DNA of 64,000 nt from the NCBI RefSeq assembly GCF_003315135.1, contig NZ_QNRK01000003.1:124001-188000 (forward strand). Direction: 5' to 3'. A program made the translations under genes and the position numbers. The DNA comes from Roseiarcus fermentans. GTDB lineage: Bacteria > Pseudomonadota > Alphaproteobacteria > Rhizobiales > Beijerinckiaceae. How positions within the stretch are numbered: position 1 is the stretch's first letter; each line of letters starts with the position of its first letter. Below are positions 1 through 64,000 of this stretch, piece by piece. The notes beneath the pieces are model-generated. The model made no database searches, was not told the origin of the DNA, and worked only from the letters and a program-made list of their open reading frames with translations.

Positions 1-705
1 GATCCGGCGCTCGCCGCCGAATACCGCGAGCTCGCCGCCGTGCGCGACGCGGTGCGCCGCCACGTTCCGCGCGAGGCGGCGCCGAAGGGGCTGGTCGACG
101 CCGTGCTCGCGCTCGCGGCGGGAGAACCCGCGAAGCCGGCGAGGGCCGCGCCGCCCCCGGCGTCGCGCGCAAGGGGCTGGCTGGCGCTCGCGGCCTCTTT
201 CGCCGGGCTCGGCTTCGCCGCCGGCGTCGGGCTCACGTCCCTGAACGCGCCCGACCCGTCGCGAGCGGTCGCCGGCAGTCTCGTCTCCGATTTCGCCCGC
301 GCTTCCGTCGCCGGCCAGCCTTTCGACGTCGCCTCGTCCGACCGCCACACGGTGAAGCCGTGGCTCGCCGGCCGCACGACGGTCAGCGCCGACATCGTCG
401 ATCTCGCCGCGCAGGGCTTTCCGCTCGCGGGGGGGCGTGTCGCCATCGTCGATCGGGCGCCGGTTCCGACGCTCGTCTACCGGCACAACGAGCATATGGC
501 GGCCGTGACGGAGTTGCCGCTCGACGCCGCGGGCGCCCGGGCCGAGGGGACCGCGACGATCGACGGCTACCACGTCGCGCGCTGGAGCGACGCCGATCTC
601 GCCTTCGTCGCCGTCTCCGACATGGACGCGCCGACGCTCGCCGGGTTCGTCGCGGCGTTCCGAGCGGCGCGCCTTTCGCATCGGGAGGAAAGCGGCAAGC
701 GGTAG
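1..705 (+). CDS. Anti-sigma factor-like membrane protein (5' end outside window)
   Basis: The reading frame is open from the first base, so the true start lies upstream. The visible 234 residues have a charged Ala/Arg-rich N-terminal part, one transmembrane segment at about residues 53-75 (GWLALAASFAGLGFAAGVGL) and an extracytoplasmic domain of about 150 residues. This matches the layout of single-pass anti-sigma factors (cytoplasmic sigma-binding part, TM helix, periplasmic sensor). The N-terminal zinc-binding part that would confirm the family is not in the window, nor is the partner sigma factor, which would be expected just upstream. No operon continuation is visible: the next gene is on the other strand. 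Confidence 0.6.
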   Translation, partial: DPALAAEYRELAAVRDAVRRHVPREAAPKGLVDAVLALAAGEPAKPARAAPPPASRARGWLALAASFAGLGFAAGVGLTSLNAPDPSRAVAGSLVSDFARASVAGQPFDVASSDRHTVKPWLAGRTTVSADIVDLAAQGFPLAGGRVAIVDRAPVPTLVYRHNEHMAAVTELPLDAAGARAEGTATIDGYHVARWSDADLAFVAVSDMDAPTLAGFVAAFRAARLSHREESGKR

Positions 706-748
706 CGGCCGACGCGCCGGGCGGGCGCCGCCGGAACCGGCCGGCGCC

Positions 749-1312
749 TCACCGCCTGCCTTCGTCCTGCGGCTCCTTGAACAGCAGCGCCACGAGCGTG
801 TCCGCGCCGAGGGCGAAGCTCAGGTTCCGGACGGCGAAGAACGGCGTCAGCGCGAGGAACACGATCACCGACACGCTGAGGAGTCCGGCGAGCCCGCCGC
901 CGCCGATGCTGGGCAGACTTTCGCCGATCGTCTTTCCGTGGACGAGGCCCGCGATCACCGTCTCGATCACGTGCACCACGAGAAACATGAGGGTCAGCAG
1001 GAACGCCTCGTAGAGGATCGGATAGATCAGCGGCCGCCTGCGCAGCCATCGCCCGGGATCGACCATCTCGAACAGCATCATCACCTTGGCGAACACGAGG
1101 GCGTTGACGAAGGCCAGCCCCTGCCAGGTCCAGCCGATCCCCTGCTCCCTCATCACGATCCCCTGGTTGAGGGCGAACACCCCGAACAACACCCACAGAT
1201 AGACGAACAGGACGAGAAACCGGCGGAATTCCTCGGCCGCCTTCTCCTTCAGTCCGCGCGCGGGCGCTTCGGTCGGCCCCGCGGGCCCGGTTCCGGTCGA
1301 ACGGACGGTCAT
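749..1312 (-). CDS. Conserved hypothetical membrane protein, four TM segments
   Basis: A 187-residue protein with about four hydrophobic segments (FLVLFVYLWVLFGVFAL, an amphipathic one near residue 65, PILYEAFLLTLMFLVVHVIE, LLSVSVIVFLALTPFFAV). No catalytic motif is evident and I do not recognise a named family. An upstream ATG at 1330 would add six residues, but the ATG at 1312 has an AAGGAG Shine-Dalgarno six bases ahead of it, so I prefer 1312. It lies downstream of the secreted protein at 1400-2326 on the same strand, so the two may be co-transcribed. Confidence 0.7.
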   Translation of the reverse strand: MTVRSTGTGPAGPTEAPARGLKEKAAEEFRRFLVLFVYLWVLFGVFALNQGIVMREQGIGWTWQGLAFVNALVFAKVMMLFEMVDPGRWLRRRPLIYPILYEAFLLTLMFLVVHVIETVIAGLVHGKTIGESLPSIGGGGLAGLLSVSVIVFLALTPFFAVRNLSFALGADTLVALLFKEPQDEGRR

Positions 1313-1399
1313 GGCGCGCTCCTTCGGCATGTTGGTTCCCTGGGAGAGGCGGCGTCCCGTCGCCCGCGAGCGCGACAGGCGCTCCCTCCCAGACCGGCT

Positions 1400-2326
1400 C
1401 TATTGCGGGTTTTGCGGGTGCGCTCCGCCCGCTTCTGCGGACTTGCCCTTCTTGTGCTTCGGCTTGTCCGCCCCGGCGCTCTTGTCGGACTTGGCGGGGG
1501 CGATCGTCGCGAGCCGCGCTTCGAGCAGCGCCGCCCGGGCGGCGGTGACGCTCGCCGCGCAGAACCCGTGCTCCGCTTCCTTGACATAGTCGCGACAGGT
1601 GTCGTCGCGCTCGCCGGGAAAGCCGCCCTGGTCGCGCACGACACTGGCGGCGTCCGGGTGGTCGCGGGCCAGGTCCTCGAGCTTGTGCAGCGCGCGGGCC
1701 ATCGCGTTCTCCGCCTCGGTGCGGCGCTTGCCGATCGCCGCAGCGTCGGCCTGGAGCGTCGTCCCGTCGGGCCCCCAGAGGCCGCTCGGGCTCGTCTGGC
1801 AATCGGCCGCCTTGAACACGCAGGCGGTGATCTGCGCGGGAACGAGGACTGCGCCGTTGACGACGTCGAAGGCGAACGGGCAGGCGGGGACGTCGACCTC
1901 GTAGCGCGCGAGGCCGTCGGGATGACCGGCGCTGGTCGCCACGATCGGCTTGTCCCCGACGATGGCGACGACGCAGCGCTGCGACGCGTCCGAGACGCCT
2001 TCGCCGGCGAGGCTCAGCCTGTCGATCTGAAGCGTGTCGCCGCTGCCGGAAATCTGGATCAGACCCTTGGCGCCGTTGAGCATCAGCGGCCGTCCGTCGA
2101 TCGAGTCGAGGCCGGGCGCGTCCTTGAGGGCCGACGGTCCCGTCTTCTCGCCGGCGTCGGCCGGGTTCACGCGCTTGGTCCTTTTCGGCTTGGCGGGCGA
2201 TCCGGACGCACCGGCCGGGGCGGCCGGCGCGGCGCCCGGCAGGGCGAGCTGGGCGCCGGCGGGCGCCCCGGCCAGCGCCACGCCGCCGATCAGGAGGACA
2301 ACGCGCCAGATCGTCGGGCAAATCAT
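1400..2326 (-). CDS. Conserved hypothetical secreted protein
   Basis: A 308-residue protein beginning with a classical signal peptide (basic start, hydrophobic core VVLLIGGVALAGA, cleavage near AGA-QL). A Pro/Ala-rich linker is followed by a soluble domain with six cysteines spread between about residues 115 and 250, which suggests disulfides in the periplasm, and a Lys-rich tail (KPKHKKGKS). The family was not recognised. It is divergent from dnaK across a 293-bp intergenic region, which also carries the dnaK promoter. No strong Shine-Dalgarno precedes the ATG, so the start is chosen for the signal peptide. Confidence 0.65.
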   Translation of the reverse strand: MICPTIWRVVLLIGGVALAGAPAGAQLALPGAAPAAPAGASGSPAKPKRTKRVNPADAGEKTGPSALKDAPGLDSIDGRPLMLNGAKGLIQISGSGDTLQIDRLSLAGEGVSDASQRCVVAIVGDKPIVATSAGHPDGLARYEVDVPACPFAFDVVNGAVLVPAQITACVFKAADCQTSPSGLWGPDGTTLQADAAAIGKRRTEAENAMARALHKLEDLARDHPDAASVVRDQGGFPGERDDTCRDYVKEAEHGFCAASVTAARAALLEARLATIAPAKSDKSAGADKPKHKKGKSAEAGGAHPQNPQ

Positions 2327-2419
2327 GAGGGTCTTGTAGAAGGCCTGCGGCCAAAGGGAAAGGCGTTTGTTTGGCCGGCGGCCGCGCGGCGGGACGCGAA
2401 AAATCCGCCGATTCCTCGC

Positions 2420-2450
2420 CTTGCGCCCCGAAATCGCCGAACCTATATAC
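2420..2450 (+). promoter_or_regulatory. Possible RpoH (sigma-32)-type promoter for dnaK
   Basis: TCGCCTTGCGCC around 2415-2427 resembles the -35 of alphaproteobacterial heat-shock promoters (CTTG core), and CCTATATAC at 2442-2450 sits 16 bases further on as a -10. It lies 170-200 bp upstream of dnaK, which is normally heat-shock controlled. No CIRCE-type inverted repeat was seen in this gap. The match is by eye only. Confidence 0.4.
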
Positions 2451-2619
2451 GGCCCGACCGGCGGATTCGACGCTCGATCAGCGTCGCTCCCGTCCTGAAT
2501 TTACCAGGGTTTAGAGGGGATCAGAACAGACGACGCCGGCCGCTTCGGGCCGTTGGCAGTCCTTCTCATGGTCCGGCCGCTACGGGGCCGGGCGATCCCG
2601 CGAAAGGAGCAGGTGACAA

Positions 2620-4530
<1,911 letters not shown>

Positions 4531-4544
4531 TCGAACGCGCGCAC

Positions 4545-4571
4545 CGGCCGCTTCCAAACAGGAAGCGGCCG
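4545..4571 (+). terminator. Perfect 11-bp stem hairpin between dnaK and dnaJ
   Basis: CGGCCGCTTCC (4545-4555), loop AAACA, then GGAAGCGGCCG (4561-4571), starting 14 bases after the dnaK stop. There is no downstream T-run, so it may be a partial terminator or an RNA-stabilising or processing hairpin that lowers dnaJ expression relative to dnaK. Confidence 0.65.
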
Positions 4572-4744
4572 ACGCCGTCATGGAACTGGGGGACGGACGG
4601 CGAAACGTCGCTGACGCCGTCCGCGAGCCCGACGGGGCTTTGGGCGCATCGCAACCGGGACGCCGCCGACGGCGGCGTTCCAATTCGGGCTGAAGCGGGT
4701 TGAAGCGATGATGGTTTTGCTCACGCGCGCAAGGGCGCGCTGAT

Positions 4745-5869
4745 ATGGCGAAGCGGGACTACTACGAAGTCTTGGGCGTGTCCAAGACCGTGACCGAGAT
4801 CGAGCTCAAATCCGCCTTCCGCAAGGCTGCGATGGGCTGTCATCCGGACCGTCATCCCGGCGACAAGCAGGCCGAGGCGCGCTTCAAGGAACTCAACGAA
4901 GCCTATCAGACCTTGTCCGATCCGCAGAAGCGGGCGGCCTACGACCGCTATGGCCACGCGGCGTTCGAGCACGGCGGCGTCGGCGGCATGGGCGACGGCT
5001 TCGCCGCGTCGATGTCCGACATCTTCGACGATCTGTTCGGCGACATGATGGGCGGCCGGCGCGGACGTCAGGGGTCCGGCCGCGAGCGCGGCGCCGACCT
5101 GCGCTTCAATCTCGAGATCAGCCTCGAAGAGGCTTTCCACGGCAAGAACGCCACGATCAAGATGCCGACCTCGGTGCCCTGCGAGGCCTGCTCGGGGTCG
5201 GGAGCGCGCCCGGGCTCGAAGCCGGTCACCTGCCGCACCTGCGGCGGCCACGGACGGGTGCGGGCGCAGCAGGGATTCTTCGCCATCGAGCGGACCTGCC
5301 CGACCTGCCAGGGGCGGGGGCAGACGATCGAAAACCCGTGCGACAAATGCGCGGGCGCCGGGCGCGTGACCCGGGAGCGGACGCTGTCGGTCAACGTGCC
5401 GGCCGGCGTCGAGGACGGCACCCGCATCCGCCTGACCGGCGAGGGCGAGGCGGGCATGCGCGGCGGGCCGGCCGGCGATCTCTACATCTTCCTGTCCATC
5501 AAGCCGCACCCGGTGTTCCAGCGCGACGGCGCCGATCTCTACTGCCGCGTGCCGATCTCGATGGTCCAGGCCTCGCTCGGCGGCGAATTCACCGTCCACA
5601 CCCTCGACGGCACCGAATCGCGGGTCAGCATTCCCGAGGGCGCGCAATCGGGCCGGCAGCTGCGGCTGCGCGGCAAGGGCATGCCGATCCTGCGGTCGCG
5701 CGACGCGGGCGACCTGTTCGTGCAGCTCAACGTCGAGACGCCGCAGAACCTGACGCGCCGCCAGCGCGAGCTCTTGATGGAGTTCGCCGAGGAATCCTCG
5801 AACAAGACCCATCCCGAGAGCGCCGGGTTTTTCGCGAAGATGAAAGAGTTCTTCGAGGGGCGGAGCTGA
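4745..5869 (+). CDS. dnaJ: Chaperone protein DnaJ (Hsp40)
   Basis: A 374-residue type I J-protein, normal length. The N-terminal J domain carries the HPD motif (GCHPDRHPG, about residue 33) that stimulates DnaK ATPase. A Gly-rich region follows. The zinc-finger domain has four CxxCxGxG repeats ([32 protein letters not shown], about residues 144-208), then come the C-terminal substrate-binding domains. It is downstream of dnaK in the usual order. The 214-bp gap contains the dnaK hairpin. Confidence 0.97.
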
Positions 5870-5912
5870 GCGAGGACACGGTCCTGTTCCCCCGCCTCCC
5901 AGCGAGCCGGGC

Positions 5913-6611
5913 ATGAACCCCGGAGGCTGGGCCGAGTTCGCCGCCGCCTGGGCCGCGTTCCTGGTCTCCCACGCCCTTCCCGCGCGGCCTGCCGTGCGCC
6001 GCCGGCTGACCGCCTCGTTGGGGGAGGCCGGCTATCAGATCGTCTACGGCGCGGTGTCGGTCGCGGCGATCGCCTGGCTGATCGCGGCGGCCGGGCGGGC
6101 GCCGCTCGTGCCGCTCTGGTCCACCGAGATCTGGCAGATGTGGCTCGCCAATCTCGCGGCGCCGCTCGCCTGCCTCCTCGTCGCTTTCGCCGTGGGCGCG
6201 CCCAACCCGCTGTCCTTCGGCGGCCCCGCGGCCGGCTTCGATCCTTCCCGCCCCGGCGTCGTCGGCGTCGCCCGCCACCCGCTGCTGGTCGCTCTCGCGC
6301 TCTGGGCGGGCGTGCACACGCTGGCGAACGGCGACCTCGCGCACGTCCTGCTGTTCGGCGGCTTCGGCGGCTTCGCCGTGCTCGGCATGCGCGCGCTCGA
6401 CCGCCGTCGCCGGCGCGAACTCGGCGAGGCGGAATGGGCGAGGCTCTCGGCCTGCGCCTCGGACTGGCCGCTCGCCGCGCTGCTCGCCGGACGCTGGCGC
6501 CCGCAATCGCCGCCCAATGCGGCGCGGTTCGTCCTCGGGCTCGCGCTCTGGCTCGTTCTCCTCGCGCTGCACCCCCTGGTCATCGGCGTCTCGCCCCTGC
6601 CCCCGTCCTGA
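5913..6611 (+). CDS. NnrU-family integral membrane protein
   Basis: A 232-residue protein with about six hydrophobic segments. It carries the conserved features of the NnrU/methyltransferase-like membrane family: an N-terminal FLVSHALPARPAVRRRL segment, and the central GVARHPLLVALALWAGVHTLANGD motif followed by a Gly-rich helix (FGGFGGFAVLGMRALDRRR). NnrU proteins were first linked to nitrite/nitric-oxide reduction, but most members have no proven role. It starts 44 bp after dnaJ on the same strand, so it may be read through from it. Confidence 0.85.
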   Translation: MNPGGWAEFAAAWAAFLVSHALPARPAVRRRLTASLGEAGYQIVYGAVSVAAIAWLIAAAGRAPLVPLWSTEIWQMWLANLAAPLACLLVAFAVGAPNPLSFGGPAAGFDPSRPGVVGVARHPLLVALALWAGVHTLANGDLAHVLLFGGFGGFAVLGMRALDRRRRRELGEAEWARLSACASDWPLAALLAGRWRPQSPPNAARFVLGLALWLVLLALHPLVIGVSPLPPS

Positions 6612-6637
6612 GACCCGCAGGCGGCCGTCGCCGCCGC

Positions 6638-7828
6638 TTATGCGACGAGAACGTCGGCGAGGCGGCGGCGCGGGCTCGCGACGCCGCCTCGGGCGCACAC
6701 GCCGGCGCGGAAGCCGAAGGTCGCCTGCCAGTCCGGCCCGGTCAGCTCGGCGATGCGTTGCGCGAATGCGTCGCCTCGGCCCGTCTGACGCTCGCGGTCG
6801 ATCATCTCGATCGGCTGGTTGATCGGCTGCAACGCGACGCCGTTCAGCGTCGCGTCGAGATGCAGCCGCTGCCAGCAACGGCCGGCGGCGATGGTCGCGG
6901 GACGGTCGTAGCGGTCGCGCGCCGCAATCAGCCCCAGAACCGGCGCCGTGGCGAGCTGCGTGTCGCGCGTCTGCGCCAGCCAGGCGGCGTGGCTGGTCTG
7001 CGCCGAAACCGGAAACAGGCGCGCAAAGGCGAGCTGCAGGAACGACAGGCCCGCGGCCGCGAGCGTCGGGCCGTCCCTATGGGCGTCGATCTCCGCGTCG
7101 GTCATCCGGAACCAGCGGTCGCTGTCGGCGATCATCGGCGCGTCGGCGACGATCGACCGGGTCGCGTCGATCATCGCGCTTTCCAGCCGGTCGCGCGCCG
7201 CGCCTTCGAGGAACATCACCCGGACGCCGTCGGTCTCGCCGAGACGGCGCGCGGCGTCCATCCAGTTCGTGTCGAGCCCGCGCGCCCGGTCGTAGGCGTA
7301 ACGGTTGGTGTGGCGATGGGGAATGGCGCGATGAAGCGGATCGGCGGCGCCCGGCGGCTGCGGCGACAAGGCGAGCGTCGCCGCAAGGACCGGGCGGTCG
7401 CGCGCCTCGATTCCGATCACCGAACCCGCAACCGGCGCGACGCGGACCGCATAGCCGTTCGGCGGACCGGCCAACGCCATGTTCTCGATCGCGCAGCCGA
7501 GGCCGAGGTGCATCTCGCGCAAATACGGGTCCATCGCGCCGAGATTGCGCGACACGTCGGCATGGACGTCGATCGCATCGTCGCCGACGTGAAACAGCCA
7601 CGGCTGCGTGTCGTGCGGGTTGGCGGCGAGCACCGCCGCGGCGACGAGCGCGAACGGCGTGCCGGCGAGCGACGGATCGTCGAAGGATGTCCATGGCGCG
7701 AAGGCGTCGCCGCTCGGCAAACGGTCTCGCGGCGCGGGCGCTGCGCATAGCGTCCCGCCGACGGCGACGACGGCGAGGCCGCCGCCCGCCCCCAGGCATG
7801 CGCGCCGGCTGATCCAGGTGTCGGTCAT
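6638..7828 (-). CDS. Exported nitroreductase-like (Acg family) FMN oxidoreductase
   Basis: A 396-residue protein with a twin-arginine-like signal (ISRRACLGAGGGLAVVAVGG) and then a nitroreductase-fold body. The segments AANPHDTQPWLFHVGDDAIDV, PHRHTNRYAYD and AGRCWQRLHLDATLNGVALQPINQPIE match the Acg-type branch, in which the N-terminal segment binds flavin phosphate and the last segment packs over FMN. Tat export would fit a cofactor-loaded flavoprotein acting in the periplasm. Its substrate is unknown. The TetR gene next door (56 bp upstream, same strand) may control it. Confidence 0.8.
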   Translation of the reverse strand: MTDTWISRRACLGAGGGLAVVAVGGTLCAAPAPRDRLPSGDAFAPWTSFDDPSLAGTPFALVAAAVLAANPHDTQPWLFHVGDDAIDVHADVSRNLGAMDPYLREMHLGLGCAIENMALAGPPNGYAVRVAPVAGSVIGIEARDRPVLAATLALSPQPPGAADPLHRAIPHRHTNRYAYDRARGLDTNWMDAARRLGETDGVRVMFLEGAARDRLESAMIDATRSIVADAPMIADSDRWFRMTDAEIDAHRDGPTLAAAGLSFLQLAFARLFPVSAQTSHAAWLAQTRDTQLATAPVLGLIAARDRYDRPATIAAGRCWQRLHLDATLNGVALQPINQPIEMIDRERQTGRGDAFAQRIAELTGPDWQATFGFRAGVCARGGVASPRRRLADVLVA

Positions 7829-7883
7829 GACGGGCTCCCGCCGCTGAAGTCGCCGATCGGCGACGCTGTTCCCACCCGGCGGC

Positions 7884-8516
7884 TCATTGCGGAGGAACCA
7901 CCCCGGCGATCAGCGCGTCGATCGCCGAAAGAATGCGCTCCCAGTCCGCGTCGGAACGGAGCGCCACCCCGCCCATGACGCTCACGTCGCGCCCGCGCGC
8001 CGCGAGATAGTTCACCGCCGAGCCGAGCAGCAGCGACACAGCCGGCAGATCGACGGCCGCGGGAAGGTCGAAACGCTCGCCGATCCAGGCGAACAGCTCG
8101 AGCGTGCGCGTCTCGCGCACCTCCTCGAGGGCGATCGCCAGCGTGGAACGCTCCGTCAGTTCATGCGCCAGGATCGCCAGCGTCGTCGGACGGCTGCGGA
8201 TCGCCGCGGCATGGCGGCGCATCAGCACCTGAAGCGCCCGCGTCCGCGACAGCCCCGCCGGATCGAGGCCTTGCACGAGGTCGTCGAGCGTCCACCAGAA
8301 GTCGCGGCTCTGCGCGAATTCCCGGCAGACGCCGTCGAGATCGCCGAAGTAGCGGTAGATCAGCACCTTGTCGCAGCCCGCCTCGCGCGCCAGCGCGTTG
8401 ACGCCGAGGCGCGCGAGCCCATCCCGTTCGATGATCGCGCCCAACGCCGCCAGCACCCGGGCCCGGACGACGGCGGGATTGCGCGCGCCGATCGTGCCCG
8501 CAACCTTTGTCACCAT
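7884..8516 (-). CDS. TetR/AcrR-family transcriptional regulator
   Basis: A 210-residue protein with an N-terminal TetR helix-turn-helix: ARVLAALGAIIERDGLARLGVNALAREAGCDKVLIYRYFGDLDG, where AREAGCDKVLIYRYFG is the recognition region. A larger, non-conserved ligand-binding half follows. An upstream ATG at 8552 would add 12 residues (MTDRCFRATCHR), but the ATG at 8516 gives the usual short N-terminus and sits inside a perfect inverted repeat that could be its own operator. It lies upstream of the nitroreductase-like gene and is divergent from the methyltransferase at 8631, and either could be its target. Confidence 0.85.
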   Translation of the reverse strand: MVTKVAGTIGARNPAVVRARVLAALGAIIERDGLARLGVNALAREAGCDKVLIYRYFGDLDGVCREFAQSRDFWWTLDDLVQGLDPAGLSRTRALQVLMRRHAAAIRSRPTTLAILAHELTERSTLAIALEEVRETRTLELFAWIGERFDLPAAVDLPAVSLLLGSAVNYLAARGRDVSVMGGVALRSDADWERILSAIDALIAGVVPPQ

Positions 8517-8524
8517 ACGGTGAC
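8509..8524. promoter_or_regulatory. Inverted repeat, likely TetR operator
   Basis: GTCACC-ATAC-GGTGAC, perfect 6-bp arms around 4 bases, overlapping the preferred start codon of the TetR gene and lying 107-122 bp upstream of the divergent methyltransferase. The position suits autorepression. The assignment to this regulator is inference. Confidence 0.45.
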
Positions 8525-8630
8525 ATGTAGCCCGAAAACACCGGTCGGTCAATCGGCGCCTTTACCGCAAGGGCAGGCGCGCGCTAAACCGGCGCCCGGA
8601 CGGGCGACGACCCGCCCCGTGGGAGCGCAG

Positions 8631-9275
8631 ATGCAGGATCAGAAGCGGACCGCCCGGCGGTTCGGCGACGGTTTTCATTTCCTGATGTCGCTGACCTCGA
8701 CGCCGCATCTGACGGGCGCGGTCGCGCCGTCGGGCCGGGCGCTCGCCCGCGCGATGGCGGAAGCGTCCGGCCCGCCGCCGGACGGGCTCGTGGTCGAGCT
8801 CGGCCCCGGCACCGGACCGGTCACCCAGGCGCTGATCGACCGCGGCGTCGCCCCGCGCCGCCTCGTGATGCTCGAATTCAATCCGCAGTTCTGCCGTCTG
8901 CTGAGGGAGCGCTTCCCTGGCGCGCGCGTGATCGAGGGCGACGCCTACGACTTGCCGCGCTCGCTGGCCGAACTCGGGGGCGCGCGCGTTTCGGCGTTCG
9001 TCTCCAGCCTGCCGCTGCTCACCCGGCCGCCCGGAGATCGGGAGAAGCTGCTCGGCGACGCGTTCGCGCTGATGGGCCGCGAGGGCGCCTTCGTCCAGTT
9101 CACCTATGGGCTCGTCTCGCCCATTCCGCGCGAACTGCTCGGGGACCGCTATTCCGCCCGCCGCGGCCGGCCGATCTGGGCCAACCTGCCGCCCGCGCGA
9201 GTCTGGACGTACCGGCTCGAGGCGCAGCCGCGGCCCCAGGGCGAGGGCCGCCGGCGCCGCGGAGCGGGCGCATGA
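8631..9275 (+). CDS. SAM-dependent methyltransferase, PmtA/KsgA-like phospholipid N-methyltransferase type
   Basis: A 214-residue protein. The SAM-binding motif I is [19 protein letters not shown] (about residues 54-72), followed by the acidic ribose-binding strand [13 protein letters not shown] and the motif IV-like segment [20 protein letters not shown]. This pattern (GPGTG, EFN, SSLPL) is typical of alphaproteobacterial PmtA-type enzymes that methylate phosphatidylethanolamine, which are related in sequence to rRNA dimethyladenosine transferases. An rRNA methyltransferase reading is less likely because the NPPY motif is absent. Its stop overlaps the pyrF start (ATGA). The frame stays open far upstream, but the ATG at 8631 is the first sensible start. 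Confidence 0.75.
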
Positions 9276-9979
9276 AACCGCTCGATCCCCGCGACCGGCT
9301 GATCATCGCGCTCGACGTCGCCGACCGGGCGGCCGCCGAAAAGCTCGTCGAAGCGATCGGCGACGCTGCGGTCTTCTACAAGATTGGCATGGAACTAGCC
9401 TATAGCGACGGCGGCCTCGCTCTGGCGCCGCGGCTCGCCGGCGCGGGCAAGAAGGTGTTTCTCGACCTCAAGCTCCACGACATCCCGAACACGGTCGAGC
9501 GGGCGACCGCGCAGGTCGCGCGGCTCGGAGCGACCTTTCTCACGGTCCACGCCTATCCCCAGACGATGCAGGCGGCCGTCGCGGGCGCGAATGGCTCCGA
9601 GCTGTCGATCCTCGGCGTGACCGTCCTCACCTCCTTCGACGACGAAGACCTGATCGAGGCCGGCTACCGATTCGGCGTGGTCGAGACGGTGCGGCGGCGC
9701 GCCGAACAGGCGCGGGCGCTCGGCGTCCAGGGCCTCGTGGCCAGCGCCGCCGAGGCCGGGCCCGTCCGCGAAGCGCTCGGCCCGGACATGATTCTGGTGA
9801 CGCCCGGCATTCGGCCGGCCGGCGGCGATGTCGGCGACCAGAAGCGGGTCGCCACCCCCGGGCGCGCGATCCGCGACGGCGCCGACTATCTGGTGGTCGG
9901 CCGCCCGATCGTCCAGGCGGCCGACCCGCGCGCGGCGGCCCTGCGGATCGTCGCCGAAATCGCCGCAGCGACGCCTTGA
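9272..9979 (+). CDS. pyrF: Orotidine 5'-phosphate decarboxylase
   Basis: A 235-residue TIM-barrel enzyme that decarboxylates OMP to UMP, the last step of de novo pyrimidine synthesis. Visible signatures are IIALDVADR at the N-terminus, the catalytic motif [13 protein letters not shown] (about residues 62-74, with the Asp-Lys-Asp charge network) and the phosphate-binding end [21 protein letters not shown] then YLVVGRPI. It overlaps the upstream methyltransferase by 4 bp (ATGA), so the two are translationally coupled. Confidence 0.97.
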
Positions 9980-10032
9980 TCAGGGCCGTCGCGCGGCTAT
10001 CTTGCCCGCTCCGGGACGTTGGAGGAAACGCC

Positions 10033-10320
10033 ATGCCGAAGGGTTATGTCATCGCGCGTGTCGACATCACAGATCCGGAAGCCTACGCCCGCTACGCCCC
10101 GGCGGCCGCGAAAGCGATCGCGGCGCACGGCGGCCGGATTCTCGCCCGCGGCGGCCGACACGAGGCGCTCGAAGGCGCGGCGCGAGCGCGCAACGTGGTG
10201 CTGGAATTCGACAGCTACGACGCGGCGCGCGCCTATTTCCACTCGGCCGATTACCAGGCGGCGCGCGCCCTGCGCGCCGGGGCCGCGGACATCGAAATGG
10301 TGCTGGTGGAAGGCGCCTGA
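10033..10320 (+). CDS. DUF1330-family protein
   Basis: A 95-residue cytoplasmic protein of the DUF1330 ferredoxin-like (dimeric alpha/beta barrel) type. The start [21 protein letters not shown], central GGRHEALEG and end [13 protein letters not shown]...DIEMVLVEG are characteristic. The function of the family is unknown. The start at 10033 is supported by GGAGG at 10021-10025. A longer frame from 9976 has no ribosome site and no family similarity in its extension. It lies between pyrF and dapB on the same strand with short gaps. Confidence 0.88.
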
Positions 10321-10340
10321 GGCGACGGGAGGGTCGAGGC

Positions 10341-11156
10341 ATGGGCGAATTGCGCATCGTCGTCGCGGGAGCGGCCGGCCGCATGGGGCGGATGATCGTC
10401 AGGGCGATCCACGAGGCCGCCGGGATGACCCTCGCGGGCGCGCTCGAACGCGAGAATTCGCCGTGGGTCGACCACGATCCGGGACCGCTGGCGGGCTGCC
10501 CGGCGAGCGGTCTCACCATCGTCACCGATCCTCTGCCCCTGATGCTGAACGCCGACGCGATCATCGACTTTTCCTCGCCGGCGGCGACGGTGGAACTGGC
10601 GGCGCTCGCCGCGCAGGCGCGCATCGCCGACGTCATCGGCACGACCGGGCTCGCCGATGAGGACCTCGACCGGATCGACGCCGCCGCGCGCCATGCGCCG
10701 ATCGTGCGCTCGGGCAACATGAGTCTCGGGGTCAACCTGCTCGCGGCGTTGACCCGGCGCGCCGCCGCCGCGCTCGGCGACGAATACGACATCGAAATCG
10801 TCGAGATGCACCACCGCATGAAGGTCGACGCCCCCTCGGGCACGGCCCTGATGCTGGGCGAAGCGGCGGCCGCCGGGCGTGGGATCGCGCTGAAGAGCCA
10901 TGCCGCGCGCGGGCGCGACGGCGTCAGCGGGGCGCGCCGCAAGGGCGACATCGGCTTCGCCTCCTTGCGCGGCGGCACGGTGGTCGGCGACCACGAGGTC
11001 GTGTTCGCCGGCGAAGGCGAGCGCCTGTCGCTCGCCCATCACGCCGAGGACCGCATGCTGTTCGCCTATGGCGCGCTGAAGGCTGCGCGCTGGGCGCATG
11101 GCCGCAAGCCCGGCCTCTATGCGATGGCCGACGTCCTGGGATTGAAGGACGGGTGA
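10341..11156 (+). CDS. dapB: 4-hydroxy-tetrahydrodipicolinate reductase
   Basis: A 271-residue NAD(P)H-dependent enzyme of the diaminopimelate/lysine pathway. Visible signatures are the Rossmann motif [12 protein letters not shown] (residues 6-17), [10 protein letters not shown] (about 76-85), GTTGL (about 100), the active-site signature [16 protein letters not shown] (about 155-170, with catalytic His and Lys) and [15 protein letters not shown] near the end. GGGAGG just upstream supports the ATG at 10341. It is the last gene of the same-strand run that starts with the methyltransferase. Confidence 0.97.
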
Positions 11157-11220
11157 GCGGCGCCGGCCGCGGCCGGTGACCGCGGCGCGGCGACCGGCCG
11201 CCGCGACGAACCTCGCTCGA

Positions 11221-11499
11221 TCAGCTCAAGCCCCGCCGGAGCCGATCTTGGCCGTGGAGGAGATGATTTTCCGCGTGGAAGCGGTATCGCACCTCCGGGG
11301 CGCCCGCCTTGATCGGCCAGAGGGCGTGCTGCAGAAACGCGTAGGCGGTGTGCTGCGAGGCTTCCCGCCGCGCCGCCTCGAGCGTGTCGCTCTCGCCGCA
11401 GACCGGGCACCGGACGATCGTCTCGGCGACCGAAGGGGTTTCGAGATGCACGACCGTCCTGCACCGCCCGCACAAAATGGGTTCCTCGTCGAAGTCCAT
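11221..11499 (-). CDS. Small zinc-ribbon protein of unknown function
   Basis: A 92-residue protein with two CxxC knuckles, CGRC (residues 10-13) and CPVC (residues 31-34), separated by 17 residues, a treble-clef or zinc-ribbon layout. The rest is Ala/Arg/His-rich and helical. No family name recognised. It could be a regulatory or nucleic-acid-associated adaptor, but nothing in the sequence decides this. It converges on dapB and starts in an AT-richer gap of 232 bp shared with the SIS-domain gene. Confidence 0.6.
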   Translation of the reverse strand: MDFDEEPILCGRCRTVVHLETPSVAETIVRCPVCGESDTLEAARREASQHTAYAFLQHALWPIKAGAPEVRYRFHAENHLLHGQDRLRRGLS

Positions 11500-11731
11500 G
11501 ATCGAGCCCGCCCTACCAACTTCCCCGACTATTAGTAAACGACGTTACCCTCCGCAACGGCAATAAGGGATAATACTTACGACTCGCCGCAGGCGCCCTT
11601 ACAGCCTGTCCGGGATTTTACCTACGACCCGTCTCGGGCGGCCCGCGCGCCGTCCGCGGCCGGCGCAGCCTTGCCAAGGTCGCCGATTCGCGGTCAGCAT
11701 GGCGGTAAAGTCGAGAGCAAGGGAGGATTCG

Positions 11732-12295
11732 ATGCCGGAAAGCCTGGGCGCGCTCACGAAAGGGGCGCTGGGAGATCTCGGGGCCGTGTTCACCGCCATG
11801 CCGGAGGATGCGCTCGACGGGCTGGTCGAGGCGATCGCCGGGGCGCGGCGCATCGTCGTCTTCGGTCTCGGCCGCGAGGGGCTGCAGATGCGCGGTTTCG
11901 CCATGCGGCTCTTCCACATGGGCCGCGACGTCTCGGTCTGGGGCGACATGACGACGCCCGCGGTGGGTCCCGGCGATCTCCTCATCGTCTCCGCCGGGCC
12001 CGGGGACCTCGCGACCGCCGGCGTGCTCGCGCGCATCGCGCGCTCGGCCGGCGCGAAGACGGCGCTCGTCACCGCTCAGCCCGGCGGCGGGCTCGCCGGC
12101 GAGGTCGACCTCGTGACCGTGATCCCGGCCCAGACCATGGCCGACGACCGCGGCGGCGCGCTCTCCGTCCTGCCGATGGGATCGCTGTTCGAGACGGCGC
12201 AGATGATCGCCTTCGAACTGGCGATCCTGAAGCTCAGGGAGCGTTTCGGCGAGACCGCGGAGACGATGCGGGCGCGGCACACCAACCTGGAATGA
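11732..12295 (+). CDS. SIS-domain sugar-phosphate isomerase, 6-phospho-3-hexuloisomerase-like
   Basis: A 187-residue single SIS domain. RRIVVFGLGREGLQMRGFAMRLFHMG (about residues 38-63), the phospho-sugar loop LLIVSAGPGDLATAGVLARIARSAGAK and the C-terminal GSLFETAQMIAFELAI with RARHTNLE all resemble HxlB/Phi. HxlB isomerises 3-hexulose 6-phosphate to fructose 6-phosphate in the ribulose monophosphate route. No hexulose-phosphate synthase lies next to it, so the real substrate is uncertain. The start at 11732 has GGGAGG five bases ahead. An ATG at 11699 would add 11 residues without a ribosome site. Confidence 0.75.
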   Translation: MPESLGALTKGALGDLGAVFTAMPEDALDGLVEAIAGARRIVVFGLGREGLQMRGFAMRLFHMGRDVSVWGDMTTPAVGPGDLLIVSAGPGDLATAGVLARIARSAGAKTALVTAQPGGGLAGEVDLVTVIPAQTMADDRGGALSVLPMGSLFETAQMIAFELAILKLRERFGETAETMRARHTNLE

Positions 12296-12346
12296 ATCCC
12301 CGCCGGGCGGCGCGCAACCGCAGCGGCGCGCGGGGGCGGCCGGGGC

Positions 12347-13090
12347 CTACATCGCCCAGCCGCCGTCGACGAGGTGGATCTGCCCGGTGGTGAAGGCGCT
12401 CTCGTCGGAGGCGAGGTAGACGGCGAGCGCGGCCACCTCCTCGGGACGGCCGAGCCGCCCCATCGGCTGCCTGTCGACGAACGCCTGCCGGACCGCCGCG
12501 ACGGTGTCGCCCGTCGTCCGGCTCAGCGCGGCGATCCGGCCGTCGAGCGACGGGCTTTCGACCGTGCCGGGGCAGATCGCGTTGCAGCGCACGCCCTTTC
12601 GGATGAAGTCGGCGGCCACCGCCTTGGTGAGGCCGATCACGGCGGCCTTGCTGGCGCCGTAGACGTATCGGTTCGGCACGCCCTTCACCGACGAGGCGGC
12701 CGAGGCCATGTTGACGATCGAGCCGCCGCCCTTGGCCAGCATGCCCGGCAGGAACGCGCGGATCGTCCGGTGCATCGACTTGACGTTGAGGTCGAAGGAA
12801 AAGTCCCAGTCGTCGTCGGCGCAGTCGAGCGCCGAGCCGTGGTGGACGAAGCCGGCGCAATTGAACAGGACGTCGATCGGGCCGAGCGAACGCGCCAGCG
12901 CCGCCACCTCGTCGCCCGAGCGCACGTCGAGCCGGCGCCGGTCGGCGTCGAGCCCGGCGAGCGCGTCGGGATCGATGTCGGTGGCGATCACATGCGCGCC
13001 CTCGCGGAGGAAGGCCTCCGCCGTCGCCCGTCCGATCCCCGCGCCCGCCGCCGTCAGTACCGCAAGCTTTCCCGCCAACCGTCCGGCCAT
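12347..13090 (-). CDS. SDR-family NAD(P)-dependent oxidoreductase
   Basis: A 247-residue classical short-chain dehydrogenase. The nucleotide motif is TAAGAGIGRATAEAF (TGxxxGxG variant), NCAG stands in place of NNAG, the catalytic Ser is in NMASAASSVKG, Tyr-Lys are in YGASKAAV, and the C-terminus is TGQIHLVDGGWAM. The closest named relatives by eye are the 2-keto-3-deoxy-L-fuconate dehydrogenase/3-oxoacyl-ACP reductase-like group. The substrate is unknown. The start at 13090 gives the usual N-terminus (MAGRLAGKLAVL). It stands alone, converging on the SIS-domain gene. Confidence 0.85.
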   Translation of the reverse strand: MAGRLAGKLAVLTAAGAGIGRATAEAFLREGAHVIATDIDPDALAGLDADRRRLDVRSGDEVAALARSLGPIDVLFNCAGFVHHGSALDCADDDWDFSFDLNVKSMHRTIRAFLPGMLAKGGGSIVNMASAASSVKGVPNRYVYGASKAAVIGLTKAVAADFIRKGVRCNAICPGTVESPSLDGRIAALSRTTGDTVAAVRQAFVDRQPMGRLGRPEEVAALAVYLASDESAFTTGQIHLVDGGWAM

Positions 13091-13259
13091 GACCGCAACC
13101 TCCCGTGCAATGCCGCCGCCCGCCGGAGCGGACCCGGATCGAATCTGCCGTCCAATCGCGATTCCGCGCAAGGGCCGATGCGCGGCGTATTGCCAAGCTC
13201 ATGCAATCTGGCATAGAGAACCTCGCGATCGCGGGCTCTCGCCCGACAGCGATCACGGC

Positions 13260-13335
13260 GCCGCAATAGCTCAGCTGGTAGAGCACCTCATTCGTAATGA
13301 GGGGGTCGGGGGTTCGAATCCCTCTTGCGGCACCA
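13260..13335 (+). tRNA. tRNA-Thr (anticodon CGT)
   Basis: A 76-nt cloverleaf: acceptor GCCGCAA pairs with TTGCGGC, the D-loop has AGCTCAGCTGGTAGAGC, the anticodon arm is CCTCA-TTCGTAA-TGAGG with CGT in the loop, and the T-arm is GGGGGTTCGAATCCCTC. The discriminator is A and CCA is encoded (13333-13335). It reads ACG threonine codons. Dispersed repeats follow directly, so its 3' end could have served as an insertion target. Confidence 0.97.
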
Positions 13336-13401
13336 GCGATATCAAATCATTAGGTCAGTCGCCGTACCCGGGGTAACTCCCAAGCCGGCAGCGAACAGCG
13401 C

Positions 13402-13555
13402 CGTCATCGCGAGCGAAGCGAAGCGATCCAGGGCCGCTGTTGCGCCTTCTGGTCGTCCCGCCGCCCTTCATTGCGAGCAGAAGACGGAGCGATTTTCTCC
13501 GCAGGAAGCAAGCGGCGGCATGGATTGCTTCGTCGCTTTGCTCCTCGCAATGACG
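13402..13555. repeat. Dispersed alphaproteobacterial palindromic repeat (inverted copies)
   Basis: The left arm at 13402-13430 (CGTCATCGCGAGCGAAGCGA...) and the right arm at 13521-13555 (reverse complement CGTCATTGCGAGGAGCAAAG...) are inverted copies of the common alphaproteobacterial intergenic element. A third degenerate copy starts near 13471 (CATTGCGAGCAGAAG). A second type of dispersed repeat, which reads as MAGFDPAIQ, follows at 13608. None of these encode protein. Confidence 0.75.
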
Positions 13556-13850
13556 GGGTTGGGAGTTACAACCCCGGGCAAATTCCCGGGCGGTCGCGCT
13601 CGGCCTCGTGGCCGGGTTCGACCCAGCCATCCAAGCGGTTCCGCGCCGGGTACGGGGGAACTCTCGACCCATGTCCGAAAGTTTCGTCTTCTCAAATGGT
13701 TGCGCCGGCGGAGGCCAGACGGGACGTCGCGACGTGCAACGCGTTGGAGCACAGGGGTCGCGCCGGGGGCGTCAGACGACGCGACCCTTGCGGTCAAGGG
13801 AACCCATACGGTCACCATCACGCGGCCGTAATCCGTTCACCCCCTGTTGC

Positions 13851-14044
13851 GCAACCGTCACCGACAGCAACGTCCTCACGCTGGGGACGACGCTGACCCT
13901 CGACGCCGGCGCGTTCGACCTCGCGACCGGAGGCGTGATCAGCGGCGGCGCGGTCGTTCTTGGGGGGCGGATCGCTCGCGCTGCTGGGCGGCGCCCTGAA
14001 CGCGACCGGGGTCGACAATTCGACGCGATGGATGACGCAGCGAC
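13851..14044 (+). pseudogene. Frameshifted fragment of a beta-repeat surface protein
   Basis: A short stretch reads as beta-strand/Gly repeats in one frame (TVTDSNVLTLGTTLTLDAGA, then FDLATGGVISGGAVVLGG). After a run of six G near 13962 it continues in a neighbouring frame (GSLALLGGALNATGVDNST) to a stop inside the end of the gcdH gene. One extra G would explain the shift. No start codon or ribosome site is visible. It looks like a leftover from a beta-helix or autotransporter-type adhesin. The rest of the 13556-13850 gap shows only dispersed repeats. Confidence 0.35.
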
Positions 14045-14051
14045 GTCCGTC

Positions 14052-15242
14052 TCAGGTGAACGCCTGAATTCCGGTGATGGCGCGGCCGAGGATGAGGGCG
14101 TGGATGTCGTGGGTGCCCTCGTAGGTGTTGACCACTTCGAGGTTGACGAGGTGGCGGGCGACGCCGAACTCGTCGCTGATGCCGTTGCCGCCCATCATGT
14201 CGCGGGCGGCCCGCGCGATGTCGAGCGCCTTGCCGCAATTGTTGCGCTTCAGGATCGAGGTCAGCTCGACCGGCGCCGCGCCCGCCTCCTTGAGGCGCCC
14301 CAGACGCAGGCAGCCCTGCAGGCCGAGCGCGATCTCGGTCAGCATGTCGGCGAGCTTCTTCTGCACGAGTTGGTTGGCCGCCAGCGGGCGGCCGAACTGC
14401 TTGCGGTCGAGCACGTACTGCCGCGCCCGGGAAAAGCAGTCCTCGGCCGCGCCCATCGCGCCCCAGGCGATGCCGTAGCGGGCGCTGTTGAGGCAGGTGA
14501 ACGGACCTTTCAGGCCGCGCACCTGCGGAAAGGCGTTCTCCTCGGGGCAGAACACGTCGTCGAGCACGATCTCTCCGGTGATCGAGGCGCGCAGGCCGAC
14601 CTTGCCGTGGATCGGCGGGGCGGTGAGCCCCTTGAAGGCCTTCTCGAGCACGAAGCCGCGAATCTCGCCGTCGTCGTCCTTGGCCCAGACGACGAACACG
14701 TCGGCGATCGGGCTGTTGGTGATCCACATTTTCGCCCCCGACAGGCGGTAGCCGCCGTCGACCTTGCGGGCGCGGGTGATCATGCCGCCGGGATCGGAGC
14801 CGTAATTGGGCTCGGTCAGGCCGAAGCAGCCGATCCATTCGCCGGTCGCGAGCTTGGGCAGATACTTCTGCTTCGTCGCCTCGGCGCCGAATTCGAAGAT
14901 CGGGACCATCACCAGCGACGACTGCACGCTCATCATCGAGCGATAGCCGGAATCGACCCGCTCGACCTCGCGCGCGATCAGGCCGTAGCCGACATAGTCG
15001 AGGCCCGCGCCGCCGTAGGTCTCCGGGATGGTCGCGCCGAGCAGGCCGAGCTCCCCCATGGCGCGAAAGATTCCGGCGTCGGTTTTCTCGTGCCGGAACG
15101 CGTCCTGGACCTTCGGCAGCAACTCGCCTTGCGCGAAATCGCGCGCCGCGTCGCGCACGGCGCGCTCGTCGGCGGTGAGCTGCCCCTCGAGCCCGAGCGG
15201 ATCGTCCCACTGGAAGGCGGCGCGGGTCGAAGGGGAAGCCAT
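14052..15242 (-). CDS. gcdH: Glutaryl-CoA dehydrogenase (BadJ-like)
   Basis: A 396-residue acyl-CoA dehydrogenase that oxidises and decarboxylates glutaryl-CoA to crotonyl-CoA using FAD. The family-specific C-terminus [21 protein letters not shown] contains the catalytic Glu (YEGT). [24 protein letters not shown] and [18 protein letters not shown] are GCDH-type rather than general acyl-CoA dehydrogenase sequences. In benzoate and cyclohexanecarboxylate degraders this enzyme (BadJ in Rhodopseudomonas) acts late, after pimeloyl-CoA has been shortened. It is the most distal gene of the cluster that begins at badH. Confidence 0.93.
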
Positions 15243-15298
15243 GGGAGATCTCCGGGTCTCGGTTAGGACGCGTGTTTAGCCCAATCGCCGGCTACGCC

Positions 15299-16459
15299 TC
15301 AATTGCGGCCGACGAGCGCGCGGCCGACGACGATCTGCTGGATCTGCGTCGTGCCTTCGTAGAGCCGCAGCAGGCGCACGTCACGATAGAAGCGCTCGAC
15401 CGGGAACTCACTGATGTAGCCCGAGCCGCCATGGACCTGGACGCCCCGGTCGGCGACGCGCCCGACCATCTCGGTGCAGAACAGCTTGCAGCACGATGCG
15501 CGCATGCCGAGCTCGGGATCGCTCGGGCCGGCTGCGGCGGCGTCGAAACGCCCGGCGCAGTCCCGCACCATGCTCCAGCCGGCGTAAAGCTCGGCCTGGC
15601 TGTCGGCGAGCATCGCCTGGACGAGCTGGAACTCGCCGATGCGCTTGCCGAACTGTTTTCGCTGCCTCGCGTAGGCGACGGACTCGTCGAGGATGCGCTG
15701 CGCCATGCCGCAGGCGACGGCCGAGATGTGCAGCCGGCCGCGGTCGAGCACCTTCATCGCCGTCTTGAAACCCTGCCCCGGCCGTCCGCCGATGAGGTTG
15801 GCCGCCGGCACGCGGACGTTGTCGAGGATCACGTCGCAGGTCTTGGCGCCGCGCTGCCCCATCTTCCGGTCGGGCTTGCCGAGGCTGAGGCCGGGGAGGT
15901 CGGCCGGGACGATGAAGGCGGAGATCCCCGCCGCGCCCGGCCCGTCGGTGCGCGCCATCAGGGTGAAGGCGCCGGCGCGCGGCGCGTTGGTGATGAAACG
16001 CTTGACGCCGTTGAGAACATAGGCGTCGCCGGCGCGCTCGCCCCGTGTCGCGATCGCGGCGGAGTCCGAGCCGGCGCCGGGTTCGGTCAGCGCGAACGCC
16101 ATGATCAGCTCGCCGCTCGCGACGCGCGGCAGATAGGCCTGCTTCTGCGCCTCCGTGCCGTCCATCAGAATGCCCTGCGAGCCGATGCCGACATTGGTGC
16201 CGAACACCGACCGGAAGGCGAGCGCCGTCTGGCCGACGGCGTGGGCGACCTCGCATTCCTGGCGCATCGACAGGCCGATCCCGCCGTATGCCTCCGGGAT
16301 GGAGAGGCCGAACAGGCCGAGGCCCTTCATGTCCGCGACGATGTCGGCGGGAACCTCGTCCTGTTCCTCCACCGTCATTTCGGCCGGGACGAGCCGATCG
16401 CGCACGAAACGGCGCACCGTGTCGATCAGGATTGCGAAGGTCTCGGCGTCGACGGCCAT
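15299..16459 (-). CDS. Acyl-CoA dehydrogenase
   Basis: A 386-residue FAD-dependent acyl-CoA dehydrogenase of normal length. FALTEPGAGSDSAAIATRGER (flavin/substrate contact) and VLNGVKRFITNAPRAGAF are visible, and the catalytic Glu lies in LLRLYEGTTQIQQIVVGRAL. The start at 16459 (MAVDAETFAILIDTV) has a G-rich ribosome site. The frame is open much further upstream, but only as a shadow of aliA. In this cluster it could desaturate cyclohexanecarboxyl-CoA, pimeloyl-CoA or a related acyl-CoA. It has no direct counterpart in the minimal badHI-aliBA set, so its substrate is open. Confidence 0.9.
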   Translation of the reverse strand: MAVDAETFAILIDTVRRFVRDRLVPAEMTVEEQDEVPADIVADMKGLGLFGLSIPEAYGGIGLSMRQECEVAHAVGQTALAFRSVFGTNVGIGSQGILMDGTEAQKQAYLPRVASGELIMAFALTEPGAGSDSAAIATRGERAGDAYVLNGVKRFITNAPRAGAFTLMARTDGPGAAGISAFIVPADLPGLSLGKPDRKMGQRGAKTCDVILDNVRVPAANLIGGRPGQGFKTAMKVLDRGRLHISAVACGMAQRILDESVAYARQRKQFGKRIGEFQLVQAMLADSQAELYAGWSMVRDCAGRFDAAAAGPSDPELGMRASCCKLFCTEMVGRVADRGVQVHGGSGYISEFPVERFYRDVRLLRLYEGTTQIQQIVVGRALVGRN

Positions 16460-16503
16460 GGCTGAAAACTCCCCCCAAGCATTTCGGGTTGCCCGAATTC
16501 GCG

Positions 16504-18153
16504 CTACAGCGTTCCCTCGCGCAGCATCTCGCGCAGCTTGAACTTCTGGATCTTGCCCGACGGCGTCGCGGGAAGGGCGTCGCGCACGATCAGCTTCTCG
16601 GGAATGTACGGAACCGCGACCTTCTGCGCCCTGAGGAAGTCGCTCATGCCGGCGAAGTCGATCGTCCGGCCCGCCCTGGCGACGATCACCGCGCAGGCGC
16701 GCTCGCCCAGACGCTCGTCGGGATAGGCGACGACGGCGACCTGCGCCACCGCGGGATGCCGGTAGAGCAGCGACTCGATCTCGACGACGGGGATGTTCTC
16801 GCCGCCGCGAAGAATGACGTCCTTGCTGCGGCCGCTGATGCGGATGTAGCCGTCGGCGGTGCTGTAAGCGAGGTCGCCGGTGTCGAACCAGCCGTCGGCG
16901 TCGGTGTTGTTCCATTGCGGACGCTTGAGATAGCCGCCGAAATTGGAGCAGGCGCGCACGACGAGCCTGCCCGATTCGCCGGCCGGCAGCTCCGCCCCGG
17001 CGGCGTCGACCACCTTGACCTCGACGCCGGGAAGCGGACAGCCATCGGTGGCGACGGCGAGGCGGTCGTCGTCGTCGAGCTTGATCAGCGTCACCGCGCC
17101 ATTTTCCGTCATGCCCCAGGCCGAGACGATCTTGGCGCCGAGGCTCGCGCGGGCCTGTTCGACCAGCGGCCCGGGGATCGGCGCCCCGGCGCACAGAAAG
17201 GTCTTCAGCGTCGGCACGCCCTCGCCGGTCGCCGCGACGACCTGCGAGAGGTCGGTCAGGAACGGCGTCGAGGCCATGGTGAAACTCGCCCGCTCGCTGC
17301 GGATCAGCTCCGCCGCCTTCGCCGGGTCCCAGATGTCGAGCAGCACGGCGCTCGCCCCCAGCATGACCGGCATCATCAGCCCGTACATGAAGCCGGTCTG
17401 GTGCGCCATCGGCGAGGCCATGAACACGACGTCGTCCCGGCCGAGCCGCAGCCGCTCGGCGTAGGGGACGATGTTGGCCATCAGCGTATTGGCGGAATGC
17501 ATCACCCCCTTGGGCTCGCCGGTGGTGCCCGAGGTGTAGAGGAGCTGGGTGACGTCGTCGGGGCCCGGCCGGCTCCGCGTCAGGATCGCGGGGGCATCGG
17601 CGGCTGTCTCCCATTCGGGCGCGGTCAGCAGCGCATCGAAATCGTCTTCGCCGCCGCCGCCGCCGCCGACGACGAGGATCCGCTCGAGGGTCGGCAAATC
17701 CTTTTTCAGCCCGCGCGCCATCGCCTCGTGGTCGGTGTGGCGAAAGACCGCCGGCACGACGAAGACTTTCGCTTCGGCGTGCCGGAGCATGAACGACAGC
17801 TCGTGCTCGCGGAAGATCGGCATCAGCGGATTGAGCACCGCGCCGATGCGCGAGCAGGCGAGGTAGAGCGCGGTGAAGCGCCAGCCGTTCGGCAGTTGCA
17901 TGGCGACGACGTCGTTGCGGCCGACGCCGAGCCGGGCGAGCCCGACGGCGATCCGGTCGGCGAGCGCGGCGAGTTCGCGCCAGGTGAAGCGGCGGACCGC
18001 GCCGGACTCGCGCTCGAAAGCGGTCAGCGCCAGCGTGTCCGGGCTGCCGGCGACGCAGGCGTCGAGATCGTCGTTGATCGTCCGGTCGCGCCAGTGGCCG
18101 CGCGCGACGCTGTCGGCGCGGCGCGCGGCCAGGAGGACGGGGTCGAATTCCAT
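16504..18153 (-). CDS. aliA: Cyclohexanecarboxylate-CoA ligase (AliA-type AMP-binding)
   Basis: A 549-residue ANL-superfamily acyl-CoA synthetase. The P-loop is LLYTSGTTGEPKGVMH (about residues 208-223), followed by the adenine motif SAWGMTENGAV, DGWFDTGDLAYSTADGYIRI, ISGRSKDVILRGGENI and the C-terminal catalytic Lys in ATPSGKIQKFKLRE. Placement between aliB and the acyl-CoA dehydrogenase, together with badI/badH/badR, points to AliA, which activates cyclohexanecarboxylate with ATP and CoA. GGGAGAGG lies just upstream of the ATG. A general medium-chain acid-CoA ligase is the alternative. Confidence 0.87.
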   Translation of the reverse strand: MEFDPVLLAARRADSVARGHWRDRTINDDLDACVAGSPDTLALTAFERESGAVRRFTWRELAALADRIAVGLARLGVGRNDVVAMQLPNGWRFTALYLACSRIGAVLNPLMPIFREHELSFMLRHAEAKVFVVPAVFRHTDHEAMARGLKKDLPTLERILVVGGGGGGEDDFDALLTAPEWETAADAPAILTRSRPGPDDVTQLLYTSGTTGEPKGVMHSANTLMANIVPYAERLRLGRDDVVFMASPMAHQTGFMYGLMMPVMLGASAVLLDIWDPAKAAELIRSERASFTMASTPFLTDLSQVVAATGEGVPTLKTFLCAGAPIPGPLVEQARASLGAKIVSAWGMTENGAVTLIKLDDDDRLAVATDGCPLPGVEVKVVDAAGAELPAGESGRLVVRACSNFGGYLKRPQWNNTDADGWFDTGDLAYSTADGYIRISGRSKDVILRGGENIPVVEIESLLYRHPAVAQVAVVAYPDERLGERACAVIVARAGRTIDFAGMSDFLRAQKVAVPYIPEKLIVRDALPATPSGKIQKFKLREMLREGTL

Positions 18154-18201
18154 GTTTCCTCTCCCTGTCGCCGCTTCCGGGGCGGCGTTTGCGCCTTGTT
18201 G

Positions 18202-19353
18202 TTAAGCCGGGACCGCCTCGCGGCCGGCCCGAGCGCGGGCGACGATCGTCTTCATGATCTGCGCCGTGCCGTCGCCGATCTGGAAGCCGAGCACGTCGCG
18301 CAGCCTCTGCTCCATCGGCCCGCGGTCGTAGCCGCCGTGGCCGTGCATGAGCAGGCACTGGTGAATCGCGTCATAGGCGAGCTTCGGCGCCCACCACTTG
18401 CACATGGCGGCTTCGGCGCTGTGCGGCGCGCCCTTGTCCTTGAGCCACAAAGCCTGCAGGCAGAGGAGCCGCGCCGCCTCGACCTGGGTGTCGAACTCGG
18501 CGAGCGGATGCGACACGCCCTGGAAACCCGAGAGCGGCCTGCCGAACGCCTGACGCTGGGCGACATAGGCCCATGTTTCCTCGAGCGCGACGCGGGCGAC
18601 CGCGAGCACCTGCAGCCCGATCAGCGCCCGGGAGAAGTCGAAGCCCTGCATCACCTGCACGAAACCCTTGTTCTCGTCGCCCAGACGGTGCGAGACGGGC
18701 ACGCGGACGTTGTCGAAGAACAGCGAACCGCGGCCGATGGCGCGCTGCCCGTGGCAGTCGAATCGGCTGCGACCGATCCCGGCCAGGTCCATCGGGACGA
18801 GCAGCGCGGTCACGCCGTGCGCGCCCGATTCGACCGATCCGGTCCGCCCGAACACCACCGCAGCGTCCGCCTGGTCGGCGGCGGAGATCGAGGTCTTCTC
18901 GCCGTTGACGAGGTAATGGTCGCCGTCGCGCTCGACGCGCAGGCGGAGGCCCGCGGCGTCGGACCCGCCCCGCGGCTCGGTGAGCGCGATCGCCAGCAGG
19001 GCCTCGCCCGCGGTCAGGCGCGCGAGCCACGGCTTGACGACGTCGGGGCGCCCGTGATGGGCCAGAATCTGGCCGTTCAGCGACGCGAGCAGGCTGATGT
19101 AGGAGAGGCTGAGATCGGCGCGCGCGATCTCCTCGTGGATCACGCCGGCGGCGAGCGAGCCGAGGCCGAGGCCGCCGAATTCCTCCGGCAGTTCGGGAGC
19201 GATGAAGCCCATCGCGCCCATCGCCTTCATGATCGAGCGATCGAGCGCGCGCGTCCGGTCGCGCTCCTGGAAACCCGGGGCGATGCGGTCGGCCGCGAAC
19301 TTGCGCGCCTGATCGGCGAGCGCGACGAGATCGGCGTCGAGATACGGGTTCAT
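18202..19353 (-). CDS. aliB: Cyclohexanecarboxyl-CoA dehydrogenase (AliB-type)
   Basis: A 383-residue acyl-CoA dehydrogenase. ALTEPRGGSDAAGLRLR, VNGEKTSISAADQADAAVVF and QRQAFGRPLSGFQGVSHPLAEF fit AliB, which oxidises cyclohexanecarboxyl-CoA to the 1-ene. Where most family members have the catalytic Glu of YEGT, this protein reads FQIGDGTAQI, so an Asp takes that place. The start at 19353 (MNPYLDADLVALAD) follows GAGGGAG-type sequence. It is upstream of aliA (48 bp) and downstream of badI on the same strand. Confidence 0.88.
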   Translation of the reverse strand: MNPYLDADLVALADQARKFAADRIAPGFQERDRTRALDRSIMKAMGAMGFIAPELPEEFGGLGLGSLAAGVIHEEIARADLSLSYISLLASLNGQILAHHGRPDVVKPWLARLTAGEALLAIALTEPRGGSDAAGLRLRVERDGDHYLVNGEKTSISAADQADAAVVFGRTGSVESGAHGVTALLVPMDLAGIGRSRFDCHGQRAIGRGSLFFDNVRVPVSHRLGDENKGFVQVMQGFDFSRALIGLQVLAVARVALEETWAYVAQRQAFGRPLSGFQGVSHPLAEFDTQVEAARLLCLQALWLKDKGAPHSAEAAMCKWWAPKLAYDAIHQCLLMHGHGGYDRGPMEQRLRDVLGFQIGDGTAQIMKTIVARARAGREAVPA

Positions 19354-19447
19354 CGATGAGCCTCCCTGAAACCCCTCTCCCTCGCCGGAGACGTCGGCCG
19401 ACGCAGCCGCCCGCACGGCGGGTCGGCGGCGGGTGTCCTCGCCCGTC

Positions 19448-20230
19448 TCATTTCGCGTACTTGCGAAAGTCCGGCTTGCGCTTGTCCTTGAGCGCGTTGA
19501 CGCCTTCCTTCGACTCGTCGGTGTCGTAGTAGAGCTTCAGCGCCAGCATCCCCATGCCGGCGATGCCGGCCTGGTGGGCGGTGTCCATGTTGAAGCTGCG
19601 CTTGGCGATGGCGAGCGCGGTCGGGCTGCGCTCGCACAGCTCCTCGCCCCATCTCTGCACCTCGGCGTCGAGTTCGGCGTGCGGCACGCAGAGGTTGGCC
19701 AGTCCCATCGCGACCGCCTCCTGCCCGGAGTAGCGCCGGCAGAGATACCACATCTCTCTCGCGCGCTTCTCGCCGACGACGCGGGCGAGGTAGGCGGTGC
19801 CATAGCCCGGGTCGACCGACCCCATCTTGGGGCCGACCTGGCCGAACACCGCCTTCTCGGAACAGATCGTCAGGTCGCAGAGGGTCGCGAGCACGTTGCC
19901 GCCGCCGATGGCGAAGCCCTGGACGCGGGCGATCACCGGCTTCGGCACGTCGCGGATGGCGGCGTGCAATTCCTCCATCGGCAGGCCGATCGTGCCACGG
20001 CCGTCGTAGCCGCCGTCGTGCGCCGACTGGTCGCCGCCGGTGCAGAACGCCCGGTCGCCGGCGCCGGCGAGCACGATCGCGCCCACTTGCTTGTCGTAGC
20101 CCGCCTTGTAGAGCGCCTTGATCAGTTCGTCGCAGGTCGTGCCGCGGAAGGCGTTCATCTTGTCGGGCCGGTTGATGACGATCCAGGCGACGCCGTTGCG
20201 GATCTCGTAGGTGATGTCCTGGAACTGCAT
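19448..20230 (-). CDS. badI: 2-ketocyclohexanecarboxyl-CoA hydrolase
   Basis: A 260-residue crotonase-fold ring-opening hydrolase, which converts 2-ketocyclohexanecarboxyl-CoA to pimeloyl-CoA. MQFQDITYEIRNGVAWIVIN, DKMNAFRGTTCDELIKAL, AFCTGGDQSAHDGGYDGRGT, GQVGPKMGSVDPGYGTAYLA and the tail DKRKPDFRKYAK match BadI/MenB-like enzymes. The CTGGDQ and GSVDPGYG segments separate it from ordinary enoyl-CoA hydratases. It lies directly downstream of badH (23 bp), as in Rhodopseudomonas palustris. Confidence 0.93.
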   Translation of the reverse strand: MQFQDITYEIRNGVAWIVINRPDKMNAFRGTTCDELIKALYKAGYDKQVGAIVLAGAGDRAFCTGGDQSAHDGGYDGRGTIGLPMEELHAAIRDVPKPVIARVQGFAIGGGNVLATLCDLTICSEKAVFGQVGPKMGSVDPGYGTAYLARVVGEKRAREMWYLCRRYSGQEAVAMGLANLCVPHAELDAEVQRWGEELCERSPTALAIAKRSFNMDTAHQAGIAGMGMLALKLYYDTDESKEGVNALKDKRKPDFRKYAK

Positions 20231-20253
20231 GAAAATCCTCCCTCGAAAGAAAA

Positions 20254-21021
20254 TCAGCCGGCCATGGTCAGGCCGCCGGAGACGCTGAGCACCTGGCCGG
20301 TGACGTAGGCCGCGTCGTCGCTGGCGAAGAACAGGATCGCGCCCGGCAGGTCGTCCGGCTGGCCGATGCGGCCGAGCGGAATCGAGCGGGTGAAGGCCTC
20401 GACCAGCTTGTCCGGGTTGCCGGCGCCCTCCTTGTAGTCGGCGAACAGGGCGGTGTCGGTCGGGCCCGGGCAGACGACGTTGACGGTGATTCCGTGCCGC
20501 GCGTGCTCGCGCGCGATGGTCTTGGAGAAGGCGACGAGGCCGCCCTTGCAGGCGGCGTAGACCGCCTCGCCAGACGAACCGACCCGCGCGGCGTCGGACG
20601 CGATGTTGACGATCCGGCCCGCCCGGCGCGCGACCATGCCGGGAAGCACGGCGTGGTGCATGTGCAGCGCGCCGGTGAGATTGACGGCGATCAGCCGGTC
20701 CCATTGCGCCGGTTCGGTCTTGACGAACGGCCGGAACACGTCCCAGCCGGCGTTGTTGACGAGGACGTCGATCGGGCCGAACCGGGCTTCGACCGCGGCG
20801 ACCGCCGCGTCGACCTGGGTCCGGTCGGCGATGTCGCAGGCGAAGGCCTCGGCGTCCCCGCCGCCGGCGCGGATGCCGGCCGCGACCTTTTCGGCGGCGT
20901 TGGAATCGAGGTCGAACACGCCGACCCTGGCGCCGTCGCCGGCGAAGCGGCGCGCGGTCGCGCCGCCGATGCCGCCGCCGCCGCCGGTGACCACGACGAC
21001 CTTGCCTGCGAAACGCGTCAT
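20254..21021 (-). CDS. badH: 2-hydroxycyclohexanecarboxyl-CoA dehydrogenase
   Basis: A 255-residue short-chain dehydrogenase that makes the 2-keto ring intermediate with NAD+. The Gly motif is VVTGGGGGIGGATARRF, NNAGWDVF follows, the catalytic Ser is in NIASDAARVGSSGE and Tyr-Lys in YAACKGGLVAFSK, and the C-terminus is VTGQVLSVSGGLTMAG. The length and the GWDVFRPF segment fit BadH. CGAGGGAGGAT lies just before the ATG. It is the first gene of the minus-strand run and is divergent from badR. Confidence 0.92.
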   Translation of the reverse strand: MTRFAGKVVVVTGGGGGIGGATARRFAGDGARVGVFDLDSNAAEKVAAGIRAGGGDAEAFACDIADRTQVDAAVAAVEARFGPIDVLVNNAGWDVFRPFVKTEPAQWDRLIAVNLTGALHMHHAVLPGMVARRAGRIVNIASDAARVGSSGEAVYAACKGGLVAFSKTIAREHARHGITVNVVCPGPTDTALFADYKEGAGNPDKLVEAFTRSIPLGRIGQPDDLPGAILFFASDDAAYVTGQVLSVSGGLTMAG

Positions 21022-21151
21022 GACGAAATCCTCCCTCGGGACCGACATTGCGACCGCCGTCGATTTAGGACAGGATCATCGACGTCAGGCGATCTTTTAA
21101 GACAACATGTTGCTATATAGCCGGAGCGCCGTATCATGCGCAAGAGGGACT
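21022..21151. promoter_or_regulatory. Divergent badH/badR promoter region with palindrome
   Basis: A 130-bp AT-richer divergent region. CAACATGTTG (21103-21112) is a perfect 10-bp palindrome followed by TATATAG, which could be a -10 element for badR. A MarR-family repressor such as BadR would be expected to bind a palindrome here. The exact operator is not proven by sequence alone. Confidence 0.45.
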
Positions 21152-21679
21152 ATGACCGCAACTGAGGAAAAAATTCGTGCAGGCGCTCCGGTCGCCAAGA
21201 TCGAATTGGCGAACAGGCTGTTCTTTCGCCTGTATCAATGCGCAAATATGTTGCATAAAACCGGAAGCCGGGCGGTCGAGGCCGAGGGCCTCACCACCCA
21301 GCAGTGGGCGGTCCTCGGCGCCCTGTCGCGCAAGAAGGCCGAAGGCGGCATGAGCGTCGGCGACCTCGCCCGCTACCTGATGGTCAGCCGGCAGAACCTC
21401 GCCGGGCTCCTGAGCCGGATGGAGCGCGACGGGCATATCGCGGTCGCCCCGGACACGCGCGACCGCCGGTCGCGGATCGTCGCCATGACCGACGCCGGCC
21501 GCGCCACCTGGCGCGACCTCGCCCTGCCGAAGATCCACGCCTACTACGACCAGATCCTGGTCGATTTCTCGATCAGCGACACCGCGCACATGCTGCACTA
21601 TCTCCTCAAGATTTTGGAGAACATGCAGCGTCTCGACGCGACGGCGGCCACGGACCCGATCGCGGACGACGCGGACTAG
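21152..21679 (+). CDS. badR: MarR-family transcriptional regulator BadR
   Basis: A 175-residue winged-helix regulator. LTTQQWAVLGAL, SVGDLARYLMVSRQNLAGLLSRM (recognition helix), ERDGHIAVAPDTRDRRSRIVAMTDAG (wing) and a C-terminal dimerisation helix pair are visible. In R. palustris BadR represses the badHI and aliBA genes and is released by a ring-CoA intermediate, and the divergent position here supports the same role. AGAGGG lies before the ATG at 21152. The upstream ATG at 21107 falls in the palindrome and has no ribosome site. Confidence 0.9.
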   Translation: MTATEEKIRAGAPVAKIELANRLFFRLYQCANMLHKTGSRAVEAEGLTTQQWAVLGALSRKKAEGGMSVGDLARYLMVSRQNLAGLLSRMERDGHIAVAPDTRDRRSRIVAMTDAGRATWRDLALPKIHAYYDQILVDFSISDTAHMLHYLLKILENMQRLDATAATDPIADDAD

Positions 21680-22100
21680 CGGCGCCTCGCCGAGCCGGCG
21701 GATCGAGGGCCCAGAGCGCGGCGCACCGGACCTCCGCGCGGAAGGTCGTCGTCTCCGACGAGGCGCGCCGCGTTTCCCCGCAGCGACGACAGGACGTCGG
21801 AACCTGACGCGGACGCCAGCGGTAGGGATGGCGGTCGTGTTCGTGCAGGCCGCGTGAACCGAGAGGGTATCGTCGTTCTGCCCAAATGGAACAACGCGCC
21901 GGTCAAATCGATCTGGGGTTGACGGCGTCTTCGGCGCCGACTCGGACGATGTTGGCGGTCGCGAGGGTGTTGCGCTCTAAATAGACAGTAAATTAACGTG
22001 TAATGTCGCCGTCATGGAGAGCGATTACAGATACTGGAAAAGTTTTCATTGTTCACCTATGACAAACTGATGTTGAAAATGCGACGGTGGGGGCAAGCGC
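21680..22100. other. Gene-free stretch upstream of the giant repeat protein
   Basis: No convincing coding frame on either strand. The first 280 bp are GC-rich. From about 21970 to 22085 the sequence becomes clearly AT-richer (AAATAGACAGTAAATTAACG, GGAAAAGTTTTCATTG), which is a likely promoter zone for the gene at 22101. No repeat or RNA gene was recognised. Confidence 0.5.
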
Positions 22101-25100
22101 ATGTCTAGCACTCAGTCTTCCGGCGCCTCTGCGTCGGCTCCGACGATTTCAGGGGCAGTTGGCGGACAGACGACCGCTCCAGGCGCAGCCGTCGACCCGT
22201 TCGCCGGCGTAACGATCGGCGACGCCAACGCCAACGCGACCGACACGCTGACCATCACGCTCTCGCACGGCGGCGTCGGCGGGACGCTCAGCGACAGCGG
22301 CGGCTTCAGCAAGCTCGGCGGCGGGACGAACGGCGTCTACACCCTCGCCGGCTCGGCCGCGACGATCACGGCCGAACTCGACGCGCTGGTCTTCACCCCG
22401 CCGGCGGGGCAGAATTCGTCCTCGACCACGACGTTCACGCTGAGCGACGCCAGCAGCGCCTACGGCGCGACGTCCTATGGCAGCACGCCGACGGTCCTGT
22501 CCGTGTTGCCCAGCAGCTCCTTCCCGAGAGGCGTTCCGGTACTCGACGGAAGCGGCGACGTGTTCGGCGTCACACAGGATGGCGGCGCCAACGGCGAGGG
22601 CTCGGCGTTCGAACTCGTCAAGACCGGGGCGAGCTATACGCAGGTCACGCTGCAGAGCTTCAACGGCGCGGCGAACGGGTCGTACCCGATCGGGGGGCTG
22701 ATCGCCGACGCCAACGGCGACCTGTTCGGGACCACAGGGTACGGCGGCGCGTCCGGCGGCGGCACGGTGTTCGAACTCGTCAAGAGCGGATCGTCCTACA
22801 CGCCGTCGACGCTCGTCTCGTTCCCCAATAACGGACTGCCGGAATCGGCTCTGCTCGCCGACGCCAACGGCGACCTGTTCGGGACGACCTACGGCGGCGC
22901 GGGCTCGGTTTTCGAGCTGGTCAAGACCGGCTCGTCCTACGCGCTGAACACGCTCTACGCGTTTTCCAGCATATATTCTTACTCCGGCCCGATGGCGGGC
23001 CTCATCGCCGACGCCGGCGGCGACCTGTTCGGAACGACCGTCGGGTACGGGGCCAACAGCGATGGCAGCGTGTTCGAACTCGTCAAGAACGGGACGTCCT
23101 ACACGATGACGACGCTCGCCTCGTTCAACGGGACGAACGGATCCGCGCCGGAAGCGCCCCTCGTCGCCGACGCCGCCGGCGACCTGTTCGGGACGACCAC
23201 CCAGGGCGGGGCGAACAACGGCACGATCTTCGAGCTCGTCAAGAGCGGGTCGTCCTATGCGCTCACGAAGCTGGCTTCCTTCAGTAGTTACAACGGCACG
23301 TACACCGACGGCCTGACGATTGACGCCAACGGCGACCTGTTCGGGACGACCTATAACGGCGGCGCCTCCGGCGGCGGCTCGGTGTTCGAGCTCGTCAAGT
23401 CCGGCGCGTCCTACGCGTCGTTGCTGACGACACTGGCCTCGTTCAGCGCCTCGACCGGCGACGAACCGGTGGGCATGTCCGTCGACGCCAGCGGCAATCT
23501 GTACGTGACGGCGTTCATGAAAGGCGTGACCGCCAGCGGCGCCGTCGGCGGCGGCGCGGTGCTCGAGCTTCCGCTGGTCTTCACCCCGACCGCAACCGTC
23601 GATTCGACGACCACGGTTGCTGTCCAGCCCGCCGTCGCCCCGACGATCTCCGGGACGGTGGCGGCACAGGCGACGACCTCCGAGGCGCCCGTCGACCCGT
23701 TCGCCGGCGTAACGATCGGCGACGCCAACCCCAATGCGACCGACACGCTGACCATCACGCTCTCGAACGGCGGCGCTGGCGGGACGCTCGCCGACGGCGT
23801 CGGCTTCAGCAAGCTCGGCGGCGGCGCGAACGGCGTCTACACCCTCACCGGTTCGGCCGCGACCGTGACCAGCGAACTCGACGCGCTGGTCTTCCCGCCG
23901 GTCGCCGGGGCGCCGAACACGAGCGCGACGACCACCTTCACGTTGAGCGACACGAGTAGCGCCTACGCGACGGCGACGGTCGATTCGACCGCTTCGGTGA
24001 TCGACGCCGATCCCGCCGTCGCCCCGACAATCTCCGGGACGGTGGGCGGGCAGGCGACGACCTCCGAGGCGCCCGTCGACCCGTTCGCCGGCGTAACGAT
24101 CGGCGACGCCAACGCCAACGCGAGCGACACGCTGACCATCACGCTCTCGAACGGCGGCGCCGGCGGGACGCTGTCCGACGGCGTCGGCTTCAGCAAGCTC
24201 GGCGGCGGCGCGAACGGCGTCTACACCCTCACCGGTTCGCCTGAAACCGTGACGAGCGAACTCGACGCGCTCGTCTTCACGCCGGTCGCCGGGGCGCCGA
24301 ACACGAGCGCGACGACCACCTTCACGCTCAGCGACACGAGCAGCGCCTACGCGACGGCGACGGTCGATTCGACCGCTTCGGTGATCGACGCTGATCCCGC
24401 CGTCGCCCCGAGCCTCTCCGGGACGGCGGGTGGGCAGGTGACGACCTCCGAGGCGCGCGTCAATCCATTCGTCGGCGTGACCGTCGGCGACGCCAACGCC
24501 AACGCGACGGACACGCTCACCATCACGCTCTCGAACGGCGGCGCCGGCGGGACGCTCACCGACCCCGGCGTCTTCAACAACCTCGGCGGCGGCGCGAACG
24601 GCGTCTACACCCTCACCGGTTCGCCTGAGACCGTGACGAACGTGCTCGACGGGCTCGTCTTCACGCCGAATGCGGGGCAGCCGAACACGAGCGCGACGAC
24701 GACGTTCACGCTGAGCGACACGAGCAGCGCCTACGCCGCCGCCACGACCGACTCGACCACGACCGTGACGGACGTGGACCCCGCGCTTCCGCCGACCATC
24801 TCCGGCACGGTCGGCGGGCAGACGACGGGCGTCGCCTCGACGATCGCGCCGTTCGCCAACGCAAGGATCGCCGATTCCGTCGCCGGCGCGATCGACACGG
24901 TGACGATCACGCTGTCGAACGCCGGCGCCGGCGGCGCGCTCTCCGGGGCGGGCCTCGCGGGCGGGACGGGCGGCGTCTACACGCTCGCCGGCTCGGCGGC
25001 GACGGTGACGAGCGAGCTCGACGGGCTGGTCTTCACCCCCGCCGCCGGGTCGGCCAACACGACCACGACTTTCACGCTCGCCGCCGTCAGCAGCGCCGAA

Positions 25101-28100
25101 CCCACCGCGCTGTCCTCGACTCCGACCGTGCTCGCCGCCTTCGGCGGTCCGGACGGCTCCTATCCCCAGGGCCTGGCCTCGGACGCCGCCGGCGATCTGT
25201 TCGGCGTCACCAACAGCGGCGGGTCCGGCGGCGCCGGAACCGTGTTCGAACTCGTCAAGACGGCCTCGGGCTATGGCGCGCCTCAAACCCTGGCGACGTT
25301 CGCCACCGACGCGGGCGGCGCCAACCCCAAAGCCGTGACGCTGGATGCGTCCGGCGACCTGTTCGTCACGCTCAACTCCGGCTCCGGCGCGTCGGCCGAC
25401 GGCCAGGTGGTCGAGCTGGTCAACACGCCTTCCGGCTACGGCGCTCCCCAGACCCTGGCGACGTTCACCGGGCCGAACGGCGCGGACCCGGTGGCTGGCG
25501 TGACGTTCGACGCCGCCGGAGACCTGTTCGGGACGACAACCGGCGACTGGGTCAACAACCACGGCACGGTGTTCGAAATGCCGAAGTCCGACACCGGTTT
25601 CGGCGCGCTCGTGACGCTTGCGTCGTTCAATTCCTACAACAGCAAGCCCATCGGCAGTGATCCGTTCGGCGACCTCGCCGTCGACGCGTCCGGCAACCTG
25701 TTCGGGACCGCGAGCTCCGACGGCCTCGGCGGGGACGGCACGGTGTTCGAACTCGCCAAGACCGGCTCGGGATACGCCGCGCCGGTCGCCATCGCGTCCT
25801 TCGGCTATTTCACCGGCCAATTCCCCGTTGGAAACCTCGATATCGACGCGGCGGGCGACCTGTTCGGCACGACGAGCGATACGGTTTTCGAGATCGTGAA
25901 GAGCGCTTCGGGCTACAGTGCGCCCGTGTCGCTGGCGACGTTCACCTATGGCAATGGCCTCAAACCCGGTGGCCTCATGCTCGACGCCTCGGGCAACCTG
26001 TTCGGGACCGCGATGTACGGCGGCGACGGCGGCGCCGGCACGGTGTTCGAGATTCCAAAGACGGCCGGCGGCTACGGCGCAATGGTCACGTTGACCGGCT
26101 TCAACAGCGCGACTGGCCTCTATCCCGCGGGAACCCTGCTGTCCGACTCGTCGGGCGACCTGTTCGGCGCGACGGGCGCCGGCGGCGCCGGAGGATCCGG
26201 AACCGTGTTCGAACTGGCGAGGGCCGCGACGCCCAGCGTCGACGCGACCACCACGGTGAACATCATCGCCTACGCCCCCACCATTTCCGGCGCCGCCGGC
26301 GGCCAGACCACTGCGGCGGAAGCGACGGTCACGCCGTTCGCCGCCGTCGCGATCGGCGACGCCAACGCCAACGCCACCGACACGCTCACCATTACGCTCT
26401 CGAACGGCGGCGCCGGCGGGACGCTCAGCGACGGCGTCGGCTTCAGCAAGCTCGGCGGCGGGACGAACGGCGTCTACACCCTCGCCGGTTCGGCCGCGAC
26501 CGTGACGAGCGAACTCGAAGCGCTCGTCTTCACGCCGACCAGGGGCCAGCCGAACGCGAGCGTCACGACCACCTTCACGCTCAGCGACGTGAGCAGCGCG
26601 CTGCCCACGCCCACGGTCGATTCGACGACTTCGGTGACCGACGTCGCCGCGGCGGTCGCTCCGACCCTATCCGGCGCGACCGGTGGCCTCGTCACGACCT
26701 CGGAAGCCGCCGTCCATCCGTTCGCCGCCGTCGCCGTCGCCGACCCCAACGCCAACGCCAGCGACACGCTGACCATCACGCTTTCGAACGGCGGCATGGG
26801 CGGAACGCTGTCCGGAAACGGCCTCGCGGGCGGGACGAACGGCGTCTATACGGTCTCGGGCGCGGCCGCCGCGATCACCTCCGAACTCGAGGCGCTCGCC
26901 TTCACCCCGACGGCGGGGCAGCCGAACACATCCACGACCACGACGTTCACGCTGAGCGATGTGAGCACCGCCTACGCGACGCCGACCCCCGACGCCACGA
27001 CGACGGTGACGAACGCCGACCCGGCGGTCGCGCCGGTCCTGTCCGGCGCGCTCGCCGGCCAGAAGACGACTCCGAACACGGCTTTCGCGCCGTTTGCGCA
27101 AGTGACGGTGGGCGACGCCAACGCCAACGCGACCGACACGCTCGTCATCGTCGAGTCCAACGGCGGCGTGGGCGGCGCGCTGTCCGGAACCGGGCTCGGC
27201 GCCGGCGCCGGCGGCGTATACGCGCTGTCCGGCGCGGCTGCGACCTTGACCAGCGAGCTCGACGCTCTGATCTTCACCCCCGCAGCCGGTCAGATCGGGG
27301 CCACGACGACGTTCTCGCTGATCGACGTCAGCAGCCTTTATGCGGCGCCGACCGTCGATGCGACCACGACCGTGTCGGTCATCCCCGCCGTCGCGCCGAC
27401 CCTCTCCGGGGCGACCGGCGGCCAGACGACGACTTCGGAGGCGGCGGTCGACCCGTTCGCCACCGTCGTGATCGGCGACGCCAATCCTCATGCGACCGAC
27501 ACGCTGACGATCGCCCTTTCCAATGGCGGCGCGGGCGGAATGCTGTCGGGGACGGGCCTCTCCGGCGGCGCCGGCGGCGTCTATACGCTCGCCGGCGCGG
27601 CCGCGACCGTGACGGGCGAATTGCGGGCCCTCGCCTTCACCCCGGTCGCCGGACAGGCGGACACGACCGCCGTGACGACGTTCACGCTCAGCGACACGAG
27701 CAGCGCCTATGGCGCAGCGACCGTCGACTCGACCACGTCGGTGACGAACGTAGACCCGGCGGTCGCGCCGACCCTGTCCGGCGCGACCGCCGGGCAGGCG
27801 ACGACCTCCGAGACGGCGGTCCTTCCGTTCGCCAACGTGACCGACAGCGACGCGAACGCCAACGCGACCGACACGCTCGCCATCACGCTGTCGAACGGCG
27901 GCGCCGGCGGAACCCTGTCGGGGAACGGCCTCAGCGGCGGGACGAACGGCGTCTACACCCTCCCCTCCGGCTCGGCCGCGACCGTGACGAGCGAACTCGA
28001 CGCACTCGTCTTCACGCCGGTCGCCGGGGCGCCGAACACGAGCGCGACGACCACGTTCACGCTGAGCGACACGAGCAGCGCCTACGCGACGGCGACGGTC

Positions 28101-30797
28101 GATTCGACCACTTCGGTCATCGACGCCGATCCGGCCGTCGCTTCGACCCTATCCGGGGCGATCGGCGGTCAGTCGACGACGTCCGAGGCGACCGTCAAAC
28201 CGTTCGCCAGCGTCACGATCGGCGACGCCAACGCCAATGCGACCGAAACGCTCTCGATCACGCTGTCGAACGGCGGGGCGGGCGGAACGCTCGCCGGCGC
28301 GGGCCTGGTTGCCGGCGCGGGCGGGGTCTACGCCCTCTCCGGCTCGGCTGCGACCGTCACGAGCGAACTCGACGCCCTCACGTTCACCCCGGCCGCCGGA
28401 GCGCCGAACACGAGCGCGACGACGACGTTCACGCTCAGCGACACGAACAGCGCCTACGCCGCCGCGACCGTCGACTCGACCACGACGGTGACGAACGTCG
28501 ACCCGGCCGTCGCGCCGACCATCTCCGGCGTCCAGCACGGTCTGACGACGACATCGGCGGCGCCGATCGGGCCGTTCGCCCATGTCGTCATCGGCGACGC
28601 CAACGCGAGTGCGACCGAAACGCTGTCGATCACGCTATCGAACGGCGGCGCCGGCGGAACGCTCGCCGGCGTGGGCTTGATCGGCGGGGCGGGCGGCGGC
28701 GTCTACACCCTCTCGGGCTCGGCCGCGACCGTGACGAGCGAACTCGACGCGCTGACGTTCTATCCGGCGCCGCGGTCGACAACGACGTTCACGCTCAGCG
28801 ACACGAGCAGCGCCTTTGCCACGCCCGCGACGAACGCCAACGCCTCGGTGACGGACGTCACCGCGCCGGCCATCGTCGCCGCGTCCTATGTCGGGTCGGG
28901 CTCGAGCGGACACTGGTCCCTGTCGGGCGCTGCGGACGCGGGCGACACGGTGACGATCTACGACGGCGCTCACAGGCTCGGCTCGACGGTCGCGTCCGGC
29001 GGCGTCTGGACTTTCGCCGGCGGCAACAACACGGCGGTCCGCGACTTCACGGTCACGGCGACGGTCGCGGCGGGGAACACCAGCGCGCCTTCGAGCGCGT
29101 GGTATGAGGGAACGCCCGGAAACGACACCTTCTCGTTCGCGTCGCAGGCGGCGCTCGCCGCGGCGGCCGTGATCAACGGCGGGGCGGGCGTGAACACGGT
29201 CCAGCTGACCGCCGGCGCCGCCCTGACCGACGCGGATTTCAGCGCGCTCCACAGCATCGAGGCCCTCGCGCTGAGCGGCGCAAGCAGCGTCGCGCTCGGT
29301 TCGAACGCCGCCGCCGCCGGCATTTCCGCGGTGACTCTGCTCGCCGGGGCCGCTGGTCCGACGAGCATCGCCGACAGCAACGCGGGAACCCTCGCGGTGA
29401 ACGCGGCGGGCCTCGGCGCGGGCGACACTTTGCAGGTCTCGGGCTCGACCGCGGAGGCGATCGCGAACCTGGCCGGCAACCTGAACGCGTCGGCGGCCGG
29501 CGGGACCCTCTCCGTCGCCGCGGTCGGCGCGACGCAGCAGACGATCGCCACGGGCTCCGGCGCCATCACGGTGACGGACAACGCGGCCGGCGGGAGCCTC
29601 GCCATCGACGCCACGGCGCTTCTGGCCAGCAACTCTGTGCGCCTTTACGGCTCTGCAGCGGCGACGGTCACCAACCTCTCCGGCGCGCTCGGAGCCGCCA
29701 ATTCCAGCGGGCCGTTGACAGTCACCGCCGTCGGGACGACGGCCCAGTCCGTGACGACGGGCTCCGGCAAGGCCTCGATCACCGACAAGGGCGCGCGCGG
29801 CATGAACGTCAATGCGGCCAAAATGGCCGCGGGGAGCACGCTGACCCTCGCCGGGTCGGCCAACGAAACGGTCTCCAATTTGGCCGCCGGCCTGGATGCG
29901 TCGGCGGCCAGCGGGACCGTCACCGTCGCCGCGGTCGGCGCGACGCAGCAGACGATCGCCACGGGCTCCGGCGCCATCACGGTGACGGACAACGCGGCCG
30001 GCGGGAGCCTCGCTATCGACGCCACGGCGCTTCTGGCCAGCAACTCTGTGCGCCTGTTCGGCTCTGCAGCGGCGACGGTCACCAACCTCTCCGGCACGCT
30101 CGGAGCCGCCAACTCCAGCGGCGCGTTGCGAGTCATCGCGACCGGGACGACGGCCCAGTCCATGACGGCGGGCTCCGGCAATGCCTCGATCACCGACAAT
30201 GGCGCGGGCGGCATGAACGTCAATGCGGCCCAAATGGCCGCGGGGAGCACGCTGACCCTCGCCGGGTCGGCCGAGGAAACGGTGACCAATCTGGCGGCGA
30301 ATGTGGTGGCGACCGGCCTCTCCGGCGCCTTGAACGTGACGACGACGGGGTTGGCCGCGCATACGATCGCGACAGGGTCGGGCAACGACTCGATCACCGC
30401 CACTCATGGCGGCGACACGATCCTGGCGGGAAGCGGCGCCGACACGATCAATGTCGCGGGCCACGCCATCGCCGACACCTTCACCTACTCGGCGGTGTCG
30501 GACTCGATCAACACCGCCGGCGGCCATGACGCCATCACGGGCTTCGCCGCCGGCGGATCCATCCACGATCTCTTCAACTTCTCGCCGCTCGACCCGAACC
30601 TGAACGTTCAGGGCGGCCTGTCCGGGGCCAACGCCACCGTCAGCGCCGACTCGATCGCCTGGCTCTACAACGGCGCCGGCGCCATGATCTACGTCAATGA
30701 CACTGTGAACACTCTCGCCACGGGCAGCGCAAGTCTGATGGCGATCTCGCTGAAAGGGACGACATCAGGCCTGACCTCTCAAAACTTCAAGGTGTAG
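22101..30797 (+). CDS. Giant GloVer/Ig-like/RTX-type repeat protein, probable secreted adhesin
   Basis: A 2898-residue protein without an N-terminal signal peptide. In order: one Ig-like repeat (APTISG...GDANANATDTLTITLSxGG), a block of seven GloVer repeats (GDLFGTTxxGG...GTVFELVK, about residues 140-490), four Ig-like repeats, a second block of seven GloVer repeats (about 1010-1370), seven more Ig-like repeats, one big-like domain (about 2255-2335) and a Ser/Ala/Gly beta-repeat region. It ends in a short RTX-like stretch (GSGNDSITATHGGDTILAGSGADTI) with a FTYSAVSDS...ITGF segment. The C-terminal RTX part suggests type I secretion and calcium binding at the surface. No type I secretion genes are in the window. 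A surface or biofilm role is inferred. Confidence 0.85.
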   Translation: MSSTQSSGASASAPTISGAVGGQTTAPGAAVDPFAGVTIGDANANATDTLTITLSHGGVGGTLSDSGGFSKLGGGTNGVYTLAGSAATITAELDALVFTPPAGQNSSSTTTFTLSDASSAYGATSYGSTPTVLSVLPSSSFPRGVPVLDGSGDVFGVTQDGGANGEGSAFELVKTGASYTQVTLQSFNGAANGSYPIGGLIADANGDLFGTTGYGGASGGGTVFELVKSGSSYTPSTLVSFPNNGLPESALLADANGDLFGTTYGGAGSVFELVKTGSSYALNTLYAFSSIYSYSGPMAGLIADAGGDLFGTTVGYGANSDGSVFELVKNGTSYTMTTLASFNGTNGSAPEAPLVADAAGDLFGTTTQGGANNGTIFELVKSGSSYALTKLASFSSYNGTYTDGLTIDANGDLFGTTYNGGASGGGSVFELVKSGASYASLLTTLASFSASTGDEPVGMSVDASGNLYVTAFMKGVTASGAVGGGAVLELPLVFTPTATVDSTTTVAVQPAVAPTISGTVAAQATTSEAPVDPFAGVTIGDANPNATDTLTITLSNGGAGGTLADGVGFSKLGGGANGVYTLTGSAATVTSELDALVFPPVAGAPNTSATTTFTLSDTSSAYATATVDSTASVIDADPAVAPTISGTVGGQATTSEAPVDPFAGVTIGDANANASDTLTITLSNGGAGGTLSDGVGFSKLGGGANGVYTLTGSPETVTSELDALVFTPVAGAPNTSATTTFTLSDTSSAYATATVDSTASVIDADPAVAPSLSGTAGGQVTTSEARVNPFVGVTVGDANANATDTLTITLSNGGAGGTLTDPGVFNNLGGGANGVYTLTGSPETVTNVLDGLVFTPNAGQPNTSATTTFTLSDTSSAYAAATTDSTTTVTDVDPALPPTISGTVGGQTTGVASTIAPFANARIADSVAGAIDTVTITLSNAGAGGALSGAGLAGGTGGVYTLAGSAATVTSELDGLVFTPAAGSANTTTTFTLAAVSSAEPTALSSTPTVLAAFGGPDGSYPQGLASDAAGDLFGVTNSGGSGGAGTVFELVKTASGYGAPQTLATFATDAGGANPKAVTLDASGDLFVTLNSGSGASADGQVVELVNTPSGYGAPQTLATFTGPNGADPVAGVTFDAAGDLFGTTTGDWVNNHGTVFEMPKSDTGFGALVTLASFNSYNSKPIGSDPFGDLAVDASGNLFGTASSDGLGGDGTVFELAKTGSGYAAPVAIASFGYFTGQFPVGNLDIDAAGDLFGTTSDTVFEIVKSASGYSAPVSLATFTYGNGLKPGGLMLDASGNLFGTAMYGGDGGAGTVFEIPKTAGGYGAMVTLTGFNSATGLYPAGTLLSDSSGDLFGATGAGGAGGSGTVFELARAATPSVDATTTVNIIAYAPTISGAAGGQTTAAEATVTPFAAVAIGDANANATDTLTITLSNGGAGGTLSDGVGFSKLGGGTNGVYTLAGSAATVTSELEALVFTPTRGQPNASVTTTFTLSDVSSALPTPTVDSTTSVTDVAAAVAPTLSGATGGLVTTSEAAVHPFAAVAVADPNANASDTLTITLSNGGMGGTLSGNGLAGGTNGVYTVSGAAAAITSELEALAFTPTAGQPNTSTTTTFTLSDVSTAYATPTPDATTTVTNADPAVAPVLSGALAGQKTTPNTAFAPFAQVTVGDANANATDTLVIVESNGGVGGALSGTGLGAGAGGVYALSGAAATLTSELDALIFTPAAGQIGATTTFSLIDVSSLYAAPTVDATTTVSVIPAVAPTLSGATGGQTTTSEAAVDPFATVVIGDANPHATDTLTIALSNGGAGGMLSGTGLSGGAGGVYTLAGAAATVTGELRALAFTPVAGQADTTAVTTFTLSDTSSAYGAATVDSTTSVTNVDPAVAPTLSGATAGQATTSETAVLPFANVTDSDANANATDTLAITLSNGGAGGTLSGNGLSGGTNGVYTLPSGSAATVTSELDALVFTPVAGAPNTSATTTFTLSDTSSAYATATVDSTTSVIDADPAVASTLSGAIGGQSTTSEATVKPFASVTIGDANANATETLSITLSNGGAGGTLAGAGLVAGAGGVYALSGSAATVTSELDALTFTPAAGAPNTSATTTFTLSDTNSAYAAATVDSTTTVTNVDPAVAPTISGVQHGLTTTSAAPIGPFAHVVIGDANASATETLSITLSNGGAGGTLAGVGLIGGAGGGVYTLSGSAATVTSELDALTFYPAPRSTTTFTLSDTSSAFATPATNANASVTDVTAPAIVAASYVGSGSSGHWSLSGAADAGDTVTIYDGAHRLGSTVASGGVWTFAGGNNTAVRDFTVTATVAAGNTSAPSSAWYEGTPGNDTFSFASQAALAAAAVINGGAGVNTVQLTAGAALTDADFSALHSIEALALSGASSVALGSNAAAAGISAVTLLAGAAGPTSIADSNAGTLAVNAAGLGAGDTLQVSGSTAEAIANLAGNLNASAAGGTLSVAAVGATQQTIATGSGAITVTDNAAGGSLAIDATALLASNSVRLYGSAAATVTNLSGALGAANSSGPLTVTAVGTTAQSVTTGSGKASITDKGARGMNVNAAKMAAGSTLTLAGSANETVSNLAAGLDASAASGTVTVAAVGATQQTIATGSGAITVTDNAAGGSLAIDATALLASNSVRLFGSAAATVTNLSGTLGAANSSGALRVIATGTTAQSMTAGSGNASITDNGAGGMNVNAAQMAAGSTLTLAGSAEETVTNLAANVVATGLSGALNVTTTGLAAHTIATGSGNDSITATHGGDTILAGSGADTINVAGHAIADTFTYSAVSDSINTAGGHDAITGFAAGGSIHDLFNFSPLDPNLNVQGGLSGANATVSADSIAWLYNGAGAMIYVNDTVNTLATGSASLMAISLKGTTSGLTSQNFKV
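23637..24788 (+). repeat. Tandem 384-bp coding repeats
   Basis: Three consecutive copies of a 128-codon unit start at 23637, 24021 and 24405, exactly 384 bp apart and highly similar in DNA (for example GGCGTAACGATCGGCGACGC recurs). Related but more diverged copies occur once before and eight times after this array in the same gene, twelve in all. The DNA similarity points to recent duplication or gene conversion. Confidence 0.85.
29514..30111 (+). repeat. Near-identical direct repeat, 411-bp period
   Basis: The segment at about 29514-29700 recurs at about 29925-30111 with very few changes (encoding VGATQQTIATGSGAITVTDN, then AAGGSLAIDATALLASNSVR in both). The spacing of 411 bp equals 137 codons. 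It is a recent in-frame duplication inside the C-terminal third of the giant protein. Confidence 0.85.
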
Positions 30798-30867
30798 CGA
30801 GGGCGAAACCGGCAGCCGGCGCGCGACCGGCCCGTCTCGACCGACCGGACCCGCAGGCTGTGTTCGA

Positions 30868-30885
30868 CGGCGGCGCGAGCCGCCG
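30868..30885 (+). terminator. Likely intrinsic terminator after the giant repeat gene
   Basis: CGGCGGC-GCGA-GCCGCCG, a perfect 7-bp GC stem with a 4-base loop, followed after two bases by CTTCTCTTT. It lies 71 bp past the stop at 30797. It also argues that the ATPase gene begins further downstream than the open frame from 30860 would allow. Confidence 0.6.
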
Positions 30886-31027
30886 GCTTCTCTTTCGGGG
30901 ATTTCGCATCCGGATCGACGGTCTGCACGATCGTCTCCGGGGCGGGACGGGTCCGTCGTTCAGGGTGGCGACCAGCTGTGGGCGCCAACCGCGACGCAAA
31001 GCTCGCGCTGTCGCGCAAAGACGATTC

Positions 31028-33439
31028 ATGCAGGGAGAACTGCCGGTGCTGTCATTGTCTGCGTTGGTGATTTCCAGCGCGCTCGGCGGTGTCGCCGATT
31101 ACCTTCTGCGCGCCTGGCCGACCCGCGGGTCGCGGCGAGCAGGCGCGGTCGTTCACGACCAGAAGGCGCGGCGCGGCCGGGAGGGAGACCCGCCGAAGGC
31201 GGTCGCCGCTCAATCGGCGGCGAAACGCCCAATTTCAATCAGCGGCCCGTCGGGGTCGAATGGCGACGGGGCCGCTGGCCTGCGCGCACCCAGGCAGGAA
31301 CGCCAACCCGAGCAGCGATCAAGCGCGCGCCCGGTCGCCCGGGCCGCGCAGGGGAATGGGTTGCGGGCGAGCCCGCCCGCTCAGGCCCGAAGCCTGAAGC
31401 GAGACCGCCCCGCCCTGGCGCGACCAGACGCCGCGCCGGGTCCGCGGACAGGCGACCGCGACGCCGCGAGGCCCTGCCGGAAGCCGGCGACGTCGCAGGT
31501 CGGAGCCGTCGCTGCGCGAGGCGCGCGCTTCGACGGCGCCGCATCGCCGCCGCTGACGGCAGGGCGCGAGGGGGCATTGCAGAGGTTCCTCGCGGTCTCC
31601 GACCAGTCGGCGCGGCAGCCCCTGGTGGCGGGCGGCGTCACCGCCTGCCTGCTCCTCGCGCCCGTTGCGCCTCCGCTCGTGCTGGCGGCGCCGGCTCTGG
31701 CGACGTTCGGGGTCATTCCGAGCCTCGAGAGCGCAATCGCCGACCTGCGCGACCGCGGACGACTGAGCGAAGACGCCGCCGACGTCGTCATCGACAGTCT
31801 GGTGATCCTGGCCCAGACCTTTTGGGCGATTCCGTTGGCGATGATCCTGGTGTGGGTTCGCAAGCGCCTTCTCCTGGCGGTCAAGGACCACGCGCGGCAG
31901 GACGTCAGCCGCTACTTCCGCGCCGGCGCCAAACGGGTCTGGGTGCTCGTCGACGGCGTCGAGGTCGAGACGCCGATCGGGAGCCTGAGGCGCGACGACC
32001 GAGTGATCGTGCATGCCGGCGAGACGTTTCCGGCGGACGGGGTGGTGATCGACGGGACGGGGCTGGTCGACCAGCGTACGATGACCGGCGAGGAACGCCC
32101 CGCCGACCTGTTCGAGGGCCAGCCCGCGCTGGCGAGGACGCAGCTCATCGCCGGCCGCGTGACGGTTCGCGTGACGCGCGCAGGGGACGAGACGGTCGCC
32201 GGCCAGGTGGTGGCGCTGCTCGAGCGCACCACCGAGTACCGCCTGACGATCGACACGAAAGCCGAGGAGAAAAACGAGCGCACCGTGCCTTACCGCCTCG
32301 GCGCCGCGATCGCCGCGCTCCCGTTCCTCGGTCCCTACGGCGCGGCCGGCTTGCTCAACCTCGCCCATCCGGGGGCATGGGAAATCATCTACGCTCCCAT
32401 CGGCATGCTGCATCTGCTGTCGAGCTGCGCGCGCGAGGGGATCCTCATCACCGACGGCCGCACGCTCGAGATCCTGCCTGGCGTCGACACGATTGTCTTC
32501 GACAAGACGGGGACCCTCACCGATCAGATCCCCCTGGTGGAGTCCGTGCGATGCGTAGCGGGCGTAAGCGAGCGGGAGGTGCTGCAATGGGCGGCGGCGG
32601 TCGAGCAGCGGCTCAGCCATCCGATCGCCCGTGCGATTTGCGCCGAAGCCGCGCGCAGGGGCGTGGCGCGCGCGGGCGCTGCGGCGCTCGAGTACACGAT
32701 CAGCAACGGGGCCCAGGCGGACGTCGAGGGCGCGCCGGTGATCGTGGGCAGCGCTCGATACATGTCGGCCATGGGCGTCGATCTGTCTCGAAGTCCCTCG
32801 TCGAGCGAGGGCGGCTCGCCCGATGGCGTGGTCGTGCACGTCGCCCGGGCCGGACGGCATGTCGGATCCATCGTCGTGAGGCCGCGCATCCGTCCGGAGG
32901 CGGCCGCCGTCGTCTCCGCGCTTCGCGCTCGCGGAATCGCCGTCCGCATTCTCTCCGGAGACGGGCGGGCGCAGACCGCCCGGGTCGCCCGGGAGCTCGG
33001 CGTGGACGGATTCGACGCGGAGGTGCTGCCCTCCGGAAAATCAGAGGTGATCAGGCGGTTGCAGGCTCGGGGCCGACGGGTGTGCTTCGTCGGCGACGGC
33101 GTCAACGACCTCGTGGCGCTGAGGCAGGCGAACGTTTCGATCGCCGTCGCCGACGCCGCCGCCGCCGCCCAGGCGGTCGCCAGCGTGGTGCTCGTCGAAC
33201 ACGATCTGCGCCGGGTTCTCGATCTGCTCGAGGCGACCGACCGGTTTCGTGAGAGATCCGGCGCGGCCCTGGCGGTGACGGCCCCGATCGCGATCGGGGC
33301 CGCGGCGGGCGTGCTCTTCGGCAACTTCGGGTTTTTCGCGTCCGTGCTCGCCAACCAAGCGCAGGTGCTGTCCGGGGTCGCGGTCATGGCGCGCAAGTGG
33401 CCGCTTCGCTCGGACCCGTCCTCCCTGATTTCGCGCTGA
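31028..33439 (+). CDS. P1B-like P-type ATPase lacking the CPC metal motif
   Basis: About 803 residues. The core ATPase motifs are intact: TGE in RTMTGEERPAD (about residue 353), phosphorylated Asp in DKTGTLTD (about 492), the P1B-type HP motif in LSHPIARAIC (about 531) and GDGVND (about 689). The helix that normally has CPC reads GAWEIIYAPIGMLHLLSSCA, so both Cys of the CPC site are absent. In place of an HMA domain there is a 150-residue Arg/Ala/Pro-rich linker after a single hydrophobic segment. Fewer TM helices are visible than in typical P1B pumps. A GTG at 31046 with GGGAG upstream is an alternative start. Substrate unknown; canonical Cu/Zn/Cd transport is unlikely. Confidence 0.8.
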   Translation: MQGELPVLSLSALVISSALGGVADYLLRAWPTRGSRRAGAVVHDQKARRGREGDPPKAVAAQSAAKRPISISGPSGSNGDGAAGLRAPRQERQPEQRSSARPVARAAQGNGLRASPPAQARSLKRDRPALARPDAAPGPRTGDRDAARPCRKPATSQVGAVAARGARFDGAASPPLTAGREGALQRFLAVSDQSARQPLVAGGVTACLLLAPVAPPLVLAAPALATFGVIPSLESAIADLRDRGRLSEDAADVVIDSLVILAQTFWAIPLAMILVWVRKRLLLAVKDHARQDVSRYFRAGAKRVWVLVDGVEVETPIGSLRRDDRVIVHAGETFPADGVVIDGTGLVDQRTMTGEERPADLFEGQPALARTQLIAGRVTVRVTRAGDETVAGQVVALLERTTEYRLTIDTKAEEKNERTVPYRLGAAIAALPFLGPYGAAGLLNLAHPGAWEIIYAPIGMLHLLSSCAREGILITDGRTLEILPGVDTIVFDKTGTLTDQIPLVESVRCVAGVSEREVLQWAAAVEQRLSHPIARAICAEAARRGVARAGAAALEYTISNGAQADVEGAPVIVGSARYMSAMGVDLSRSPSSSEGGSPDGVVVHVARAGRHVGSIVVRPRIRPEAAAVVSALRARGIAVRILSGDGRAQTARVARELGVDGFDAEVLPSGKSEVIRRLQARGRRVCFVGDGVNDLVALRQANVSIAVADAAAAAQAVASVVLVEHDLRRVLDLLEATDRFRERSGAALAVTAPIAIGAAAGVLFGNFGFFASVLANQAQVLSGVAVMARKWPLRSDPSSLISR

Positions 33440-33556
33440 CGGTCCGGCCGTTCGACTTCGATCTGTCGCCGCGGCGAGCGACGTCGGGCGGTCCACGCAA
33501 GCTGCGTCGCGCCGTCCAGGCGAGCAGGAACGCCATCCCGCCTCGGCCGCGCCCGA

Positions 33557-33730
33557 TCAGACCGACAATCGCCCTCCGCGCAACGTGACCACCAGATCGG
33601 CGATCGACACGAACTCATCGTCGTGGGTGGCCGCAACGACCGCGATTCCCGCCGCCCGAAGTTCGGAGCGACGCTCAGTGCACCACCATGTGCGCCAATT
33701 GGGCGATTTGTCGGCGGCCCATTCGTCCGC
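33557..33730 (-). pseudogene. Remnant of a third cyclic-peptide-type ABC transporter
   Basis: On the minus strand this stretch reads DEWAADKSPN (degenerate Walker B region), then GIAVVAATHDDEFVSIADLV and VTLRGGRLSV ending at a stop. It corresponds to the C-terminal end of the two complete ABC transporters next door (DEWAADQDP...AVSHDSRYFDVADQIVRL). The expected signature-motif part upstream is scrambled and frameshifted. The rest of the 33440-33819 gap shows no other gene. A decayed third paralogue of the operon is the simplest reading. Confidence 0.6.
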
Positions 33731-33819
33731 AATTGGGGGGAAACGCCACGACCGTCGCGACCGCCCCGCGCCCGAGTCGCGTCCCTCGAAGCCTTCCCAA
33801 TCGGTCCGCGCCGCACGCG

Positions 33820-35577
33820 TCATCCCGGAGATTGAGGAATGGGCGAGCGGCGGGCGTCAGCGGCGGCCTGAAGCGATATCGTATCGGTCGCGTGAGGGAC
33901 CAGTCGTCCGAAGTCCAGCCGAACGATCTGGTCGGCGACGTCGAAATAGCGGGAATCGTGGGAGACCGCGATGATTGTTCGTCCGCTTGCCGCGATCGTG
34001 GGCAGAATGGAGGAATAAAATCGCTTGCGAAACTGAGGATCCTGGTCCGCCGCCCACTCGTCCAGCAGCAGGAACGGGCGAGTCTCGGCGAGCGCGACAG
34101 CGAGCGCGACGCGTCTGCGCTGCCCGCTCGAGAGATCGAGCGTGGTGAATGCGCGTCCCTCGACCCTGGTCTTGTGATCGATCTCGAGGAGGGCCAGCAA
34201 CGCATTGATTCGCGGGCCGACCCCGGCCGGCAGCCCGTAGAGCCGATCGTAAAGATGCGCGTCGGCGAAGACCGCGGTGAACAGGTCCCGGTGGGAGGCG
34301 ATGTCGACCGGCGTGTCGTCGAGATGAATGTCGCCGGACTGGGGTCGGGCGAGGCCGCAGATCAACTGCATCAACGTGGATTTACCGCTGCCGTTGCCGC
34401 CGACGATGAACGACAGGCTGCCGGGGGGGAACACGCAGGAGACCGGCCCGAGCGCGAAGCCGGATATGCCGGGCGCGGGGTCGGGTCTGCGGTAGACGAC
34501 GTCGCCGAGGCTGAGGCGGGGCGGGGCGAAGCGCTTCAGCTCTGCGGCTTGGGTCGAAGGGCCGGGACCGATCAGTCGCGCGAGCGCCGCGTCTCGGGGC
34601 GCGCGGGCGCGGGGGACTTCGACCGAGGCCGGAAGGGGCCGGGGAGGCGGGGTCGGATCCGATCCCAGTCGACGCTCCGCGTCATCGAGGGCGTCGAGCG
34701 CGCCGCGGAGCTGCCGGCCGTCGGGCAGGGATTGCAGGGCGATGGTCTGCAGGAGCAGGAGCGCGACGGCCACCGTGCCCGCGGCTTCCTTTTCAGCCGG
34801 AAAGAACGCCATCGCCGCCAGAGCGATGACGCCTGCGCTCGTCAGGGCCAGCGACTCGCGAAAGGTCTGGGTGGCGGAATCCTGGCGATGACGAACGCCG
34901 CCCGCTCGCGCGATGATCGCATTGGCCGGGATGAACCGGTCGCGGAGAATCGCCGCCGCGCGCAACGGATCGAGTCGCAGCTCCTTGAATCCGCTCACCA
35001 GATCCGCAACGCTCGCTTCATAGACGCGCTCGCCTTCGGCAAGCGCTCGACGTTCCCGGGAGGGGTGGTTTCGCAGGTAGACGAACCCGGCGGCGGCCGC
35101 GAGGACAAGCAGCACCGAAAGTCCGAGAAGCGCATTGAAGACCACCGCCATCGCGAGCACCGCCAGAACATTCGCCGCCAGGGACAACAGACGCGCGAGC
35201 GGAAGGTCGAAGAAGGCGACGCTGCGGAGCATCCGGTTGAGAATCGCCGACAGGCGTCCTGCGCCGAATTGCTGAAAGCCGATCGGGTCCGCCGCGATGA
35301 CGCGCCGGATGAAGCGCTCCTGCCGATGGACGGCGTAGATCCAGCAGAGAGCCGAGAGTTCGATGTCGGCGAGATCGAAAGACACGCGGGCGCTGACGCT
35401 CCCGGCGGCGAAAACGAGACCCATGATCAGCGTTTCGACGTCATCGAGGTCGCCGTATAAGGCGGCCCCCAGAGCGACGCTCAGGGCGAGGCGGCCCAAC
35501 ACCTGAGCGCCCAGAAATCCGATCAGCGGCCTGAACGCGCGCTGCGCGAACGGCGTCTCGACGCGGGACGGATTCAT
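33820..35577 (-). CDS. Cyclic-peptide-export-type ABC transporter (fused permease-ATPase)
   Basis: A 585-residue half-transporter: about six TM helices in the first 300 residues, then an ATPase domain. Walker A is FIVGGNGSGKSTLMQLI, the signature is LDLSSGQRRRVALAVALAE, Walker B is FLLLDEWAADQDPQFR and the H-loop is AVSHDSRYFD. DEWAADQDP and THD/SHDxRYFD are typical of the SyrD/PvdE cyclic-peptide and siderophore exporter group, not of type I secretion or lipid flippases. It overlaps the upstream paralogue by 4 bp (ATGA), so the two probably form a coupled heterodimer. The TM domain is less conserved and a linker near residue 310-340 is Pro-rich. Substrate unknown; no NRPS or precursor peptide gene is nearby. 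Confidence 0.85.
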   Translation of the reverse strand: MNPSRVETPFAQRAFRPLIGFLGAQVLGRLALSVALGAALYGDLDDVETLIMGLVFAAGSVSARVSFDLADIELSALCWIYAVHRQERFIRRVIAADPIGFQQFGAGRLSAILNRMLRSVAFFDLPLARLLSLAANVLAVLAMAVVFNALLGLSVLLVLAAAAGFVYLRNHPSRERRALAEGERVYEASVADLVSGFKELRLDPLRAAAILRDRFIPANAIIARAGGVRHRQDSATQTFRESLALTSAGVIALAAMAFFPAEKEAAGTVAVALLLLQTIALQSLPDGRQLRGALDALDDAERRLGSDPTPPPRPLPASVEVPRARAPRDAALARLIGPGPSTQAAELKRFAPPRLSLGDVVYRRPDPAPGISGFALGPVSCVFPPGSLSFIVGGNGSGKSTLMQLICGLARPQSGDIHLDDTPVDIASHRDLFTAVFADAHLYDRLYGLPAGVGPRINALLALLEIDHKTRVEGRAFTTLDLSSGQRRRVALAVALAETRPFLLLDEWAADQDPQFRKRFYSSILPTIAASGRTIIAVSHDSRYFDVADQIVRLDFGRLVPHATDTISLQAAADARRSPIPQSPG

Positions 35578-37268
35578 GGGCGCACCAGCGCCGCGATGCG
35601 CCCCTCCTCGAAAACGACGCGTTGATCGCAGCGGTCGAAGTATCGGTCGTCGTGGGTGACCGCGACCACGCCGCGGCCTTCGTCGCGCAACCGGGGAAGC
35701 AGCTCGTCGTAAAAGTAGGCGCGGAACTCGGGATCCTGATCGGCCGTCCACTCGTCGAACAGGACGAAAGGCCGCGGCTTGCTCAGGGCGACCGCGAGCG
35801 CGAGGCGGCGCCGCTGGCCGGACGACAATTGCGTAGCGACAATCTTCTCGCCGTCGAGGCGGGTCACACGGTCGAGCGAAAGGCGGGCGAGCGTCGCGGC
35901 GAATTGCTCGGACGCCGCCGGATCGAGGCCGTGGACCTCGTCGAACAAATGGAAGTCATTGAACACCGCCGTGAACAACAGGGCGCGCGCGGGAGCGGAA
36001 TACGCCATCCCGTCGAGCAGGACCTCGCCTGCGGTCGGATCGTCGAGGCCGGCGAGGAGCCGAATGAAGGTCGTCTTGCCGCTTCCGTTGCCGCCCACGA
36101 TGAAGGTGATTTCGCCGCGCCTGAGCGTGAGCGACACAGGCCCGAGGCGGAATCCGTCGCGAAGCCGGTACTGGCGCTCCGCTTGCACGAAGCAGATGGT
36201 TTCGATGTTCGCGGGCAGCGCAAACGCCGGAGGGGCGCCGCCGCTCGCGAGCGCCTGCCCGATCCGCATGAGCCCTTCGAGATGCGTCCTGTGGCGCAGC
36301 AGGTCCTCGCTGTCGCGGGCCATCTCGATCTCCAGGTTGACGATGGCGGCGATGATCAGCACGCCAGCCAGCAATTGGTGGCGGACCAGAACGTCGGACA
36401 GAACGAAGGCGATCAGCGCCAGGACCGCGTAGCCCGCAAGGACGATCGGGCGCAACAGGATGCGGCTGCGCACCCGGGCGAAGAGCATGCCTTGCCCCTG
36501 GCGCTCGAGCGCCCTTCGACAACTGGACAGGATTTCGCTCCGGCGGCCGGCGTTCAACTTGATCCCCTCCAGTCCGTGCAGGAGGTCGTCGATGACCCGG
36601 CGGTAGCGGGCTTCGGCCTGGTTCGCGAGCTTGCTGGTCTTTTCGAGCGATCGGGCCGGGCGTGGCGAGCGGCGCATACCCAGGAGGAACGCCGACGCGA
36701 GCAGCAGCCCGATCAGCGGCTGAAGCAGCGCCATGAGCGCGATGCAGGCGACGACGGTCGAGGCGCCCCGCAAGAGCCGGACGGCGATCACGAGACCGTC
36801 CGCAACGGACTGGCGGTCGGTGAGGAAGGCCTCCAGCACGACGGACGGACCAATGCCTTCGAGCGTCGCGAAACGCGTCGCCGTCACGGCCTGCGCCAGG
36901 CGCAGGAAGAACGCGGCGACGGCGTCCTGGTCGAGGCGGGACATGACCGACGCCTGAACGCGGGCGAGGACGTTGTAGAGGACGATCGCCGCCAGCAAGA
37001 CCTGGCCGAGGAAGAATTCATCTTGTGGCGTCCGGTCGAACGCAAGCAGGCGCGCCAGCCCGTAAAGGAGGCCCGCGTAGGCGGCGCCGACGAGCATCGT
37101 CAGTCCGGCCGCCGCAACCGTGCGAGCGGACGAATAGTCGGCGAGCAGACGATAAAAGACGACGAAGGCGCTCAGTCTGACTGAGGGCGCCGCAGCGGAG
37201 CGAGCGTTTCGGTCGCTGCCGGCGGCGGGCTCTTTCGTCCAGCCCAAAAGCGTTTCGTCCGTCATCAA
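35574..37268 (-). CDS. Cyclic-peptide-export-type ABC transporter (fused permease-ATPase), paralogue
   Basis: A 564-residue SyrD/PvdE-like half-transporter. TM helices occupy about residues 30-310, then Walker A FIVGGNGSGKTTFIRLLAGL, signature TQLSSGQRRRLALAVALSK, Walker B FVLFDEWTADQDPEFRAYFY and AVTHDDRYFDRCDQRV. It is translationally coupled to the next gene by an ATGA overlap. It sits 128 bp downstream of the PstS-like/OmpA-like gene in a six-gene minus-strand operon. Both transporters have intact ATPase motifs. Confidence 0.87.
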   Translation of the reverse strand: MMTDETLLGWTKEPAAGSDRNARSAAAPSVRLSAFVVFYRLLADYSSARTVAAAGLTMLVGAAYAGLLYGLARLLAFDRTPQDEFFLGQVLLAAIVLYNVLARVQASVMSRLDQDAVAAFFLRLAQAVTATRFATLEGIGPSVVLEAFLTDRQSVADGLVIAVRLLRGASTVVACIALMALLQPLIGLLLASAFLLGMRRSPRPARSLEKTSKLANQAEARYRRVIDDLLHGLEGIKLNAGRRSEILSSCRRALERQGQGMLFARVRSRILLRPIVLAGYAVLALIAFVLSDVLVRHQLLAGVLIIAAIVNLEIEMARDSEDLLRHRTHLEGLMRIGQALASGGAPPAFALPANIETICFVQAERQYRLRDGFRLGPVSLTLRRGEITFIVGGNGSGKTTFIRLLAGLDDPTAGEVLLDGMAYSAPARALLFTAVFNDFHLFDEVHGLDPAASEQFAATLARLSLDRVTRLDGEKIVATQLSSGQRRRLALAVALSKPRPFVLFDEWTADQDPEFRAYFYDELLPRLRDEGRGVVAVTHDDRYFDRCDQRVVFEEGRIAALVRP

Positions 37269-37396
37269 CGCGCCGCTCCCGAGCCCTGAATCTCAGCGCA
37301 ATGCCGAAGGCGGACCGGCCGGTCGCGGAATCGGCGGATGCGGCGGCCTGCTGGCCCGGCCGGCGCAGCCGGCGCCGAATGGCGACACGATCGCGA

Positions 37397-39319
37397 TCAC
37401 GGCGTTCGATCCGGGGGCGAGGCGCGCGACGCAGCGCTGCGATAGAGCGTCATCTCCACGCGGCCCCCGGCCGCGCCGCTCGGATCGACCGCGCTGGCCG
37501 CGTCGGGATGCGCCGCGGCGAGGATCGCGATCGGGGCGATGCGGCTCGGATCGACGTGCTTGGCCTCCAGCCCATGCTCTGCGGTCTGAACGCGCTTCAA
37601 GGAAGCGAGCAGGGTGTCGATTTGACCGCCGCCCGCGTCCGGTCGGCAGGTCAATTCGACCTGGACCGACGGATCGGCCGCCAGAACCTCGGCGACCGCC
37701 TGCAGGGTCGCCTCGCCGTCGACCGTGAGATCCGACGAGCCGGCGGCGAAGGCGAGCGGCGGCGGGCGCCAGCAATCTCGCCACCCCGCAGGCGCAGGGT
37801 TCGGCGCATCCGGGCAGAGGCTCGTGCGTCGCCGCTCGGCGACTTCGTTGCGCAGCAATCGCGCCGACTGAGCGTGCGGCCCGTCCGGAAACAGCGCGAG
37901 CATCACCGCCGCCGCAGCGTCCTCGCCGATTTCCGGTCTCGACCCAAGCGTTTGCTCGGTCGCCGCCTTCGACTGGTCCTCCCCCACTTCACGGCCGCCT
38001 GTCTCGGCGTTGCTGCGGGCCGTGGACCCGCGCTCTGCGGCCGATCGATCGAGCGCGTCGCGTTCCGTCGCCGCGTCCTTCGCCGAAGCGCCGTCCGGGA
38101 AAATCGTCACGTAGGCGTCAAACAGGCTGCGGTCATGTTTGCGCTGCGCCTCTTGAAACAAGGTCCTCGCGATCGTTTCGCGGACGGCGGCGCCGGCCTG
38201 GTCGGCGGCCTGCTGGGTGGCCGAGGCGGGCGGCGGCGGCGCTCTGGACAGGTCGAGGACTTGCTCGGCGACGGAGGCGCGCCTGGCCCGGGACAAGGGC
38301 ACCGCTCCGTTCTGGATCAGATATCCCCCCTCGCCGGCCGCGCGCCCGGACATGAATTCGCCGGCGAACTCGCGAAAGCCGGAGACCAGACTGAAGTTGG
38401 CCGACTTGACCACCAGACGCATGGGACGCGAAAAGCGATAGGAGTCGCTCAGGATCGTTTCGGCGCTGGGCGTGACGCCGTCGATGGCCACCGGTTGCAG
38501 CCGATCCGCGTGCTGCTGGAGGTCGCCAAATCGCATCACCGCAATCGACCCTGGCGTCGACCCCAGCCGGGCGATCGTGTCGTCGAGACTCGCAGGCGTC
38601 GCCTGGACGATGGGGTCGCCGCGCAGCGACCTGCAGATCCGATTGAAGGCGATGTCGTCCGTCCGGGCGAGGGCTGCGATCGGAGGGATGGCGAAGCAAC
38701 TCGGCCGCTGCAGCAACCCCGAAACGAGCTGCCGCAGCGCCGAACCGGCGGGAGGAACGAGAACATGGATCGGGGCGTCGGGCAAACTCGGCGCGACGTC
38801 CCTCCACCGCGTCAGCGGATTGGCGACGATCGGCACGAGGATGGCGGGCACGCTCGCGTCCTGACGCGCCGCGGGATCGGGGATTTCGGCCGCCACGGCG
38901 CGGAACAGATCGACCCGGGAGATGCGCGCCGGAGCGTCGTCACGGCTGCGGACCAGGACAAAGGCGTCATAGGCGACCACCAGAGGCACGAGGTCCTGGA
39001 CGCCGTTGGCGATGCATCGGCTTCTTTCCTCCGCCGACAGATCCCGCGTCAGCAGCGCGGCGTCCGGCGATTCGAGGCCGGCGCTCGCGCAGAGCAGGGA
39101 AACCGCGCCGTCGGAATCGGCCGTCTCGATCTTGGCGAACTTCTGCCGACTGCGCGCGCCGACCGCCTCGACGACCGAGACCGCGTAGCGATTGAGGCTC
39201 GCGGGCGCGACCAGCCAGACGTAGTCGCGGTCTTCCGCCGGCCGCGCCGGCGAAACGGCGGCGAGCGTCAGAAGGCACGCCAGCGTCCCCGCCGCCCAAC
39301 CACCGACCGCGCCCGTCAT
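37397..39319 (-). CDS. PstS-like binding domain fused to an OmpA-like domain, exported
   Basis: A 640-residue exported protein. The signal peptide lies at residues 1-28 (WAAGTLACLLTLAAVSPA). Residues about 35-380 resemble PstS/PBP-like phosphate-binding proteins (SPDAALLTRDLSAEERSRCIANGV, LVVAYDAFVLVRS). A Ser/Ala-rich middle follows, then a C-terminal OmpA-like domain (LAFAAGSSDLTVDGEATLQAVAEVL...VELTCRPDAGGGQID...GRVEMTLYR). The NxxLSxxRA peptidoglycan motif is replaced by LASLKRVQT, so cell-wall binding is uncertain. The stop of the 61-residue gene overlaps its start (ATGA). The frame is open further upstream but only as a shadow. It may sense or hold a ligand in the periplasm for this operon. 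Confidence 0.75.
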   Translation of the reverse strand: MTGAVGGWAAGTLACLLTLAAVSPARPAEDRDYVWLVAPASLNRYAVSVVEAVGARSRQKFAKIETADSDGAVSLLCASAGLESPDAALLTRDLSAEERSRCIANGVQDLVPLVVAYDAFVLVRSRDDAPARISRVDLFRAVAAEIPDPAARQDASVPAILVPIVANPLTRWRDVAPSLPDAPIHVLVPPAGSALRQLVSGLLQRPSCFAIPPIAALARTDDIAFNRICRSLRGDPIVQATPASLDDTIARLGSTPGSIAVMRFGDLQQHADRLQPVAIDGVTPSAETILSDSYRFSRPMRLVVKSANFSLVSGFREFAGEFMSGRAAGEGGYLIQNGAVPLSRARRASVAEQVLDLSRAPPPPASATQQAADQAGAAVRETIARTLFQEAQRKHDRSLFDAYVTIFPDGASAKDAATERDALDRSAAERGSTARSNAETGGREVGEDQSKAATEQTLGSRPEIGEDAAAAVMLALFPDGPHAQSARLLRNEVAERRRTSLCPDAPNPAPAGWRDCWRPPPLAFAAGSSDLTVDGEATLQAVAEVLAADPSVQVELTCRPDAGGGQIDTLLASLKRVQTAEHGLEAKHVDPSRIAPIAILAAAHPDAASAVDPSGAAGGRVEMTLYRSAASRASPPDRTP

Positions 39320-39501
39320 TCGCGCCGCCGCGGATCCGAGGCGAGCACGAGCAGCAAGCCGAGAACGGGCGTGAGCAGCAACGAGCCGAAAAAATAGCCC
39401 CATCCGCCGAGCTTGCGCCGCCGTCCGGCCAGTCCGAGCAGGAGCGCCGCGATGAAATAGACGCCGAGCGCGAGTGCGAAGGTCATTGGTTCGAGGACCA
39501 T
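39316..39501 (-). CDS. Small membrane protein, 61 residues
   Basis: Two TM helices (MTFALALGVYFIAALLLGLA and YFFGSLLLTPVLGLLLVLAS) joined by a basic loop GRRRKLGGWG, with a basic end DPRRRE. It overlaps the next gene by 4 bp (ATGA) and starts 24 bp after the binding-protein gene, so it is a real operon member. No family recognised. The size and form suit an accessory subunit of a membrane complex. Confidence 0.7.
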   Translation of the reverse strand: MVLEPMTFALALGVYFIAALLLGLAGRRRKLGGWGYFFGSLLLTPVLGLLLVLASDPRRRE

Positions 39502-39525
39502 AAGACGTCTCCATGATCCGCCTGC

Positions 39526-40707
39526 TCAACTGTCCGGCAGGTAGTAGGTCGCGGCGCCCTCGGCCAGCTTCACGACGACGGGCGCGCGGGTGTAGAGGGC
39601 TCCGTTGCGGGCGAAGGAATACAGGCCCTTCGCGCCCTTCCAGGCGAAGCTGAAACGCAACTCCGAGGCGAGCGCCAGCGGATTGCTTCCCCGGCAACGC
39701 ACAATGAGCGCCGCGAGGAGGTTCGCGGCTTCGTAACCTTCCAGGCTCCAGCCGTCGGGGCTCCGGTCGTAGCGCGCTCGGTAGGCGGCGCGGAACGCCG
39801 CGACGCCCTCGCGCGTGTCGGCGGGGCTGAGGCGCACCGGCGCGAGGACCGGCAACGGATTCGAGCCCAGGGCCGACCTGAACCCGTCCGCGTCGATGTG
39901 TTTGCCGAGCAACAGGGGAACGCGGGCGTTCCGCTGATACATCTGCTCCGCCAGCGCGACCGCCTGGGCGTCGTCGGCGGCGATGAACGCGGCGTTGAAC
40001 TGCTTGCTCGCGAGGTCTGCGATGACGTTTCGGAAGTTCGTCTCCCGGGCGGCGAAAGCGCGCTCCGCGACAATCGACATGCCCAGACGCGCGGCCTCCA
40101 CGGAAAAGGACGCGCCCAGGCGCTCGGCCTCGGGCTGGCGGCTGCGAAGGATCACGACGCGGCGAAGCCCCTCGGTGAAAGCGAAGGTCGCCATGTGCGC
40201 CGCGATTTCGCCATCCGACTCGATGGTGGTGAAAACCATCTGGAAACCGTGTTGGGTGAGGGTGTCGTCGGTCACGAGGGCGTTGAGATAGAGCACGCCG
40301 GCCTGTTCGTAGGTGATCGAGGCGGCGATCGCCGCGGAGACGGTGGCGTGGCCGATCACGGCGACCAGATCCGCATGGCCGGTGAGCTGGCGCGCGGCGG
40401 AGACCGCGGCGGCGCGCTGAGAAGCCTCGTCCGCGCCTCCCTCGACAGAAACCGGGACCAGGGAGAAGGGCCTGCCGAGGGGCCCCCCCTTGGCGTTGAT
40501 CTGAGCGATGGCGAGCTCGACTCCGGTCCTGACGGACCCGGCGGGACCGGGCTCGTCGACAAATCCGATCACGATCGGCGGCGGCCGAGTTGATTGCAGC
40601 GGCGCGCCGAACGCGGCGGCGGGAAACGCCGCGGCGGCGGAGACGCCCAGCAGAAACGCCCGCCGCTCGAGGGCCGTCTCGATCGACCCGCTCGCCGCCG
40701 CTTTCAT
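39526..40707 (-). CDS. Leu/Ile/Val-type ABC substrate-binding protein
   Basis: A 393-residue exported binding protein of the type I periplasmic fold. The signal peptide is ERRAFLLGVSAAAAFPAAAFGA. Body motifs are [54 protein letters not shown] (the LivJ-like hinge region), FNAAFIAADDAQAVALAEQM and SLEGYEAANLLAALI. No LivHMGF permease genes are present. It sits instead between an SPFH gene (ATGA overlap) and envelope proteins, so it may act as a sensor rather than part of an amino-acid importer. Confidence 0.82.
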   Translation of the reverse strand: MKAAASGSIETALERRAFLLGVSAAAAFPAAAFGAPLQSTRPPPIVIGFVDEPGPAGSVRTGVELAIAQINAKGGPLGRPFSLVPVSVEGGADEASQRAAAVSAARQLTGHADLVAVIGHATVSAAIAASITYEQAGVLYLNALVTDDTLTQHGFQMVFTTIESDGEIAAHMATFAFTEGLRRVVILRSRQPEAERLGASFSVEAARLGMSIVAERAFAARETNFRNVIADLASKQFNAAFIAADDAQAVALAEQMYQRNARVPLLLGKHIDADGFRSALGSNPLPVLAPVRLSPADTREGVAAFRAAYRARYDRSPDGWSLEGYEAANLLAALIVRCRGSNPLALASELRFSFAWKGAKGLYSFARNGALYTRAPVVVKLAEGAATYYLPDS

Positions 40708-41654
40708 TGACCCCCCAGGATCAGCGACGGGCTGGCGCCGCCGCCGCCGATGACGACGGTCTTCGCATTCGACGAGCGCGCCAGGTCGCTGGTCGACTTG
40801 ATGGCCTCCCACCGCAGCAGCGGATCCGAAAGATTGGTTGAGACGATCTGGTTGAAGGCGCGAATGCCGTTTGCTTCGATCTCCTTGCGCTCGGCCTCGT
40901 GGCGCTCCGTCACCAGGCGAAATTCGTAGGCCTGCGCCTCCTGTTGCTGGACGAGCTTCCTGGCGATCGCGTCCTTGACGTCGGGCGGCAGCTCCACCGA
41001 CCGGATGATGATGTCCTCGATGGTGACGAACTGCTGGCCGGTTTCATCGATCGCGCGCGCGATGATCTCGGTGAGGATGCCTGCCTTGTTTGTGTAGATG
41101 TCTTCAGGATCGGCCTTGCCGATGTTCCGCCTGAGAACCGACTCCACTTGGGGAATGACGACGGTTTGTAAGTAATTCGGGCCGACGCGCTGATGCAAAA
41201 GCCCAAGCATCTCGTATTCCGGATGATAGCGGATGGCGATGTCGAGCGTCACCGGAAGGCCTTTGTTCGTCAGAACGGTGATCGAATGGAGGGCCATCTG
41301 GGATCGGGTGTCGTAGATCGACATGGCGTCCAGCGGCGAGATGATGTGCAACCCTTCGCCATAGACGGTGTCGGTCACCGTGCCGCCGCCGAAGAGGGCG
41401 TAACGCACGCCAGCTTCGCCCGAGGGGATGACCACGACAATGCGCTTCCAGAACACGAGCGCGACGAACGCCACGAAGGCGAGAATGACGATCAGCGAGG
41501 GGACCACGCTCAGAAGCATGCCGCGACGAACGCCCGCCAGTGTCCGACGCAATCGGTCGAAGCGCGGATCCGGCGCAGCCGCGGCCTCCGACTTTACGCT
41601 CAGGAACTCCGCAACCGGGTCGTCGTCAGTGGCGCGCTCGGCCATCACTTGCAA
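40704..41654 (-). CDS. SPFH/Band 7 (prohibitin-like) membrane protein
   Basis: A 316-residue protein with one N-terminal TM helix (LSVVPSLIVILAFVAFVALVFW, about residues 48-70) and a prohibitin-type SPFH domain (VIPSGEAGVRYALFGGGTV, YGEGLHIISPLDAMSIYDTR, VTLDIAIRYHPE), then a helical segment (EAQAYEFRLVTERHEAERKEIEANG) and a Gly-rich tail. SPFH proteins oligomerise into membrane rings or microdomains that scaffold proteases, sensors or transporters. It is the first gene of the operon running to 33820. Its stop overlaps the binding-protein start (ATGA). Confidence 0.88.
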   Translation of the reverse strand: MQVMAERATDDDPVAEFLSVKSEAAAAPDPRFDRLRRTLAGVRRGMLLSVVPSLIVILAFVAFVALVFWKRIVVVIPSGEAGVRYALFGGGTVTDTVYGEGLHIISPLDAMSIYDTRSQMALHSITVLTNKGLPVTLDIAIRYHPEYEMLGLLHQRVGPNYLQTVVIPQVESVLRRNIGKADPEDIYTNKAGILTEIIARAIDETGQQFVTIEDIIIRSVELPPDVKDAIARKLVQQQEAQAYEFRLVTERHEAERKEIEANGIRAFNQIVSTNLSDPLLRWEAIKSTSDLARSSNAKTVVIGGGGASPSLILGGQ

Positions 41655-41864
41655 ATCCGAAAACCTTCGATGCGACCGGATCGTCGACCCTCAAACGCAC
41701 CATGCCGCTTCGACTGATCCAGCCCCCGCACCGGCCGACGCCGGACAGGCGATGGGCGGCTCGGACCCGCTCCGCAGGAGCGGCGAAGCGCCTGTTCGCC
41801 GCGTCGCGGAATGAACCCGTTCAGCGGGCCCGGAAACTCCCGACGCCAGGCCCGCGACAACCGC

Positions 41865-42680
41865 TCAGGCCTGGGCCACCTTCGGTTCGGGAGCGAGCCC
41901 TGCGCGGTCGGCAGGACTGTCGTGAGCGTCCGGGCGTTCCGACTCGTCGTGGGCTTCCTGCGCCACCTGCTTGCCCTTCAGGAACTCCATCCGAAAGCGC
42001 TCCCGCAACCTGGCGGGTTCGAAGTCGAGAAGGGCGCCTCCCGACTCGAAGTGATGCACGAAGACCTGACCAACGGCATAGGTCAGGGCGCCGCCGAGGA
42101 CCGCCAGACTGGCGCCGCCGACCAGCGACCCGACGCCGGGGATGAGTTTGACGAAGCTCGCGACGGTCGAGGCCGCCGCCACGGGGATCGCAGAGCCGAC
42201 GAGCGAGAGTACGATCGAGGATGCAGAACTCTTGGAGAAGCTCTTGTCGTAGATCCCGCACAGCCCGTGGACCATCTTGAGCTGAACGGCGAGCAGCGCC
42301 GCCAAATCAAAGACCGGCGCCGGGACCATGCCGACGGCGAGCGCGGCGATCACATACGTCTTGATGGTCGACTGAGCCTTGGTTCGGACGTCGTCCACGA
42401 GCAGCGAATCGACAAGATCAGACTCATCGACTGCGGTTTCCTCCTCGTAAGCCAGCGGCTCGGCTCCCGAGGCGTCGATCGCCGGCGGGACAACGACCTT
42501 GACTTGCGCGTCTGACGCCACGGCTTCCAGAGCCGTCGGGGTCGGTTCGAGAGCCGGCGAGCCCGTCAAATGACCGGCCTCGTCTGCGCCAATGGCGCCG
42601 TGCGGCCGCTCTCCCTCGTCAGCCTCCGAAGAGGGTCTGTTCCCTCGATCACGGTTTTGGCTCTTTCTGGTAGAATCCAT
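41865..42680 (-). CDS. DUF697-family membrane protein
   Basis: About 271 residues. A charged, disordered N-terminal 120 residues is followed by a DUF697-like hydrophobic core (KTYVIAALAVGMVPAPVFDL, VQLKMVHGLCGIYD, IVLSLVGSAIPVAAASTVAS, KLIPGVGSLVGGASLAVLGG) and a helical tail. DUF697 proteins are often found with GTPase or stress-linked membrane systems; the function is unknown. The start is uncertain: ATG at 42680 (MDSTRKS) or GTG at 42764. It lies 210 bp upstream of the SPFH gene on the same strand and may belong to the same regulon. Confidence 0.7.
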   Translation of the reverse strand: MDSTRKSQNRDRGNRPSSEADEGERPHGAIGADEAGHLTGSPALEPTPTALEAVASDAQVKVVVPPAIDASGAEPLAYEEETAVDESDLVDSLLVDDVRTKAQSTIKTYVIAALAVGMVPAPVFDLAALLAVQLKMVHGLCGIYDKSFSKSSASSIVLSLVGSAIPVAAASTVASFVKLIPGVGSLVGGASLAVLGGALTYAVGQVFVHHFESGGALLDFEPARLRERFRMEFLKGKQVAQEAHDESERPDAHDSPADRAGLAPEPKVAQA

Positions 42681-43007
42681 GGAATTCACGCTGGCCCCCG
42701 CGGCTCGACGATCACACTGTTGACTTTGGGGCCGGGACCTAACGCCTTCATGACACCCGACCACGCATCAAGCCGCGGAGCCAGAGACGCAGCGTCCTCA
42801 AGGCGCTCGCGACCTGCGTGGTCACGAAAGGGTTTCCCGAGCTCCGGAGCCTTCCTTCAAGAGGCCGGCCCGGGTGCGGGGCGCTCCCCGCGAGGCGACG
42901 GACCAGGCGACGCGCCCCTGAGTAGAATCCGACGCTTACCTTTCGGACCGGTTGGCGACCAAGTGGCGAAGAGCGGCGGCGGGGTTCGCCGGCTCGCAGG
43001 AGGTCTC

Positions 43008-43280
43008 ATGTCACGAATTGTTCTCGTTGTCTCGGCGGCGCTGTTGCTGTGCGGGTCGTCCGGACTTGTGCTTGCCGACCAAAACGGCCTCGTCACGGGC
43101 GCGGTGGGGGGCGCTGTCGCCGGAGCGGTCGTCGGCGGTCCGGTCGGAGCGGTGGTGGGCGGCGTCGGAGGCGCGGCGGTCGGAAACGCCGCCACCAATC
43201 ACAGAAGCTACCATCGCGGCTACGCCTATCAGCCGTATCCTTATCATCACCACCACCACCGCCACTACGATCAGTACTGA
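43008..43280 (+). CDS. Small exported glycine-zipper protein with His-rich tail
   Basis: A 90-residue protein. The signal peptide is residues 1-23 (IVLVVSAALLLCGSSGLVLA). A glycine-zipper segment (VTGAVGGAVAGAVVGGPVGA, then VVGGVGGAAVGNA) can insert in or line a membrane. The tail is Tyr/His-rich (YQPYPYHHHHHRHYDQY) and could bind metal. GGAGG at 42999-43003 fixes the start. Similar proteins are common stress-induced envelope proteins in Hyphomicrobiales. It is on the opposite strand from the SPFH operon. Confidence 0.78.
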   Translation: MSRIVLVVSAALLLCGSSGLVLADQNGLVTGAVGGAVAGAVVGGPVGAVVGGVGGAAVGNAATNHRSYHRGYAYQPYPYHHHHHRHYDQY

Positions 43281-43480
43281 TCGATCGACGGCGCCCGATG
43301 GCGGGGCGTCGTCGCCGCCAGGGGTTCGCCGGCCCGCGATAGACCACCTCCACCCGGATCTCTCTCGAACGGCGCGCGCACATCGGCGAAGCGCGCGCCG
43401 CCGCGCCCGGCGCGGTCCGCTTCGAGCTTCCGCAACACAATCCCGGCGGAACGCGCCGCGCTTCCTGGAGAGGACGGCCA

Positions 43481-44044
43481 GTGCCTGAACCGGACGCCGC
43501 GTCGTCGATCCCGCCGATCCACCTCGAAGAAACGATCCGGGCGATCGCCGGGCTGCGCGCCGAACATCGTGCGAACGCCACCCGACACCAGCGCTTCGTC
43601 GACCGCATCACGTCGCTCATCGGTCGAGCGAATTTCATCGCGGCGCTGTCGGTCTTCGTCGTCGGCTGGGTGAGCTTGAACGGCCTGGCCGCGGCCCTGG
43701 GCTATCCCGCCCTCGATCCGCCTCCCTTTGCTTGGCTGACGGGCGCAACGTCGCTGGCGTCCCTCTATCTGGTCATTCTGATCCTCACGACGCAAACGGG
43801 AGACGACCGCCTGACCCAGCGGCTCGAGCTCCTCAATCTGGAGCTGACGATCCTGAGCGAGCAAAAGATCGCCAAGGTGGTCGCCCTGCTCGAGGAGCTT
43901 CGTCAGGATAGCCCGCAACTCCACGATCGCATCGATGAACTGGCCGACGCGATGTCGCGGCCGGCGGACCCTCAGTCGGTGATTGACGCAATCAAGGAAA
44001 CACGCTCCGAGTCCGCTCACGTGTCGCGCGCCGAAGGCGTGTAG
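43481..44044 (+). CDS. DUF1003-family membrane protein
   Basis: A 187-residue protein starting at GTG. HQRFVDRITSLIGRANFIAALSVFVVGWVSLNG followed by a second TM segment (TGATSLASLYLVILILTTQTGDDRL) and a coiled-coil-prone cytoplasmic tail (LELLNLELTILSEQKIAKVVALLEEL) is the DUF1003 pattern. The function is unknown. It is 27 bp upstream of the SLC13-like permease on the same strand. Confidence 0.82.
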   Translation: MPEPDAASSIPPIHLEETIRAIAGLRAEHRANATRHQRFVDRITSLIGRANFIAALSVFVVGWVSLNGLAAALGYPALDPPPFAWLTGATSLASLYLVILILTTQTGDDRLTQRLELLNLELTILSEQKIAKVVALLEELRQDSPQLHDRIDELADAMSRPADPQSVIDAIKETRSESAHVSRAEGV

Positions 44045-44071
44045 ACGAAATCAACGCCCGATGGTCTGTCG

Positions 44072-45424
44072 ATGAACACCACGAACGGCGCCCCGCGGCG
44101 ATGGCCCATGGCGCTGAGCCTCGTTCTCCTGGGCCTCGTGCTCGCGATCGCCTTCGGGGCGGCGCTGGCGCGCTATCTGCTCCCGCGCGGCCACGAAGTC
44201 ATTGGCGAAAGCCGGGACATCGCGGCGGGCGTCATCTTTGCCGGCAGCTATCTGGCGCTGGCCATCGGACGGATTCCCGGCCTCAGCATCGACCGGGCGG
44301 GCATCGCGCTCGTGGGCGCCGGCCTGATGGTCGCCTCGGGCGCCCTGCCGCTTCAGGACGCCCTGAAGGCGGTCGATCTCGAGACCATCGCGTTGCTGCT
44401 CGGCATGATGATCGTCGTCGCCAGTTTGCGGCTGTCGGGCTTCTTCGCCTTCGCCACCGGCTGGGTCATGGCGCGGGCGAAACATGCGCCGATCCTGCTG
44501 ACCGCGATCGTGGCGACCTCGGGCTTTTTCTCCGCTTTCCTGGTCAACGACGCGATCTGCCTCGTGCTGGCGCCGCTCGTGCTGGACCTGACGGTCGCGC
44601 TCAAACGTCGCCCCGCGCCCTACCTGCTCGCCGTGGCGATGGCCTCGAATGTCGGGTCGACCGCGACCATCACCGGCAATCCGCAAAACATCATGATCGG
44701 CGGTTTTTCCCACATCTCCTATGCCGCGTTCGCGCTGGCCCTGGCGCCGATCGCGGCGATCGGGCTCGTCGTCGCCGCGGCGCTCATCGCGCTCGTCTAT
44801 CGGGGCGAGTTCACCGGCGACACGCGCCTCGCGGCGCCGCGGCCCCGGGCGGTCGTCAACCGCGTCCTCGCCATGCGCGCCGTGGCGGCGACGCTCGTCA
44901 TGATCGCGCTGTTCTTCTTCGGCGTCGCCCCGGCCAAGGCTGCGATCATCATCGGCGGCCTCCTGCTCCTGACCCGCCGGGTGAAAAGCCGGCGGGTCTA
45001 CGCCGACATCGACTGGTCGCTGCTGCTGATGTTCGCGGGCCTGTTCATCATCGTGGCGGGCGCGCAACACGCGCTTCTGACCTCGGACGTCGTCGCCGCG
45101 GTCGGGCGGCTTCGCCTCGATCGGCTTCCTGTCCTGACCGCCGTCGCCGCCATCCTGTCCAATCTGGTCAGCAACGTGCCGGCGGTGCTGATGCTCAGGC
45201 CGTTCGTTTCGGCGCTCGCCGATCACGACAAGGCGTGGCTCACGATCGCGATGGCTTCCACGCTCGCCGGCAATTTCACGATTCTGGGCTCGATCGCCAA
45301 TCTCATTGTCGTGCAGAAGGCGGAGGCGTCCGGCGTGAAGATCGGCTTCTGGGACCATTTCCGTGTCGGCGCGCCGCTGACGCTGATCACGCTCGCCATC
45401 GGCGTAGTCTGGCTTTCGTCGTGA
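44072..45424 (+). CDS. SLC13/ArsB-NhaD-type anion permease
   Basis: A 450-residue integral membrane protein with about 11-12 TM helices in two repeats. Conserved segments are ETIALLLGMMIVVASLRLSG, GFFSAFLVNDAICLVLAPLV (first repeat) and LSNLVSNVPAVLMLRPF with STLAGNFTILGSIANLIVVQ (second repeat), plus SNVGSTATITGNPQNIMIG. These are the ion-binding hairpins of the ArsB/NhaD-SLC13 superfamily. Substrates in this group range from arsenite and Na+ to sulfate and dicarboxylates, and the sequence alone does not say which. No arsenic genes are nearby. Confidence 0.85.
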   Translation: MNTTNGAPRRWPMALSLVLLGLVLAIAFGAALARYLLPRGHEVIGESRDIAAGVIFAGSYLALAIGRIPGLSIDRAGIALVGAGLMVASGALPLQDALKAVDLETIALLLGMMIVVASLRLSGFFAFATGWVMARAKHAPILLTAIVATSGFFSAFLVNDAICLVLAPLVLDLTVALKRRPAPYLLAVAMASNVGSTATITGNPQNIMIGGFSHISYAAFALALAPIAAIGLVVAAALIALVYRGEFTGDTRLAAPRPRAVVNRVLAMRAVAATLVMIALFFFGVAPAKAAIIIGGLLLLTRRVKSRRVYADIDWSLLLMFAGLFIIVAGAQHALLTSDVVAAVGRLRLDRLPVLTAVAAILSNLVSNVPAVLMLRPFVSALADHDKAWLTIAMASTLAGNFTILGSIANLIVVQKAEASGVKIGFWDHFRVGAPLTLITLAIGVVWLSS

Positions 45425-45625
45425 TCTCGGTCGGGAAACGACGTTCGGCCCGCCTGTCCTGGCAGGCGAACGCCGCGCGCTGCGCGCCTGCGCGGGCGAC
45501 GCCGCCCTGATGTTCGCGGGCTCCTCCACGGGAACCTTCACCACGACGAGCGTCGGCGCGGGAGGCGCCAAGCTCCTGGTGGCCGGATCTGCTGCAGCGC
45601 CCGCAAATCTCGTCCGGTCGATAGG

Positions 45626-45802
45626 CTACACGCGACGTATCAGGGCGAATACGACGCCGACAACCACGATGACGACCGCCAGCCAGACGAACAGGTGCGC
45701 GCCGCTCATGGCGGTCGAAGCGACGCCGCCGAACCCCAGCAGCGCCGCGACGACTGCAATGACGATCAGGATCAGCGCGTAATAAACAAGATTTCCGGGC
45801 AT
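45626..45802 (-). CDS. DUF1328 (YtjA-type) small membrane protein
   Basis: A 58-residue, two-TM protein (LVYYALILIVIAVVAALLGF, then a Gly/Ala loop and AHLFVWLAVVIVVVGVVFAL). This is the usual size and pattern of DUF1328/YtjA proteins, which are strongly stress-induced in alphaproteobacteria. An EcfG-type promoter lies 42-67 bp upstream. The 200 bp between it and the permease stop hold nothing recognisable. Confidence 0.85.
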   Translation of the reverse strand: MPGNLVYYALILIVIAVVAALLGFGGVASTAMSGAHLFVWLAVVIVVVGVVFALIRRV

Positions 45803-45843
45803 GTCGTGGGTCTCCAGGGTCAGGGCCGATGATTGCGAACAAC

Positions 45844-45869
45844 AACGCGAACCGCCCATGTTCGGTTCC
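45844..45869 (-). promoter_or_regulatory. Sigma-EcfG (general stress) promoter for the DUF1328 gene
   Basis: On the minus strand, GGAAC (45869-45865), a 17-base spacer and CGTT (45847-45844) exactly match the alphaproteobacterial EcfG consensus GGAAC-N16/17-CGTT. It lies 42 bp before the start codon. It places this small membrane protein in the general stress response. Confidence 0.72.
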
Positions 45870-46049
45870 TTCCGACAGGGTCGCCAGCCAAGAGATCTTG
45901 CGCCGCCCTTGCCGGGCTTGATTGGCGCTACGGGTCGGTGTGGGCCGGGTCGTGTGAGGAAAGTTGTGCAAGATCGCCTGGAGCGAGAGGCGGTCACGGC
46001 AGGCCGGCGATGCCAAGTCGCCTGACTTCTTTGTCGGGGAACCGCCGCC

Positions 46050-46166
46050 ATGACCAAGACCGAAGCGAACCTGCGATTGCCGCCGTCAAAGGGCTTTTCG
46101 CCGGGAGCCCGGACGGGCTGTGCGAACTCGTTCGCGCGGTGAGACAGGAGATGCTGGAAGCCGAGA
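46050..46166 (+). pseudogene. IS256-type transposase N-terminal remnant
   Basis: ATGACCAAGACC at 46050 starts like an IS256-family transposase. After a frame change the sequence reads PAIAAVKGLFAGSPDGLCEL then VRAVRQEMLEAE, which resembles the N-terminal region of these transposases. It breaks off before the catalytic DDE part, just upstream of the SorC gene end. It is a short decayed fragment. The rest of the 45803-46205 gap contains the DUF1328 promoter and nothing else recognisable. Confidence 0.5.
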
Positions 46167-46205
46167 GGCCCTTGCCAACCCGGACCGGCTCGCGCGGGTC
46201 TGCGA

Positions 46206-47207
46206 TCAGGCCTTATCCAACAGCAATTTGCCCGTGGTCTCGTCGGTCACGAGATAGTTGGCGTAGCCGCCGGCGAGCGCAGCCTTGATCGCCTCGATCT
46301 TGTCGACCCCCGAGGCGACCATGACGCCGCAGCTCGCGGCCTTGATCCCCTCGGGCGTGACGCCGATCATGCGCGCGTCCATCTCGCCGACGACATGGCG
46401 CCCGTGGACGTCGATGAACCGCCCGCAGATCACGCCGACCGCGCCCTGGCGCCGATACGCGTGCAATTCCTCGGCGTCGACGATGCCCGACTGGACGAGG
46501 TGCGTCGTCTCCGAACAATTGCCGACGGAAAACAGCGTCTTCGTCAGCTCCCCGAGCTTTTGCAGCTGGGTGTGGATGATGGGCTCGTTCTTCAGCGCCT
46601 CGGCGATTTCCCGGCTCGACAGGATCGCCGGGGCGTGGAGCGTGTAGCAGTCGGCGCCGAGGCTGGAGGCGATGCGGATCGAACTCGTCTCGGCCGCCGG
46701 GAGCAACGGCGACTTCATCGAGCCGATCATCTGGCAGATCGTCAGATTGCGGACGTTTCCGCGCGGCATCTCCTCGGACAGCCACTGGATCGTTTCGCCC
46801 CAGGCGACCCCCAGCACGTCGCCGGGTTGCACCAGATCGTAGACCGCCATGGCGCCGACGCGCGCGACCTGGCGGCGGACGTCCCGGGCGAGCTTCTCGG
46901 GATTGACGTCCGGGCCGGGATACACCGACGCGATGTAGACGTCTTCGAGTCGGTATGCCTCACGCAGGTCCTTGGACAGTTTCGAGACCGAAAAGGACGC
47001 GCCGTTGATCCGGATGTCGACGATGGCCTGCTCGCGCGCCTGGCGCAGATAGTTGACCACCGTCGCGCGCGAAACGCCGATGCGCTTGGCGATCTCGCCC
47101 TGCGTCAGCCCGTCCTTGTAATAGAGGATCGCCACGTTCGCGAGCACGCTCGCGCTTCTTTGCGGGAGAACCCGCTCGTCCTTCGCCGTCGCGAGATCCG
47201 AGGTCAT
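46206..47207 (-). CDS. SorC-family sugar-binding transcriptional regulator
   Basis: A 333-residue protein. The N-terminal helix-turn-helix is ANVAILYYKDGLTQGEIAKRIGVSRATVVNYLRQAREQ (about residues 22-60). The effector domain is of the SorC/DeoR-like phospho-sugar type (GDVLGVAWGETIQWLSEEMP, CQMIGSMKSPL, SLGADCYTLHAPAILSS, GVMVASGVDKIEAIKAALAGGYANYLVTDETT). It is expected to respond to a phosphorylated sugar of the adjacent pathway. It lies 74 bp downstream of mtnA on the same strand and probably controls the divergent promoter at 49.7 kb. Confidence 0.9.
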   Translation of the reverse strand: MTSDLATAKDERVLPQRSASVLANVAILYYKDGLTQGEIAKRIGVSRATVVNYLRQAREQAIVDIRINGASFSVSKLSKDLREAYRLEDVYIASVYPGPDVNPEKLARDVRRQVARVGAMAVYDLVQPGDVLGVAWGETIQWLSEEMPRGNVRNLTICQMIGSMKSPLLPAAETSSIRIASSLGADCYTLHAPAILSSREIAEALKNEPIIHTQLQKLGELTKTLFSVGNCSETTHLVQSGIVDAEELHAYRRQGAVGVICGRFIDVHGRHVVGEMDARMIGVTPEGIKAASCGVMVASGVDKIEAIKAALAGGYANYLVTDETTGKLLLDKA

Positions 47208-47281
47208 CGAGGCGGTTCCACCATGTCAACGAGAGCGTCGCCGCGCGGGGGCGCGCTGCGACGGCCAGTCGGCAAGCCCGC

Positions 47282-48376
47282 TCACCCGCGCTCGGGAAAC
47301 AGGGCCTTCAGCCCCTCGCGCGAGGCTTCCGCCACGCCGCGTTCGGTGATCAGGCCGGTCACGAGCCGCGCCGGCGTCACGTCGAAGGCCGGGTTGGCGA
47401 CCGGACTGGCGTCGGGCGAAATCCGCACCCGGACGATCGCGCCGTCGGCGTCCCGCCCCTGCACGAACGACACTTCGTCCCCGCCGCGCTCCTCGATCGG
47501 AATCTCCTTGACGCCGTCGTCGACGGTCCAGTCGATGGTCGGCGACGGCAGCGCCACATAGAACGGCACGCCGTTGTCCCGCGCCGCGAGCGCCTTGAGA
47601 TAGGTGCCGATCTTGTTGCACACGTCGCCGCGGGCGGTGGTGCGGTCGGTGCCGACGATGACCATGTCGACCAGACCGTGCTGCATCATGTGGCCGCCGG
47701 CGTTGTCGACGATCAGGGTATGGGGAACGCCGTGGTTGCTCATCTCCCAGGCGGTGAGATGGGCGCCCTGATTGCGCGGCCGGGTCTCGTCCACGAACAC
47801 GTGCACCGGCAGGCCCTCTTCCATCGCCAGATAGATCGGGGCGGTCGCGGTGCCCCAATCCACCGTCGCGAGCCAGCCCGCGTTGCAATGGGTGAGGATG
47901 TTGACGCGCTCGCCGGGCTTCTTGCCCGCGGCGATGCGGCGAATGATCGCCAGGCCCTCGGCGCCGATCGCGCGGTTGAGGGCGACGTCTTCGTCGGCGA
48001 TTTCGGCGGCGCGCGCGTAGGCCGCGGCGGCGCGGGCCGCTGGGGACAAAGGACGAAGCAGTTTGCGCATGTCGTCGAGCGCCCAGCGCAGGTTGATCGC
48101 GGTCGGGCGCGTTTCGTGAAGCTTCTCCCAGGCGGCGTCGAGCGCGGCGTCGCCGGCGTCCTCGCGCATCGCCATCGCCACGCCATAGGCGGCCGTGACC
48201 CCGATCAACGGGGCCCCGCGCACCCACATGTCGCGGATCGCGACGGCGGCGTCCTCGACGCTGCCGAGCGTGACCACCCGAAACGCGTGCGGCAGCCAGC
48301 GCTGGTCGATGATATCGACGCTGCGCCCGTCTTGGTTGAGCCAGATGGTACGGTAGGGGCGGCCCTGGATGTTCAC
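47282..48376 (-). CDS. mtnA: S-methyl-5-thioribose-1-phosphate isomerase (MtnA family)
   Basis: A 364-residue aldose-1-phosphate to ketose-1-phosphate isomerase. The catalytic Cys lies in [10 protein letters not shown] (residue 164), the catalytic Asp in [19 protein letters not shown] (residue 244), and [13 protein letters not shown] is the N-terminal signature. All are conserved, matching Cys160/Asp240 of the Bacillus enzyme. Known members act on 5-methylthioribose 1-phosphate or 5-deoxyribose 1-phosphate. It starts with GTG, overlapping the mtnK stop by 4 bp (GTGA), so the two are coupled. Confidence 0.93.
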
Positions 48377-49635
48377 GATACGCTCCCCGCGTCGAGGCGC
48401 TCGGCGAGGGCGGCGATCCGGCCCAGGCCCTGAAGCGCGCTCCGGTTGACGGCCAGATGCCGCCCGAACTTCAGCGCCGCGGCTTCGCAGCGCGCCCTCA
48501 GATTCGGATCCTCGATCGTCTCGAAATCCGCGTTGTGGGCGAGGCCGAGGATGCGGCGATGAATCTCGACGCCGGCGAAGCCGAGCATGTCGACCCAGAC
48601 CCCGTGCAGAACGCAATCGAGCGCCTGCTCGGCGGCGAGGGCGTCGCCCTGATCCTCGAACAGGGCGCGCGGGTAGAGAATGCCGGTCCGCTCGGTGCGC
48701 CACAGCCGACCGAACTCGGCGCAGAACACGCGCCAGATCTCCTCGACGACGCCGAGGAGATAGGCCCGCATCGGTCCGCGATCGCCGTTCGCCTCGTGCC
48801 CGGCCTGCGCGAAGTAGTTCATCCAGAAGTTCGCCAGCATCATGCCGACGTCGAACGCCATCGGTCCGTAGAACGCGAACTCCGGATCGATGACGCGGGT
48901 GTCGTCGTCGGTGACCATGACCGATCCGGTGTGGAGGTCGCCGTGAAGCAGCGTCTCGGCGTTGGCTGCGAACAGGTGCTTCAGCCGCTGAGCCTCGACC
49001 TTGAGATCGCGATCGGCGCGGAGCTCGGCCACCAGTTCGTCGAGCTGTGGGCTCGTATGACGGTTCTTTTCGGCGGCGAAATAGGGATCGGAGAACACCA
49101 GATCCTCGGTGATCGCGCACAGCGCCACATTGTCGGCGAACAGCGCGAGATCCGCCTTGCGTCTGGCGGTCTCCATCGAAAGGTCCGAGCCGCGAAACAG
49201 CGTGCGCGCCGCGAACAGGCCGAGATCGCGCGCGACCTTCGGCAGTCGCCGGCCCTCGATCAGCGCCCGCCGCAGGATCACGTGCGGCGTCAGGTATTCC
49301 ATGACGACCAGCGCCTGGTCGGCGTCGAAATGGAACACTTGCGGCGTGCGGCCGGGGTCGCGTTCGGCCTGCCTGATGAGCGCGTTGGTCTCGAAAAACG
49401 TCCGCTTGAGCGGCAGCGGCCAGCTTTCGCCGACCAGCCTCACGTAGGGCAGCGCCTGCTTGACGACCGCGCTCCCGGCCTCGCCCTCGACGATGAAGAC
49501 CAGATTGAGGTTGCCGTCGCCGACCTCGCGCACGCGCCATCGCGCCGTGCGTTCGCCGATCCGCGCGCGTAAGGCCGCGTTGCTCGCGAGCCGCTCGGCG
49601 AGCGTCTCCACGGTCAGCGCTTGGAACCCTTGCAT
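48373..49635 (-). CDS. mtnK: S-methyl-5-thioribose kinase (MtnK family)
   Basis: A 420-residue kinase with an aminoglycoside-phosphotransferase-like fold that phosphorylates the anomeric carbon of 5-methylthioribose. The catalytic loop is [14 protein letters not shown], the metal-binding motif [18 protein letters not shown], and the N-lobe [13 protein letters not shown] and [20 protein letters not shown]. All are typical of MtnK. The start at 49635 ([16 protein letters not shown]) is chosen over an upstream frame extension to 49731 that would cross the operator. It is the first gene of the minus-strand transcript mtnK-mtnA-sorC. Confidence 0.93.
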
Positions 49636-49710
49636 GGTCGCCCCCCGTTTGTGTCGAGCGAACGGCGCCGGCGGCGCCGAAACGCCAATTCGATACGCGA
49701 TATCGCTAGC

Positions 49711-49733
49711 AAATGTCAATTGACTTGACATTT
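49711..49733. promoter_or_regulatory. Perfect inverted repeat, likely SorC operator
   Basis: AAATGTCAA-TTGAC-TTGACATTT, perfect 9-bp arms around 5 bases, in the 131-bp divergent region between mtnK and the ABC transporter genes. The right arm contains a TTGACA that could also be a -35 for the plus-strand operon, so binding would block it. A half-site-like ATGTCAA lies at 47223-47229 just upstream of the SorC start. Confidence 0.7.
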
Positions 49734-49766
49734 ACCACATGACCGGGCAAGGGAGTCGCCGTCCTG

Positions 49767-51296
49767 ATGGGCCGAGGGGAGGACTGGGTGGTCGAGAATG
49801 CGGCGTTCCGTATCGAGGGACTGCGCAAGTCGTTCGGCCCGGTTCAGGTCCTCGACGGCGTCGACCTGACGCTGCGCCCGGGCTCCGTCACCGTCCTGAT
49901 GGGCGCCAACGGAGCGGGAAAATCGACGCTGGTCAAGATCGTCAGCGCCGTCCACCCCCGCGACGCCGGGCGGATCACCCTCGCCGGACAGCCCTATGCG
50001 CCCGCCTCGCCCGCCGAAGCGATCCGCGCGGGCGTCGTCACCGTGCACCAGAACATCAACGACGGCGTCGTCGCCGGCCTCGACGTCGCCACCAACCTCA
50101 CCCTCGACCGGCTGAACGGCTCGGGCGCCGGGTTCTTCTTCAATCCGCGCCGCGTGCGTCGCCAGGCGCGCGCGGTCGCCGAGCGCATGGGGCTTCGCCT
50201 CGATCTGAAAGCCGAGGTCAGCGCCCTGACCCTCGCCAATCGCCAGCTGGTGGCGATCGCCCGCGCGATGGCGCACGAACCCAAGGTCCTGATTCTCGAC
50301 GAGCCGACGTCGTCGCTTTCCAGCGCCGAGGCGGACCGGCTGTTCGAGGTGCTCGATCGCCTGCGCGCCAACGGCGTCGCCATCCTCTATATTTCGCATC
50401 GCATGTCGGATATCCGGCGCCTCGCCGACACCATCGTCGCCTTGCGCGACGGCCGCGTCTCCGGCGTTTTCGAGGGACCGGCGCTCGACTACGAGGGCGC
50501 CGTCGACGCCATGCTCGGCAAGAAGACCAGTCTCGACGCCGTGGTCGTGCAGGACGCGTCCGACCCGGTGCTCCGGGTCGACGCTCTGCGGCTCGCGCCG
50601 GGGGCGCGGCCCTTTTCGCTCACCCTCGCCGACGGCGAGATCGTCGTCGTCACCGGGCTCGTCGGGGTCGGCAAGACGGCGCTCGCCGAAACGCTGTTCG
50701 GCGCCCGCGCGCCGATCGGCGGGACCATGACGCTCGACGGCGCGGCCTACGCGCCCGCTTCGACGCGGCGCGCGATCGAACGCGGCGTCTTCCTGATCGC
50801 CAAGGAGCGCACGGAAAGCGGCGTCGTCCCGGATTTCAATCTCTACGAGAACATCAGCCTTCCCTTCCTGAAGCGCCTGTCCTCGTTCGGCGTCGCCAAT
50901 CGCGGCCGGGAACGCGCGCAGGCGCGCGCCCAGATCGACTCGCTCGGCATCGTCTGCCGGACGGAGCGGGACGACCTGCAGACGCTGTCGGGCGGCAATC
51001 AACAGAAGGTGGTGGTCGGGCGCTGGTTGAGCCAGTCGGCGCGGGTGTTGATCCTCGACGAGCCGTTCCAGGGCGTCGACATCGCCGCGCGGCGCGACAT
51101 CGCGAGCAAGCTGCGCGCCTCGGCGCGCGGGCGCGCCACGCTGTTCTTCCTGACCGAGCTGGACGAAGTGTTCGAAGTGGCCGACCGGATCCTGGTGATG
51201 TCGGAACATACGCTGGTCGGCGAACACCGGAATTCCGGCGTCGACAGTCAGAGGCTTCTGGCCGAGATCGCGGGCCGGATCGGGAAGGCCGCTTGA
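49767..51296 (+). CDS. Sugar ABC transporter ATP-binding protein, RbsA type
   Basis: A 509-residue tandem ATPase. The first half has Walker A LMGANGAGKSTLVKIV, signature-like LTLANRQLVAIARAM and Walker B VLILDEPTSSLSSAEADRLF. The second half has a degenerate Walker A VTGLVGVGKTALAETLF and a good signature LSGGNQQKVVVGRWLS with Walker B LILDEPFQGVDIAARRD. This is the ribose/galactofuranose-type layout. A GTG at 49788 preceded by AGGGGAGG at five bases is an equally good start. It opens the plus-strand operon facing mtnK. Confidence 0.93.
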   Translation: MGRGEDWVVENAAFRIEGLRKSFGPVQVLDGVDLTLRPGSVTVLMGANGAGKSTLVKIVSAVHPRDAGRITLAGQPYAPASPAEAIRAGVVTVHQNINDGVVAGLDVATNLTLDRLNGSGAGFFFNPRRVRRQARAVAERMGLRLDLKAEVSALTLANRQLVAIARAMAHEPKVLILDEPTSSLSSAEADRLFEVLDRLRANGVAILYISHRMSDIRRLADTIVALRDGRVSGVFEGPALDYEGAVDAMLGKKTSLDAVVVQDASDPVLRVDALRLAPGARPFSLTLADGEIVVVTGLVGVGKTALAETLFGARAPIGGTMTLDGAAYAPASTRRAIERGVFLIAKERTESGVVPDFNLYENISLPFLKRLSSFGVANRGRERAQARAQIDSLGIVCRTERDDLQTLSGGNQQKVVVGRWLSQSARVLILDEPFQGVDIAARRDIASKLRASARGRATLFFLTELDEVFEVADRILVMSEHTLVGEHRNSGVDSQRLLAEIAGRIGKAA

Positions 51297-51297
51297 A

Positions 51298-52365
51298 ATG
51301 ACGGACGAGACGAAACGCGACGGCGCCTTTGCCGCTTCCGGGGGGCGACCCGCGCGGGTCGCGACCACGACGGCGGCCCTCGACATCGCGATCAAGTACG
51401 GCTTTCTCGCCCTCCTGGCCGGCCTGATCGTGTTCTTCAGCGTTATGTCGACCGGCTTCGCCTCGGCGCAGAGCGCGGTCTTCATCCTGCAATCGGTCTC
51501 CATCACCGGCATTCTGGCGCTCGGCGTCACGGCGACGCTGGTGGTCGGCGGGTTCGATCTGTCGATCGGCGCGGTCGCGACGACCGCGATGATGGCCTCG
51601 GCCTATGTCATGGTCGTGTTGCGCGGCGACGCGGTCAGCGCAACTCTGGCGTGCCTCGCCATCGGCGTGATCGTCGGCCTCCTCAACGGCTTCCTGATCG
51701 TCTACATGCGCGTCCCCGACCTGCTGGCGACGCTCGGCATGATGTTCCTGCTCGTGGGGCTGCAACGCATCCCGACCGAGGGCCGCTCCATCGCCACCGG
51801 CATGACTCTCCCCGACGGATCGGTCGCGACCGGCAAGTTCAGCCCCGGATTCCTCGCCCTCGGTCGCCACCGCTTCGATCTCGTCGTTCCCGATCTCCTG
51901 CCGGTCTCGGTGGTCGTGCTGCTGACGCTGGCGGTGCTGATCTGGTTCTTTCTCGAATACACCCGCTTCGGCCGCCTGATGTACGCCGTCGGCTCCAACG
52001 CGCGCGCGGCGCAACTCGCCGGAACCCCGGTCAACGCCTACCGGATCGGCGCCTACGTCATCTCCGGCGTGTTCGCCTCGATCGGCGGCGTCATGCTGGC
52101 TGCCCGCCTCGGCCGGGGCGACATCGCTTCGGGCAACAATCTTCTGCTCGATTCGGTCGCGGCGGCGCTGATCGGCTACGCGGTGCTCGGCGCCTCCAAG
52201 CCCAACGCCTTCGGCACCGCCATCGGCTCGCTGTTCGTCGGCGTGCTCCTGCAGGGGCTGACGATGATGAACGCGCCCTATTACACCCAGGATTTCGTGA
52301 AGGGGGCGGTGCTCGTGATCGCCCTGGTGTTCACTTTTGCGCTCTCGAAGACAGGCAAACGCTGA
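51298..52365 (+). CDS. Sugar ABC transporter permease, RbsC type
   Basis: A 355-residue permease with 8-10 TM helices. SITGILALGVTATLVVGGFDLSIGAVATTAMM is the conserved RbsC-type motif. The cytoplasmic EAA-like loop is TRFGRLMYAVGSNARAAQLAGTPVNAYRIGAYVISGV, and the end NNLLLDSVAAALIGYAVLGASKPN is also family-typical. It begins one base after the ATPase stop, so the two are coupled. With the next gene it completes a monosaccharide-type importer. Confidence 0.94.
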   Translation: MTDETKRDGAFAASGGRPARVATTTAALDIAIKYGFLALLAGLIVFFSVMSTGFASAQSAVFILQSVSITGILALGVTATLVVGGFDLSIGAVATTAMMASAYVMVVLRGDAVSATLACLAIGVIVGLLNGFLIVYMRVPDLLATLGMMFLLVGLQRIPTEGRSIATGMTLPDGSVATGKFSPGFLALGRHRFDLVVPDLLPVSVVVLLTLAVLIWFFLEYTRFGRLMYAVGSNARAAQLAGTPVNAYRIGAYVISGVFASIGGVMLAARLGRGDIASGNNLLLDSVAAALIGYAVLGASKPNAFGTAIGSLFVGVLLQGLTMMNAPYYTQDFVKGAVLVIALVFTFALSKTGKR

Positions 52366-52432
52366 CGGCAAAGAAACATCGGGGCGTCAGCGAATCGAGC
52401 GCTTTAGCCGGTGTAACGCGGAGGAGAAACCA

Positions 52433-53485
52433 ATGACAATGACGCGTAGAGGTCTGGCCGGGTTCGTCCTGGGGCTGCTGGGCGCGACCGCGCTGGGGAG
52501 CGCTGCCTGGGCCGCCGGCGAGCCGGCCCCGTTCGATCACCCCGAGAAGGTCAAGATCGCGCTGGTGCGTTATCTCTCGACCGGCGACTTCTTCCAGTCC
52601 TATCTCGCCGGCGTGCAGGCGCAGGCCAAGGCGCTCGGCGTCGACCTGCACGTCTTCGACAGCCGTCAGGACGCAGCGCTTCAGGCGGACATGGTCGACC
52701 AGGCGATCGCGCTCGGCGTCAACGGCATCATCATCCAGCACGGCCTGACCGAATCGATGAAGGAGGCCGCCGCCCGCGCCGTCAAGGCCGGCATCAAGGT
52801 CGTCGCCTTCGACGTCAACGTCGAGAACGACAAGATTCCCCAGATCGAGCAGTCGGATCGCGATCTGGCGCGGCTGGCGCTCGAGCAAGCGATCAAGGAC
52901 AACGGCGAAAGCTGGAAGGCCGGCTATGTCTACGTCGCCGGCATCGCCCCGCTCGACCGGCGCGACGAGACCTGGAAGGCGTTCAAGGCCAAATACCCGG
53001 GCATCAAGGAAGTCGCGATGTTCGGCACGCTCGACAACCCGATCGCCAATTCGGTGGCGAACCAGGCGCGCTCGGTCATCTCCGCCCACCCCGACATCAC
53101 CGTGATGTTCGCGCCCTACGACGAATTCGCCAAGGGCGTGAAAATCGCCGTCGACGAAGCGGGCATGTCGTCCAAGGTCAAGATCTACTCGGCCGACATC
53201 TCGACCTCGGACATCTCGGCGATGCGCGAACCCGGCAGCGCCTGGGCGGCGACCGCGGCCACCAACCCGGCGGTGGTCGGTCAGGTGTCCGTGCGCGCGC
53301 TGGCGATGCTGCTGGCGGGCGAAGATCCGGGACACGAAGTCATCGTGCCGCCGACGCTGATCACGCAAAAGCAGCTCAACGACAACGACATCAAGAATAT
53401 GGAGGAGCTCGCGGTCAAGCTGCCGCAGTTCGCCCACGCCGATGTCGCCGTGCCCAAGTGGATGCCCTTGCCCGGCGCAAAATAG
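52433..53485 (+). CDS. Sugar ABC transporter substrate-binding protein, RbsB type
   Basis: A 350-residue periplasmic binding protein. A signal peptide covers about residues 1-27 (RRGLAGFVLGLLGATALGSAAWAAGE). The body has STGDFFQSYLAGVQAQAKALGVDLHVFDSRQD, DMVDQAIALGVNGIIIQHG and VVAFDVNVENDK, of the ribose-binding type. GAGGAG six bases before the ATG at 52433 fixes the start. The neighbouring kinase and isomerase suggest a free pentose or 5-substituted pentose as ligand, but the pocket cannot be read from sequence. Confidence 0.92.
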   Translation: MTMTRRGLAGFVLGLLGATALGSAAWAAGEPAPFDHPEKVKIALVRYLSTGDFFQSYLAGVQAQAKALGVDLHVFDSRQDAALQADMVDQAIALGVNGIIIQHGLTESMKEAAARAVKAGIKVVAFDVNVENDKIPQIEQSDRDLARLALEQAIKDNGESWKAGYVYVAGIAPLDRRDETWKAFKAKYPGIKEVAMFGTLDNPIANSVANQARSVISAHPDITVMFAPYDEFAKGVKIAVDEAGMSSKVKIYSADISTSDISAMREPGSAWAATAATNPAVVGQVSVRALAMLLAGEDPGHEVIVPPTLITQKQLNDNDIKNMEELAVKLPQFAHADVAVPKWMPLPGAK

Positions 53486-53652
53486 GGCTCTTCACTGGTT
53501 TCCGCGGGGTCCCGGCCAGCGGCCGATCAGATCGCGACCCCGCGGACCAGCGAAAACCGGAGCGGCGCCTCCCCGTCCCCGCCGGGACATCGTCGGGAGG
53601 CGCCCGCACGGCGGGCGAGGCCCGCGAACGACCGATCGACGGAGACGGCCAC

Positions 53653-54579
53653 ATGGACAACGCAAAGTCGACCGGGGATGTCGCGCTCGGCATTCGCCGT
53701 CGCGTCTTCGAGCATTCGATCCGCAACAACGGCGGCTACATGAGCCAGGCGTGTTCGGCGGCCGAACAGCTCGCCTGGCTCTACAACGAGGAACTGCGCC
53801 TCGGCGAACCCACGCTGCCGATGATCCCGAAACCCTTCGGCGGCGTCCCGAGCGCGGGAAACACGGACTATCAAACCGGCGCCGGCTACAATGGGCCGGC
53901 CGAGCCGCAATACGACCGCCTGTTCATCGCGCCCGCGCATTACGCGCTGGTCGCCTATGCGACGCTGATCGAGGTGGGCCGAATGGCGCCCGAAGGCCTC
54001 GAGATGTTCAACAAGGACGGCTCCTCGGTCGAGATGATCGGCGCCGAGCATTCTCCCGGCATGGAGATGCACAACGGCACGCTCGGCATCGGCCTTTCGA
54101 CCGGGGCGGGCCTCGCCTGGGGGCGTCGCCGCAAGGGCGAACCCGGCCGGGTCTGGGTGTTCATGTCGGACGGCGAGGTGCAGGAGGGCCAGGTCTGGGA
54201 AGCCGTGCAGGCCGCGGCCTACCACGCCATCGACAATCTCTACGCCATCATGGACGTCAACGCCCAGCAGTGCGACGGCGCGATGGAAAGCGTGATGGAC
54301 GCCCGCGACATCCGGGCGAAGTTCGAGGCGTTCGGCGCCCGCTGCGTCGAGATCGACGGCCACGACCTCGAGGCGTTGCGCCAGGCCGCGCGGGAACCGC
54401 ACCCGGGCAAGCCGCTGATCATCCTCGCCCACACCGTTCCCTATCGGGGAATGAGCTTCCTCAAGCGCCGATTCCCGCGGCTGCACTACGTCCGCTTCCA
54501 GTCTGAGGAGGAGCGGGCGGACATGAACGGCGCCATCGCCGAGGAACTCGGAATCCCGCCCGTCGATTACGCTCATTGA
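53653..54579 (+). CDS. Transketolase, N-terminal (TPP-binding) subunit
   Basis: A 308-residue split transketolase half. The start region RRRVFEHSIRNNGGYMSQACSAAEQL is followed by FIAPAHYALVAYA, NGTLGIGLSTGAGLAWGRR and the TPP motif SDGEVQEGQVWEAVQAAAYHAIDNLYAIMDVNAQQ. The usual GDG of the TPP motif reads SDG here. Transketolases move a two-carbon ketol unit between sugars using TPP. The start at 53653 has GGAG eight bases ahead. The frame is open upstream to 53458 but overlaps the binding-protein gene. The C-terminal half follows 10 bp later. Confidence 0.9.
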   Translation: MDNAKSTGDVALGIRRRVFEHSIRNNGGYMSQACSAAEQLAWLYNEELRLGEPTLPMIPKPFGGVPSAGNTDYQTGAGYNGPAEPQYDRLFIAPAHYALVAYATLIEVGRMAPEGLEMFNKDGSSVEMIGAEHSPGMEMHNGTLGIGLSTGAGLAWGRRRKGEPGRVWVFMSDGEVQEGQVWEAVQAAAYHAIDNLYAIMDVNAQQCDGAMESVMDARDIRAKFEAFGARCVEIDGHDLEALRQAAREPHPGKPLIILAHTVPYRGMSFLKRRFPRLHYVRFQSEEERADMNGAIAEELGIPPVDYAH

Positions 54580-54589
54580 GGTCGCGCCC

Positions 54590-55594
54590 ATGGTCGAGAT
54601 GGTCACACGTCCCTACGCCGGCGCCTTCGAGGCCTACGCGCTCGCCCACCCCGAGGTGCTCTGCCTGTCGGCGGACCTGACCTCGTCGTGCGAGATCGAC
54701 GGTTTTCGCGACCGCCATCCGGAGCAGTTCGTCTCGCTCGGCATGGCCGAGCAGAACATGATGAGCTTCGCCGGCGGGCTCGGCCTCGCCGGCTTCCGGC
54801 CGTTCCTGCACACCTTCGGCGTCTTCCTCTATCGCCGCCCCTACGATCAGCTGATCGCCTCGGTCGCCTATCCGCGCCGCAAGGTGCGGCTGATGGGGTT
54901 CCTGCCCGGGGTGACGACGCCGGGCGGCATGACGCATCAGGCGATCGAGGACATCTCGGTGATGCGCTCGATCCCCAACATGACGATCCTCGAGACCGGC
55001 GACGCGACCGAGGTCGAATCGATCTGCGCGGCCGCCGACTCGATCGACGGCCCAGTCTATTGCCGCGTGCTGCGCGGCTCCGTGCCGCGCCTGTTCGACA
55101 GCCCGATCGAGGTCGGCCGGATGCGCGAGCTCAGCGCCGGGTCGGACGTGCTGGTCGTCACCGCCGGCGTCGCGACCGAGGAGGCGTTGCGCGCGCGCGG
55201 CGCGCTGAAGGCCGCGGGCGTTTCGATCCGCCACCTCCACATCAACACCGTCAAGCCGTTCGACGAGCGGCCGCTGCTCGACCACATCGCCAGTGTCAAG
55301 CACGGCGTGATCACGCTCGAAAACCACGTCACCGAAGGCGGCATCGGTTCACTGGTCGCCGAGATCATGGCGGATCACGGCGTCGGCAAGCGGCTGATCC
55401 GCCTCGGCCTCAAGGACACCTACGCCCACGGCGGATCGCGGCCCTATCTGATGCGCCACTACGGACTCGACGCCTCGGCGCTGGTCGCGGGCGTCGAAAG
55501 GTTGCTCGGGCGCATATTCGGCGTTACCGAGGCCGACCTCGACGCCGTTCGCGTCGACGCCGTCCATTCGTCCGCCAAGGCGGAGGCGCTATGA
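54590..55594 (+). CDS. Transketolase, C-terminal subunit
   Basis: A 334-residue pyrimidine-binding and C-terminal half. The catalytic Glu lies in FVSLGMAEQNMMSFAGGLGLAGFRPF, with substrate loop GVTTPGGMTHQAIEDISVMRSIPNM and C-terminal domain VTLENHVTEGGIGSLVAEIMA-type segment. The residues PYDQLIASVAYPRRKVRLMG are typical of the DXS/transketolase PYR domain. GAGGT precedes the ATG, and its stop overlaps the RuBisCO-like start (ATGA). With the N-terminal subunit it makes one TPP enzyme, probably acting on the product of the RuBisCO-like protein. Confidence 0.9.
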   Translation: MVEMVTRPYAGAFEAYALAHPEVLCLSADLTSSCEIDGFRDRHPEQFVSLGMAEQNMMSFAGGLGLAGFRPFLHTFGVFLYRRPYDQLIASVAYPRRKVRLMGFLPGVTTPGGMTHQAIEDISVMRSIPNMTILETGDATEVESICAAADSIDGPVYCRVLRGSVPRLFDSPIEVGRMRELSAGSDVLVVTAGVATEEALRARGALKAAGVSIRHLHINTVKPFDERPLLDHIASVKHGVITLENHVTEGGIGSLVAEIMADHGVGKRLIRLGLKDTYAHGGSRPYLMRHYGLDASALVAGVERLLGRIFGVTEADLDAVRVDAVHSSAKAEAL

Positions 55595-56739
55595 CCAGCC
55601 GGTTCGTCGTCCACTATCGCATCTTCGCCTCCAGCCGCGACGAAGCCGCCGAGCGCGCCGCGGGAATCGCCCTCGAGCAGACGGTCGAGATTCCGCGCGA
55701 CGTCGTGCCGCGCGGCTATATCGAGGACGAAATCGTCGGGCGGATCGAGTCGCTCGCCGAGGAGGACGAGGGGCGCCATCTGGCGCGGATCTCCTACAGC
55801 CCCGACAGCGTCGGGGCCGAACTGCCGCAGCTGCTCAACGTCATGTTCGGCAACTCCTCGATCCAGAAGGGGATCAAGGTCGTCGGGCTCGATCTCGGAG
55901 CGACGCTCGCGGAGCGCTTTCCCGGGGCCCGGTTCGGCGTCGACGGCGTGCGCCGGCGCGCCGGGCGGCCGGCGGGAGGGCTGATTGCGCCGGTCATCAA
56001 GCCGCAAGGCAGCGACGCCGACACCCTCGCGGGCATCGCCTATCGCTGTGCGCTCGCCGGGGCGGACGTGGTCAAGGACGATCACGGCCTGACCGACCAG
56101 GCGATGGCGCCGTTCCGGACGCGGTGCGAAAAGGTCGCGTCTGCGGTCGCGCGGGCCAACCGCGAGACGGGCGGCTCGTGCCTCTATTTTCCCAATCTGG
56201 CGGGGCGCAGCGACGACCTGATGGATTTCGCCGGTTTCGCCAGGGATTGTGGCGCGGGCGGCGTCCTCGTCATCCCGGGCCTGTTCGGGTTCGACCTGAT
56301 CCGCCGGCTGGCGGCGGACGAGACGTTCGACTTGCCGATCATGGCGCACCCGAGCTTCCTCGGCAGTTCCGTGCTCTCGGACACGTTCGGTTTCACCCAC
56401 GGCATGATGTTCGGCGTCCTTCAGCGCCTGGCCGGCGCCGACATCTCGATCTTCCCCAACGTCGGCGGCCGATTCGGCTTCAGTGCGGCCGAGTGCCTCG
56501 ACATCGCCGGCGCGTGCCGCGACCCGGCCGGCGTCGGCAGACGGATCTTTCCCAGTCCCGGCGGCGGCATGAGCGTGGAACGCGCCGGCGACATGAAGCA
56601 GATGTACGGCGACGATGTCGTGTTCCTGCTCGGCGGCAGCCTGTTGCGCTACGGCGACCGGATCGGCGAGGCGATCACCGCAATGAGGAGCGCGCTGAGG
56701 GCCGCGAACGGCCGCGCCCAGTCGGAGCCAGCCGACTGA
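55591..56739 (+). CDS. RuBisCO-like protein (form IV)
   Basis: A 382-residue member of the RuBisCO large-chain superfamily. IAPVIKPQGSDADTLAG carries the K175-equivalent Lys (residue 137) and ADVVKDDHGLTDQ the Lys that is carbamylated in true RuBisCO (residue 162), followed by DDH rather than DDE. IMAHPSFLGS, FGFTHGMMFG and FPSPGGGMSVERAGDM are phosphate-site loops. The loop 6 GKLEG motif of true RuBisCO reads NVGGRFGFS, so the K334 equivalent is absent and CO2 fixation is not expected. With MtnA and MtnK it is more likely an enolase or sugar-phosphate isomerase of a methylthioribose-like pathway; a decarboxylase role (as in apionate pathways) is the alternative. Confidence 0.92.
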   Translation: MTSRFVVHYRIFASSRDEAAERAAGIALEQTVEIPRDVVPRGYIEDEIVGRIESLAEEDEGRHLARISYSPDSVGAELPQLLNVMFGNSSIQKGIKVVGLDLGATLAERFPGARFGVDGVRRRAGRPAGGLIAPVIKPQGSDADTLAGIAYRCALAGADVVKDDHGLTDQAMAPFRTRCEKVASAVARANRETGGSCLYFPNLAGRSDDLMDFAGFARDCGAGGVLVIPGLFGFDLIRRLAADETFDLPIMAHPSFLGSSVLSDTFGFTHGMMFGVLQRLAGADISIFPNVGGRFGFSAAECLDIAGACRDPAGVGRRIFPSPGGGMSVERAGDMKQMYGDDVVFLLGGSLLRYGDRIGEAITAMRSALRAANGRAQSEPAD

Positions 56740-56768
56740 GCGCAGCAGTCGGGTTCGATGCGCTGAAA

Positions 56769-57077
56769 TCAGAGGCCCGAGGCAGGAGGGGCGAGTCGCC
56801 CGCCGCCGACGATCATCCTGTACACCACGAGCACGACGATCGCTCCGATCACCGCGACGATCAGGCTCCACAGATTGAGGCCCGTCACCCCACGTTCGCC
56901 GAACGCGCTGAACAGGTACCCGCCGACCACGGCGCCGATGACGCCGAGGACGATGTCCATGACGATTCCCTCGCCCGTTCTGTTCACGATCTTGCTGCCT
57001 ATGAATCCCGCGATCAAACCGAGAATAATCCAACTGACAAAGCCCATGTAAGGAGCAGTGTTCGCAACGTTGTCCAT
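56769..57077 (-). CDS. GlsB/YeaQ/YmgE-family stress membrane protein
   Basis: A 102-residue, three-TM protein (FVSWIILGLIAGFIGSKIVN, GIVMDIVLGVIGAVVGGYLF, LWSLIVAVIGAIVVLVVYRM) with the conserved Gly-rich transglycosylase-associated pattern. These small proteins are stress-induced in many bacteria; the molecular role is unclear. The start at 57077 has GGAG about eight bases ahead. A possible EcfG-type promoter lies upstream (57123-57147). It converges on the RuBisCO-like gene with 29 bp between. Confidence 0.85.
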   Translation of the reverse strand: MDNVANTAPYMGFVSWIILGLIAGFIGSKIVNRTGEGIVMDIVLGVIGAVVGGYLFSAFGERGVTGLNLWSLIVAVIGAIVVLVVYRMIVGGGRLAPPASGL

Positions 57078-57122
57078 GGGAAGGCTCCATTGGCGCTGGT
57101 CATCCGCGACCGCCGACCCAGA

Positions 57123-57147
57123 GACGCCTGGGCGGCGTCGTTGTTCC
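57123..57147 (-). promoter_or_regulatory. Possible EcfG-type promoter for the GlsB-family gene
   Basis: On the minus strand GGAAC (57147-57143), a 16-base spacer and CGTC, one mismatch from CGTT. It is weaker than the one before the DUF1328 gene but sits in the right place, 46 bp before the start. The remaining 170 bp towards the next gene show nothing recognisable. Confidence 0.4.
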
Positions 57148-57318
57148 GCAACCGTCGCGGATTTGCCGGCATGGCGGCCATGCGATTGCGACGCTCTGCC
57201 GGCGGAACAGCGGGCCGTGGGAGGCGCGAAGCCCTCTGGCGCGCCTCGCGGCAATGTGGGGACTCTGCGCGGCGGACCGACATCGCCAACGAATCGACGC
57301 GTCAGATCGGCGGCTGGA

Positions 57319-58059
57319 TCAGTTGATCATAAACCCACCGCAAACCGGCAATTCGACGCCGGTGATGAAGCTCGCCTCATCAGACGCAAAGAAGCACACG
57401 GCGTTGGCAATATCCTGCGGCTGCCCCATGCGGGTCAGCGGCATGCTCTTAAGCCAACCCTCTTTTATCGCTTGCGGAACATCCTTGAGCATATCGGTTT
57501 CGATCACGCCAGGCTCAATCGCGTTCACAGTGATGTTGTAGCGTCCTAATTCCTTGGCGAGCGTTTTCGTCAGCCCGAGCATACCAGCTTTCGCAGCTGC
57601 ATAATTAGCCTGACCGATGTTCCCATAGGCGGATGTTGACGAAATATTGATGATGCGTCCCCATTTCTTTTCTCGCATATAGGGCGCCGCGGCGCTGGTC
57701 AGCAGAAATGTGCCGGTCAGATTCACGTCGATCACCCGTTTCCACTGCTCCAGGGACATCTTATGAAAGATGGCGTCGCTGGTTATGCCGGCATTGTTGA
57801 CAAGAATATCGACGGTTCCAAGTTTCTTTGCGATTGCCGAGATCGCGGCGGTGACGGAGTCCTGACTGCTGACGTCGCAGGGAAGCGCCAGACTTCTCCC
57901 GCCGGACGGGTCGAGTGAATGTGCGCAATCGACTGCAGCGCTTTCGTTGATGTCCAGAATGGCTACCCGGCATCCTTCATCAAGGAGTTTCTTCGCCGTC
58001 GCGGCGCCGATGCCGCGTCCGGCGCCGCTGACGACGGCGACCTCGTTTTGGAATCTCAT
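57319..58059 (-). CDS. FabG-like SDR, 3-oxoacyl reductase/3-hydroxyacyl dehydrogenase type
   Basis: A 246-residue short-chain dehydrogenase. VVSGAGRGIGAATAKKLLDEG, NNAGITSDAIFHKMS, catalytic Ser in NISSTSAYGNIGQ, YAAAKAGMLGLTKTLAKELG and GVELPVCGGFMIN are visible. The ITSDAIFHKM segment is typical of acetoacetyl-CoA/3-oxoacyl reductases. Gene content suggests it interconverts a 3-hydroxy and a 3-keto acid or thioester. GAGGTC precedes the ATG at 58059. Base composition is clearly less GC-rich than in the genes to its left. It is the last gene of the run that begins at the thiolase. Confidence 0.88.
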   Translation of the reverse strand: MRFQNEVAVVSGAGRGIGAATAKKLLDEGCRVAILDINESAAVDCAHSLDPSGGRSLALPCDVSSQDSVTAAISAIAKKLGTVDILVNNAGITSDAIFHKMSLEQWKRVIDVNLTGTFLLTSAAAPYMREKKWGRIINISSTSAYGNIGQANYAAAKAGMLGLTKTLAKELGRYNITVNAIEPGVIETDMLKDVPQAIKEGWLKSMPLTRMGQPQDIANAVCFFASDEASFITGVELPVCGGFMIN

Positions 58060-58174
58060 CACTCGACCTCTTTGACGTCGGGCTGCGGGTTCCGCCCTCG
58101 CGCCTTGACGTCCACGTTGTTCCGGGGCGATCGCGATATCTTGATCGATCAAATCCGCATTTGGCGGTTCACCG

Positions 58175-59041
58175 TTACGGTTTCGGATAGTCGTAGAAAC
58201 CACTGCCCGTCTTCACGCCGAGTTTGCCCTGGGCGACGTAACGCCTGAGAAGCTCGCGCGCTTCGACCGGCAGACCCGGCCGTTCGGCCGCATAATGGTC
58301 CTCGATATCGAGGACCACATCGAGACCGACCTGATCCATCAGCCGGAACGGGGAGGCCTCGGTGGCGAGCACCTCCCGAAAGAGCGCGTCGACGTCCTCC
58401 GGTGTGGCGATCCCCTCGGCGATCACTTGAATCGCCTCGCGTTTGATCGCCGCCCAGACGCGGTTGAAGATCAGGCCGGTGCTTTCCTTCATCGCGACAT
58501 AGGGCGCGAAGCCCCACCGCGGCAGGGTCTCCTTCAGGAAGTGAATATAGGCCTCATCCGTCTTCCCACAGGTCATCAACTCGACAGAGCGTAGCTTCGG
58601 CAGGTAGAAATGCATGTTGAGCACGCGCTCGGGCCGGGTGACCTTGCCGATCACCTCGCTCGATTTATAGGAAGAGGAGTTGGTGGCCAGGATGGCGCCC
58701 GGGGGCGCGAGTCGGTCGAACTCGCCAAAAAGGGCCGTCTTCAGATCCGGTTTCTCCGCCACCGCCTCGACGACGAGCCATGCGTCCCGCACAGCGGAGG
58801 CGAGATCGGGCGCGGTCACGATTCGGCCGGGCGTTGCGCCGGGAATCGTCTTGCAGGCGTCCGCGACCGTCTCGCGCGCATAGGCGGCGCCCTCGTCGGC
58901 GACGCGTTGGTTGCTGTCGTAGGCGCGGACCTCGCCGCCTCGGGTGGCGAACCTCGCGGCGAGCCGTCGACCCATCGTGCCCATGCCGATCACAGCGATC
59001 GGCCGAGACTCCAACTCATCAATCTCCGGAAGCTTGATCAT
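58175..59041 (-). CDS. 3-hydroxyacyl-CoA dehydrogenase-family protein
   Basis: A 288-residue NAD-dependent dehydrogenase. The Rossmann motif is IAVIGMGTMGRRLAARFATRGG, followed by EAVAEKPDLKTALFGEFDRL, LATNSSSYKSSEVIGKV, MHFYLPKLRSVELM (His of the catalytic His-Glu pair) and a C-terminal helical domain ending KTGSGFYDYP. The length fits the short 3-hydroxybutyryl-CoA or carnitine-3-dehydrogenase-like branch, and the HFYLP segment replaces the usual HFFNP. With BKACE next to it, oxidation of a free 3-hydroxy acid to the 3-keto acid is plausible. Confidence 0.87.
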   Translation of the reverse strand: MIKLPEIDELESRPIAVIGMGTMGRRLAARFATRGGEVRAYDSNQRVADEGAAYARETVADACKTIPGATPGRIVTAPDLASAVRDAWLVVEAVAEKPDLKTALFGEFDRLAPPGAILATNSSSYKSSEVIGKVTRPERVLNMHFYLPKLRSVELMTCGKTDEAYIHFLKETLPRWGFAPYVAMKESTGLIFNRVWAAIKREAIQVIAEGIATPEDVDALFREVLATEASPFRLMDQVGLDVVLDIEDHYAAERPGLPVEARELLRRYVAQGKLGVKTGSGFYDYPKP

Positions 59042-59147
59042 TTTCGGCGTCCCTAGTTTCTGTCTTCAATTTGGCGGTCGCTACGCAATCCGCGCGTCGG
59101 TGATGATCCCGAGCCATCCCGCGCTCGCAATGACCTGTGTCCTGTCG

Positions 59148-60077
59148 TCAGCCCGCATTCCTCAGGCTCAGAATGCGCCGGGCTTCGGCGGGAGTCGCCG
59201 GCTCCAGGTCCAGTTCGGCCATGATCCGCGCCATTTTCGCGACCATCTCCGCATTGGTTTTCGCCAGTTTGCCCTTGCTCAGATACAGGTTGTCCTCCAT
59301 GCCGACGCGCACGTGGCCGCCCAGGATCAGCGCCAGCGTCGCATCGGGAAATTCGGCTTTGCCGGCCCCGATCACCGACCAGTTGTAGCTGTCCTTGCCG
59401 AACAGCCGATCGGCGGTCTGATGCATGGTGATGATGTCGTAGGGGCTCGAACCGATCCCGCCGAGGATGCCGGTCACGAATTGCATGGTGATGGGCGGCT
59501 TCACGACGCCGGCCTGGAGCAGATAGGCGATGTTGTGGAGATGCCCGACATCATAGGCCTCGAGCTCCGGCTTCGTTCCGTTCGCGTCCATGATTCGGCA
59601 CATCGCCTCCATGGACTTGAAGGTATTCTGGAAAACGAAGTCCCGGCTCGACTCCAGGAACTGCCCTTCCCAGGGGAACTGGAATTCCTTCAGCTTGTTG
59701 GCGAGCGGGAACATGCCCCAGTTCATCGACCCCGTGTTCATCGAGGCCAGTTCAGGCTTGAACGCCGGCACCACCGCGAGACGTTCCTCGACCGACATTC
59801 CGGCGCCCCCGCCCGTGGTGATGCAGATGACGACGTCGTCGTTGTTCGCCCTGATCCCATCGACGATCCGGCGATAGAGGTTCAGATCGGACGAAGGCTG
59901 GCCGGTTTCGGGGTTGCGGGCATGGATGTGCACGATGGCCGCCCCGGCATTGGCTGCGCCCAGGGCGTTTTCGACGATCTGTTCGGGGGTGATCGGAAGA
60001 TACGGCGTCATGCTGGGAAGGTGAATTGCGCCGGTAATCGCACAGCTGATCACTCTTTTGTTGGATGCTGCGGGCAT
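59148..60077 (-). CDS. BKACE-family beta-keto acid cleavage enzyme
   Basis: A 309-residue TIM-barrel zinc enzyme (DUF849/BKACE). Members react a 3-keto acid with acetyl-CoA to give acetoacetate and a new acyl-CoA. Visible segments are ISCAITGAIHLPSMTPYLPI, zinc ligands in IVHIHARNPETG (His-x-His), ITTGGGAGMSVEERL, MNTGSMNWG, ELEAYDVGHL and GGHVRVGMEDNLYL (His and Glu near the active site). The known 3-keto-5-aminohexanoate and dehydrocarnitine enzymes are members, but the pocket here cannot be assigned by eye. AAGGA precedes the ATG. Confidence 0.92.
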   Translation of the reverse strand: MPAASNKRVISCAITGAIHLPSMTPYLPITPEQIVENALGAANAGAAIVHIHARNPETGQPSSDLNLYRRIVDGIRANNDDVVICITTGGGAGMSVEERLAVVPAFKPELASMNTGSMNWGMFPLANKLKEFQFPWEGQFLESSRDFVFQNTFKSMEAMCRIMDANGTKPELEAYDVGHLHNIAYLLQAGVVKPPITMQFVTGILGGIGSSPYDIITMHQTADRLFGKDSYNWSVIGAGKAEFPDATLALILGGHVRVGMEDNLYLSKGKLAKTNAEMVAKMARIMAELDLEPATPAEARRILSLRNAG

Positions 60078-60160
60078 TGTTGGTGTTCCTTGTCGGTCTC
60101 GTCGTATCGATTCCGAGGGTCGGCCGGCTTTTCACGGCCGACCCTCAGACCCACAGTGGA

Positions 60161-61549
60161 TCAAAGTCCGTTGGGGAAGAGCAGAAAGGCGATCGTCGAG
60201 ATGATCCCCGCGTAAAGCCAGATCAGGAACGTGTAGGGAAGAATATCCTGGAACCGGACCTTGAACGCCCCCAGCACCGGCAGCGCCCAGAACGGCTGGA
60301 TGTTGTTCGCCCATTGGGCGCCGGTGCTGTAGGCGTTGATCGTCTGCGCCACCGACACGCCCAACTGTTGCCCGGCGGGAAGAAGGTAGGGCGCCTCGAT
60401 GACGAACTTCGAACCGCCCGACGGCACGAAGAAATCCATAACGCCCGTGTACAGGAAGACGATCCAGGAAAACGTCCCCGGCGTCGAGATCGACACGAAC
60501 CAATGCGTGATGGTGCCGGCCAGACCCGAATTGCTGATCACGCCGAACAGGCCGGCGTACATCGGGAACTGAACCATGACGCCGAAGGTGGTGCCGACGC
60601 CCTTCTTCACCGAGGCGGTGAAGCTGCGGGGCGATCCATGAAGCAGCAGCGACAGGCCAAGGAAGGCGAAATTGATCGAATTGAGGTCGAGCTTCCCGAA
60701 ACCCTTGGTGTAGACGTAGTTTCCGACCCAGATCAGCATGCCGATCGCGAGCAGACTTTGCAGGATTCGCGACCGATCCCACCGCTCTGCCGGCCGAAGG
60801 GACTTCACGTCTTCCTCGGGCAGAACTGTGGTGAATTCCTTGAAGGTCTCGTCGTCCATCTCGACCGAATTGGCCTTCTTCGGCATCAGGAGGACCGCCA
60901 GGATCGGAATGGTCAAGAACATGAAGAGCTGAAGCGAAAGCAGGAACGGCGACAGCGCGGTTTGCGTGAGCGGAATGACCCCGATCACTTTCTCCATGAA
61001 ATTCCCCGGGGTCGCCACCACCAGCGGCGCCGACTGCGACGGGCCGTTGCACATGATGTTGACCAGGCCGTACGTCAAAGCGGCGATGAACGGGTAATGG
61101 ATGCCGAGTCCGCGCTTACGGACGGCGAGTTCGCGGCCCATGACCATGCAGAACATGAGCCCGACACCCCAGTGGATCCAGGCGACGACGCCGCCGACCA
61201 GGCAAAACAGAACAATGGATCCGGCGCGGGTTTTCGGCTTGTCCACCACCGCCACGATGAAGCGCTTGACCAGCTTGGAATCGGCAATGACGAAACCGGT
61301 GATCATCAATATACATAGCTGCATGGCGAATGTCAGCAGGATCCAAAAGCTTCCAGCGTAAAAATTGATCAGATCGAAGATACCGAATTTTGTCAGGCAA
61401 AGCGCCATGACAAATACGATAACTGTCAAAACAAGGACAAACACCATGGAGTCTGGAACCCAGTTCAAACTCCATTCTGTAAATTTGTCGATTAAACCCG
61501 CCGCTCTAGGCGGTTGTTTAACGTTGATTTCTGTGCTTGCATTGGTCAT
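60161..61549 (-). CDS. atoE: Short-chain fatty acid transporter, AtoE family
   Basis: A 462-residue membrane protein with about 11-12 TM helices. NWVPDSMVFVLVLTVIVFVM, VAWIHWGVGLMFCMVMGREL, NIMCNGPSQSAPLVVATPGNF, MVQFPMYAGLFGVISNSGLA and FFVPSGGSKFVIEAPYLLPA are hallmarks of the AtoE/short-chain fatty acid uptake family. It probably imports the acid that this cluster degrades. GGGAGG lies before the ATG. It follows the thiolase by 51 bp, with BKACE 83 bp downstream. Confidence 0.93.
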   Translation of the reverse strand: MTNASTEINVKQPPRAAGLIDKFTEWSLNWVPDSMVFVLVLTVIVFVMALCLTKFGIFDLINFYAGSFWILLTFAMQLCILMITGFVIADSKLVKRFIVAVVDKPKTRAGSIVLFCLVGGVVAWIHWGVGLMFCMVMGRELAVRKRGLGIHYPFIAALTYGLVNIMCNGPSQSAPLVVATPGNFMEKVIGVIPLTQTALSPFLLSLQLFMFLTIPILAVLLMPKKANSVEMDDETFKEFTTVLPEEDVKSLRPAERWDRSRILQSLLAIGMLIWVGNYVYTKGFGKLDLNSINFAFLGLSLLLHGSPRSFTASVKKGVGTTFGVMVQFPMYAGLFGVISNSGLAGTITHWFVSISTPGTFSWIVFLYTGVMDFFVPSGGSKFVIEAPYLLPAGQQLGVSVAQTINAYSTGAQWANNIQPFWALPVLGAFKVRFQDILPYTFLIWLYAGIISTIAFLLFPNGL

Positions 61550-61600
61550 GTTGATCCTCCCGAGGACCGGTGGTTTTCCAAGTAAGATTGATGGTCTGGG

Positions 61601-62812
61601 CTAGATGTTTTCCACCAGCATCGCGACGCCCTGTCCGCCGCCGATGCAGAGGCTGGCGACGCCGTAGCGGCCGCTGCGACGCTTCAGCTCATGGATCAGG
61701 GTGGTGAGGATTCGCGCGCCGCTCGAGCCCAGCGCATGGCCAAGGGCGATGCCGCCGCCGTTGACGTTGACGCGGGAATACAGCCGCGAGCCGGGAAGCA
61801 TGCCGAGTTCCTTGAGCACGCCAAGCGACTGTGCGGCGAAGGCTTCGTTGATTTCGAACAGGTCGACGTCTTCCAGAGCGAGGTCGCCCTGCTTCAGGAC
61901 CGAGCGGATCGCCGTTACCGGACCGAGTCCCATCACACTGGGGTCAAGGCCCGTCACCGAATGCCGGAGAACACGGACCAGCGGCCTGATCCCGAATTCT
62001 CGCGCCTTGGCCTCTCCCATCACGACCACCGCCGAGGCGCCGTCGTTCATTCCGGAGGCGTTGCCGGGCGTGACGGTTCCGCCCTTCCGGAAGACCGGGT
62101 TGAGTTTCGCCAATCCTTCCGGCGTCGCGTTCGCCTTGGGGTATTCGTCCTGGGCGAAGAGGATGCTGCTTTTCCGATCGGCGACCTCGACCGGCACAAT
62201 TTCATCCTTGAACCGGCCTGCGGCGATCGCCGCGCACGCCTTCTTCTGGCTGTCCAGGGCGAAGGCGTCCTGCTGCTCGCGCGAAATGGCGTGCCGGTCG
62301 GCGATCGCCTCGGCGGTCAGGCCCATGTTGAGCCCGGGATAAAGAGCGGGCGGCTGAACCCGCGTCACCGCCCGGGTGAAGGCGTCGTGTATGGTCTGTT
62401 CCCCGAGGCGAAAGCCTTCGTACCGGACCGAAGGCGGCAGGTAATAGAGGGCGCGCGACATGCTCTCGACGCCCCCGGCGACGGCGATGGCGGAGGCCCC
62501 CGTCTGGATCTCCATGATCGCCAGCCGCAGCGCCTGAAGTCCCGAACCGCACTGCATGTCGACCGTAAAGGCGGCGGTGGCTTCGGGGAGACCGGCCAGC
62601 AGCGCGCTGACTCTGGCGATGTTGGGGGCCTCGCTGTTCGCCAGCACGTGGCCCATGACGACCCGCTCCACCTGTCCCGGCGCCAGCTGGGACCGCGCAG
62701 CAGCTTCCTTGATGACAAGGGCTGCGAGTTGCTCGGGGGGGACCGTCTTGAGCGTTCCTAGGTATGAACCGACCGCTGTGCGGGTCGCGCTTGTAATGAC
62801 ACAGTGTTCCAC
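61601..62812 (-). CDS. Thiolase (acetyl-CoA acetyltransferase family)
   Basis: About 403 residues. The nucleophilic Cys lies in TVDMQCGSGLQALRLAI, the catalytic His in VNVNGGGIALGHALGSSGAR (GHALG instead of the usual GHPLG) and the second Cys in LCIGGGQGVAML. NEAFAAQSL is also conserved. It would cleave or form acetoacetyl-CoA-type substrates. The start is uncertain: GTG at 62812 (MEHCVITSATRTAVG, GAGAAGG ahead) matches family length best; ATG at 62872 or TTG at 62893 would add an unusual basic extension. It is the first gene of the catabolic run facing the GntR gene. Confidence 0.9.
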   Translation of the reverse strand: MEHCVITSATRTAVGSYLGTLKTVPPEQLAALVIKEAAARSQLAPGQVERVVMGHVLANSEAPNIARVSALLAGLPEATAAFTVDMQCGSGLQALRLAIMEIQTGASAIAVAGGVESMSRALYYLPPSVRYEGFRLGEQTIHDAFTRAVTRVQPPALYPGLNMGLTAEAIADRHAISREQQDAFALDSQKKACAAIAAGRFKDEIVPVEVADRKSSILFAQDEYPKANATPEGLAKLNPVFRKGGTVTPGNASGMNDGASAVVVMGEAKAREFGIRPLVRVLRHSVTGLDPSVMGLGPVTAIRSVLKQGDLALEDVDLFEINEAFAAQSLGVLKELGMLPGSRLYSRVNVNGGGIALGHALGSSGARILTTLIHELKRRSGRYGVASLCIGGGQGVAMLVENI

Positions 62813-62908
62813 TTGCGCCGCCTTCTCGTGTCCCGTGGGGACAGGCCTCTTCTTCTGGAGCCGCCCTGCCATTCTTTGGGCAAGAGTCGGCAACGGGAGG
62901 CGTTGATC

Positions 62909-63013
62909 TGTGATCCATCGTGGACAACAGTCTGTCCAGCGCTGTGATCACATCTCGTGATCACATAGCAGCCATAAGGTGTCAAGGGATGTGATCTCAC
63001 ATCGTGATCACAT
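62909..63013. promoter_or_regulatory. Cluster of GTGATCAC-type boxes, probable GntR operators
   Basis: The divergent thiolase/GntR gap contains TGTGATCACA (62943-62952), CGTGATCACAT (62956-62966), ATGTGA-TC-TCACAT (62989-63002) and CGTGATCACAT (63003-63013), with a weaker TCTGTGATCC near 62909. They form two closely packed pairs. Palindromes of this kind are usual targets of GntR/FCD repressors, and the adjacent gene encodes one. Confidence 0.75.
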
Positions 63014-63109
63014 TTGCTGTTTTGCAACGAAAGGATTAGTCTGGCTGCGGGCTTGCAGGATCGTTCGAGCCAACCCCGGCAAATCAGGGGTGACGGAAAG
63101 GGACCGGTG

Positions 63110-63898
63110 ATGCCCGAAAGGTTGCTGACGCTCGAAGATTCTTCGCTTTCGGAGAGGGTTTATACGGCCCTCAGGCTGGCGCTGCTCAGGGGCAAGTTCG
63201 TGCCCGGCGAAGCGCTGTCGCTCAGAAGTCTGGCGGCGTCGCTGGGGACCAGCCCGATGCCGGTGCGGGCCGCGGTCCAACGGCTGATCGCGGAAAAAGC
63301 GCTTGTCCAGACCGCCAGCCGGGCGATCATCGTGGCGCCGTTCACCTACGAAAACTTCAAAGACTTGATGCGGATAAGAATGGAGCTGGAGGGGTTTGCC
63401 GCGGAACGCGCCTGTATGTCGAAAGATCGAGGCCTGGTGGGGCGGCTGAAGGGCTTCAATCAATCCATGCTCGAGGCGGCGCAAAGACACGATGTCGAGG
63501 CGGCGTTGGCCGCCAATTACTCGTTCCATTTCGGCGTTTACGAGGCCGCTGGACTTCCTCAGTTAACCGACATGATCACAAACCTGTGGCTGAGAGCAGG
63601 GCCTTACCTCGCCGCCGTTCAGCGCCAGCCCCGAGCTTCGGAAATATTGTCGACAAACAGTTTCAAAATTCAGGATAGGGTTATTGAGGCGATCCGGACC
63701 GGCGATCGCAAGGCGGCGCGATTTTCCCTGGCGATGGATTTACGGTTCGCATTTGCATGGTTCGTCAAGACCTACGACTTTTCCGACAATAGACTGGGCG
63801 GACCGCTCAAACGGGACGGGACAGAGGGAACCGGGCCCGACGTTCGACCCGTCTCCAGGGACGAACCCAGACGGAACGTCAAGGCATATTCCGATTGA
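63110..63898 (+). CDS. GntR/FCD-family transcriptional regulator
   Basis: A 262-residue regulator. The winged helix is ERVYTALRLALLRGKFVPGEALSLRSLAASLGTSPMPVRAAVQRLIAE (about residues 13-60), then an FCD effector domain (MRIRMELEGFAAERA, NYSFHFGVYEAAGLPQLTDMI, RVIEAIRTGDRKAAR). FCD regulators bind carboxylic acids, in keeping with an acid-degrading operon opposite. The start at 63110 gives the normal N-terminus. The upstream ATG at 63014 lies next to the last operator box. Nothing was recognised in the last 102 bases of the window. Confidence 0.92.
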   Translation: MPERLLTLEDSSLSERVYTALRLALLRGKFVPGEALSLRSLAASLGTSPMPVRAAVQRLIAEKALVQTASRAIIVAPFTYENFKDLMRIRMELEGFAAERACMSKDRGLVGRLKGFNQSMLEAAQRHDVEAALAANYSFHFGVYEAAGLPQLTDMITNLWLRAGPYLAAVQRQPRASEILSTNSFKIQDRVIEAIRTGDRKAARFSLAMDLRFAFAWFVKTYDFSDNRLGGPLKRDGTEGTGPDVRPVSRDEPRRNVKAYSD

Positions 63899-64000
63899 TC
63901 CGGTTGTTAGCCGGCCGGACATGGCCTGGCGCGACGCCAGGCGACAACCGGTCGGAGCCGGCATGCGACCGTCGAGCGCCAACCGAGTGGGACGACGGCT

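Follow-up and report, generated by a model that had tools for sequence, protein, structure and literature searches.

A predicted 5-methylthioribose salvage operon pairing a RuBisCO-like protein with a split transketolase-like enzyme in Roseiarcus fermentans

What could a bacterium do with a RuBisCO-like protein (RLP) encoded alongside a sugar importer, a sugar kinase, a sugar-phosphate isomerase and a split transketolase? This question is raised by a locus at positions 46206-56739 of the window, a 64,000-nt stretch of Roseiarcus fermentans DNA (GCF_003315135.1, NZ_QNRK01000003.1, 124,001-188,000, forward strand). The initial annotation named a regulator, MtnA, MtnK, an importer, a split transketolase and an RLP, and profile and PDB matches located all of these parts (Table 1). 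We suspect, with a probability of about 60%, that the locus serves to salvage 5-methylthioribose (MTR), a sulfur-containing sugar left over from methionine metabolism, via MtnK, MtnA, the RLP and the split transketolase. In this scenario, the ABC importer would take up MTR, MtnK would phosphorylate it at C1, and MtnA would form 5-methylthioribulose 1-phosphate (MTRu-1-P). The RLP would then move the carbonyl from C2 to C4 to give 1-methylthioxylulose 5-phosphate (MTXu-5-P), which the split transketolase-like enzyme would cleave between C2 and C3 via a ThDP adduct, releasing glyceraldehyde 3-phosphate. We infer each of these reactions from sequence, which itself provides gene content, conservation, the RLP clade, a palindrome and an altered pocket.

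Table 1. Features of the locus, with the matches that identify them.
Feature	Positions	Strand	Match
SorC/DeoR-type sugar-responsive transcriptional regulator	46206..47207	-	PF04198, 200 bits
mtnA, 5-methylthioribose-1-phosphate isomerase	47282..48376	-	TIGR00512, 427 bits (cut-off 279)
mtnK, 5-methylthioribose kinase	48373..49635	-	TIGR01767, 494 bits (cut-off 275)
Palindrome TGTCAA-N5-TTGACA, operator candidate, between mtnK and importer	49714..49730		exact site
ABC importer ATPase, RbsA type	49767..51296	+	PF00005
ABC importer permease, RbsC type	51298..52365	+	PF02653
Periplasmic binding protein, probably for 5-methylthioribose (predicted)	52433..53485	+	phmmer and Foldseek to 4ry8
TktN, N-terminal ThDP-binding subunit of split transketolase-like enzyme	53653..54579	+	best PDB 6yak, E 6e-38
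TktC, C-terminal subunit of split transketolase-like enzyme	54590..55594	+	best PDB 6yaj, E 2e-55
RLP, predicted 5-methylthioribulose-1-phosphate 1,3-isomerase	55591..56739	+	PF00016; best PDB 3qfw, E 6e-76

MtnK and MtnA both score above their equivalog cut-offs, and this MtnA is the sole IF-2B/MtnA match in its genome. A methylthioadenosine (MTA) phosphorylase is encoded on another contig (TIGR01694, 296 bits, cut-off 275). Given that the genome has this phosphorylase and only one MtnA, endogenous MTA could enter the route at MtnA. MtnB and MtnC are not encoded in the locus, and neither the R. fermentans genome nor any of 30 relatives has a match to acireductone dioxygenase (ARD, MtnD). The absence of MtnD was considered as support and dropped, because 130 of 142 genomes of the class likewise lack an ARD match over the cut-off (12 have one).

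The assignment of the RLP draws on its phylogenetic position. In the tree, the window RLP clade is sister to, and not nested in, a 9-row clade (support 96/90) that contains 3qfw, which we take to be R. palustris RLP1. The latter has a proven function, the conversion of MTRu-1-P to MTXu-5-P and MTRu-5-P in a 3:1 ratio (PMC5893883). All 85 window-clade rows and all 9 rows of the 3qfw clade carry a KDDH motif, with His in place of the glutamate of the RuBisCO KDDE motif, and Glu is retained at this position in 10 of 10 OiaX-like rows, the MtnW row and the RbcL row. The RLP also scores far below the model for the MtnW enolase (151 bits versus a TIGR03332 cut-off of 513.6) and branches separately from it. 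It is thus a predicted MTRu-1-P 1,3-isomerase.

Apiose pathways contain both split transketolases and OiaX, so the RLP could be imagined as an OiaX-type decarboxylase of apiose-type metabolism that works with an apulose-phosphate-type split transketolase. The initial annotation had named grouping with the 3-oxo-isoapionate-4-phosphate decarboxylases, together with a binding protein that prefers an apiose-like or other unrelated sugar, as the result that would speak against its proposal. This was not observed: the OiaX-like rows lie apart from the window RLP clade, and the RLP scores 60.8 bits with the OiaX family model (cut-off 700), both of which contradict an OiaX identity. To our knowledge, MtnA and MtnK have no role in apiose-type metabolism, and we regard this explanation as barely credible.

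The kinase and isomerase cannot separate MTR from 5-deoxyribose, and the identity of the imported sugar is better approached through the binding protein. Its nearest solved structure, matched by phmmer (E 9e-67) and first by Foldseek (E 2.4e-32, 38% identity over the whole domain), is 4RY8, the MTR-binding protein Tlet_1677 of Thermotoga lettingae. The ligand of the window protein is therefore probably MTR. A second hint of sulfur comes from BisC-family S-oxide-reductase-like genes, found in 8 of 85 related loci; two of the proteins were scored, at 901 and 845 bits, both under the TIGR00509 cut-off of 1018. Given that BisC-family genes and MtnK never co-occur (0/8), this hint is indirect for the window locus.

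The substrate might instead be 5-deoxyribose derived from 5'-deoxyadenosine, in which case the RLP would produce DXP, and the split enzyme would yield glyceraldehyde 3-phosphate and acetaldehyde or donate a two-carbon unit. PMC6079011 reports that DrdK of B. thuringiensis takes both sugars with similar kcat/Km, and PMC8102628 that a transketolase of S. elongatus acts on 5-deoxyribose, though as an acceptor and promiscuously. Sister loci, moreover, have an alternative entry by PNP and a deaminase-like amidohydrolase that matches, below cut-off, 5'-deoxyadenosine deaminase and MTA/SAH deaminase models. However, the closest solved binding protein is one for methylthioribose, BisC-family genes recur next to the split enzyme, and the function proven in the sister RLP clade concerns a methylthio sugar (PMC5893883). 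On this evidence we consider 5-deoxyribose an unlikely substrate. The core route foreseen by the initial annotation, from importer through MtnK, MtnA and RLP to a dedicated split transketolase, is well supported by the RLP tree and the 4RY8 match; its 5-deoxyribose/DXP branch is not favoured, given the binding protein match and the BisC-family genes in some loci. Entry by importer and MtnK had also been anticipated. Two versions seen in sister loci had not: one uses a nucleoside phosphorylase, and the other has genes resembling xylulokinase and AraD but lacks an RLP in the stretch covered.

Conservation across the related loci, most of which are from Alphaproteobacteria, ties the RLP to the split enzyme. 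In 82 of 85 loci no more than 100 bp separate TktC from the RLP, an arrangement far beyond chance. The three loci without an adjacent TktC are from genomes that encode TktN/TktC elsewhere (80-83% identity). MtnA is found in 68 loci, MtnK and the binding protein in 61 each, and SorC homologues in 57. Several of the 17 loci in which MtnA is locally absent are at contig ends, and 7 of 8 such genomes tested encode MtnA elsewhere. Among other neighbours, an RbsD/FucU-type mutarotase (Pfam) occurs in 17 loci, and aldo/keto reductase-like and DhaL-like genes, judged by eye, in 5.

A class II aldolase, single or dehydrogenase-fused, is encoded in 51 of the 61 kinase-type loci, so direct cleavage of MTRu-1-P by aldolase may also be possible. 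The window locus has no such gene, and a homologue (36%) of the dehydrogenase-aldolase fusion, which occurs in 49 of 85 loci, is encoded elsewhere in its genome. According to PMC6079011, the DrdK-DrdI-DrdA 5-deoxyribose salvage and DHAP shunts likewise combine a kinase or phosphorylase with an MtnA-like isomerase and sometimes sugar transporters. The class II aldolase is the hallmark of those shunts, and the RLP and split transketolase are no part of the DrdK-DrdI-DrdA pathway.

What the split enzyme does may be reflected in its pocket. In the 82 TktN and 83 TktC sequences compared, the ThDP/Mg and phosphate-binding residues are kept (His461 and His263 equivalents left out): equivalents of E411, H473, H66, D155, N185 and R520 are invariant, and those of R358 and S385 are present in 80/83 and 82/83. 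The residues that contact sugar hydroxyls are lost, with H100 replaced by Met (82/82), D469 by Gly (83/83) and H26, mapped via DXS His49, by Gly (81/82). The best PDB matches are to the split transketolase of Carboxydothermus hydrogenoformans, also a two-gene ThDP enzyme, but one in which the two G-H-P motifs and E-D-G are intact. We had considered these changes unique to the window family and dropped this idea, since they are partly common to other split transketolases. Four such enzymes, which are about 32-36% identical to TktC and come from plasmids of Agrobacterium, Pantoea and Phaeobacter, were compared. The Asp469 equivalent is missing from each of them, and two have the same Gly and Met. 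Their annotated neighbours include no RLP, MtnA or MtnK.

After cleavage, the CH3S-CH2-C fragment on ThDP could lose methanethiol by beta-elimination, leaving acetyl-ThDP, from which acetate or acetyl phosphate would form. Such a mechanism is known from phosphoketolase and sulfoacetaldehyde acetyltransferase. Here it is the least certain step, a guess with the odds well against it, and no acetate-forming conserved neighbours were recognised by eye among clusters present in at least 4 of 84 loci.

It is possible, if doubtful, that the same chain ends differently, with TktN/TktC passing a CH3S-CH2-CO unit to an acceptor or freeing methylthioacetaldehyde, and no methanethiol being eliminated. The retention of the ThDP residues and phosphate site would be in keeping with this, and an aldehyde could be processed by the dehydrogenase-aldolase fusion or by the by-eye aldo/keto reductase-like cluster, which is near the RLP in some of its five loci. 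However, the Asp469 equivalent is lost in every TktC. A hydroxylated sugar acceptor is thus less likely, given that the D469T variant of E. coli transketolase showed a fivefold increase in activity on non-hydroxylated propionaldehyde (PMC6310800).

Carried further, and with the chances still clearly against it, the elimination would make TktN/TktC a new ThDP enzyme that both cleaves the carbon-carbon bond of MTXu-5-P and frees its sulfur in one active site. Its products would be glyceraldehyde 3-phosphate and methanethiol, together with either acetate or acetyl phosphate, and it would form a terminal module shared by several routes. The RLP would feed this module from MTR or MTA; where the RLP is missing, a dehydrogenase, a xylulokinase-like kinase and an AraD-like epimerase would do so, together with an S-oxide reductase. 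Paracoccus seriniphilus encodes the same split enzyme with xylulokinase-like and AraD-like partners, and the 21-kb stretch covered there contains neither RLP nor MtnA, so the enzyme is not exclusive to the MTR route.

The predicted MTR route resembles the MTA-isoprenoid shunt of R. rubrum and R. palustris (RLP1 and a cupin methylsulfurylase). Both have an MtnA-type isomerase, related RLPs with the KDDH motif and the same predicted product, MTXu-5-P. However, the position of the cupin is taken by the split transketolase-like enzyme in the window locus, an importer and kinase are found in 61 of 85 related loci where R. palustris uses MtnP, and the predicted products are glyceraldehyde 3-phosphate and a two-carbon unit rather than DXP. 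Of 8 sister-clade loci, 7 have a cupin gene next to the RLP, compared with 0 of 80 related loci within the flanks covered.

The R. fermentans genome does encode an unlinked methylsulfurylase-like cupin (48% identity), and the RLP product could therefore go to DXP in this organism. This weakens the idea that the cupin has given way to the split enzyme in all genomes. It also allows for an arrangement in which the RLP feeds the cupin in a normal MTA-isoprenoid shunt, with DXP and methanethiol as products, while another sugar is the substrate of TktN/TktC, as the partners of the Paracoccus seriniphilus enzyme might suggest. We find this improbable, given that TktC abuts the RLP in nearly all related loci and that no full-length cupin match was found in 30 relative genomes (28 with no match, 2 with weak partial ones).

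Regulation of the predicted MTR operon may involve the palindrome, an operator candidate. At no more than one mismatch, TGTCAA-N5/6-TTGACA occurs at 76 sites in the 85 loci, whereas shuffled sequence gives 2.0 on average. Of the 61 loci with MtnK, 57 carry it ahead of this gene; it also stands before the importer, and in some loci before TktN, PNP/BMP or aldolase genes. Its TTGACA half is identical to the sigma-70 -35 hexamer, and the sites could also be paired -35 boxes.

Within the open-licence literature searched, the combination of an RLP isomerase with a split transketolase appears to be new. The accessible parts of these sources, including PMC6302742, PMC6079011, PMC5893883, PMC6310800, PMC4601599, PMC7895386, PMC4958253 and PMC8102628, hold no description of an operon that joins an RLP, methylthioribose and a split transketolase.

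There is broader interest in such a route. Methylthioribose arises widely as a by-product of SAM chemistry; if our reading is true, it would have a further fate, and a RuBisCO-like protein would have a further metabolic partner. The reading also makes a directly testable claim about an enzyme of the transketolase fold whose sugar pocket has been rebuilt, and the pathway could add a source of methanethiol in Alphaproteobacteria.

The gene set that the initial annotation claimed for this locus, namely a RuBisCO-like protein (RLP), MtnA, MtnK, a split transketolase and a sugar importer, was found there in full. Genes for a SorC-type regulator, mtnA and mtnK lie in that order on the minus strand. 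Divergent from mtnK, the plus strand encodes an ABC ATPase, a permease, a periplasmic binding protein, a two-gene transketolase (TktN and TktC) and the RLP, whose start is overlapped by the 3' end of tktC. MtnA and MtnK both score above the relevant NCBIfam equivalog cut-offs, and nothing else in the genome matches the MtnA family. A methylthioadenosine (MTA) phosphorylase is on a different contig, and a search of the genome for MtnD gave no match. RuBisCO-type matches in the genome are the one RLP and two large-subunit matches on another contig.

Coordinates of the locus and of other features
Sequence	Positions	Strand	Feature
Window	46206-56739	minus and plus	RLP/split-transketolase locus
Window	22101-30797	+	2898-aa open reading frame
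Own genome, contig C10	about 80-85 kb		two RuBisCO large-subunit matches near each other (446 and 420 bits)
Own genome, G000:C5	168123-168548		unlinked cupin
Same cupin in stretch L156	8115-8624	-	unlinked cupin
L163, Paracoccus seriniphilus plasmid	2441-11005		TktN/TktC cluster
L030, Vibrio nigripulchritudo plasmid	9944-14563		TktN-TktC-RLP triple
L025, Ponticoccus plasmid	13166-14176		336-aa protein 3' of RLP
L070, compared locus	11216-13018	-	flavin-monooxygenase (FMO)-like gene (Pfam) adjoining RLP

Scanning GTDB contigs by protein alignment gave 355 stretches encoding a relative, and the best 80 of these, together with the window, three plasmid loci and one genome locus, form a set of 85 loci. 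In 82/85, no more than 100 bp separate TktC from the RLP (in one locus, L039, TktC is only a contig-end fragment), and the three loci without an adjoining TktC have TktN/TktC elsewhere in the same genomes at 80-83% identity. Judged by identity thresholds that we chose, and with many loci cut by contig ends (57/85 have flanks of 9 kb or more in each direction), the partners include MtnA (68/85), MtnK (61/85), the binding protein (61/85) and the SorC regulator (57/85), and more rarely an aldolase/dehydrogenase fusion (49/85), PNP (9/85) and BisC (8/85). A direct aldolase branch may be an alternative to cleavage by the split enzyme, given that aldolases occur in 51 of the 61 kinase loci and a 36% homologue of the fusion is encoded elsewhere in the own genome, but the window locus itself has no aldolase.

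A phosphorylase version of the cluster (e.g., in Ponticoccus) lacks the ribose-type importer and MtnK, whose place is taken by a BMP-type importer, PNP and an amidohydrolase; MtnK is missing from 7/9 PNP loci. BMP, PNP, amidohydrolase, MtnA and BisC of the Ponticoccus cluster (L025, a Rhodobacterales plasmid) are 95-97% identical to those of an actinobacterial assembly, Enemella evansiae (L114), which reflects either recent transfer or a contaminated assembly. The 336-aa protein of L025 has a signal-peptide-like start, a 97% identical copy in L114 and no match in Pfam or NCBIfam. By eye, aldo/keto reductase-like genes were identified close to the RLP in some of five further loci (L051, L060, L065, L100 and L107), with DhaL-like genes farther out in a similar subset.

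Among PDB entries, the binding protein matches 4ry8 best (phmmer, 9e-67), an entry titled as the 5-methylthioribose (MTR) transporter solute binding protein Tlet_1677. The top three Foldseek matches of an AlphaFold2 model (17 sequences, mean pLDDT 84) were likewise 4ry8 chains (best E 2.4e-32, 38% identity), followed at lower rank by 5ulb (1.9e-26) and the ribose-binding protein 2dri (2.7e-19). An RbsD/FucU-type mutarotase is found in 17/85 loci, every one kinase-type. The route may alternatively act on 5-deoxyribose.

In a 55-row maximum likelihood tree (rooted for drawing only, with a long-branch warning for MtnW, Vibrio and the compared locus L032), the window RLP falls within a 30-row clade with 100/100 support, joined by two plasmid rows (Rhizobium and Mariluticola) at 87/76. 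The tree, a check that the initial annotation had called for, puts the ten OiaX-like rows in a distant group; the sister of the window's clade is a 9-row clade with 3qfw (99/98; both together 96/90). We take 3qfw to be R. palustris RLP1. The Glu position of the RuBisCO KDDE motif is His in 85/85 transketolase-linked RLPs and 9/9 of the 3qfw clade, Glu in 10/10 OiaX-like rows and in the single MtnW and RbcL rows compared, and Asp in the Vibrio row. A loop with an invariant His270 is present in 85/85 transketolase-linked RLPs and gapped in 9/9 cupin-group RLPs. R. palustris RLP1 turns 5-methylthioribulose 1-phosphate (MTRu-1-P) into a 3:1 mixture of 1-methylthioxylulose 5-phosphate and MTRu-5-P, and a cupin gene adjoins the RLP1 gene (PMC5893883).

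A methylsulfurylase-type cupin gene adjoins the RLP in 7/8 sister-clade loci (not found for L010/L035, a compared locus), and beside none of the RLPs among the best 80 of 355 loci, within the flanks examined. The RLP product may nevertheless be handled by a cupin of the own genome, where an unlinked homologue is present. That gene, 48% identical to an RLP-linked cupin, adjoins pst/phoU/phoB-like genes identified by eye. FGGY kinases lie close to the Vibrio nigripulchritudo triple, and neither MtnA nor MtnK is matched there; the RLP of this triple is just 31% identical and lacks the KDDH motif.

In transketolase, His100 recognises the C1 hydroxyl. Residues of TktN/TktC were mapped against E. 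coli TktA and Dxs, His26 via Dxs His49, with the TktA stretch used beginning after the first 45 residues. Equivalents of E411, H473, H66, D155, N185 and R520 are kept in all sequences, R358 in 80/83 and S385 in 82/83; His100 is replaced by Met (82/82), Asp469 by Gly (83/83), His26 by Gly (81/82), and the Arg91 position is Asn. Asp469 of the E. coli enzyme touches Arg91, His100, Gly99 and His26, and D469T raises activity on propionaldehyde fivefold (PMC6310800); substrate residues of the L. salivarius enzyme include His28, His263, Ser384, Arg357, Arg520, His461 and Asp469 (PMC4601599). Since phosphate- and ThDP-side residues are kept and His26, His100 and Asp469 replaced, the pocket is predicted to remain suited to a ketose 5-phosphate, without the usual hydroxyl contacts. 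Such changes are not unique to this family, as split transketolases of Agrobacterium larrymoorei and Pantoea likewise have Gly and Met at the His26 and His100 positions, whereas those of Phaeobacter and A. tumefaciens retain both His. The Asp469 position in these four split transketolases, read from the alignment, is Tyr, Tyr, Tyr and Leu.

The split enzyme also occurs with no RLP close by, in what may be a second way into the route. On the Paracoccus seriniphilus plasmid, a TktC of 82% identity and its TktN neighbour a xylulokinase-like FGGY kinase (TIGR01312, 290 bits, below the cut-off of 380), an AraD-like epimerase (245 bits, below the cut-off of 251), a zinc dehydrogenase, a BisC-family gene and a SorC regulator; the 21-kb stretch around them contains no RLP. 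Another locus, L129, repeats this set (members 63-83% identical), again with no RLP in the stretch read; loci L040/L041 have counterparts of the dehydrogenase, epimerase and BisC (57-80%), there alongside a PfkB-type kinase and an RLP. Partners resembling xylulokinase and AraD suggest that the split enzyme uses a donor of the xylulose 5-phosphate type, and BisC suggests a sulfur substituent. 1-Methylthioxylulose 5-phosphate as the common donor would fit these partners.

The palindrome TGTCAA-N5/6-TTGACA is common to the regions that separate MtnK from the ATPase in 57 divergent pairs, and is exact in 34/57. Across the 85 loci, which are related so that counts are not independent, 76 sites have no more than one mismatch; three mononucleotide shuffles gave 2.0 on average. 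They lie upstream of MtnK (57/61), the ATPase (53/59), the fusion (8/49), SorC (8/56), TktN (5/78), PNP (2/9) and BMP (2/5), and 5/76 are located elsewhere. Because TTGACA is the sigma-70 -35 hexamer, back-to-back promoters could produce the pair, but three of the five TktN sites (L053, L057 and L077) lie between co-directional genes, and spacers of 5 (23 sites) and 6 (53) prevail over 0-4 and 7-10 (each at most 4). A second peak at 12-13 (12 and 25 sites) is without explanation. We read the palindrome, short of proof, as marking one regulon that unites kinase, importer, phosphorylase and split-transketolase genes.

In the proposed route, MtnK and MtnA would convert imported MTR to MTRu-1-P, as their equivalog matches suggest, and the RLP, by its clade and motif, would form 1-methylthioxylulose 5-phosphate. 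Gene context and residues suggest that the split enzyme would cleave this to glyceraldehyde 3-phosphate and a two-carbon unit, and by chemical analogy methanethiol may be released from the ThDP adduct. No description of an MTR operon with an RLP and a split transketolase was found in the portions of the open-licence PMC literature seen, and we therefore call the operon a variant of RLP-dependent MTA/MTR salvage that is new within that literature.
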